From the NCBI RefSeq assembly GCF_028288105.1, contig NZ_JAQBOI010000040.1, positions 1 through 32,835 of the forward strand: 32,835 nucleotides of DNA. Direction: 5' to 3'. The position numbers and the translations under genes are program-made. The notes below the pieces were generated by a model. The model was given only the letters and a program-made list of their open reading frames with translations, was not told where the DNA came from and ran no database searches. Numbering within the stretch: position 1 is the first letter of the stretch; every line of letters starts with the position of its first letter. This DNA is from Mucilaginibacter sp. Lineage in GTDB: Bacteria > Bacteroidota > Bacteroidia > Sphingobacteriales > Sphingobacteriaceae. This document shows, in pieces, positions 1-32,835 of this stretch.

Positions 1-737
1 AACTGATAGATAATTTTAACCGCCTGCTGGCCCACCTGCAAAACGCCTTCGAACTACAGCAAACCTTTGTGGCCAATGCATCGCACGAGCTGCGCACCCC
101 GCTTACCAGTATTATGGGCGAGGTAGAAGTGGCCTTAGAGAAAAATCGTGACTCTGCCGAATACGAGCGCATTTTATCATCAATAGCCACCGATGGTGCC
201 CGCCTGCAGGAAACCATCACCAGTTTAATGGAGCTGGCACAGGTAGATCTGAACTATACCCAGGCCAAACTATCGCCGGTTAGGGTAGATGAATTGATTT
301 GGGAACTGGAGGAGCAATGGTCGGGCAGGAAAGGGCCGGGTATGCTCAAAATACAGTTAGCCAGTTTACCCGAGGACGAAGAGCTCCTCACTATTCCGGC
401 CAATAAGCAGATGCTTTATATCGCCCTGAATAATATTATAGATAATGCCTTTAAATATTCGGAACCGCATCCTGTTACGCTGAGTTTTGAAGCGACTACA
501 ACTCATATAAAAATATCGGTCAGCGACCAGGGCCGGGGTATTACTAAAGAAAACGCCGGGAAGATCTTTCATCCATTCTTTAGGGCCAATAAGGATAAGT
601 CAATTGCCGGCAGTGGTATTGGGTTGTATATTACCAGCAAAATAATTGAATTGTTCAAAGGGACCATAAGCGTGGAATCTGAGGGGCAGGGCAGTACCTT
701 TATTGTTGAGTTTATAAAAAACAACACCCTCTCTTAA
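1..737 (+). CDS. Sensor histidine kinase, C-terminal part (cut by window start)
   Basis: The frame is open from position 3 with no start, so the 5' part (sensor, membrane segments, probably HAMP) lies outside the window. Visible: end of a linker helix, then the HisKA H-box ASHELRTPLTS with the phospho-accepting His at nt 84-86; the HATPase N-box NNIIDNAFKYS from nt 429; G1 box DQGRGI; G2 box GSGIGLYI near nt 609. These define a class I histidine kinase that autophosphorylates and passes phosphate to a response regulator, which is not in the window and is probably encoded just upstream. The next gene on the same strand starts 81 bp later behind an 11-bp-period repeat array, suggesting the pair controls the efflux genes, as in Cus/Czc-type systems. 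The sensed metal cannot be read from this fragment. Confidence 0.93.
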   Translation, partial: LIDNFNRLLAHLQNAFELQQTFVANASHELRTPLTSIMGEVEVALEKNRDSAEYERILSSIATDGARLQETITSLMELAQVDLNYTQAKLSPVRVDELIWELEEQWSGRKGPGMLKIQLASLPEDEELLTIPANKQMLYIALNNIIDNAFKYSEPHPVTLSFEATTTHIKISVSDQGRGITKENAGKIFHPFFRANKDKSIAGSGIGLYITSKIIELFKGTISVESEGQGSTFIVEFIKNNTLS

Positions 738-738
738 A

Positions 739-796
739 TTCTAATGCTATTCTAATTTGGTTCTAATGTATCTCTAATACACGTGCAATAGTTTTG
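739..796 (+). promoter_or_regulatory. Four-repeat response-regulator box plus -7 element for the efflux operon
   Basis: TTCTAAT occurs at 739-745, 750-756 and 761-767, with a fourth copy CTCTAAT at 772-778: exactly 11 bp between starts, one DNA turn. After 10 bp comes TAGTTTTG at 789-796, a perfect match to the Bacteroidota -7 consensus TAnnTTTG. No TTTG lies at the usual -33 distance, so the repeats take its place. OmpR/PhoB-family regulators bind direct repeats with 11-bp period in this position. The start codon is at 819, giving a leader of roughly 15 nt. Repeats and spacing are seen directly; binding by the partner of the upstream kinase is inferred. Confidence 0.75.
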
Positions 797-818
797 GTGC
801 TATCAAACAATTGCACTC

Positions 819-2090
819 ATGTTACGCAGATATTATAGTTTTATAGTCCTATTTGCCCCATTCTTTTTATTGGGGCGCAATGCATACGCACAAACAGATA
901 CACTTAAGGTAACTTTTAAGGATGTCGAAAAAAGCTTCCTGACCAATAACTTAAGCCTTCTTGCTCAAAAGTACAATGTTGATGCCGCGCAGGCATTAGT
1001 TAAACAAGCCAAACTTTGGGATAACCCCGTTTTAAGTACCGACCAAAATATTACCGACGCCAACAAAAAGTTTTTTGACCATAGCAATGGCAACGGGCAA
1101 ATACTTGTCCAACTAAGCCAGGTTTTTAAAACCGCCGGCAAACGTGGCAAACAAGTACAGGTAGCAAGCGATGATGTAAAAATCCAGCAGGCACAGTTTA
1201 ATGACCTGTTGCGCAACCTGCATTATAACCTGTTACTTGATTTTTCGCAGGTGGCTAATCTGATAGACCAACGTAAGGTTTACCAAACCGAGATTGCATC
1301 GGCTACTAATATGGTTAACGCTACCGATAAATCTTACCAGGCCGGTAATAACTCGTTAAAAGACCTTATCCGCTTAAAGGCCTTATTATTTGGCTTGCAG
1401 AATGACATGGTAGAGATTGACCGCCAGATAAACGACCTGCAAAGCGAACTTAAAACTTTATTGGTTGCTAACGCGGATCAATTTATAGCCCCGCAAATAA
1501 CCTTTAACAATAGCGATACAACACTCAACGCAGCCACGCTATCCGAACTGGCAAAGGCAAACCGGGGCGATTATTTGGCTAACCAATATTTGTTAGACCA
1601 AAATAATCATAACCTGTCCCTGCAAAAAGCTATGGCTGTGCCCGATATAACCATTGGAAGCACCTATGACCAGAACAGCAGCTACGCCCGCAACTTTGTA
1701 GGATTAGAGATAAGCCTGCCACTGCCTATTTTTAACCGCAACCAGGGCAATATCAAAAACGCCAAACTTGCCGCCCAAAGCCAGGAGTATACCCTTAAAA
1801 ACAGCGAACTGCAATTGCAGAACGATGTGTATTCGGCTATACAGCAGTACAATTTAAGCCAGCAATTATTGGGTACCCGCGAGAATGACTTTTATAATAA
1901 GTACGATCAGTTGTTTAAGGGCATGTCTAAAGCATATCAGCAAAAGCAAATAAACCTGCAGGAGTTTGTAGACTTTTTTGACTCGTACCGCGAAACCAAA
2001 CTAAAAATATTACAGCAGCAGCTAAACCTGCAAAAAGCCATTGCCGATTTAAATTACGCGGTAGGCACCACAGTTGTAAACCCATCATAA
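819..2090 (+). CDS. TolC-family outer-membrane efflux channel (CzcC/CusC-like)
   Basis: 423 aa, the usual size for the family. The N-terminus is a classical signal peptide ending near residues AYAQ (about 22-25), with no lipobox, so export to the periplasm and insertion in the outer membrane is expected. The rest is long, Gln/Asn/Leu-rich helical sequence with heptad character in two related halves, typical of OEP domains: a first coiled-coil hairpin at about 100-220 and a second at about 300-410, each followed by short strand-forming sequence (for example VGLEISLPLPIFNRNQGN before the second). It is the first gene of a three-gene CBA efflux operon, followed after 27 bp by the adaptor gene. 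The substrate is set by the pump rather than by this protein. Confidence 0.92.
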   Translation: MLRRYYSFIVLFAPFFLLGRNAYAQTDTLKVTFKDVEKSFLTNNLSLLAQKYNVDAAQALVKQAKLWDNPVLSTDQNITDANKKFFDHSNGNGQILVQLSQVFKTAGKRGKQVQVASDDVKIQQAQFNDLLRNLHYNLLLDFSQVANLIDQRKVYQTEIASATNMVNATDKSYQAGNNSLKDLIRLKALLFGLQNDMVEIDRQINDLQSELKTLLVANADQFIAPQITFNNSDTTLNAATLSELAKANRGDYLANQYLLDQNNHNLSLQKAMAVPDITIGSTYDQNSSYARNFVGLEISLPLPIFNRNQGNIKNAKLAAQSQEYTLKNSELQLQNDVYSAIQQYNLSQQLLGTRENDFYNKYDQLFKGMSKAYQQKQINLQEFVDFFDSYRETKLKILQQQLNLQKAIADLNYAVGTTVVNPS

Positions 2091-2117
2091 AAAGCACTAC
2101 ATCAGCATAAAAGAATA

Positions 2118-3212
2118 ATGAAAAAACAAATAATATACGTTGGCCTGGCTTTAATAAGCCTTACCGCTTGCCAGGAGAAAAAAACCGGCACTATGGAAAC
2201 CAAACAGGTTTGCATAAGCGATTCGCTGCAAAAAATGATAAAGATAGATACCGCTAAAAGCACACCGATGAAGGATGAGCTTACCCTATCCGGCGAGGTA
2301 TCGTTTGATGAGAACAAAGTGGTAAAAGTATTCCCTTTTACAAGCGGGCAGGTAATGGAGGTTAAGGTTTCCCTGGGCGATAAAGTAACCAAAGGCCAAA
2401 CCCTTGCCATTATACGCAGTGCGGATGTAGCCGGCAGCTATACCGATTTAAGTGCTACAAAATCTGACCTTGCCATAAACAAACGCCAGTTAGAACAAGC
2501 CGAATACCTGTACAAAAACGGGATATCAAGCGAACGCGATTATACCGAAGCTAAAGAAAATTACAACAAGGCAGTAGCTGCGAATAGCAAAGTCCGCGAC
2601 CAAATTGCTATTAATGGCGGCGGTAATACCAATGCCAGCGGCTCACTTGTTATAAAAGCGCCGGGCAGCGGTTACATTGTAGAAAAGAATATCTCGGCAG
2701 GTAACTTTATCCGTCCTGATAACAGCAGCAGTTTGTTCACCATATCGGATATGAAGGATGTTTGGATCTGGGCAAACGTATTTGAAACAGACATAGCCAA
2801 AGTTAAAAAAGGCTATGATGCCAAAATAACAACACTGGCCTATCCGGATAAAACCTTTAACGGTAAAATAGACGAGATAAGCTCGGTACTTGACCCCGAT
2901 AACAAGGTAATGAAAGTGCGCGTAGCCTTGGATAATAAGGATATGCTGTTAAAACCCGAGATGTTTACCAATGTGCTTATCTCAAATAAAGAGGGCTCAA
3001 GCTCGGTAGCTATCCCGGCATCGGCTGTGATATTTGATAGCAGCAAAAATTTTGTGGTGGTTTACAACAGCAAGTGCGACTTGCAGGTACGCGCGGTAAG
3101 TGTAATTAAAACGGTTGACGATATCACTTACATATCATCGGGTTTAAGGCCGGGAGATAAGGTGATCTCGAAAAGCCAGCTGCTGCTGTACAATGCTTTA
3201 ACGGAAGATTAA
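2118..3212 (+). CDS. RND efflux periplasmic adaptor lipoprotein (CzcB/CusB-like)
   Basis: 364 aa. The signal sequence ends in a lipobox LTAC with lipidated Cys18, so the mature protein is membrane-anchored in the periplasm. Expected order of the membrane-fusion family: first half of a biotinyl-lipoyl domain (about 55-95, VFPFTSGQVMEVKVSLGDKV), a helical hairpin (about 105-165), second lipoyl half (about 175-200, VIKAPGSGYIVEKNI), then beta-barrel and membrane-proximal domains to the C-terminus. It links the RND pump to the TolC channel. There is no obvious Met-rich or His-rich N-terminal metal-binding extension of the kind seen in CusB or some CzcB proteins. It lies 27 bp after the channel gene and 59 bp before the pump gene, surely one operon. 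Confidence 0.92.
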   Translation: MKKQIIYVGLALISLTACQEKKTGTMETKQVCISDSLQKMIKIDTAKSTPMKDELTLSGEVSFDENKVVKVFPFTSGQVMEVKVSLGDKVTKGQTLAIIRSADVAGSYTDLSATKSDLAINKRQLEQAEYLYKNGISSERDYTEAKENYNKAVAANSKVRDQIAINGGGNTNASGSLVIKAPGSGYIVEKNISAGNFIRPDNSSSLFTISDMKDVWIWANVFETDIAKVKKGYDAKITTLAYPDKTFNGKIDEISSVLDPDNKVMKVRVALDNKDMLLKPEMFTNVLISNKEGSSSVAIPASAVIFDSSKNFVVVYNSKCDLQVRAVSVIKTVDDITYISSGLRPGDKVISKSQLLLYNALTED

Positions 3213-3271
3213 ACCGGACATTATTTATCTATTACACATTCCTCTAAGCATTTCTATTTTCTTTCAAACAA

Positions 3272-6200
3272 ATGAACAAGCTAATTAAAAATATAATATA
3301 CTTCTCGCTCAGGCACCGGGCGATGGTATTCTTTTTGACTGCGGTGCTGGCTGTATTGGGCGTCTGGAGTTATCTTAACACCCCGATTGAGACGTTCCCA
3401 GACGTTACCAATACGCAAATAATAGTTATTGCCCAATGGCCGGGCCGCAGCGCCGAAGAAGTGGAGAAAATGATCACCATCCCAATGGAAACCGTGCTTA
3501 ACTCAGTACAAAAAAAGGTTAACCTGCGTACCACATCTTCGTTCGGCCTTTCGTACCTGCGTATCATATTTGATGACGATGTAGACGATGCCTTTGCCCG
3601 CCAGCAGGTGCTTAGCCGTCTGCAAAATGCTGATTTGCCGGATGGTGTAAAACCAGAGGTAGAACCCCCATACGGCCCAACCGGCGAGATCTATCGTTAT
3701 ACGCTTAAAAGCAAAACAGAATCTATCCACGATTTAACCGCCATACAGGATTGGATACTGGACCGTCAGTTTAAATCTATACAGGGTGTTGCCGATGTAA
3801 ACAGCTTTGGCGGTGAGGAGAAAACTTACGAGGTGAGTGTAAACCCATCGTTGCTGCAGAAATACGGGTTAACATCGCTTGATGTGTACAACGCCATAAA
3901 CCGCAGTAACATTAACGTGGGCGGCGATGTAATTGAGAAGAACGACCAGGCCTTTGTGGTGCGTGGTATAGGTTTGATCAACAACATCAGCGAGATACAG
4001 AACATCATTATTAAAAATGTAAATAACGTGCCTATACTGGCGCGTAATGTTGCCGATATAAAGGAAAGCGGATTACCACGTCTGGGGCAGGTAAGTCGCG
4101 ACAGGCAAAAAGATGTTATTGAAGGTATCATAGTAATGCGCAAAGGGGAGAACCCGGCGGTAGTATTAGATAAGATACGTGAGAAGGTTGCCGACCTGAA
4201 TGAAAATATCCTGCCAAAGGATGTGAAGATAGATACCTTTTACGACCGTACCAACCTGATGGATTTTTGTACAGAAACGGTTATTCATAACCTGTTGGAA
4301 GGTATAGTGCTGGTAACGGTTATTGTGTTCCTGTTCATGGCCGATTGGCGGACAACTTTAACGGTGGCCATCATCATTCCGTTGGCATTGCTCTTTGCCT
4401 TTATATGTATGCGTATAAAGGGAATGACGGCCAATCTATTATCGATGGGGGCGGTAGATTTTGGTATTATCATAGATGGTGCCGTGGTAATGGTGGAGGG
4501 AATCTTCGTAGCGCTCGACCATCGTGCCAAAGAATTAGGCATGGAAAAGTTTAACAAGATCGCTAAGCTTGGCTTGTTCAAGAATGTTGGTGCGGAGATG
4601 GGTAAAGCTATCTTCTTTTCCAAACTGATCATCATTACATGCTTAATCCCAATCTTCGCTTTCCAGAAGGTAGAGGGTAAAATGTTTTCGCCATTGGCTT
4701 ATACATTAGGCTTTGCCTTGTTGGGTGCGCTGATATTTACACTTACCCTGGTACCTGCATTGTCAAGTATCCTGCTAAGAAAAAACGTTAGAGAGAAACA
4801 TAACCCGGTAGTGCTGTTTTTTGAGAACGGGATCCGTAAAATGTTTGGCTTTACTTATAAAAACCAAAAATTGAGTCTCATCATCGCCTTTAGTTTTATG
4901 GCGATAACTTTCTTCTCGGCTAAGTTCCTGGGGACGGAGTTCCTTCCTGATCTGAATGAAGGCGCCCTATGGGTAGAAGCAGAATTGCCAATGAGTGTAT
5001 CATTGAACCAGGCCGAAAACATCAACCAAAAAATGATGCAGATACTGGAGAAATTCCCCGAGGTGAAGCAAACGTTGGCACAGGTAGGCCGTACCAACGA
5101 TGGTACCGACCCTAAGGGTTTCTTTAACGTGCAGATCCAGGTCGACCTGAAGAATAAAAAGCAATGGCCAAGCGGTGTAAGCGAGGAAGAACTGATTGAC
5201 CAGATGGATCAACAGCTGCGTAAACTGCCGGGTATTGTATTTAACTATTCGCAACCTATTCGCGATAACGTGGACGAAGCCGTGGCTGGTGTAAATGCCA
5301 GCATGGCCGTTAAAATATTCGGGCCTGATTTTGAAACGCTGGATAAAAAAGCAGATGCGGTACTTAAAGTGCTGAAGGATGTAAAAGGTGTAGACGATTT
5401 AGGCGTGCTACGTAATCTTGGCCAACCCGAGTTTAGGATAGAGCTTGATCAGCAGAAAATGGCGTTGTATGGTGTTGCAACTGCCGATGCAAACTCGGTG
5501 ATAGAGATGGCCATAGGCGGTAAAGCTGCCACGCAATTGTATGAGGGCGAGCGTAAGTTCGACATCCGCTTGCGTTATCAGAAACAATATCGCGATACAG
5601 AAGAGAAAATAGAGAACCTGATGGTACCTACCATGAATGGCTCAAAAATATCCATTAAGGAGATCTCAACAATTAAACAACTGACCGGTCCGGCATTTAT
5701 CTTCAGGGATAATAACACGCGCTATATAGCAGTCAAATTTAGTGTGCGTGGCCGCGACCTGGGCAGTACCATTGCCGAAGCGCAGAAAAAAGTTAATGCT
5801 GCTGTTAAACTGGATAAAGGTTATGCCTTTACCTGGAACGGCGAATTTGAGAACCAGATCCGTGCTTCAAATACATTAGCGCACGTTGTGCCTATTTGTT
5901 TACTGGTTATCTTCCTGATACTATATATCACCTTTGGCAATGCTAAAGATGCTATGCTTACCATTATGAACGTACCGTTCGCGCTTATAGGCGGGATACT
6001 GGCACTGCATATTACCCATACCAACTTCAGCATATCTGCCGGTATTGGTTTTATAGCCTTGTTTGGTGTATGTATTCAAAATGGTGTGATATTGATATCT
6101 GTGTTCCGCAAGAACCTGGAAGCCCATATGCAGCTTGATACAGCCATATTAGAAGGTGTGGTATCACGTGTGCGCCCGGTGGTTATGACCGCCCTGATGG

Positions 6201-6409
6201 CTGCCATAGGCCTTATGCCTGCCGCTTTATCAACCGGTATTGGCAGCGAAACCCAAAAGCCCTTAGCCATTGTGGTTATAGGCGGGTTAATTACTTCAAC
6301 TATTCTTACCCTCTTAATATTACCTGTTATTTATGCAATGGTTTATCGATTGATCCATAGACGTGAAAACCGGAAACTATTAGAAAGGATAGGTGTAGTT
6401 AGTGCTTAG
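3272..6409 (+). CDS. Heavy-metal efflux RND pump (CzcA/CusA family)
   Basis: 1045 aa, full length for the HME-RND family. The first membrane helix starts near residue 12; the large periplasmic loop begins with NTPIETFPDVTNTQI. Helix 4 carries DFGIIIDGAVVMVEG with D396, D402 and E409, the acidic proton-relay residues of HME pumps. The DFG...DGA form is that of the divalent-cation (Co/Zn/Cd/Ni) groups rather than the AxG...DAA form of Cu/Ag pumps, so a Czc-like substrate is favoured but not proved. The residue after the Glu is Gly where Asn is common. A second periplasmic loop and six further helices follow, ending with a short charged tail. It uses the proton gradient to drive metal from periplasm or cytoplasm through the adaptor and channel. 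Last gene of the operon. Confidence 0.93.
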   Translation: MNKLIKNIIYFSLRHRAMVFFLTAVLAVLGVWSYLNTPIETFPDVTNTQIIVIAQWPGRSAEEVEKMITIPMETVLNSVQKKVNLRTTSSFGLSYLRIIFDDDVDDAFARQQVLSRLQNADLPDGVKPEVEPPYGPTGEIYRYTLKSKTESIHDLTAIQDWILDRQFKSIQGVADVNSFGGEEKTYEVSVNPSLLQKYGLTSLDVYNAINRSNINVGGDVIEKNDQAFVVRGIGLINNISEIQNIIIKNVNNVPILARNVADIKESGLPRLGQVSRDRQKDVIEGIIVMRKGENPAVVLDKIREKVADLNENILPKDVKIDTFYDRTNLMDFCTETVIHNLLEGIVLVTVIVFLFMADWRTTLTVAIIIPLALLFAFICMRIKGMTANLLSMGAVDFGIIIDGAVVMVEGIFVALDHRAKELGMEKFNKIAKLGLFKNVGAEMGKAIFFSKLIIITCLIPIFAFQKVEGKMFSPLAYTLGFALLGALIFTLTLVPALSSILLRKNVREKHNPVVLFFENGIRKMFGFTYKNQKLSLIIAFSFMAITFFSAKFLGTEFLPDLNEGALWVEAELPMSVSLNQAENINQKMMQILEKFPEVKQTLAQVGRTNDGTDPKGFFNVQIQVDLKNKKQWPSGVSEEELIDQMDQQLRKLPGIVFNYSQPIRDNVDEAVAGVNASMAVKIFGPDFETLDKKADAVLKVLKDVKGVDDLGVLRNLGQPEFRIELDQQKMALYGVATADANSVIEMAIGGKAATQLYEGERKFDIRLRYQKQYRDTEEKIENLMVPTMNGSKISIKEISTIKQLTGPAFIFRDNNTRYIAVKFSVRGRDLGSTIAEAQKKVNAAVKLDKGYAFTWNGEFENQIRASNTLAHVVPICLLVIFLILYITFGNAKDAMLTIMNVPFALIGGILALHITHTNFSISAGIGFIALFGVCIQNGVILISVFRKNLEAHMQLDTAILEGVVSRVRPVVMTALMAAIGLMPAALSTGIGSETQKPLAIVVIGGLITSTILTLLILPVIYAMVYRLIHRRENRKLLERIGVVSA

Positions 6410-6433
6410 TTTATTGTTTGAAACATTGTATCG

Positions 6434-6466
6434 CCCTAAGGTAAACCGCGAGGGTTTACTTTAGGG
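6434..6466. terminator. Stem-loop between convergent pump and TetR genes
   Basis: CCCTAAGGTAAACC (6434-6447) pairs with GGTTTACTTTAGGG (6453-6466) over 14 bp with one G-T wobble and a 5-nt loop. It lies 25 bp after the pump stop and contains the TetR stop codon (6456-6458) in its right arm. Neither side has a clear T-tract, so it may be a weak or factor-dependent bidirectional terminator, or an RNA-stabilising end. Confidence 0.5.
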
Positions 6467-7037
6467 ACTGCAATGTTACCGAAGCAATATCCTGCAATGT
6501 TTTTTCATCGGCACCTGAACGGGCTGTTACCCTTAAGCCGCTAATGGTGTTAAATATGAACCTTGCAATAGCAAGAGGAGTACTGTCCTGATTTATCTGG
6601 CCACTTTTTTGGCCTTTTTCTATAGCCCTGGTTAAGGCATCTACAACACTTTGGTTGTTCAGGTTTACCAGATTTTTTATTTCCGGATCATGGCTGGAAA
6701 GTTCAACGGCAGTATTCACCATAAAGCAGCCCTTGGTTAAGTCATCCTTAATACTTTCCTGAATTATCCTGTCAAAAATTTCTTTTACAACTTCGTAGAT
6801 ATTATCTGCATTGTTTAGTAGTGATAATACAGCACTGGTTTGCTTATCCTGGTAGTGTTTAAGCGATTTGGTAAACAACGTGCGTTTATCTGTATAGGTA
6901 TTATACAGGCTGGAACGATTGATGCCCAAGCCATCCACAAGGTCTTGTGCCGATGTTGCATAATAGCCCTTTTCCCAAAATAGGTTTACCGCTTTTTCCA
7001 GCAGTTCATCCTCGTCAAATTCCTTCTTGCGTGCCAT
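6456..7037 (-). CDS. TetR/AcrR-family transcriptional repressor
   Basis: 193 aa counted from the ATG at 7037, chosen because the protein then begins MARKKEFDEDELLEKAV as is usual for the family and because the only longer start (TTG at 7085) would lie inside an operator. The N-terminal TetR domain includes the helix-turn-helix at about residues 28-47 (TSAQDLVDGLGINRSSLYNT) followed by the typical YTDKRTLF. The C-terminal ligand-binding and dimerisation half is helical and unspecific. A palindromic operator covers its own promoter (7061-7092) and two more copies lie before the neighbouring dehydrogenase gene, so it probably represses itself and that gene until an unknown small ligand binds. 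Confidence 0.92.
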   Translation of the reverse strand: MARKKEFDEDELLEKAVNLFWEKGYYATSAQDLVDGLGINRSSLYNTYTDKRTLFTKSLKHYQDKQTSAVLSLLNNADNIYEVVKEIFDRIIQESIKDDLTKGCFMVNTAVELSSHDPEIKNLVNLNNQSVVDALTRAIEKGQKSGQINQDSTPLAIARFIFNTISGLRVTARSGADEKTLQDIASVTLQSLK

Positions 7038-7054
7038 GATATAATTAGTTAAAA

Positions 7055-7092
7055 CAAAATTACCGATTTGAAACGTTTGTTCCAAATCGGTA
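7055..7092 (-). promoter_or_regulatory. tetR promoter with embedded TetR operator (operator 1)
   Basis: On the minus strand TTTG (7083-7086) and TAATTTTG (7055-7062) are separated by 20 bp, a perfect Bacteroidota -33/-7 pair. An inverted repeat with 14-bp arms (7061-7074 and 7079-7092, one mismatch, 4-bp spacer GTTT) fills the space between them; its core TTGAAACGTTTGTTCCAA (7068-7085) recurs before the dehydrogenase gene. Occupancy would block RNA polymerase, implying autorepression. The start codon lies 18 bp downstream of the -7 box. Confidence 0.78.
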
Positions 7093-7114
7093 TAAAAAAA
7101 TAGGATGATGTTAA

Positions 7115-7870
7115 TTAATACATTACTGCGTTAACGGTAAGGCCGCCATCAACTGTAATTTCGGTACCGGTGATAAATGATGCATCATCAGAAGCCAGGA
7201 ACCTAACCACGTTTGCAATTTCTTCTGATTTACCAAAACGTTTCAATAAAATACGTTCGGCTAATACAGTTCCAAAACCATTCACTTCTTCTTCGGTTAA
7301 ACCCAATTTGTCATATATAGGGGTAGCAACAGGGCCGGGAGATATCGCGTTTACACGGATGTTACGTGGTGCAAGCTCCTGGGCCAAAATTCTATTAAAT
7401 GATATAATAGCGGCTTTACTAGCACCGTAAACACTACTGCCCGGCATGCCCAAAACTGCGTTAACCGATGTGTTAAATATAATAGATGCACCATCATTTA
7501 ATATGGGGATGAACTTTTGAACGGTGAAGTAAACGCCTTTTACATTAGCGTTCATAATGCCGTCAAAATGTGCTTCGGGAGCAGTTTCAACCGGACTAAA
7601 ATTGGCTATACCTGCGTTAAGGAACAAGATATCCACTTTGCCAAATTGGGCTTTTACTTCTGCTACTAAACTATCTATCTGATCTAAATTGCTTTGGTCA
7701 GATACAATGCCTGTAACACCAAGTTCCTGGGCTGCCTTAGCAACCGAATCTTTATTACGGCCGGTGATGATAACCCGGGCACCTTTATCGGCTAATTCTT
7801 TTGCTGATGCGTAACCAATACCGCTGTTACCACCTGTAACTACGGCAACTTTGTTTGCTAAAATTTTCAT
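7115..7870 (-). CDS. SDR-family NAD(P)-dependent oxidoreductase
   Basis: 251 aa, the standard length of classical short-chain dehydrogenases. Seen: cofactor loop TGGNSGIG (12-19), structural NAG (85-87), and the catalytic set N109, S135, Y148, K152 in YGASK. The C-terminus ends FITGTEITVDGGLTV, the usual SDR close. R38 in TGRNK after strand 2 suits NADPH preference. It reduces or oxidises a carbonyl or alcohol of unknown identity in the cytoplasm. The gene is preceded by two TetR operators and followed after 77 bp by the repressor gene, so it is probably induced by the repressor's ligand, which may be its substrate or a toxic electrophile. Confidence 0.92.
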   Translation of the reverse strand: MKILANKVAVVTGGNSGIGYASAKELADKGARVIITGRNKDSVAKAAQELGVTGIVSDQSNLDQIDSLVAEVKAQFGKVDILFLNAGIANFSPVETAPEAHFDGIMNANVKGVYFTVQKFIPILNDGASIIFNTSVNAVLGMPGSSVYGASKAAIISFNRILAQELAPRNIRVNAISPGPVATPIYDKLGLTEEEVNGFGTVLAERILLKRFGKSEEIANVVRFLASDDASFITGTEITVDGGLTVNAVMY

Positions 7871-7908
7871 TTTTTATGTGTTAATTTTTGTTTTTGTGAT
7901 TTGATAGA

Positions 7909-7941
7909 CAAATGTAATCATATTGAAACGTTCGTTCCAAA
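7909..7941 (-). promoter_or_regulatory. SDR gene promoter with embedded TetR operator (operator 2)
   Basis: Minus strand: TTTG (7938-7941), 21 bp, then TACATTTG (7909-7916), a perfect -7 box. The operator TTGAAACGTTCGTTCCAA (7923-7940) occupies the spacer and differs from operator 1 at one of 18 bases. The start codon at 7870 leaves a leader of about 30 nt. The arrangement copies that of the repressor's own promoter. Confidence 0.78.
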
Positions 7942-7952
7942 TTAAATCAAAA

Positions 7953-7978
7953 AATAATGGAACGTTTGTTCCATTATT
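7953..7978. promoter_or_regulatory. Upstream TetR operator (operator 3)
   Basis: Perfect inverted repeat: AATAATGGAAC (7953-7963) and GTTCCATTATT (7968-7978) around GTTT. The core GGAACGTTTGTTCC matches operators 1 and 2. Its centre is 34 bp upstream of operator 2, so it may support cooperative binding or DNA bending at the SDR promoter. It lies 9 bp beyond the stop of the NADH dehydrogenase gene. Confidence 0.72.
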
Positions 7979-7987
7979 GCAATTCTC

Positions 7988-9292
7988 TTACAAACCCGAC
8001 CGGAATATCATCCTAAACGACTGGTCGCGGCTAATGTATGACACCGCCCAGTTGTACAATGTCTGCAGTTTGTTACGATAGTTTACCAATGATATCAAGT
8101 GAATAAACAACCACATAAATAAGGCAATAATGCCGCTGAAGTGTAGTTTATGCTTAAACAGGTCTACCACAGCATGGTTCCTACCTATAATGGCCATATC
8201 GCCTTTATCAAAGTATTTAAAGGCTTTTAAGGGTTTGCCTTTCGCCATAGCTATAAAGTTATTGGCAAGCGTTTTTCCTTGCTGTATGGCAACCTGCGCT
8301 ATTTGTGGGTGGCCAATAGGGTAGGCAGCATCTGTTGTAAGGATAGCGGCATCGCCAATGGCGTATATATTATCTAACCCCTGTACTTTGTTATACTGGT
8401 CGGTTATCATACGTTTACCTGCGCCCAGGCTGGTTACCGGTATCCCGTCAAATGTATTGGCCGTAATACCTGCCGCCCATATCAAGGTTTTTGATTCAAT
8501 AACTTCGCCGTTTGATAAGGTTACTTTATCGTCAACATAATCGCTTACACGGGTGTTCAGCTTAACTTTAACGCCAAGGTTAGTGAGTACTTTATAAGCC
8601 TCCTTGTGTGTTTTTTCGCTCATGGCGCCTAACAGGTTGGGGCTGCCATCAACAATATATATACCGCCGGGCTGGTTGATAAGTTCGGGGTAGTCTTTTT
8701 TGAAAATGTAGTTTTTCATTTCGGCTAACATGCCCGATACCTCAACACCTGTAGGGCCGCCACCGGCAACTACTATGGTAAGCATCTTTTTACGCTCGGC
8801 AGGGTCTTGGGTAATGGTTGCCTTTTCCAGTGTTTTTAATAAAGCGTTACGCATGCGCAGGCCATCGTCAATGGTTTTCATGGGGATGGCATTCTTTTCA
8901 ATATTTTCGTTACCGAAGAAATTGGTTTTGGCGCCTGTTGCAAACACCAGGTAATCGTAACTTATTTCGCCGTCTTTTAAATAAACGGTTTGGCTGGCCG
9001 GGTCAATTTTTACCGGTTCGCCCATACGGAAGCTAATTTGATCCTTACGAAATAATTTACGGAAAGGATAACTGATGCTTGATGGTTCCAGGAAACTGGT
9101 TGATACCTGGTAAAGCAGTGGAGGGAAGTAATTGTAGTTGTTTTTATCTACCAGGGTAACCTGGTAGTTTTTGTTTTTTGCCACGTTTTGTGCAAAGTTT
9201 ACACCGGCAAACCCTCCCCCAATAACCACAATTTTTTTAGCAATGCCAAGCCTGTCGCCTGTTGCATCTGCCGGGTTAGAAAGATCGCTCAT
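7988..9292 (-). CDS. ndh: Type II NADH dehydrogenase (NAD(P)/FAD-dependent oxidoreductase)
   Basis: 434 aa, normal for NDH-2. Two dinucleotide-binding folds are visible: FAD motif IVVIGGGFAG at 21-30 and NAD(P)H motif VAGGGPTGVEVSG at 175-187, plus the late FAD signature YAIGDAA. Near the C-terminus a hydrophobic stretch (about 390-415, FSGIIALFMWLFIHLISLVNY) would attach the enzyme to the cytoplasmic face of the inner membrane. It oxidises NADH and reduces quinone without pumping protons. It is read as a single gene: the sigma factor gene upstream is closed off by a strong terminator and the TetR operators lie downstream. No promoter with both boxes could be found in the 130 bp upstream. Confidence 0.9.
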   Translation of the reverse strand: MSDLSNPADATGDRLGIAKKIVVIGGGFAGVNFAQNVAKNKNYQVTLVDKNNYNYFPPLLYQVSTSFLEPSSISYPFRKLFRKDQISFRMGEPVKIDPASQTVYLKDGEISYDYLVFATGAKTNFFGNENIEKNAIPMKTIDDGLRMRNALLKTLEKATITQDPAERKKMLTIVVAGGGPTGVEVSGMLAEMKNYIFKKDYPELINQPGGIYIVDGSPNLLGAMSEKTHKEAYKVLTNLGVKVKLNTRVSDYVDDKVTLSNGEVIESKTLIWAAGITANTFDGIPVTSLGAGKRMITDQYNKVQGLDNIYAIGDAAILTTDAAYPIGHPQIAQVAIQQGKTLANNFIAMAKGKPLKAFKYFDKGDMAIIGRNHAVVDLFKHKLHFSGIIALFMWLFIHLISLVNYRNKLQTLYNWAVSYISRDQSFRMIFRSGL

Positions 9293-9425
9293 TTCTGTAG
9301 ATTTATGTTTGTCACCATTATAAATGACGATGTAAATATACTTATTGTATTTTATACACTATGTAGTATTTGGCATATTTTACACAACGCTGATAGTGTG
9401 AAAGTAAGCAAATTAACGGCCACAA

Positions 9426-9460
9426 AAAAACCGCTTTTAAACAAGTTAAAAGCGGTTTTT
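9426..9460 (-). terminator. Rho-independent terminator of the sigma factor gene
   Basis: Perfect 15-bp inverted repeat (9426-9440 and 9446-9460; core ACCGCTTTTAA) with loop ACAAG. Reading the minus strand it follows the sigma factor stop by 25 bp and runs into a T-tract (complement of the A-run at 9424-9430). The symmetrical T-runs mean it could work in both directions. Confidence 0.88.
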
Positions 9461-9485
9461 AATATTGCTGCGAGAGCGGTATTGG

Positions 9486-10343
9486 CTACAAATAAGATTG
9501 CAGCGCACCACTGCGCGATGATTGTTTTATACGTTGCAGCGCCTTGTCTTTTATCTGACGAACACGTTCGCGGGTTAGTACAAATTTCTCGCCTATTTCT
9601 TCTAAGGTATGGGTATTGTTGTTACCTAAACCGTAAAATAATACAAGAACTTCGCGGTCGCGCTCGCCTAATTTAGATAGGGAACGTGCCAGCTCGGTAG
9701 CAAGCGAATCATGTATCAGCATGCTATCTGTAGTAGGGTCGTCGTTATGCATTACATCCAGCAAAGTGCCTTCTTCACCTTGTTGAAAAGGCGCGTCGAT
9801 AGATACCTGGCGGCCCGAATTACGTAACGAGTCGGCGATTTTTTCAACCGTAGTTTCCAGGCATTCTGCCAGTTCTTCGGGTGTAGCTTCGCGCTCAAAT
9901 TCCTGCTCCAGTTTTGACTGTGTTTTGCGGATCTTGCTTAATGTACCAATTTGGTTCAATGGCAACCTAACCGAGCGTGATTGATCTGATATGGCCGAAA
10001 TAATAGATTGACGGATCCACCATACCGCGTATGATATAAACTTAAAACCTTTAGTTTCATCAAAACGACGGGCGGCTTTTATCAGACCAAGGTTTCCCTC
10101 GTTAATAAGGTCGCCAAGGGTAATACCCTGATTTTGATATTGTTTTGCTACAGATACCACAAAACGAAGGTTAGCTTTTGTAAGGCGCTCTAATGCTGCC
10201 TGGTCGCCTTCGCGTATTTTTTGTGCCAGGATAACTTCTTCCTGAGCAGTGATGAGGTCTACTTTACCGATCTCTGTTAAGTATTTATCAAGCGATTGGG
10301 TCTCGCGGTTGGTAATGGATTGACTTATCTTAAGTTGTCTCAT
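9486..10343 (-). CDS. rpoD: Primary RNA polymerase sigma factor (sigma-70 family, RpoD/SigA)
   Basis: 285 aa, the length usual for Bacteroidota primary sigma factors, which lack the acidic region 1.1 and the long non-conserved region. Regions in order: 1.2 (about 17-45), 2.1-2.4 (about 50-120, with [32 protein letters not shown] and the -10-melting [11 protein letters not shown]), region 3 (about 130-200) and region 4.1-4.2 (about 225-280, helix-turn-helix with [17 protein letters not shown]). It directs core polymerase to housekeeping promoters; the TAnnTTTG boxes elsewhere in this window fit its known specificity. It is monocistronic, with a terminator after it and the cold-shock terminator upstream. 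The ATG at 10343 gives the normal N-terminus [18 protein letters not shown]. Confidence 0.95.
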
Positions 10344-10444
10344 TTAATGGGGAATAATGCGGCTATAATGCCGGCAATTAAACAATTTGCTAAACTTTAA
10401 AAGAGCGGGGACGGGTACTTTTGAATGGCCCGGAAAAAAAATAA

Positions 10445-10472
10445 AAGCATTCTCCGATTAAAGAGAATGCTT
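10445..10472 (-). terminator. Rho-independent terminator of the cold-shock gene
   Basis: AAGCATTCTC (10445-10454) and GAGAATGCTT (10463-10472) form a perfect 10-bp stem with an 8-nt loop. On the minus strand it begins 22 bp after the cold-shock stop and is followed by a T-rich run (complement of the A-run around 10434-10446). Confidence 0.85.
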
Positions 10473-10494
10473 CACGATCATTAATTATAGTGTA

Positions 10495-10686
10495 TTAAGC
10501 TACTTTAACTTTTACCGCGTTAGGGCCTTTTTTGCCTTCTTCTACTTCATACTGTACAGTATCATTCTCGCGTATGCGATCAACTAAACCTGATGAGTGA
10601 ACAAACACTTCTTTGCCACCGTTACTTGGGGTGATGAATCCAAAACCCTTTTCTTCGTTAAAAAATTTTACTGTTCCTTGTTGCAT
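10495..10686 (-). CDS. Cold-shock domain protein (CspA family)
   Basis: 63 aa, a complete single cold-shock domain. The RNA-binding motifs are present: RNP1 KGFGFI (13-18) and RNP2 VFVH (27-30), in the expected five-strand OB fold beginning QQGTVKFFNEEKG. It binds single-stranded RNA or DNA and is expected to act as an RNA chaperone in the cytoplasm. It is monocistronic and ends in its own terminator. Unlike E. coli cspA, there is no sign of a long 5' leader if the -7 box at 10707-10714 is used. Which of the several Csp paralogues common in this phylum it is cannot be told. Confidence 0.95.
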   Translation of the reverse strand: MQQGTVKFFNEEKGFGFITPSNGGKEVFVHSSGLVDRIRENDTVQYEVEEGKKGPNAVKVKVA

Positions 10687-10706
10687 TATATTGATTTAAA
10701 TAGTGA

Positions 10707-10714
10707 CAAATATA
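10707..10714 (-). promoter_or_regulatory. Probable -7 box of the cold-shock gene
   Basis: TATATTTG on the minus strand, a perfect TAnnTTTG, 20 bp before the start codon. No TTTG is visible at the -33 distance, so the box is only probable. The rest of the 260-bp gap to msrA (10687-10946) holds the msrA promoter and otherwise AT-rich sequence in which I see nothing. Confidence 0.5.
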
Positions 10715-10834
10715 CCTTAAATTATTCATTAATTAGTATAAATATGTAATTGATACACTTTTAGTTATAGTCAAGGTGTGTTTATAGCTAAAAATGACAA
10801 TGAATTGTTTTTCGCGCTGATCAAACATTATCTA

Positions 10835-10866
10835 TTTGTCAACCAATCATCACAATATTATGTTTG
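10835..10866 (+). promoter_or_regulatory. msrAB promoter, full Bacteroidota consensus
   Basis: TTTG (10835-10838), 20 bp, TATGTTTG (10859-10866): both elements perfect at the standard spacing. Transcription should begin near 10873, leaving a leader of about 75 nt before the msrA start. No repeated operator sequence was noticed around it. Confidence 0.75.
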
Positions 10867-10946
10867 CACCAATCTGCAAATACCTGCAGCGCTTTTTTAC
10901 GTTTATAGTGCAATGATGGTAAACCAGCATCATTTTCAAAATATAT

Positions 10947-11579
10947 ATGAAGAAAATAATCTTTCAAATAGCCCTATTATTAATCAGCGGCGTGGCTGCT
11001 TTTGCAGGCACAACTCCAAATCCCCCAACCAATGCTAAGGCTAAAATTGATACTGCCACATTTGCCACAGGCTGCTTTTGGTGTACCGAAGCAAAGTTTC
11101 AGCAACTAAGAGGTGTTAAAAAAGTGGTTTCGGGCTTTAGCGGGGGCAAAGTTGCCAACCCAACTTACGAGCAGGTTTGTACCGGTACCACCGGCCATGC
11201 CGAAGCTTGCAATATCATCTATGATCCATCGCAAATAAGTTATGATGAATTGCTGGCTGCATTCTTTGTAGCGCATGACCCAACACAGCTTAACCGCCAG
11301 GGTAATGATGTAGGCACGCAATACCGGTCGGCTATATTTTATCACAACGCGGCCCAAAAGCAAAAAGCCGAATACTACATTGGTAAATTAAATGCCGAAA
11401 AGGCTTATAAAAACAAAATAGTTACTCAGGTAAGCCCTTACACGGCTTTTTATAAGGCCGAAGATTACCACCAGAATTACTTTAACCAAAATAAAGGCAG
11501 CAACCCATACTGTAAATATGTAATACAGCCCGAACTGGATAAGTTTAAAAAAGTATTCAAAAACAAACTGAAGAACTAA
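10947..11579 (+). CDS. msrA: Peptide methionine-S-sulfoxide reductase MsrA, exported
   Basis: 210 aa: a signal peptide (about 1-20, cleavage near AAFA-G), a short Pro/Asn-rich linker and a complete MsrA domain. The active-site motif GCFWC is at 42-46 with catalytic C43, followed by TEAKFQQLRGVKKVVSGFSGG, the family signature. The usual later elements GTTGHAEA and DVGTQYRS are present, and a C-terminal NPYCKYV offers a likely resolving cysteine. It reduces the S-epimer of methionine sulfoxide in proteins; the signal peptide places it in the periplasm. Its stop is followed after 2 bp by msrB, so the two are one transcription unit. Confidence 0.95.
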   Translation: MKKIIFQIALLLISGVAAFAGTTPNPPTNAKAKIDTATFATGCFWCTEAKFQQLRGVKKVVSGFSGGKVANPTYEQVCTGTTGHAEACNIIYDPSQISYDELLAAFFVAHDPTQLNRQGNDVGTQYRSAIFYHNAAQKQKAEYYIGKLNAEKAYKNKIVTQVSPYTAFYKAEDYHQNYFNQNKGSNPYCKYVIQPELDKFKKVFKNKLKN

Positions 11580-11581
11580 AA

Positions 11582-12088
11582 ATGAAACCGATATACATCA
11601 CCGTGTTATTATTACTGTGCTTTACCTGCACGTTTGCGCAGCATTTAAAAAGCGCGAAAGGCCACGAGAATAACCCATACTATTCCAATACAGATACCAG
11701 CCCCATAAAGGTATCAGATACCGAGTGGAAAAAGATACTGCCGCCTGCATTGTACGCGACCGCCCGTGAACAGGCCACAGAACGCCCTTTTACGGGTCAG
11801 TTTTGGAACAAAAGCGCCAAAGGAACCTACTATTGTGCTGTTTGCGGTAACAAACTATTCAGGTCTGATGCTAAGTTTGCAAGCAACTGCGGCTGGCCAA
11901 GTTTTTACGAACCGGTAAGGAAGAACAGCGTAATTTATAAAGAAGATAATTCGGTTGGGATGGAACGTACCGAGGTGATCTGCGCGCGATGCAATTCGCA
12001 CCTGGGGCATATATTTGATGATGGCCCGGCACCCACCTATAAAAGGTTTTGCATGAACTCCGTTTCTTTAGATTTTCAGCCAGACTGA
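11582..12088 (+). CDS. msrB: Peptide methionine-R-sulfoxide reductase MsrB, exported
   Basis: 168 aa. Residues 1-19 form a signal peptide ending CTFA-Q; Cys residues at 13 and 16 sit inside it, but there is no convincing lipobox. The SelR/MsrB domain shows the four zinc cysteines in two CxxC pairs (C85/C88 in CAVC and C134/C137 in CARC), the GWPSF loop (104-108) and the catalytic Cys157 in RFCMNS, a true cysteine rather than selenocysteine. Cys103 next to GWP is a candidate for disulfide recycling. It reduces the R-epimer of methionine sulfoxide, complementing MsrA in the same compartment. Reductant would have to come from a periplasmic thioredoxin-like protein not encoded here. Confidence 0.94.
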   Translation: MKPIYITVLLLLCFTCTFAQHLKSAKGHENNPYYSNTDTSPIKVSDTEWKKILPPALYATAREQATERPFTGQFWNKSAKGTYYCAVCGNKLFRSDAKFASNCGWPSFYEPVRKNSVIYKEDNSVGMERTEVICARCNSHLGHIFDDGPAPTYKRFCMNSVSLDFQPD

Positions 12089-12125
12089 TAAGAAGTATAT
12101 TTAGCATTTAAGACAGGCAACTATC

Positions 12126-12170
12126 CATCAACCGGCACCGTAATGTTTATAGCAAAACTACCGGTTGATG
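12126..12170 (+). promoter_or_regulatory. Inverted repeat occluding the sugar-transferase start codon
   Basis: CATCAACCGG (12126-12135) and CCGGTTGATG (12161-12170) are perfect 10-bp complements separated by 25 nt. The last three bases of the right arm are the ATG of the sugar transferase gene. In RNA the stem would hide the start, suggesting translational control; as DNA it could equally be an operator. The 7-of-8 -7-like box TATATTTA at 12096-12103 would place a transcription start just before it. Confidence 0.5.
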
Positions 12171-12893
12171 ATATTTACTAACGATAATCTATTAGAATTT
12201 AAAAAGGGTTACGGCCAGCCATATATTGACAATTCCCGGCAGGGGATAGCTATAAACCATACAAAAAACCTTCATAATTTATCAGGTTCACCGCTTGTAA
12301 AAAAGCACAATATTATACTTAAACGGATAATAGATGTGGCTATGTCTGCCACGGTAACTGTATTCCTGCTTTCGTGGTTGTTACCGGTGTTAGCCCTAAT
12401 GATAAAACTGGATTCGCCAGGGCCGGTGTTTTTTATACAAAAGAGAAACAAGAGAAATGGCAGGATCTTTAATTGCATTAAACTGCGCACCATGCTTGTC
12501 GAAACAAATGGCGATAGTTTATCGCCCTTAACAGATGCCGGGCGGATCACCACATTAGGCAGGTTTTTACGCAAAAGCCATTTAGACGAATTACCGCAGT
12601 TTATTAATGTGCTTATCGGCGATATGTCTGTTGTAGGGCCAAGGCCGCACATGCTGTCCGAAAATGAAAAGTTTAGCGAGTTGTTAGAGAGTTATAACAA
12701 TCGCCATCATGTAAAACCGGGCATAACCGGCTTGGCACAATCTCATGGTTTTTATGGCCCCATCATTGATATACAGCACCTGAACGGAAAGACCGAATAT
12801 GATATTTTTTACATCAAAAACTGGTCGGCCCTGATGGATGCAAAAATAGTGTTCAGAACTATTGGCCATACTTTGAAGAAACTACAATCCTGA
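12168..12893 (+). CDS. Undecaprenyl-phosphate sugar phosphotransferase (bacterial sugar transferase family)
   Basis: 241 aa from the ATG at 12168; a TTG directly before it is less likely. One hydrophobic segment (about 59-80) precedes the conserved cytoplasmic domain with DSPGPVFFIQKR, KLRTM, the catalytic Asp-Glu pair D140-E141 in SHLDELPQ, and SVVGPRP. This is the short, single-membrane-segment (PglC/ExoY-like) form rather than the longer WbaP/WcaJ form. It transfers a sugar phosphate from a UDP-sugar to undecaprenyl phosphate, the first step of lipid-linked glycan synthesis. The N-terminal 45 residues are an unusual extension without recognisable domain. It opens a three-gene + strand unit with an ABC exporter and a GT4. 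The donor sugar cannot be read from sequence. Confidence 0.92.
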   Translation: MIFTNDNLLEFKKGYGQPYIDNSRQGIAINHTKNLHNLSGSPLVKKHNIILKRIIDVAMSATVTVFLLSWLLPVLALMIKLDSPGPVFFIQKRNKRNGRIFNCIKLRTMLVETNGDSLSPLTDAGRITTLGRFLRKSHLDELPQFINVLIGDMSVVGPRPHMLSENEKFSELLESYNNRHHVKPGITGLAQSHGFYGPIIDIQHLNGKTEYDIFYIKNWSALMDAKIVFRTIGHTLKKLQS

Positions 12894-12903
12894 TCCAAAA
12901 GCT

Positions 12904-14565
12904 TTGAAATATCTTGCCACAGCCATTTTAAGCATACTTAATAAGCAGGAAAAGCAAAAGATAGGCAGCCTGATCATACTCGACCTGGTTATAGGCATAC
13001 TTGACATCGCTTTTTTAGGGGGCATGTTATTGGTTATAAATTTTTATACCAACGGCGGGGCTGCTACTCCACCGGTTATCACACAATATTTTAATAAAGA
13101 TTCCTTGCTGCTAATCAGCGGGTTTTTCCTGCTTTTTGGGTTGAAGAACTGGTTGGGTTACCGCATAACCAGGTCACAAAACTTTTTCTTTTACCGGGTA
13201 GCCTCGCGCTTATCTGACAGGAATATAAGGCAGTATTTAAAAGATAGCTACATCCGGTTTATCAATGTAGATTCATCCGTGCTTATTCGTAAAATAAGCC
13301 AGCAGCCCATCGAGTTCAGCAATTATATCCTCACCAATGTGCAGCAGGTGGTATCACAAAGCATCCTGATATTTTTCACCATTGTTGCTATTCTGTTCTA
13401 TCACCCATCGCTGTTTTTACTGCTTTTTGTGTTGCTGTTGCCCCCCGTGGTTTTGCTGGCCTGGTTCATCAGGAAACGATTAAAAAACATACGTGCCGAT
13501 AATAAAATAACCAGCGAAAAAACAATCCAGCATCTGCAGGAAACATTAGCCGGATACGTAGAAAGCAATGTTTTTGGGAAGGATGATTTTTTTGTAAATC
13601 GGTACTACGGCTATCAAAACAGACTAAACGAAAATATTGCCACCCAGCAAACTTTACAGGGGCTGCCATCACGGTTGATAGAGGTATTCGCTATCCTCGG
13701 TTTTTTTATACTGGTTGCTATTAATAAATGGAGCGCCAACTCCCCCGGTATCAATCTGCTGAATATCGGCATTTTTATGGCCGCATCATATAAGATCATC
13801 CCCGGGATAGTAAAAATACTGAACAGCACAGGGCAGATAAAAGCCTATGAGTTTACCCTGAAGGACCTGCAGCCATCAGCAGAAATTACACAGGAGAGTA
13901 CATCATACCTTCCGGCACCTATAACCTCTTTAAATTTTTATAAGGTAGCTTTCGGGTTTAAAGATCGGCAGGTTTTAAATAATTGCAGTTTTGAAATAGG
14001 TGCAGGTGACATGGCGGGTATCTCGGGACATTCCGGCTTAGGTAAAACTACTATAGTTAATTTGTTGCTTGGTTTTTTAGATCAGGATGCCGGCGTTATC
14101 ATGATCAATGATACTATAACCGATAAGGCTGACAGGCAAAATTACTGGCCGCGTATATCGTATGTTAAACAGCAGGGCTTTTTTATAAACGATACCATTC
14201 TTAAAAATATAGTTCTAACGGATGGCACGTATAATGCGGGTAAATTGGCCGAAGCAGTTAGCATTTGCAGCATTGATAATATGCTGATTGAATATCCCGA
14301 AGGCATAAACAAACTTATTACCGAGAACGGCAAAAACATGAGTGGCGGCCAGCGACAAAGAATAGTTCTTGCCCGTGCGTTATACCACGATTTTGATATG
14401 TTGATACTGGATGAACCTTTTAATGAAATGGATGCCGCAGCAGAAAACATTATCCTAAGCAGGTTAAAGCAATTTACGCAACAAGGAAAGATAATACTCT
14501 TCATTACCCATAACCAGGAAAGCCTGGCTTTCTGCAACAAAATTATTCTACCCAATGGCAACTGA
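12904..14565 (+). CDS. ABC transporter with fused membrane and ATPase domains (PglK-like flippase candidate)
   Basis: 553 aa, start TTG at 12904 (no nearby ATG; the reading then begins with a good amphipathic helix). Residues about 20-310 are a six-helix ABC exporter membrane domain. The ATPase domain has Walker A GHSGLGKT (375-382), signature MSGGQRQR (479-486), Walker B LILDEP (500-505), D-loop-like NEMD instead of SALD, and the switch His536. Size and setting, between a PglC-like phosphoglycosyl transferase and a glycosyltransferase, resemble Campylobacter PglK, which flips lipid-linked oligosaccharide across the inner membrane. No Wzx-type flippase is seen in the window, which supports that role. 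Gap to the upstream gene is 10 bp; its end overlaps the next start by 11 bp. Confidence 0.87.
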   Translation: MKYLATAILSILNKQEKQKIGSLIILDLVIGILDIAFLGGMLLVINFYTNGGAATPPVITQYFNKDSLLLISGFFLLFGLKNWLGYRITRSQNFFFYRVASRLSDRNIRQYLKDSYIRFINVDSSVLIRKISQQPIEFSNYILTNVQQVVSQSILIFFTIVAILFYHPSLFLLLFVLLLPPVVLLAWFIRKRLKNIRADNKITSEKTIQHLQETLAGYVESNVFGKDDFFVNRYYGYQNRLNENIATQQTLQGLPSRLIEVFAILGFFILVAINKWSANSPGINLLNIGIFMAASYKIIPGIVKILNSTGQIKAYEFTLKDLQPSAEITQESTSYLPAPITSLNFYKVAFGFKDRQVLNNCSFEIGAGDMAGISGHSGLGKTTIVNLLLGFLDQDAGVIMINDTITDKADRQNYWPRISYVKQQGFFINDTILKNIVLTDGTYNAGKLAEAVSICSIDNMLIEYPEGINKLITENGKNMSGGQRQRIVLARALYHDFDMLILDEPFNEMDAAAENIILSRLKQFTQQGKIILFITHNQESLAFCNKIILPNGN

Positions 14566-15616
14566 TAAACCCCAGGCCCTTATCATACTTACACCCGGTT
14601 TCCCCGCCAATGAAGCCGACAGCACCTGTATTACGCCGCTGCAAGTATTTGTAAAATCACTTCAGCAAAATTATCCGGGCGTTAAGATCATTGTACTAAC
14701 TTTTCAATACCCATTTGTTGCGGAAAATTATAGGTGGAACAATGTAAATGTGATTGCGTTTGGTGGCAAAGGGAAGGGTAAGCTTTTCCGCTTGATGGTA
14801 TGGTTTCGGGTTTGGCAACGTTTAAAAAAGTTAAACAGGCAATACCACATCATAGGCTTGTTAAGCTTTTGGCTGAACGAATGCGCTTTTATAGGCAGCA
14901 AGTTTGCCCGGCTTAAAGGCTTAAAACATTATTGCTGGCTGCTTGGGCAGGATGCAAAAGCGGGCAATGGTTACGTGCCCCGTTTAAACATGAAAGGCGA
15001 TGAGTTGATTGCCATATCAGATTTTATTGTAAAAGAATACAACAGAAACTACAATGTAAAGCCAGAACATGTTATCCCGATAGGGCTGGATACTTCCTTA
15101 TTTGGTAAGGGTGAAATTGAAAAAGATATAGACATTATAGGCGTTGGCTCGCTGATACCCCTTAAACAGTACCACATTTTTGTAGAAACAATTAGTTTGT
15201 TAAAAGTGTACTATCCTAATATAAAAGTCATTATCTGTGGCGATGGGCCAAAAATGGGGCGTTTATCGGCAATGATAAAATCTTTCGGACTTGAAAATAA
15301 TTTAGTGCTAAAGGGCGAATTACCGTACCCGGAAATATTAAAATTAATGCAGCGTTCAAAAATATTGCTGCATACCTCTGCCTATGAGGGGTTCGGTTAT
15401 GTAAACCTTGAAGCGCTGTATGCCGGGGCCAGTGTAGTAAGTTTTGTAAAGCCCATGGATGAACCCGTACCCAACTGGCATATTGTAAATAATGAGAAGG
15501 ATATGATGCAAAAAGTAAAAGCCATTTTATCTGATACCAAACACAGTCCCCGGGCAATATTACCGTATAATGTAACTGATAGTGCAAAGGCTATGATGGC
15601 GCTTTTCGGTTTATAG
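14555..15616 (+). CDS. Glycosyltransferase family 4 protein
   Basis: 353 aa, two Rossmann halves of a GT-B enzyme. The C-terminal half shows the retaining-GT4 nucleotide-sugar region: VGSLIPLKQ around 190-200, VIICGDGP (about 227-234) and the E-x7-E motif E278-GFGYVNL-E286. The N-terminal acceptor half begins LIILTPGFPANE. It probably adds a sugar to the lipid-linked intermediate made by the upstream transferase, on the cytoplasmic side. Its start overlaps the ABC transporter stop by 11 bp, indicating translational coupling. Its last 6 bp overlap the end of the convergent glycosyltransferase gene, leaving no space for a terminator. Confidence 0.9.
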   Translation: MATDKPQALIILTPGFPANEADSTCITPLQVFVKSLQQNYPGVKIIVLTFQYPFVAENYRWNNVNVIAFGGKGKGKLFRLMVWFRVWQRLKKLNRQYHIIGLLSFWLNECAFIGSKFARLKGLKHYCWLLGQDAKAGNGYVPRLNMKGDELIAISDFIVKEYNRNYNVKPEHVIPIGLDTSLFGKGEIEKDIDIIGVGSLIPLKQYHIFVETISLLKVYYPNIKVIICGDGPKMGRLSAMIKSFGLENNLVLKGELPYPEILKLMQRSKILLHTSAYEGFGYVNLEALYAGASVVSFVKPMDEPVPNWHIVNNEKDMMQKVKAILSDTKHSPRAILPYNVTDSAKAMMALFGL

Positions 15617-16696
15617 CGATGTTGCTATTTTGCTGATCTTACCGGCTATGGCTTCAAAAGAAAGCGTGTTTTTGAAATGATTTAACGTTAGTTGTCGCTT
15701 TTCTTCTACATCCATATGCAAAGTTTGGTTTAAGGCGGATAGCATGGCCTGTTCATTACCGGGCGGATATAAAATGCCGCAATTGCCATTATCTGTTATC
15801 ATCCTAAAAGAAAGAATATCGGTAACTACAGGTATGCACCCGCATGACATTGCCTCGCAAATAGCCGCGCCGCTACCTTCATAATGCGATCCCGAAACAA
15901 TAAAATCAACGCTATTGAACCAGTATAGCAGATCCTCATGTGATACCTTACCGATCAGCTTAATGGCATTGGTCTGTAAGGCTTTTATATCGTTTACAAG
16001 CTCATCGGTATGATATATCATATACAGCCGGGCGTCGGGGTTACTCTCTGTGAATGCTACAAAAGCTTTGACAACGGTTAACGGGTCTTTATTATCGTTG
16101 AGGCGGCCTACCCATAAAAAGGCCTTGTTGCCGCTAATGCCTGTCTTTTCGCGGGCAAGGTCTCTATCTATCGGGTAAAAAACAGAGGACACTTCCATCA
16201 CCTCGTATATTTTTGATGCATTGGCGAGGTTACCATTTGTTACCCATTCTGCACCCATAGCATATGATGCAAACAAGTAGGCATCTACACAGCGGTCGGC
16301 TAATTTTTGCAGGGTCTTTTTTAAGCCGGAGAAAGGCTTTTCCGCGTGATTCTGGACAATTATTTTCACACCTGGCCCCAGCAACAAACGCAGCTGAATA
16401 ACCTGTAAAGGGAAATGCAAGCCTTGAATAAACACCACATCGGGTTTTAATCGCTTTATGTATTGATGTAGCTTTAATGGAAAAAAACGTAAGGAGTTAC
16501 GCCCGAAACGTAGAAAACGGTAATCGGCACCATTGTTAAAAAACTGTCCTTCGTAGTTTATTTGTTCAATACTTATTACTTCATTAGTTTGGCTTAATGC
16601 TTCTAAAATTCCGCTATATGCATTAATGCGTTTTAGCCATGCCTGCGGCTGGCTAAACTCTTCGGTATACACATAACTGGCAAAAACAAACCTCAT
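15611..16696 (-). CDS. Glycosyltransferase family 4 protein
   Basis: 361 aa GT-B enzyme. Visible: FLWVGRLNDNKDP (193-205) with the phosphate-binding Arg198 and Lys203, and E-x7-E as E273-GSGAAIC-E281 followed by AMSCGCIPVVTD. The N-terminal domain starts MRFVFASYVYTEEFSQPQAW; FIQGLHFPLQVI and IVQNHAEKPF are typical acceptor-side strands. Donor and acceptor are unknown. It is the last gene of the five-gene minus-strand block that begins at 20538, lying 2 bp after the GNAT gene, and is therefore probably cotranscribed with the deacetylase and amidohydrolase. Its stop overlaps the stop region of the gene on the other strand. Confidence 0.9.
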   Translation of the reverse strand: MRFVFASYVYTEEFSQPQAWLKRINAYSGILEALSQTNEVISIEQINYEGQFFNNGADYRFLRFGRNSLRFFPLKLHQYIKRLKPDVVFIQGLHFPLQVIQLRLLLGPGVKIIVQNHAEKPFSGLKKTLQKLADRCVDAYLFASYAMGAEWVTNGNLANASKIYEVMEVSSVFYPIDRDLAREKTGISGNKAFLWVGRLNDNKDPLTVVKAFVAFTESNPDARLYMIYHTDELVNDIKALQTNAIKLIGKVSHEDLLYWFNSVDFIVSGSHYEGSGAAICEAMSCGCIPVVTDILSFRMITDNGNCGILYPPGNEQAMLSALNQTLHMDVEEKRQLTLNHFKNTLSFEAIAGKISKIATSL

Positions 16697-16698
16697 TT

Positions 16699-17652
16699 TT
16701 AAAAAATATCTATATCAGCAAAAGTGAATTTTAACTTATCAGGTGTTATCCCCGATCCCAGATCTTTGATCATCACCGGGAATGCAGGTACAGGTTGATA
16801 GTGCTTTTTGAGCGCCGCATGCAGGGCTGTATTTGGGCTTGCCTGAAACTGCAATGCATTTAAACCCAGCTTGCGCGATAGTTTTACCAGATCGTTTAAA
16901 ACATTCTCTGCATTATTCTCAAACCCTATCATATCGCCAATAACAAACCTGTCCTGAATTTTAAACCAGACCAACGCACCGCTAATTTGAATGGTGAAGG
17001 TATCGTTATAGCTTTTGTATTGCAGGTACTTATCATCACGGTACACTCCGTTAAAAAAATTAGGGATGCCTTTTTGAGACAGTTGGTAACGCCTTAATAC
17101 TTTTTTATAGTAACTATTATACAGGTTTCTAAACAAACCGAGCTTTTTAACTATCCGTACTACCGGGATAGTTTTAACAGGCACTATGAAGCACTCCAGC
17201 GTATCAATTATTTGCCAACCGAGTTTTAAAAGCCCCGGCAGGGAGTTTTGATTTGGGAAACCATATATCAAACAAATGCCCTCTATTCGGCAAAGTTCGA
17301 ATGTTAGGTTGGCCAGTATAATAAATAACCCTTTGTTGCGATGTGCAGGGTGGGTCATGGTATCGGCAGACTGCGCGGCTAAAATCAATCTGTTATCATA
17401 TTGTATAAAACAGGGGATAACACCATAATATGCTACGGGCAAGCCGCTATCATTATAAGCCAGATAGCCGGTATACATAACCCCCGTGTAGGCTGTATTA
17501 TACTTGCGGGTGTAGTATTCTACAGGTATTTTTTTATCATAAACGGCCTCGTATAACTGTGCCACGTGCCCTAACCGGGCAGCGTTTATCCGCTCGAAAC
17601 GATAGGGAGTATCGCTTTGGTGGTTAATAATATTTGCCCCTGATATTTGCAT
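16699..17652 (-). CDS. GNAT-family N-acetyltransferase
   Basis: 317 aa. The first 140 residues carry a GNAT fold: helix LGHVAQLYEAVYDKKI, the beta-4 segment RLILAAQSADTMTHP and the acetyl-CoA pyrophosphate loop PAHRNKGLF (about 102-110; R/Q-x-x-G/A type). The following half (about 190-317) looks like a second, degenerate GNAT-like domain, as in the tandem Acetyltransf_9-type proteins found in polysaccharide loci. It would transfer an acyl group from CoA to an amine, plausibly an amino-sugar or the product of the adjacent deacetylase. Its start overlaps the end of the deacetylase gene by 29 bp, a strong sign of coupling. Confidence 0.82.
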   Translation of the reverse strand: MQISGANIINHQSDTPYRFERINAARLGHVAQLYEAVYDKKIPVEYYTRKYNTAYTGVMYTGYLAYNDSGLPVAYYGVIPCFIQYDNRLILAAQSADTMTHPAHRNKGLFIILANLTFELCRIEGICLIYGFPNQNSLPGLLKLGWQIIDTLECFIVPVKTIPVVRIVKKLGLFRNLYNSYYKKVLRRYQLSQKGIPNFFNGVYRDDKYLQYKSYNDTFTIQISGALVWFKIQDRFVIGDMIGFENNAENVLNDLVKLSRKLGLNALQFQASPNTALHAALKKHYQPVPAFPVMIKDLGSGITPDKLKFTFADIDIF

Positions 17653-18628
17653 ACATTTGGTTTGCGGTTGATATAAAAGGGTTTATAGTTAGCCGTTCGC
17701 GCAGGGCTGGGTCGGCGTGGTGTTGCGGGCTGTTAAAGTCGGTAGCAAGCAATTGTTCATACCCGGCAGTCTTGGATAACGCGGCAACCTCTTCATTGTA
17801 TGATCCATAAGGGAAGGCTATGCTATTAACTTCGGTACCGGTAATTTTTTCCAGATAATATTTTGATTGTGTAAGTTCTTGCGCGGCTTCACCGGCACTA
17901 ATATTGCACAGGTCGTTATGGTAATAACCGTGCGAGCCTACGCTTGCATACGGCGAGGCGGCTAATTCTCTTATCTGCTCTGCTGTCATTTGCTGCCAGT
18001 AATCTTTAATGGTTGTTTCCTCCCGAAATCCCGTGAGGATATCTAATAAATTGATAAGCCCGGCTTTTTTATCAAAACCGGTTTTACGCAATTTATCGTT
18101 AAGGCTTACACCATCGGCGCCTATGTATTTGTTATAACGGCTTTTATAATATAACTCATTATCAAATTCAAACTTTACAGGGCCAAGCCGGCCTGCAATG
18201 CTTAGCAGATCGTTCCAAAGTATATCATATTTAGTTGCGCCTATTGCTGTAACAAAAAAGGTTGCCGGTATTTTGTATTTTGCTAACAAGGGCAGGGCAT
18301 AGTGGTAGTTATTGGCGAAGCCATCATCAAAAGTAAGGCATATGTTAAACCTATCTGTACTAAAACGCCCGGCGTAATAATCGGCCAATGAAACAACATT
18401 GAAATGCTTTTTGTAGGCTTTAAGATGTTCCTCAAATCTTTTTTGGGTGATGAATAAGGTGTTAAACCGGGTTGGGTTATCCAGGCAGATGCCATGATAA
18501 ACGATGATGCGGCTGCCACGGGCATATTGATAAGTGCTTTTATCAGCTCCTGCAAAGTGTAATAGATCGCCAAATAAATTGAGCGCTTTACGGGAGGCCC
18601 TGCTGTATATTTTTCTGGCGACGCTCAT
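17624..18628 (-). CDS. Polysaccharide deacetylase family protein (NodB domain)
   Basis: 334 aa. NodB-homology motifs in order: motif 1 LTFDDGFANNY with D101-D102; motif 2 as SHGYYH with metal ligands H233 and H237, displaced by an insert of about 100 residues between motifs 1 and 2; then the motif-3-like FPYGSYNEE. No signal peptide or membrane segment is visible, so it probably acts in the cytoplasm on a lipid-linked or soluble acetylated sugar rather than on wall polymer. It removes N- or O-acetyl groups using a divalent metal. Together with the GNAT gene that overlaps its end, it suggests replacement of one acyl group by another on an amino sugar. It starts 3 bp after the amidohydrolase stop. 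Confidence 0.87.
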   Translation of the reverse strand: MSVARKIYSRASRKALNLFGDLLHFAGADKSTYQYARGSRIIVYHGICLDNPTRFNTLFITQKRFEEHLKAYKKHFNVVSLADYYAGRFSTDRFNICLTFDDGFANNYHYALPLLAKYKIPATFFVTAIGATKYDILWNDLLSIAGRLGPVKFEFDNELYYKSRYNKYIGADGVSLNDKLRKTGFDKKAGLINLLDILTGFREETTIKDYWQQMTAEQIRELAASPYASVGSHGYYHNDLCNISAGEAAQELTQSKYYLEKITGTEVNSIAFPYGSYNEEVAALSKTAGYEQLLATDFNSPQHHADPALRERLTINPFISTANQMYANIRGKYY

Positions 18629-18631
18629 ATT

Positions 18632-19798
18632 TCAGGCTGCGGGTTCTGATGGGAAGTACACGGGCAATTCGGCATCGGGCTTATATTGCTTTATCTGGTT
18701 TATTAAACCGGTAATATCTCCCTGCACGTATTTAATGCTGTTGCCTATATATACCTTAGTAAAATTGCTTGTAGCTGCGCCGTTTAACTGGTGATAAAGC
18801 GATTCATCAAACAAGCGGATATTGCCTTTATGCATAACCAGCAATATATCATCGGGGTGCAGCTCAAAAAACGAGGTTAAGCCACTTTGTGCAGGCCCGG
18901 CTTTAGCAATAACAAGATCGGCATCCAAGCCCTCCTGTATGCTACCGCTGTTTAATTGCCAGGTTGCAGCAGCTTTTGTAGTGAGCGACTGGTATAGTTC
19001 ATTCTCGCTAAGTAGCTTGGTTTTTTGGGCTATGCGGATATGTTCCCAGATATCCCAGCTACCGGTAAGGGTAGAGTCGGTCCCGAATAAAATTTCGGTG
19101 TATTTTTTTAAGTGGTTAACCGGGGCGGTTACACCCAACAAGAAGTAGTTTGATGCCGGGCACCATACTATAGCTTTAAATGATTTTGCCTGCGTTGGGG
19201 TAAGCGCTACGCCATGTATGCCTATCAGTTTGCGGGCAAGCAGGTTCCAATGGATCAGTTCGTTAATCTCATGTCGGGTGGCTTCATTTGTGCCCTCGCC
19301 AATATGTATTATTGCCGGTTTGTTAATTTTAAGCGGATTGTTTAGCCTCTTCCTCCACTTTTTTTCAAACTTAACGGAGTGGATGCTTTGGGCTTTTTCA
19401 TAAATGTTGATGAGCGGATCTGTAATGCCCAATTTTTTACCATGATTAACAACCGTGGTAACGCCGCACAACAGGTTTTTATACATGCCCCAACGCTCGC
19501 GTAGTGTTATGGGGATACTTAAAACAGATGCAATTTCCAAAGGATAAGTTTCATGGATGTATTTGCCCCATTCGGTATAGCTGTTATAGGTTTTGTTGCC
19601 TAAACGCGGGAAAAGGTTAAAATCGAGATGATCATGTGAATTAATAAGACCCGGAAACACAATGGCATTGGTGAATATAAGATGCGGGACGCTATTGTTA
19701 GCAAAGAGAGCATCCGAGATCTGCGCTATCCTTCCATCGCTAACTTTAATGCTCACCTGCTTATCACTATCTGCTATGCGTACGTTATTCAGTATCAT
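18632..19798 (-). CDS. Amidohydrolase superfamily protein (chlorohydrolase/deaminase-like)
   Basis: 388 aa. The TIM-barrel amidohydrolase signature is intact: HxH as H55-D-H57 in NSHDHLDFN, a His in VVNHGKKL, the H-x-GEGT segment ([14 protein letters not shown]), His in IGIHGVAL and the metal Asp in FGTDSTLTG; a small flanking beta domain is made from both ends ([10 protein letters not shown]... and [10 protein letters not shown]). This pattern belongs to the cytosine-deaminase/TrzN-like group that hydrolyses C-N bonds of amines, amides or N-heterocycles. Its place between a methyltransferase (4-bp ATGA overlap) and a deacetylase implies a biosynthetic step in the same pathway, an unusual setting for this family. 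The substrate is unknown. Confidence 0.85.
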
Positions 19799-20538
19799 CT
19801 CCCTCTTCTTAAATGCATCCCATAAATAATGGGGAAACCCTGGTAACTTTCGTATACATGCAGGGCATTTTGGCTGGCATAATAATGCTTTACTGTTTCG
19901 TCTATCTTTACTTCTTCCTTAGCAACAATAGTGAAATTGTTTTTTAGCAGTATCTCTTTAATGGTATCTACTAAATGCACATAATTTTGCACCGCAATAT
20001 GTGTGTTGTGATACTTAAATGTCCGTTTGCCGCCAAAAGCCAATGTATGCGGATGAAAATCGGTTATAATAATATCACCATCAGCTTTTAGAATCCGGCA
20101 CCAGGCCTCTAAAGCCTCTTCTATATACTTGATATGTGCAACCGTAAGGGTTGATACTATAGCATCGTAGCTTTGTGATGGCACATCTGTAAAAAGGTTA
20201 TCTGTTATCTGGTAGGTTTTAGCCTCCGGGAATTTCTGCTCTAAACGTTTAAGCATCCCGGCAGATACATCAAAACCGGTTAATGATTTGGGCTGATGTT
20301 TAAAAAGTTTAGCCCAATGCCGGCCGGTACCACAGCCAATATCAGCCACATCTTTACCGGATAGATCAATACCCTGCAATAATTTAGTGAACAGGGTTTC
20401 ATCCAGGTCAAGCATTAAATTACCTGGTTGCTCATCATAATTCACCGACCAGATATCATAGGCCTCTACCGATCCTTTTTCTTTTACGGGCGACGAAAAA
20501 AAATGCCGTTTAACATAATTTTTAAGCGTTTGTATCAC
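19795..20538 (-). CDS. Class I SAM-dependent methyltransferase
   Basis: 247 aa, starting with GTG at 20538 (no suitable ATG). SAM-binding motif I is [11 protein letters not shown], motif [13 protein letters not shown], and the post-motif region [11 protein letters not shown] followed by [15 protein letters not shown], a Methyltransf_11/25 pattern as in UbiE/small-molecule methylases. No membrane segment. It opens the minus-strand five-gene block; its stop overlaps the amidohydrolase start as ATGA. It faces the divergent radical SAM operon across a 258-bp gap. The substrate, presumably an intermediate of the local pathway, is unknown. Confidence 0.88.
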
Positions 20539-20597
20539 AATGTGCAGGGGTTTAAATATGCTTATTTATAAAAGATTACGACAGGCTAACTGTAAAG

Positions 20598-20634
20598 GTT
20601 GCCCATGCGGTTTTTATTTATACCGGCAGGCAAC
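20598..20634 (-). other. Weak inverted repeat in the divergent gap, leader side of the methyltransferase block
   Basis: GTTGCC (20598-20603) and GGCAAC (20629-20634) pair, with a further CGG/CCG inside. It would lie in the leader of the minus-strand block, about 60 nt before its GTG start. The 258-bp gap 20539-20796 also holds the stronger leader hairpin described next; no perfect TAnnTTTG box for the minus direction was seen. Confidence 0.3.
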
Positions 20635-20690
20635 TGATGAACATTTGGCGGCGTATTTATAGTGTGACGATGATAAGTGAAAGGATAGAA

Positions 20691-20774
20691 TACATTTTAG
20701 TAATATGGGTTATCCCCCTTATGCAGGTTCAAACGGTGATGGATTCATTTCCATCACCAGGGGGATATTTTTTT
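20691..20774 (+). promoter_or_regulatory. Putative -7 box and compound leader hairpin with T-tract before the radical SAM operon
   Basis: TACATTTT (20691-20698) matches 7 of 8 positions of the -7 consensus. Just downstream an outer stem ATCCCCCT (20712-20719)/AGGGGGAT (20759-20766) encloses a 15-nt unpaired left strand and an inner perfect stem GGTGATGGA (20735-20743)/TCCATCACC (20750-20758) with 6-nt loop. The two stems stack on the 3' side with no gap, and a run of seven T follows (20768-20774). No gene reads into this from the left (the neighbour is divergent), so it is a leader element: an intrinsic terminator/attenuator or a small structured regulatory RNA 22 bp before the start codon. 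Confidence 0.65.
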
Positions 20775-20796
20775 GAATAAACGAACACTTAAGTGC

Positions 20797-22299
20797 ATGA
20801 ATAAAATACTGTTATTTAACCCTAAAAGCGCCGTAGCTAAACACCGTATCCCCAATTCTATTTTAAATATAGCTGCCTCGGTTGAGGGTAGGTACGAATG
20901 GGTAATTGTTGATGGCAACTGCGAGGAAGATCCCTTAAATAAGATAGAAGAGTACCTAAACACAGGCGAATATAAATACCTCGGCTTTACGGTTATGCCC
21001 GGTCCACAGTTAAAGCAATCCATCCCTTTTTCAAAGGCTATAAAAAAGAAGTTCCCACATACTAAAATGATCTGGGGCGGATATTTTCCATCAAGCCACC
21101 CAAAGGTGATATTGGAATCGGGCTATGTAGATTTTATCATTAACGGTCCGGGCGATCACGCTTTTCCACAATTGATAGATGCATTGGAGTACGGCACGCC
21201 ATACGAGTTTATTAGGAACCTGATATACATGGCCGGTAGCGAGGTAGTTAAAACCGCCAAGGAAGATCTGATGGATCAGGACTCGTTGCCCACCTTGCCT
21301 TATAACAAGCTGGATATTTTCTATTCCATAGCAAACAGATACCTGGGCAAAACCTATTTGGGTAATAAAACCGTGGCCTATCATTCCAGCATTGGCTGCC
21401 CGTTCACCTGCTCGTTTTGCGCGGTAGTGCCTATATATGAAGCCAGATGGAAAGCCAAATCGGCCCAAACGGTTTATAATGATATCAAGTACATCAAAGA
21501 CAAATGGGGAGCCGATGCTATAGAATTTCACGACAATAACTTCTTTGTATCCGAAAAACGGACGGTGGAGTTTGCCAAACTGATAAAGCCCGAAAATATG
21601 TCGTGGTGGGGGATGGCACGTATTGATACCATGGATAAATTCAGCGATGCATCGCTGGCCTTGATAAGGGAGGCGGGCTGTAAGATCATATTTTTTGGCG
21701 CGGAAAGCGGTAATAACCTTATCCTCGAACAGTTAGACAAAGGTGGTACCCAAACCGGCGAGCAGATTATCAGGTTTGCGGAGCGCTTAAAGAAATTTGA
21801 CATTATCCCCGAATATTCTTTTGTACTGGGTACACCGGCACCTACACCCGAGCAGGTGCAAGCGCAGATAGATTTTGAAATAGATTTCATCAAAAAAATA
21901 AAACACGTTAACCCACGTACCGAAATTGTGCTGTACACCTATAGCCCCGTACCAACCGAGGGTTCAACTTTATATAAGCAGGTGCAGTCGCTTGGGTTTA
22001 AATACCCGAAGGTATTGGAAGACTGGATAAGCCCGGCGTGGGAAAGCTTTGATCTGCGGAAAAACCCGCTTACCCCATGGCTTACATCCGAGATGATAGA
22101 TAAGATAAGGAATTTTGAAATAGTGCTGAACGGGGTTTACCCAACAGTTACAGATATAAGGCTAAACACTTTAAAAAGGAGGGCTATTAAGCTGGTATCA
22201 ACCTTGCGATACAAAATAGATCTATATAAATATCCGTACGAAATTAAGTTGCTGCAAAGGGTTTGGCGTTACAGGCAGCCCGAAATACAAGGTTTTTAA
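20797..22299 (+). CDS. Radical SAM protein with N-terminal B12-binding-like domain (1)
   Basis: 500 aa from the ATG at 20797; a TTG 24 bp upstream would abut the T-tract and is unlikely. Residues about 1-150 fit a cobalamin-binding fold (WGGYFPSSHP, VDFIINGPGDHAFPQLI), but the position of the lower-ligand DxHxxG reads VDGNCEED, so the His is missing. The radical SAM core follows with C201-x3-C205-x2-C208 in GCPFTCSFC, then FHDNNF, GAESG and EYSFVLGTP. A C-terminal helical region of about 120 residues ends the protein. Family members include class B methylases of unactivated carbon and hopanoid- or phosphonate-modifying enzymes. It leads the five-gene operon and ends in a TAATG stop-start overlap with the next gene. 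Confidence 0.88.
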   Translation: MNKILLFNPKSAVAKHRIPNSILNIAASVEGRYEWVIVDGNCEEDPLNKIEEYLNTGEYKYLGFTVMPGPQLKQSIPFSKAIKKKFPHTKMIWGGYFPSSHPKVILESGYVDFIINGPGDHAFPQLIDALEYGTPYEFIRNLIYMAGSEVVKTAKEDLMDQDSLPTLPYNKLDIFYSIANRYLGKTYLGNKTVAYHSSIGCPFTCSFCAVVPIYEARWKAKSAQTVYNDIKYIKDKWGADAIEFHDNNFFVSEKRTVEFAKLIKPENMSWWGMARIDTMDKFSDASLALIREAGCKIIFFGAESGNNLILEQLDKGGTQTGEQIIRFAERLKKFDIIPEYSFVLGTPAPTPEQVQAQIDFEIDFIKKIKHVNPRTEIVLYTYSPVPTEGSTLYKQVQSLGFKYPKVLEDWISPAWESFDLRKNPLTPWLTSEMIDKIRNFEIVLNGVYPTVTDIRLNTLKRRAIKLVSTLRYKIDLYKYPYEIKLLQRVWRYRQPEIQGF

Positions 22300-23042
22300 T
22301 GAATACACACTTTGATGATAGCGCAATATTACCAGCCCAAACTTTTGAAAAAGAGTTTGGGCATTTGTACATTAAGGTAAGGCAGTGCGAGCAAAGGCTT
22401 TATACCGATGAACAACTGCGGCAACTGCCGTATATTGATCCGTCGCATATTCATCATAAGGAGTGGAAGATAAGAAAGCGATCTGCAGAGCGATTGGTGA
22501 ATTACCTAAGCAAAAAGAAAAAGCCTTTAAACATACTGGAAATTGGTTGCGGAAATGGCTGGCTTTCGGCAAAATTAGCTAAAATAAAAGGCGCTATTGT
22601 AACCGGTCTGGATGTTAACGAGTTTGAAATAAAGCAGGCTAAAAGGGTGTTTAACAAGATCAACCTGCGGTTTTTTTGCGATGAATTTGATGCCGAAAAG
22701 TTTAAGTCAGTAAGCTTCGATATTGTTGTATTCGCGGCATCAGTACAGTATTTTAATCCGATGAGGGATATATTGGATAAAGCTTTGTCCAATCTCAATC
22801 CATTAGACGAGATCCATATAATAGACACCAACTTTTATACACCATTAAACGTGGCTGGCGCCGCGCAACGAACGCTGGAACATTATACAAAAATGGGTTA
22901 CCCGGATCTGGCCAAATATTATTTTCATCACAGGTTGGATGACCTGCAGGGTTATAAGTACAAAGTATTATCCAATCCAAACAGCATTATAAATCGGCTG
23001 CGAAAGGATAGTCCGTTTTATTGGGTCCGCATTAATAAATAA
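22299..23042 (+). CDS. Class I SAM-dependent methyltransferase
   Basis: 247 aa from the ATG at 22299, which shares one base with the preceding TAA; the frame is open farther upstream, but only inside the previous gene. An N-terminal helical extension (about 1-70, with YIDPSHIHHKEW) precedes SAM motif I ILEIGCGNGWLS, motif II VTGLDVNEFE, and FDIVVFAASVQYF at motif IV. The C-terminal part (about 175-247) contains several aromatic residues and FHHRLDDLQGYKY, with no recognised domain. It sits between two radical SAM genes, so it probably acts on the same product. Methyl acceptor unknown. Confidence 0.87.
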   Translation: MNTHFDDSAILPAQTFEKEFGHLYIKVRQCEQRLYTDEQLRQLPYIDPSHIHHKEWKIRKRSAERLVNYLSKKKKPLNILEIGCGNGWLSAKLAKIKGAIVTGLDVNEFEIKQAKRVFNKINLRFFCDEFDAEKFKSVSFDIVVFAASVQYFNPMRDILDKALSNLNPLDEIHIIDTNFYTPLNVAGAAQRTLEHYTKMGYPDLAKYYFHHRLDDLQGYKYKVLSNPNSIINRLRKDSPFYWVRINK

Positions 23043-23046
23043 TAAC

Positions 23047-24093
23047 ATGGCCGGGCAATCAATATATCATACTTATCAGCGATATCGCACCTTGCAAACG
23101 CATAAAATATCGGCGCTGCCTATCGTTATTTTAATGCCCCACAGCGCTTGTAATTGCCGCTGTGTAATGTGCGATATATGGAAGGATAACAAAAACCTGA
23201 AACAGCTCACCGAGCATGATATAACCGGTTTACTAACCGCCCTTAAAAAGTTCGGTACCAGGCAGGTGCTCATGTCGGGAGGGGAGGCGTTATTGAATAT
23301 CAACTTTTTTGGCCTGTGCCGCATCCTTAAAAAACATGATATAAAGATCACCCTGCTCTCTACGGGTTTATCAATAAAGAGAAATGCAAGCCAGATACTG
23401 GAATATGTTGATGATTTGATCGTGTCACTAGACGGCGACCAGCCCCTGCATGATGCCATCCGCGATATCCCCGGCGCGTTTAATAAACTGAAAGAAGGGG
23501 TAGAGCATATCCGCTCCATCAACCCAAATTACCGGATCACCGCGCGCACGGTTATTCACCGTTTAAATTTTAGGAACTGGCCGGCTATTATTGAGGCTGC
23601 AAGGGCAATGAGCATTAACCAGGTGAGCTTTTTACCTGCCGATGTAAGCAGCCACGCCTTTAACCGCCAAACTGCCTGGGCCGAACCCAAACAGCACGAG
23701 ATCCTGCCAGCAGAAAATGAACTGGGTGATCTGCAGCAGGTAATAGACCTGATAACTGCCAATGAAAGCGATTTTACGGGTCGCTTTATAGCCGAATCCA
23801 AATCGAAAATTCAGGATATATACCGCTACTATGCGGCCTTTTACGGATTGAACGATTTTCCGTTTAAAAAATGTAATGCTCCGTGGGTATCAGCAGTTAT
23901 TGAGGCGGATGGCAGCGTAAGGCCATGCTTTTTCCACGAGGCTATTGGTAATATCAAGGACAACGAGTTTGCCGATATTTTGAACAGCAAAGGGGCAATT
24001 GATTTCCGCAGATCGTTAAATATGGGTACCAATGCTACCTGTGTTAAATGTGTATGCTCGCTTAATTTATCGCCGCTAACGCGGCTTAATTAA
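23047..24093 (+). CDS. Radical SAM protein with SPASM/Twitch-like C-terminal cysteines
   Basis: 348 aa. The 4Fe-4S site is C35-x3-C39-x2-C42 in ACNCRCVMCDIW, with an extra Cys37. The core continues with VLMSGGEALLN (the GGE motif binding the SAM amino group) and LIVSLDGDQPLHDAIR. The C-terminal part has further cysteines, KKCNAPWVS, VRPCFFHEAIGNI and TCVKCVC, the pattern of an auxiliary iron-sulfur cluster domain as in SPASM/Twitch enzymes (peptide, sugar or cofactor modification). No B12 domain. No precursor-peptide gene was noticed next to it, arguing against a peptide maturase; a sugar or lipid head group is more likely from context. It lies 4 bp after one methyltransferase and 8 bp before the next radical SAM gene. 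Confidence 0.88.
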   Translation: MAGQSIYHTYQRYRTLQTHKISALPIVILMPHSACNCRCVMCDIWKDNKNLKQLTEHDITGLLTALKKFGTRQVLMSGGEALLNINFFGLCRILKKHDIKITLLSTGLSIKRNASQILEYVDDLIVSLDGDQPLHDAIRDIPGAFNKLKEGVEHIRSINPNYRITARTVIHRLNFRNWPAIIEAARAMSINQVSFLPADVSSHAFNRQTAWAEPKQHEILPAENELGDLQQVIDLITANESDFTGRFIAESKSKIQDIYRYYAAFYGLNDFPFKKCNAPWVSAVIEADGSVRPCFFHEAIGNIKDNEFADILNSKGAIDFRRSLNMGTNATCVKCVCSLNLSPLTRLN

Positions 24094-24101
24094 TAAAACG
24101 T

Positions 24102-25565
24102 ATGAAGAACATACTGTTTACCCATTCATACTTTTTACGATTCGACCCAAAACAGTGGTCGCAGGGGCAACCCTATGCGCCATTGGGGACGATATATGCC
24201 GCCGCATTAATGCGGGAGCATGGCTATAATGTGGCTTTGTTTGATACTATGTTTGTGAGTTATCCCGATGAGGTGATCCCCGCTATTGAAAGCCACCGCC
24301 CCGATTTTTTTGTGATCTATGATGATGGCTTTAACTACCTCACCAAAATGTGCCTCACCAATATGCGTGAAGCTGCCTTTAAAATGTGCAAACTGGCCAA
24401 AGCGCGAGGCTGTACTGTAATTGTTTCCAGTTCCGACTCAACCGACCGTTACGCAGAATACCTTGCCGAGGGGGCCGACTTTGTTATCCTCGGTGAAGCA
24501 GAACAAACCCTGCTGGAGTTAACTGATCATATTAAAGGCGGTGATACTGATTATATAGGCATAATAGGTTTAGCTTATGTTGATGACGCACAGATCACCA
24601 AAACACCCGCACGCCCTGTACTGAAAGATTTGGATAGTCTGCCCTTACCCGCCTGGGATCTGGTGGATATGGATGTTTACCGCCAAACCTGGTTAAAGCA
24701 TGCCGGATATTTTTCTATCAATATGGGTACTACCCGAGGCTGTCCTTATAAATGTAATTGGTGTGCCAAGCCTATTTACGGTAACCGGTATAACTCCCGC
24801 AGTCCGCAGAATGTGGTGAGCGAAATAAAGCTGCTCAAACAAAATTACAACATAGACCATATCTGGTTTTGCGATGATATATTTGGACTGAAACCCGGTT
24901 GGGTGCTGGAATTTGCAAAGCTTTTACAGCAGGAAGATATCAGGATCCGCTTCAAGATACAATCACGTGCCGATCTGCTGGCCGAGGAAGAATTGGTTGC
25001 TGCCCTTGCACAATCGGGTTGCGAGAATGTATGGATAGGTGCCGAAAGCGGTTCGCAAAAAATACTGGATGCCATGGATAAAGGCACCACCATCGCGCAG
25101 ATCCATACCGCTACCGGGTTGATGAAGAAACACGGTATTAAACCATCGTTTTTTATCCAGTTTGGTTACCCCGGCGAAACGCGGGAAGACATAGGGCTTA
25201 CTATAGATATGATAAATGCCTTGCTGCCCTTTGAGATTGGTATCTCGGTATCTTACCCGTTGCCCGGCACGGGCTTTTATGAAAAGGTAAAAGCAGAGCT
25301 AAAAAAGAAAACCAACTGGACAGACTCCGACGAGATGGCCCTGATGTTCACCAACACCTTCCCGGCGCCATATTACAAGCAATTGCATAGTTATGTGCAC
25401 CAAAATTACCATAAACACCTGGCCAAAAATAGTTTGCTAAAACTGGTGAAAAACCCATTGACCATTACAGGCCGCGGACTTAAAAAAGCGTTGTCGGTGT
25501 TTTACTATACCCCGCTTACCTATATCGAAAAACTAAAGTTGAACAGTTTAGAAAAAACGATGTGA
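24102..25565 (+). CDS. Radical SAM protein with N-terminal B12-binding-like domain (2)
   Basis: 487 aa. The N-terminal domain starts ILFTHSYFLRFDP and contains YAPLGTIYAAALMREHGYNVALFDTMF and ADFVILGEAEQTLLEL, as in cobalamin-binding radical SAM proteins; the DxH position is DTM, so again no lower-ligand His. The core has C214-x3-C218-x2-C221 in GCPYKCNWC, IDHIWFCDDIF, WIGAESGSQKILDAM and FFIQFGYPGET, all classical for this family (Elp3/MiaB-type TIM barrel). A positively charged C-terminus (about 430-487) could sit on the membrane. It is distinct from the first such enzyme of the operon, so at least two different radical reactions are expected. It ends in TGATG with the next gene. Confidence 0.9.
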   Translation: MKNILFTHSYFLRFDPKQWSQGQPYAPLGTIYAAALMREHGYNVALFDTMFVSYPDEVIPAIESHRPDFFVIYDDGFNYLTKMCLTNMREAAFKMCKLAKARGCTVIVSSSDSTDRYAEYLAEGADFVILGEAEQTLLELTDHIKGGDTDYIGIIGLAYVDDAQITKTPARPVLKDLDSLPLPAWDLVDMDVYRQTWLKHAGYFSINMGTTRGCPYKCNWCAKPIYGNRYNSRSPQNVVSEIKLLKQNYNIDHIWFCDDIFGLKPGWVLEFAKLLQQEDIRIRFKIQSRADLLAEEELVAALAQSGCENVWIGAESGSQKILDAMDKGTTIAQIHTATGLMKKHGIKPSFFIQFGYPGETREDIGLTIDMINALLPFEIGISVSYPLPGTGFYEKVKAELKKKTNWTDSDEMALMFTNTFPAPYYKQLHSYVHQNYHKHLAKNSLLKLVKNPLTITGRGLKKALSVFYYTPLTYIEKLKLNSLEKTM

Positions 25566-26386
25566 TGGAAACAACAGCAAACATAAACGAGCAATTGGCC
25601 GGTGAGGCTTTCAGCAATCAATCGGGTGTGTTTGATGCCTTATATTCGGGTAATACGATTATCAATTACAAGCGCGAACGGGTGCGCAGGCATGCGCTGC
25701 AATATCTTAAACCAGGCAGCAGCATATTAGAATTAAACAGCGGCACGGGAGAAGATGCCCTTTTCTTCGCGCAAAAAGATTTTAAAGTGCATGCTACAGA
25801 TATCTCTAACGGTATGCAGGCAGAGTTGATTGATAAAGCCGCGCGCAATAATATGCAGCACCTCATCAGCACTGAGATCTGCTCGTATACGCAACTGCAT
25901 CAATTAAAAAACAAAGGACCTTACGATCTGATATTTTCCAATTTCGCGGGGTTAAATTGTACCGACGAGTTGGATAAAGTGCTTAACTCGTTTTCAGCCC
26001 TGCTTAATTCCGGAGGAATAGTTACACTGGTCGTATTGTCAAAATTTTGCCTGTGGGAGATCATGATGTTGTTTAAGGGGAAGTTTAAAACAGCTTTCCG
26101 TAGATTCTTTAGTAGCAAAGGCAGGGCAGCGCATGTTGAAGGGGTACATTTTAAATGCTGGTATTATAACCCATCATTCATCAAAAAACATTTAAAAATC
26201 TATTTTGATGTTTTGAGCGTAGAGGGACTGTGTGCAATTGTACCGCCATCATACATTGAGGGTTTCGCCGAAAAGCATCCTGCCGTATACAAATTTTTGA
26301 CCCGCGCCGAGGATAAGTTAAAAACCACCTGGCCATGGCGAAACATAGGCGATTATTACATCATCAGCCTGAAAAAGAAAATTTGA
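25565..26386 (+). CDS. Class I SAM-dependent methyltransferase
   Basis: 273 aa from the ATG at 25565, overlapping the previous TGA; a GTG one codon earlier is less likely. SAM motif I is SILELNSGTGEDALFFA with Asn-Ser where Gly-Cys is common, motif II VHATDISNGMQ, motif IV YDLIFSNFAGLN. After residue about 150 comes a stretch LVVLSKFCLWEIMMLFKGKFKTAFRRFF, amphipathic to hydrophobic, which may touch membrane or a lipid substrate, then YYNPSFIKKHLK as in many lipid or quinone methylases. Last gene of the + strand block; its stop codon directly abuts the stop of the convergent nucleotidyltransferase-domain gene. Confidence 0.86.
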   Translation: METTANINEQLAGEAFSNQSGVFDALYSGNTIINYKRERVRRHALQYLKPGSSILELNSGTGEDALFFAQKDFKVHATDISNGMQAELIDKAARNNMQHLISTEICSYTQLHQLKNKGPYDLIFSNFAGLNCTDELDKVLNSFSALLNSGGIVTLVVLSKFCLWEIMMLFKGKFKTAFRRFFSSKGRAAHVEGVHFKCWYYNPSFIKKHLKIYFDVLSVEGLCAIVPPSYIEGFAEKHPAVYKFLTRAEDKLKTTWPWRNIGDYYIISLKKKI

Positions 26387-27307
26387 TTATTGGGCTACCC
26401 TGTTTTCGGTTTCCTGTAAAAGGGAAACCAACTTATGTTGATATCTGCTAATCAGCTTAGCTTGGAAGTTAACCGGATCGGGCTTGGCGCAATGCTTACT
26501 GGCAGCCATACCCATCACAGTGCCCCGCATATTCAGCTTTTTCATTTTGGTTTTTTTGTTCCATCTGCCGGCGGTAAACTTCATCAGGATATTGTCTAAC
26601 CATTCTCCTGCGCGGTTGTTCAGTAAACTTTCAATCAATGATTTTAAAAAGTACTTTCTTAATGGTTTGGCGCTTGCAAGGCGCAGGTTTTTGTTAGGGA
26701 GCAGGTCGCGTGTCCATGAGTTGGCTGCATAAAACCTTTCAAAAACGGTGTCACCCTCCAAAGGGATAAGCGTACCTATCTCAATAGCTGTATAAATGTT
26801 CTTTTCAACTATCTGCAGTTGCTCTTCATCTATATAATAGTTCATGCAGTAGTGGTGCTGTTTATTCACCAAAAAAGTAAGTTTTTTAAAGCAATGCATG
26901 AAGCTACGCGCTATCCACAAACGTTTTTTTTCGGTGATAATAAACAGGTCAATGTCTGACCTATCATCCGCGAAATTTTTTGATAAAGACCCCGAGATAC
27001 CCACACCACGTACATAAGGGAACTTGATAAGCAAGCGGCCCACCTCTTTCGCTTTTTTTATAAGCTCAGCCGCCTTTTCATTCCCTTTGTTACGCCGCGC
27101 AATTAATCCGTGATCGTTTTTAAGCGAGTAGTATTTATCAAACTGAAATATCATTTTATTAAAAACCAGTGAATTAAGCGCTTCGCTAAATTCGCTTTGC
27201 CGGTATTTATTCTCAAGGAATAGAAAAACCTCGCTGTATGTTAAAGGATAATCAAACATATCAAAATAAGCGAGAGAGGCTAAAATGTTTCTTTTGATCG
27301 TTAACAA
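26387..27307 (-). CDS. Nucleotidyltransferase-domain protein
   Basis: 306 aa if it starts at the TTG at 27307; the next ATG (17 codons on) would remove part of the N-terminal helix, so TTG is preferred but not certain. Residues about 1-70 look like a winged-helix or small helical domain (SLAYFDMFDYPLTYSEVFLF). A pol-beta type nucleotidyltransferase core follows with GS at 106-107 and the metal-binding pair D118/D120 in RSDIDLFII. About 150 C-terminal residues have basic patches (NKKTKMKKLNMRG). Relatives occur in Bacteroidota surface-polysaccharide loci, but the substrate is not known. It is the last gene of the minus-strand block but is separated from it by 175 bp including the foldback element, so it may have its own promoter. 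Confidence 0.75.
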   Translation of the reverse strand: MLTIKRNILASLAYFDMFDYPLTYSEVFLFLENKYRQSEFSEALNSLVFNKMIFQFDKYYSLKNDHGLIARRNKGNEKAAELIKKAKEVGRLLIKFPYVRGVGISGSLSKNFADDRSDIDLFIITEKKRLWIARSFMHCFKKLTFLVNKQHHYCMNYYIDEEQLQIVEKNIYTAIEIGTLIPLEGDTVFERFYAANSWTRDLLPNKNLRLASAKPLRKYFLKSLIESLLNNRAGEWLDNILMKFTAGRWNKKTKMKKLNMRGTVMGMAASKHCAKPDPVNFQAKLISRYQHKLVSLLQETENRVAQ

Positions 27308-27410
27308 GGCTGTAAAATTTTGATACGTTTTTTAATTGGGATATTTACATCAGCTTATACAATTATGACGTAACAAAATCCTTTTTGGTTGCCTGTAATT
27401 CAATTATATC

Positions 27411-27433
27411 TGCATCTATTTTATTAAGATGCA
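27411..27433. other. Small hairpin in the gap after the O-antigen-ligase-like gene
   Basis: TGCATCT (27411-27417) and AGATGCA (27427-27433) around a 9-nt AT loop. It lies beside the left end of the foldback element. It may be the original transcription end of the ligase-like gene, separated from it by the element. The remainder of 27308-27410 is AT-rich and shows no perfect promoter. Confidence 0.35.
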
Positions 27434-27441
27434 ATTGTACA

Positions 27442-27602
27442 AGGGGGCTCCTACAGAGCCAAAATTGGCTCAATGTATCATGCTATAAACAGGGTATTCC
27501 TAACGGAATAAAAAATAAGAGGACAAACTTCATACTCGGCTCCAGAGGAGCCACCTGTTTATAGAAAAAAATATAGGATATCTGGCTCTGTAGGAGCCTC
27601 CT
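27442..27602. mobile_element. 161-bp foldback, MITE-like palindromic element
   Basis: Terminal inverted repeats of 20 bp (27442-27461 and 27583-27602; one mismatch) share the core GGCTCCTACAGAGCC, itself a near-palindrome. Nested inside are an 11-bp repeat CTATAAACAGG (27483-27493)/CCTGTTTATAG (27554-27564), TATTCC/GGAATA (27495-27510), GGCTCC-AGA-GGAGCC (27538-27552) and the perfect palindrome GAGCCAAAATTGGCTC (27456-27471). The whole can fold into one long branched hairpin. It has no transposase and no clear target duplication. It overlaps the 3' end of the O-antigen-ligase-like gene, whose stop lies inside it. No second copy was noticed in the window. Confidence 0.65.
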
Positions 27603-28871
27603 TATCTCAGTGTTGCCTGTACTGATAACCCTGCCTCCTTCATATCCGGCAAAAACAAATAAGGAAAAGAAAATAGCATAAAAAAAGGTGCCTTTATCTA
27701 CATCCAGCACATTCTCTGAAAACGATACGATGGCTACTATAGCTAAAAAACTAAACAGCAGAAGGTCTTTTCTGGTCATGGCCAGCCTAAAGGCGAAGAA
27801 TAAGGTTGCCAGGTAAATCAGCAGTCCCCATATGCCGGTTTTTATTAAAAAACTGATGTATTGGTTATGCGCGTTTAAACCGTGCAGGTATGACCGGTAA
27901 AACTTATTCTCAAAATAATGCTCTTTCAAAAGTTGTATTTCTGACCCGGAACCATGACCGATGACGGGCGATTGGGCGACAAGTTTCATAGCCAAACCCC
28001 AGCGTGCAAGGCGGGGATCGGAAAGTTCGTTATCTGAGGCTTTGCTCAGGTCTTTTTTAAGATCGTATACATAATGGTCTTTAAATGTATCGATACTAAA
28101 AATACCCGCGATAACCAGTATCGAAAGTGCTGCTGCCACCGAAATATATTTTACCCGAAATTTCCCGGTTAAAAGGAAATAGGGTATGGCTATGTTGATG
28201 ATAAGCAACAGGCTTACAAATACCGATTTTGAGCTGAGTTGAATAATACCTGCCGCCAATATCGCGCAGCAAAAAATATAAAGTATTTTGGTATTTAAGC
28301 CGGGCGACTGCCTTATTAAGGCATACAGCAAATAAACCAGCGCGATAGCTATCTGCATCGAAAAAAAGGTAGCATGGATATCAAATGGGGCCGAAAAATT
28401 ATGGTTGGTAAATGCCGGGGATAACATTGCCGATATAGGAAAATGGTAATACCTTATTGTAAGCAAAACCTGTGCAAATAGGTAAATTATGGACGCTGTG
28501 CACCCCAATGCAAATACAGTTAAAAAGTTATCCCTGTATTTTTTAAGGCTGATGGGGTTAAGGCAAAGTATAATTGGCATAAGCAGGATAACAATTTGCC
28601 TTGCCCATTCATTAAAAGCCTGTGTTTTGTTAATGGTATACAATGTGCCGGCCACCGTTACAAAAAACACCGATTGCAGTATTAAATTATTAAAAGTGAA
28701 TAGCGGTTTTATATCCTGTTTTTTAAGCTGGATAAGGGTATGCAGGGCAAGGCTTATCAGTATTAAATGGCTGTAAAACCTATCGAAAGGCAGGCTAAGC
28801 AATAGCAGCATAATATGATAATAGCTTACCTTATTTGCGGTGCTATCGGTTACCAGGAATAACTTTTTCAT
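27483..28871 (-). CDS. O-antigen ligase/polymerase-like membrane protein (Wzy/WaaL family) with element-derived C-terminus
   Basis: 462 aa, roughly ten to twelve hydrophobic segments between about residues 15 and 415. The long periplasmic loop contains VIGHGSGSEIQLLKEHYF and then LNAHNQYISFLIKTGIWG, the H-N-x-Y...G...G signature of the Wzy_C/O-antigen ligase family. Such proteins polymerise lipid-linked repeat units or move glycan onto lipid A or another acceptor at the outer face of the inner membrane. Residues about 424-462 are encoded inside the foldback element (27442-27602) and end in a hydrophobic tail, KFVLLFFIPLGIPCL; the native protein probably ended near residue 424 or slightly later. 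Its start overlaps the preceding gene by 29 bp. Confidence 0.83.
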   Translation of the reverse strand: MKKLFLVTDSTANKVSYYHIMLLLLSLPFDRFYSHLILISLALHTLIQLKKQDIKPLFTFNNLILQSVFFVTVAGTLYTINKTQAFNEWARQIVILLMPIILCLNPISLKKYRDNFLTVFALGCTASIIYLFAQVLLTIRYYHFPISAMLSPAFTNHNFSAPFDIHATFFSMQIAIALVYLLYALIRQSPGLNTKILYIFCCAILAAGIIQLSSKSVFVSLLLIINIAIPYFLLTGKFRVKYISVAAALSILVIAGIFSIDTFKDHYVYDLKKDLSKASDNELSDPRLARWGLAMKLVAQSPVIGHGSGSEIQLLKEHYFENKFYRSYLHGLNAHNQYISFLIKTGIWGLLIYLATLFFAFRLAMTRKDLLLFSFLAIVAIVSFSENVLDVDKGTFFYAIFFSLFVFAGYEGGRVISTGNTEIRRLLQSQISYIFFYKQVAPLEPSMKFVLLFFIPLGIPCL

Positions 28872-29976
28872 GAATATTCTTTTTATGGCATTCCAGTATA
28901 AATTCCTCGTACTCGTTTATCACCTTTTCCCAGTTAAACTGGTATTGTATTTTTTGCAGGTTGTTTTGCACCATAGTTTTTTCGGTATCATGCCGTTGTA
29001 CGTTTTCAACCAGGTGGCGTACTTCTGCGGCGTTATTAAAGTAAAAGGCATCCGTACTCAGTACCGATTTATTGAAAGGGTTATCATGCGCGGCTATGAG
29101 GGCCTCGCTGGCCATGGCCTCTAAAAGTGAAGGGTTAGTACCACCCACGCTATGCCCGTGAAAATACAGGTAAGAGTTGTTTTGTAACCACCGTACAGCG
29201 GCATTATCAAAAATTGACCCTTTGAATTGGATCCGGTCGTCTTTTTTAAATTTATGGGTAATGAATTTGCCAAAGCGGTTACCGGTATCGCCCAAGACTT
29301 TAAATTTTTTATGTGACGTACTGCTGCTAAAGCCCTCCAGTATGGTTTCTATATTATTCTCGGGTTCCATGCGGGCCATTAGTAAAAAGTAATCCTCTTT
29401 TAGTAATGCGCTTTGATCAAACTGTTCCCGCTCGAAATCGGTAAAAAGGTCGGCACCATAGGGGATATACCTGCTATCAATGGCATACTTATCTTTCAGG
29501 TAAGTTTTTATAACCCGCGAATCGGAGATATAAGAACCGCTGTATTTTACGGCAAGCTTTTCGGCATACTTTAAAAAACGCTGTACAGGTTTCGAATATT
29601 TAGATCGCTTCCATTCCAGGCCATCCATGTTGGTAATAATGGCGCTGTTTTTAGGGTACAGCATTCCCCATACCGAACTGCTGGTGTAGCCCATTATCAG
29701 TAGCACATCAAACTTCCGTTTACGGGCATCCATAATGCAGTTAAAATCATAGGCAAATTGCCCCGCGGCGCCCAGCAGGTATTCCGGGTCATAACAATGC
29801 ACAATATCAACCCCGTTCCAACTACTGGCGGTGTACGAATGGTTGTGCGAGTTATAAACGGTAACCGAATGCCCTTTTTTAACCAGGCCTTCAGATACAT
29901 ATTCGGATATATGTTCGAACCCCCCGTAATTATTGGGGATGCCGCGTGTACCTAAAATTGCTATTCTCAATTTCAT
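28843..29976 (-). CDS. DUF1972-type GT4 glycosyltransferase (rhamnosyltransferase-like)
   Basis: 377 aa. It begins with the DUF1972 signature ILGTRGIPNNYGGFEH (about 6-21) followed by VTVYNSHNHSY, then LLIMGYTSSSVWGMLYP and IITNMDGLEWKRSKYS, all diagnostic of this GT-B subgroup, whose studied members add rhamnose or related 6-deoxyhexoses in capsule and O-antigen synthesis. The C-terminal GT domain has LLMARMEPENNIETILEGF and GGTNPSLLEAMASE in place of the usual E-x7-E. Cytoplasmic, no membrane helix. The start overlaps the preceding gene by 4 bp (ATGA) and the end overlaps the ligase-like gene by 29 bp. The sugar assignment is only a family tendency. Confidence 0.9.
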   Translation of the reverse strand: MKLRIAILGTRGIPNNYGGFEHISEYVSEGLVKKGHSVTVYNSHNHSYTASSWNGVDIVHCYDPEYLLGAAGQFAYDFNCIMDARKRKFDVLLIMGYTSSSVWGMLYPKNSAIITNMDGLEWKRSKYSKPVQRFLKYAEKLAVKYSGSYISDSRVIKTYLKDKYAIDSRYIPYGADLFTDFEREQFDQSALLKEDYFLLMARMEPENNIETILEGFSSSTSHKKFKVLGDTGNRFGKFITHKFKKDDRIQFKGSIFDNAAVRWLQNNSYLYFHGHSVGGTNPSLLEAMASEALIAAHDNPFNKSVLSTDAFYFNNAAEVRHLVENVQRHDTEKTMVQNNLQKIQYQFNWEKVINEYEEFILECHKKNIHEKVIPGNR

Positions 29977-31115
29977 GTGTTGTAGTTTGCTTGTAACAGA
30001 TTATAAAATTTGTTGCTGCTGTTTTGCCAGTTGTATTGCCAGCTAATTTGTGCAGCCACCTTCTCCATAAAAGCGTTTGAAGGAGCAGTATCTATCATCT
30101 GCGATAGCTTTTGCTCGAAGTCGTTTTCATCAGCCGGGTCAAACCTGTACGGCTCAAAAAATGTAAAATCCTGCATGGCTGTTGCCGATGAACACAGCAC
30201 AGGCGCACCGCAAATAGCAGCTTCTAATGGTGGTATACCAAAACCTTCGGCTTTTGAGGGATAAACAAACAGTTTACAAGCCCGGTAAAACGCAGCCAGG
30301 TTTGGCTGGCTTACCTGCTTTATCCAATAGAACAGCTGCTTTTGCTCATTGCTTAAGCCATTAATGAGTGTGGTAAGGGCGGGAATATGGATAGATTCCT
30401 TGCCGATAAAAACCAATGCGATACCACGTTTATATAGTTCGAGCTTTAAATAGCTTTTAAGAAGCAAAAGCTGGTTCTTTCGTGGTTCGATACGGCTGGT
30501 ATACAGGATAAAGTTTTTAATGCCGAAGTTTTGTTCAACCACTTCAACAGCTTCCTGCTTTGAGCTTTGAAACCGCATCAGAGCATCGTTTACACCATTT
30601 TGGATAATGAGTAGCTCTGTTTCGGGGATATTGTAATAGCTGCAAATATGCTGCTTGGAATAGGCTGATACGGTAGTTTTGATATGAGCGCGTTTTATGC
30701 TACTTCCAAAAAGCAGGTTCCGGCTTATGCGATATAAAAAGGAAAAATCCTGCCTGAAATCGTTAAACAACACATCGTGCAGGGTAATCACATACTTGCA
30801 GCCCGGGCTGTTTTTTGGGGCGATGTATTGGAAGTGAGCGAAATCAAACCTGTGTTTTTTGATGTATGCCGGGATATCGAATACATAACGTAGCAAGCCT
30901 ATCCCTCTTTTTTTATAGGGCAGGATATTGACTTTAGGTACGCCGGGAAATATCTTGCTGATGTTGGCTGTATCATAAGCGCCAAAGTAGATCTCCAGAT
31001 CGGCATGGCTGGCAAGCAGTTGTGTGTAAAGCTCCCTTATAAAAGTTTGTGCACCCTGGTACTCCTTGTCAAAAACATGGGCGTCAACAAATAATTTTAT
31101 CTTTTTAGCTGCCAT
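29973..31115 (-). CDS. Glycosyltransferase family 4 protein
   Basis: 380 aa GT-B enzyme. The N-terminal half opens IKLFVDAHVFDKEYQGAQTF, with the Gly-rich acceptor loop of GT4 mannosyltransferase-like proteins, and includes YVITLHDVLF. The C-terminal half has FILYTSRIEPRKNQLLLL (Arg/Lys donor-phosphate site), IALVFIGKE, and E-x7-E as EGFGIPPLE followed by AAICGAPVLCS. It probably extends the lipid-linked repeat unit with a hexose; donor unknown. It overlaps the upstream GT2 gene by 11 bp and the downstream DUF1972 gene by 4 bp, so the block is translationally coupled. Confidence 0.91.
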   Translation of the reverse strand: MAAKKIKLFVDAHVFDKEYQGAQTFIRELYTQLLASHADLEIYFGAYDTANISKIFPGVPKVNILPYKKRGIGLLRYVFDIPAYIKKHRFDFAHFQYIAPKNSPGCKYVITLHDVLFNDFRQDFSFLYRISRNLLFGSSIKRAHIKTTVSAYSKQHICSYYNIPETELLIIQNGVNDALMRFQSSKQEAVEVVEQNFGIKNFILYTSRIEPRKNQLLLLKSYLKLELYKRGIALVFIGKESIHIPALTTLINGLSNEQKQLFYWIKQVSQPNLAAFYRACKLFVYPSKAEGFGIPPLEAAICGAPVLCSSATAMQDFTFFEPYRFDPADENDFEQKLSQMIDTAPSNAFMEKVAAQISWQYNWQNSSNKFYNLLQANYNT

Positions 31116-32124
31116 AGTTTAAACTTTTATTGTTTACTAAATTGGCGGGCAGCTTTACTTTACCCAAACCATAATTTGTTTTTGTGGAATGATAAAATCC
31201 TTGCAAAAATTTCCCGGGCAGGAAGGATAAAATCAGTAGCAGGTAGTTCTTGATATGGAACGGACTTATCGATAATGTTTTCAATAAGTTTTTACGGGCT
31301 TTTTGCGGCTGGTAATTATTCCATAAATACTTTTTGCCTAAAAGGGCGTAATAAGCACCTTTCTTTATCCGTGGCGAATGTTGTTTTTTACCTATCTGGC
31401 TTAGTCTGTGGCCGTCGGCTTCAGTAATGGTCAGGCTATTTAGAGCTGTATATTTTATTTTACGGAAGCTGATGGTGCGCCATTTTTCATCAATAGTGAT
31501 CGATTCGGGGTTTAACCGCACTTTAATAAGCGGCTGGGGCAGGTTGCAGGCTTTTTCTGTTTTAAGGATGCTGGCCCAAAGAAAATGATCTTCAAAAGTG
31601 TAGGCGTGCTCGTTATATCCACCCGCATTTATCACCACATCCTTTTTGTAAAACACGCCCGAGTGGATGAAGGGGCATATCTTGTAATTTAACTGCCTAA
31701 TTTCTGCACAGCTGTAAGCCGCGGGTTGATGGGTGAATACATACTCGCCATCCACATCAACATAATTTGCCGCCGAACCTATGATGGAATAGTCAGAATG
31801 TGTAGTTATGAAATCATATTGCACCTGCAACCTGTCGCAGTAGCAAATATCATCCGCATCAAAACGTGCAATATAAGGTGCTTGTGCATGTTGCAGACCA
31901 TTGTTTAAAGCGGCAGCAACGCCTTTATTTGTTTGGTTGATAACACGGATGCGGGCATCATTAAAAGAACGGATAATCGCTAAAGTATCATCGGTAGAAC
32001 CGTCATTAACAATAAGCAGCTCGAAATTGGTAAATGATTGTTCCCGTACCGAGCTAATTGCTTCGTGAATATACCTGCTTGCATTATAAGCAGGCATTAA
32101 AACGGTTATTGCCGGGTTATGCAT
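31105..32124 (-). CDS. Glycosyltransferase family 2 protein
   Basis: 339 aa from the ATG at 32124, chosen because the GT-A domain then begins at once (MHNPAITVLMPAYNASRYI); a TTG at 32187 would add 21 unlikely residues inside the previous gene. GT-A landmarks: NDGS with D41, KGVAAALNNGL, the DxD-type metal site D89-A-D91-D92 in ARFDADD, and YNEHAYTFEDHFLWA as the acceptor/base segment (E-D-x-x-L/W). The C-terminal 100 residues are basic and partly amphipathic, possibly for membrane contact. An inverting transferase adding one sugar to the repeat unit. It overlaps the preceding membrane-protein gene by 8 bp and the next GT4 by 11 bp. Confidence 0.9.
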   Translation of the reverse strand: MHNPAITVLMPAYNASRYIHEAISSVREQSFTNFELLIVNDGSTDDTLAIIRSFNDARIRVINQTNKGVAAALNNGLQHAQAPYIARFDADDICYCDRLQVQYDFITTHSDYSIIGSAANYVDVDGEYVFTHQPAAYSCAEIRQLNYKICPFIHSGVFYKKDVVINAGGYNEHAYTFEDHFLWASILKTEKACNLPQPLIKVRLNPESITIDEKWRTISFRKIKYTALNSLTITEADGHRLSQIGKKQHSPRIKKGAYYALLGKKYLWNNYQPQKARKNLLKTLSISPFHIKNYLLLILSFLPGKFLQGFYHSTKTNYGLGKVKLPANLVNNKSLNYGS

Positions 32125-32835
32125 ATTCGTATCCTCCTGCAATACCTCGGGTTGTTTCTTTAATATTGAGTAAAAGCAACAGTTCAAAAAATATCAATAT
32201 GGATAACTGCTCAAACCAGTAATCCACTAATAACACAGCCATAATTAGCAGCAGTATAGGCAGTCCATAAGTGAGTTTTTTGTAATGCCTTGCGAAAAAC
32301 CACAGGTAGTAAATTGCGAAAGCCAGTAAGCCAAGCAGTCCGTACTCTGCCCATAACTGGTCGTACACGGAAAATGGGCTGTTTGTTAAAGAATGATACC
32401 CGGTGTTTTTGCTAAAAAAGTTAAGGTACAGATCCAGGTGATTAAGTATAAACGCGGGGTTGATATAGACGTATTTATGCGGATAACCGCCAGCTATGTT
32501 CAATCCTGTCGCCCGGAAAGCCAGCTTTGATGAGAAATTCCCCATACCATCGCCCAGCAAAATTTTACCCGGGTGCTGAGCCATAAATTTGCCCGTTTGC
32601 AGCAGTCCAATTGCCTTGCCCGGCAGGTGTGGAGCGGGGATATTTTCTGCCGAAATAGGCAGCCCTGTTTTGTGCCTGTCGATAAACGTAATAAGCGGAT
32701 GCTGCGCCGGCAAGGGCACCTTAATACTTTGATATGTTGCCGAATGGATATTTGCCTGTGGCAACACAACTCTTCCCTCATCGGTCCGGATAATGGCTGG
32801 GTCTAATCGTTTTGGGGTGTGTTTATTTACCCTGA
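32117..32835 (-). CDS. O-antigen polymerase/ligase-like membrane protein, C-terminal part (cut by window end)
   Basis: The minus-strand frame stays open to the last base, so the N-terminus lies beyond the window. What is seen is about 239 residues: a long hydrophilic loop with FMAQHPGKILLGDGMGNFSSKLA, comparable to the G-x-G segment of the Wzy_C domain, then SPFSVYDQLWAEYGLLGLLAFAIYYLWFF with the L-x-E-x-G-x-x-G pattern, and two or three closing membrane helices (to about LLLLNIK). It is probably a Wzy-type polymerase, different from the ligase-like protein at the other end of the block. Its stop overlaps the GT2 start by 8 bp. The fragment is too short to separate polymerase from ligase. Confidence 0.78.
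   Translation of the reverse strand, partial: RVNKHTPKRLDPAIIRTDEGRVVLPQANIHSATYQSIKVPLPAQHPLITFIDRHKTGLPISAENIPAPHLPGKAIGLLQTGKFMAQHPGKILLGDGMGNFSSKLAFRATGLNIAGGYPHKYVYINPAFILNHLDLYLNFFSKNTGYHSLTNSPFSVYDQLWAEYGLLGLLAFAIYYLWFFARHYKKLTYGLPILLLIMAVLLVDYWFEQLSILIFFELLLLLNIKETTRGIAGGYEYA

Follow-up and report, generated by a model that had tools for sequence, protein, structure and literature searches.

A conserved radical SAM–methyltransferase operon within a glycan locus of Mucilaginibacter and its putative nucleotidyltransferase partner

A 32,835-nucleotide stretch of Mucilaginibacter DNA (the window) carries an operon of three radical SAM genes (rA, rB, rC) and two methyltransferase genes (MT1, MT2) set among genes for glycan assembly. 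Four of the five genes keep their order in most relatives, and in 24 of 296 Bacteroidota genomes sampled rC occurs with a putative nucleotidyltransferase, NT. Given the synteny with glycan genes, the NT-rC co-occurrence in the phylum and the likeness of rC to the diol dehydratase AprD4, we see about an even chance that these genes serve as the radical tailoring unit in a locus for an accessory surface glycan or a lipid-linked oligosaccharide.

Results

Organization of the operon and its surroundings

The features discussed below are as follows (coordinates, strand, description).
12165-12893, +, initiating sugar-phosphate transferase (PF02397)
12904-14565, +, ABC transporter with fused membrane and ATPase domains, possible flippase (Pfam)
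14555-15616, +, GT1, glycosyltransferase group 1 (Pfam)
15611-16696, -, GT2, glycosyltransferase group 1 (Pfam)
16699-17652, -, GNAT-type acyltransferase (Pfam)
17624-18628, -, polysaccharide deacetylase (Pfam)
18632-19798, -, AH, amidohydrolase of the cytosine deaminase/chlorohydrolase kind (Pfam, alignment)
19795-20538, -, MT0, class I SAM methyltransferase, divergent from rA, 4-nt overlap with the AH gene
20597-20634, no strand, inverted repeat GGTTGCC..TTTATTT..GGCAAC in the divergent promoter region
20711-20767, +, two-storey hairpin with a 5-prime bulge between outer and inner stem; 29 nt separate its end from rA
20797-22299, +, rA, B12-binding-type radical SAM protein, ATG at 20797
22299-23042, +, MT1, class I SAM methyltransferase (Pfam)
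23047-24093, +, rB, radical SAM protein with a C-terminal SPASM auxiliary-cluster domain (Pfam, alignment)
24102-25565, +, rC, B12-type radical SAM protein with non-canonical loops (Pfam, alignment, AF2 model)
25562-26386, +, MT2, class I SAM methyltransferase that begins with GTG and overlaps rC by 4 nt
26387-27307, -, NT, putative nucleotidyltransferase of the Pol-beta type, convergent with MT2 and abutting it
27483-28871, -, membrane protein of the Wzy_C / O-antigen ligase family (Pfam)
28843-32187, -, three glycosyltransferases (28843-29976, 29973-31115, 31105-32187; Pfam)

The five genes run in the order rA-MT1-rB-rC-MT2, and ORF analysis showed that neighbours overlap or are separated by at most 8 bp; the ATG of MT1 at 22299 shares one nucleotide with the rA stop. 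An earlier note on this DNA had described such an operon, comprising two B12-type and one further radical SAM enzyme with two methyltransferases. Both the gene arrangement and, from the Pfam domains, the enzyme classes were borne out. The absence of a precursor-peptide gene rests on ORF lists and a Pfam scan of 29 window proteins.

The surrounding genes supply the parts of a Wzy-type surface-glycan locus, namely an initiating transferase, glycosyltransferases (matching Pfam Glycos_transf_1 and Glycos_transf_2, group 1 and 2), a polymerase/ligase-like protein and an ABC exporter. The Pfam scan of 29 window proteins showed no Wzx flippase. In 52 full-length relatives we recognised MT2 in 52, AH in 51, GT1 in 48, GT2 in 47, the ABC transporter in 42, the Wzy-type protein in 38 and the polysaccharide deacetylase in 22. 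Composition was also considered as the mark of an island, and this was rejected: GC varied from 0.397 to 0.449 in 2-kb steps with no break.

The density of tailoring enzymes might recall natural-product clusters, and the window Wzy protein was unmatched at several distant loci; both points would suit a secreted small glycoside or glycolipid as product in place of a surface polymer. However, the block in the window holds a sugar transferase, an ABC transporter, a Wzy-type protein and glycosyltransferases together, and the Wzy-type protein recurs in most of the full-length relatives, which makes a secreted small product distinctly improbable.

The glycan context proposed in the earlier note held for Mucilaginibacter and its relatives, where similar glycan genes adjoin the conserved block. 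It did not extend to three distant loci (L151, L152 and L153), which have NT and rC but in which the window glycosyltransferases were unmatched in the 20 kb examined; the NT-rC core step may therefore not be glycan chemistry. At several distant loci, rC lies near other membrane and glycosyl transferases, their types being judged by eye.

Conservation and distribution

The genes rA, rB, rC and MT2 occur in that order on one strand in 55 of the 61 relatives with enough flanking sequence, and rB, rC and MT2 are all present in 57 of the 61. Joint conservation thus exceeds chance, and the check for which the earlier note had called, whether the set is kept together in other genomes, came out in its favour. 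MT1 was recognised in 46 of 61 testable relatives. The block occurs in many soil and water Bacteroidota.

Among 296 Bacteroidota genomes, orthologs of rC were found in 24 (28 at E 1e-40 minus G268, G396, G407 and G427, at 28-32% identity) and NT in exactly those 24 (26 at E 1e-10 minus G269 and G167, at E 2e-17 and 6e-15). All genomes with the other genes fell within this set: rA in 14 (15 at E 1e-40 minus G399, at 29%), rB in 9 and AH in 8, the latter two counted at E 1e-40, with three of the nine rB matches at only 34-35% identity. Hypergeometric p values for co-occurrence ranged from 3e-33 to 6e-10, uncorrected for shared ancestry.

Sampling of 100 Mucilaginibacter genomes placed rA in 64; rA and NT occurred together in 62, NT only in 6, rA only in 2 and neither in 30. 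A family-wide draw yielded rA in 6 of 19 listed genomes of the same genus and in 9 of 151 overall, one of these nine being a 79-residue fragment, 63% identical, with a stop. This low share sits less well with a widespread locus.

The B12-type enzymes rA and rC

In both rA and rC, an N-terminal B12-binding fold precedes a radical SAM core with an invariant CxxxCxxC motif, as judged from Pfam, alignments and model folds (AF2 pLDDT 81.7 for rA and 83.0 for rC). Pfam scores were 43.4 bits (Radical_SAM) and 40 bits (B12-binding, cut-off 32.1) for rA; those for rC were 80.8 and 33.1 bits, the second barely above the same cut-off. The DxHxxG position is without His in both proteins, as had been reported, reading VDGN in rA and FDTM in rC, and His is missing there in all 24 alignment rows of each. 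The use of this trait as a sign of class B radical methylases had to be given up, as it is not diagnostic. C-methylation by enzymes of the operon is possible.

The canonical GG cobalamin loop, which follows the fourth strand of the cobalamin domain, is kept in rA (WGG, residues 93-95); WGG is found in 13 of 13 phylum-wide rA rows, and the GG of TokK lines up with it. rA would accordingly be a candidate for a cobalamin-dependent step, either C-methylation or a skeletal change. The cobalamin domain of rC has non-canonical loops (DDxFNYL), and GG is absent in 22 of 22 rC rows (SSD in 18, GSD in 3, TSD in 1). At this site CysS and TokK have GG, and the rC2 paralogs keep it, with GPD after the first G where rC has SSD, GSD or TSD. 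OxsB aligns here with GN, so that a loss of cobalamin from rC does not follow. In our view rC probably dispenses with normal binding of cobalamin and works in the manner of sugar dehydratases or of enzymes that rearrange their substrate.

These loops bear on a rival reading, the option named first in the earlier note, in which both B12-type enzymes are cobalamin-dependent C-methylases that set methyl branches on sugar carbons, like GenK and GenD1 of gentamicin, which methylate aminoglycoside positions (PMC5461906, excerpt). This radical SAM subclass is mostly linked to methylation (PMC13142503, excerpt), and rA retains its cobalamin loop. Yet rC is without GG where CysS, TokK and its own paralogs have it, and the argument from the missing His carries no diagnostic weight; we regard a pair of C-methylases as unlikely.

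rB and the amidohydrolase

The third radical SAM protein, rB, matched Pfam Radical_SAM at 56.9 bits and SPASM at 44.9 bits (cut-off 21.5). Upstream of the operon, the divergent pair of MT0 (19795-20538) and AH (18632-19798) had been passed over in the earlier note. AH residues H55, H57, H165, E168, H195 and D241 are invariant across 20 alignment rows. Of the proteins in the PDB, the SAH/MTA deaminase TM0936 is the best match to AH by sequence (E 1.4e-9, residues 156-301 only).

AH could on these grounds be a housekeeping enzyme, deaminating S-adenosylhomocysteine or 5'-deoxyadenosine left over from the radical SAM and methyltransferase steps, and no tailoring enzyme at all. The invariant catalytic residues and the TM0936 relationship would fit such a role, but the match is weak and partial and AH is found in just 8 of the 24 genomes with rC. 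A housekeeping role is, in our estimation, unlikely.

NT, the constant partner of rC

Directly downstream of the operon lies NT (26387-27307), likewise absent from the earlier description. It scored 20.3 bits against PF01909, just below the cut-off of 21, and its N-terminal region resembles a winged helix by eye. The D-x-D of the Pol-beta motif is present in 21 of 21 rows, together with G-S in 15, G-E in 4 and G-G in 2. The third acidic residue of the motif is not conserved in the alignment rows, the copy in one genome (G166) carries an internal stop and no relative of known structure was found at E 0.1; NT may therefore be non-catalytic. A search of plasmids returned no NT match.

The distance between NT and rC stays within 4.4 kb in all 24 genomes, one of which (G432) is counted by a fragment at a contig end. 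In 19 of the 24, NT is directly upstream of rC on the same strand, at a distance of at most 300 bp. It is conceivable, though rather unlikely, that rC represents a B12-type branch whose cobalamin domain has been rebuilt to take up a different ligand, for example a nucleotide or a nucleotidylated sugar supplied by NT. A Bacteroidota route to a radically altered sugar would then have NT and rC at its core, with rA, rB, AH and the methyltransferases as later additions.

Noncoding elements

The RNA hairpin before rA covaries and is present in a minority of relatives; the search covered 44 of 80 loci and the window. Seventeen of 18 hairpins were aligned, L016 being excluded for its different shape and the ends of L025 and L036 being shifted by a few bases. 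No Rfam family reached its gathering score in the window, and upstream of rA the only matches were two to snoRNAs, both attributed to chance (E 0.42 and 5). A promoter scan gave 15 sites vs 19.7 in shuffles, and terminator-like sites numbered 15 vs 8.0; no conclusion here draws on either set.

Discussion

Proposed pathway

In the tailoring-unit reading, the sugar transferase and glycosyltransferases would assemble a lipid-linked sugar chain, of which the deacetylase and acyltransferase, where present, might edit an amino group. A sugar unit would be the substrate of the shared core step performed by NT and rC, in which rC would contribute a dehydratase-like or rearranging reaction, probably without normal cobalamin binding. 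To this rA may add its cobalamin-dependent reaction and rB a third radical step, while MT0, MT1 and MT2 would be O- or N-methyltransferases. Export and joining of the product would likely fall to the ABC transporter and the Wzy-type protein.

B12-type radical SAM enzymes perform hard chemistry on unactivated carbons, and examples that act on sugars serve antibiotics (PMC5461906, excerpt) and hopanoids (PMC12583986, excerpt). The conserved three-enzyme radical module and the phylum-wide NT-rC core suggest that common environmental bacteria carry out a sugar modification that has so far gone unseen. Some bacteria with the module are named and cultured and hence amenable to testing; Mucilaginibacter aquariorum JC4 has almost the same block (L010).

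Comparison with known systems

The operon fits no described pathway found in the open-licence PMC literature or among curated families. None of the open-licence PMC papers listed in our searches deals with this cluster in its title or abstract opening, and two Mucilaginibacter genome papers report antiSMASH clusters, with this operon unmentioned in those passages. Both rA and rC fall below every curated NCBIfam cut-off listed: HpnJ (TIGR03471, cut-off 577.6 bits), 111.1 and 134.5 bits respectively; BchE (TIGR02026, 481.35), 99.2 and 148.1; AprD4 (NF033070, 500), 40.4 and 99; and TIGR04295 B12_rSAM_oligo (400), 42.9 and 96. Among the families listed, HpnJ is the top match of rA and the second of rC, and BchE the top match of rC; both share the domain order of our proteins.

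In the tree, rA and rC form two clades separate from the HpnJ and BchE rows. Branches are long for HpnJ (one row) and for some of the remaining outgroup, and a program warning states that joins may be false; the tree was therefore used only to show that rA and rC form separate clades, and not for their sister groups. No match to the squalene-hopene cyclase PF13243 was found in the host genome, which is 88.53% complete. Membership of a hopanoid or bacteriochlorophyll pathway was rejected on these three grounds. The earlier interpretation is thus supported in part: the set is conserved together and is neither hopanoid nor bacteriochlorophyll modification, but the reading of the missing His as a pointer to methylation is not supported.

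HpnJ also offers a model for a further alternative. In the three-step hopanoid scheme, the glycosyltransferase HpnI adds N-acetylglucosamine, the deacetylase HpnK frees the amine and the radical SAM enzyme HpnJ rearranges the ring (PMC12583986, excerpt); a ring-contracted or cyclitol-type sugar could be made on the same plan. HpnJ's rank among the matches of rA and rC and the polysaccharide deacetylase within the block would agree with this. Conversely, the HpnJ scores lie far from the cut-off, the single HpnJ row of the tree is joined by neither protein and the deacetylase is recognised in just 22 of 52 full-length relatives, leaving a product of this type highly doubtful.

AprD4, a radical SAM diol dehydratase (PDB 6fd2), is the first PDB match by sequence for rA and the second for rC. 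The rC model has the same overall fold (Z 24.1, 3.9 A, 405 aligned residues, 22% identity), with OxsB tying among its closest structures (Z 23.9). The substrate of AprD4 is an aminosugar and its reductase partner is AprD3 (PMC5461906, excerpt), whereas no dehydrogenase like AprD3 was recognised with Pfam in the block 12165-32187 and the constant partner of rC is NT. OxsB, TsrM, TokK, CysS and MgmA share the fold common to the rA and rC models at no more than 20% identity among the rows listed, and their described substrates are mutually unrelated. Since neither rA nor rC exceeds 22% identity to any solved structure listed, the reaction type is not transferable.

The suggestion that radical chemistry is foreign to glycan loci proved overstated, for there are two precedents. 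One is TIGR04295 B12_rSAM_oligo, a B12-type radical SAM family like rA and rC, though both are far below its cut-off; we take 'oligo' to mean oligosaccharide and the family to be tied to oligosaccharide loci. The other is a plasmid locus of Lawsonia intracellularis, in which two radical SAM genes, one of them rC-like, and six methyltransferase ORFs sit among glycosyltransferase and sugar-precursor genes. The rC-like protein shares 25.6% identity with rC across 92% of rC; in the tree it joins HpnJ, with long branches.

Gene content and setting

The host genome (G000) is Mucilaginibacter-like, in 333 contigs with a completeness of 88.5%, and the nearest named relative found was M. aquariorum (97% identity in rA). 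ORF coordinates and Pfam domains bore out the five genes described in the earlier note: two radical SAM proteins with a B12-binding domain, a third with a SPASM domain and a pair of class I methyltransferases, encoded on the plus strand with gaps or overlaps of at most 8 bp.

18632-19798 (-), AH, amidohydrolase
19795-20538 (-), MT0, methyltransferase
20797-22299 (+), rA, B12-type radical SAM protein
22299-23042 (+), MT1, methyltransferase
23047-24093 (+), rB, SPASM radical SAM protein
24102-25565 (+), rC, B12-type radical SAM protein
25562-26386 (+), MT2, methyltransferase
26387-27307 (-), NT, putative nucleotidyltransferase

Divergent from rA, the opposite strand carries MT0, AH, a polysaccharide deacetylase, a GNAT protein and a glycosyltransferase. 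Downstream of the operon, NT is followed by a Wzy_C protein and three glycosyltransferases.

Relatives of rA were encoded by 145 stretches in a scan, and the best 80 of these were kept as loci; many are named Mucilaginibacter, the rest being Dyadobacter, Chitinophagaceae or unclassified Bacteroidota. Gene content was counted in those 61 loci whose flanks reach at least 3 kb before rA and at least 4.5 kb beyond it. All 61 had a recognisable MT2; rB, rC and AH were recognised in 59 each, MT0 in 57 and MT1 in 46, and the order rA-rB-rC-MT2 on one strand was kept in 55. The deacetylase and GNAT genes are optional, since each was recognised in only 22 of 52 full-length loci. Dyadobacter frigoris possesses most of the block with an rA of 81% identity, which suggests transfer between families.

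The operon as a probable extension of a more widespread NT-rC pair

One set of 296 Bacteroidota genomes was searched for rC, NT, rA, rB and AH individually. After weaker matches to rC, rA and NT had been set aside, the orthologs counted have at least 42% identity for rC, at least 47% for rA and E 1.4e-28 or better for NT. Orthologs of rC and of NT were each found in 24 genomes, and the two sets are identical. The other genes occurred exclusively inside those 24 (rA in 14, rB in 9, AH in 8); the hypergeometric p values for this co-occurrence, 3e-33 to 6e-10, take no account of shared ancestry. Counted from match positions, NT lies within 4.4 kb of rC in 24/24, and in 19 it is immediately 5' of rC on the same strand, at most 300 bp away. 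In the host and in G014, G021 and G182, NT lies 3' of rC and is encoded on the other strand; in G295, 4.4 kb separates the two, and the NT piece next to rC in G432 is a contig-end fragment. The rA-rC distance is at most 17 kb in 13 of 14 genomes, the exception being G432, where they are on separate contigs. Within a genus sample of 100 genomes, 62 had rA and NT, six NT only, two rA only (one with rA broken by stops) and 30 neither. Thus, by co-occurrence and linkage, the five genes appear to extend a more widespread NT-rC pair. The gene set in the earlier note was correct but omitted its most constant partner, NT. Support for the glycan setting is good near the window and weaker at the phylum edges.

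NT possesses a Pol-beta-type D-x-D in 21/21 rows and G-S in most, with a third acidic residue that varies across rows; its Pfam score of 20.3 is just below the cut-off of 21. No relative of solved structure was found at E 0.1. The metal and catalytic residues of deaminase-like amidohydrolases are retained in AH.

Several further loci were also observed. In the distant loci L141, L143 and L144, rC and rA are accompanied by y0, a large membrane protein, and y1, which resembles a heptosyltransferase (both typed by eye only). A glycan locus on a Lawsonia intracellularis plasmid (L161:2455-17063) contains a pair of radical SAM genes together with six methyltransferase ORFs, of which two are short pieces. 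Plasmids of Calothrix (L160:8668-14160) and Streptomyces (L166:1790-7239) share a cassette encoding a MoaA-annotated or radical SAM protein, a B12-type radical SAM protein, an aminoacyl-tRNA-synthetase-like protein, an LD-carboxypeptidase, a small protein and an SDR.

Upstream elements

A two-storey hairpin (20711-20767) precedes rA in the window and in L012, L014, L018, L024, L030 and others, amounting to 18 of 76 loci including the window, versus 1 of 380 resampled controls. Its end lies at a near-fixed distance, 26-42 nt upstream of the rA start codon. With 17 of the 18 hairpins aligned, 12 of 16 pairs showed compensatory changes, both partners having changed while pairing was retained. A covariance model built on these 17 sequences gave nine matches in the host genome at E 1; the pre-rA hairpin was the sole full-length match (E 6e-7), the remainder covering the inner hairpin only (E 0.003-0.85). 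When 45 sources were searched with the model (44 of the 80 loci plus the window), matches at the corresponding position were also found in L041, L044, L045 and L053, none of which had contributed to it; the scores of L041 and L044 are similar, and these two may be near copies. No Rfam family was found for this hairpin. A T run follows in 4 of 18, so that a plain terminator fails to account for every hairpin. The element is possibly a leader regulator or antitermination element.

Farther 5', in the divergent MT0-rA region, lies an inverted repeat, GGTTGCC..TTTTATTT..GGCAAC, with outer TACG..CGTA (20597-20634). It is conserved in 12 aligned sequences, its pattern occurs in 49 of 76, and it may be a shared operator.

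Relationship of rA and rC to known enzymes

From the genes, domains, linkage and motifs directly observed, we infer all chemical steps considered here. In a tree of 60 proteins, several outgroup rows of which sit on long branches, rA orthologs formed their own clade (support 100/100), as did rC orthologs (98/99; 100/100 with the rC-like paralogs, rC2). Both clades excluded the single HpnJ row and the two rows of BchE. Neither protein reached an NCBIfam cut-off, rA among the 18 families listed and rC among the best 25 of 31. In L138, L143, L148, L149, L154 and L157, rC shares its locus with another rC-like gene that is 33-35% identical to it, has a canonical GG loop and is often adjoined by an MT2-like gene.

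In the alignment, rA keeps WGG in 13/13 phylum-wide rows, and the rC2 paralogs have GGPD in 6 of 7 (GGVH in L155). In contrast, rC is without GG in 22/22 rows, a variable first position being followed by SSD (18), GSD (3) or TSD (1); the loop ahead of this site reads DDxFNYL in all 22. Loss of cobalamin by rC is hypothesised from these motifs, and only as such because OxsB, a cobalamin binder, has GN at the same position. The host itself probably uses cobalamin, given a match to PF02965, the B12-binding activation domain of methionine synthase.

Structure models of both proteins adopt the B12-type radical SAM fold. Nearest to rA was OxsB (Z 20.5), followed by CysS, AprD4 and TsrM (19.0-19.2); AprD4 and OxsB were tied as nearest to rC (24.1 and 23.9). 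The earlier note proposed radical C-methylation, among other reactions, and took the missing DxHxxG histidine as a methylase trait; that argument is weak. For rA, methylation is possible. For rC, its loops and AprD4-like fold lead us to favour, with modest confidence, a non-methylating sugar reaction. Cofactor binding and non-methylating members of the B12-type enzymes are treated in PMC13331322 and PMC13142503. Precedents for such enzymes exist on sugars: PMC5461906 describes methylation by GenK and GenD1 and deoxygenation by AprD4, and PMC12583986 describes cyclitol ether formation by HpnJ.
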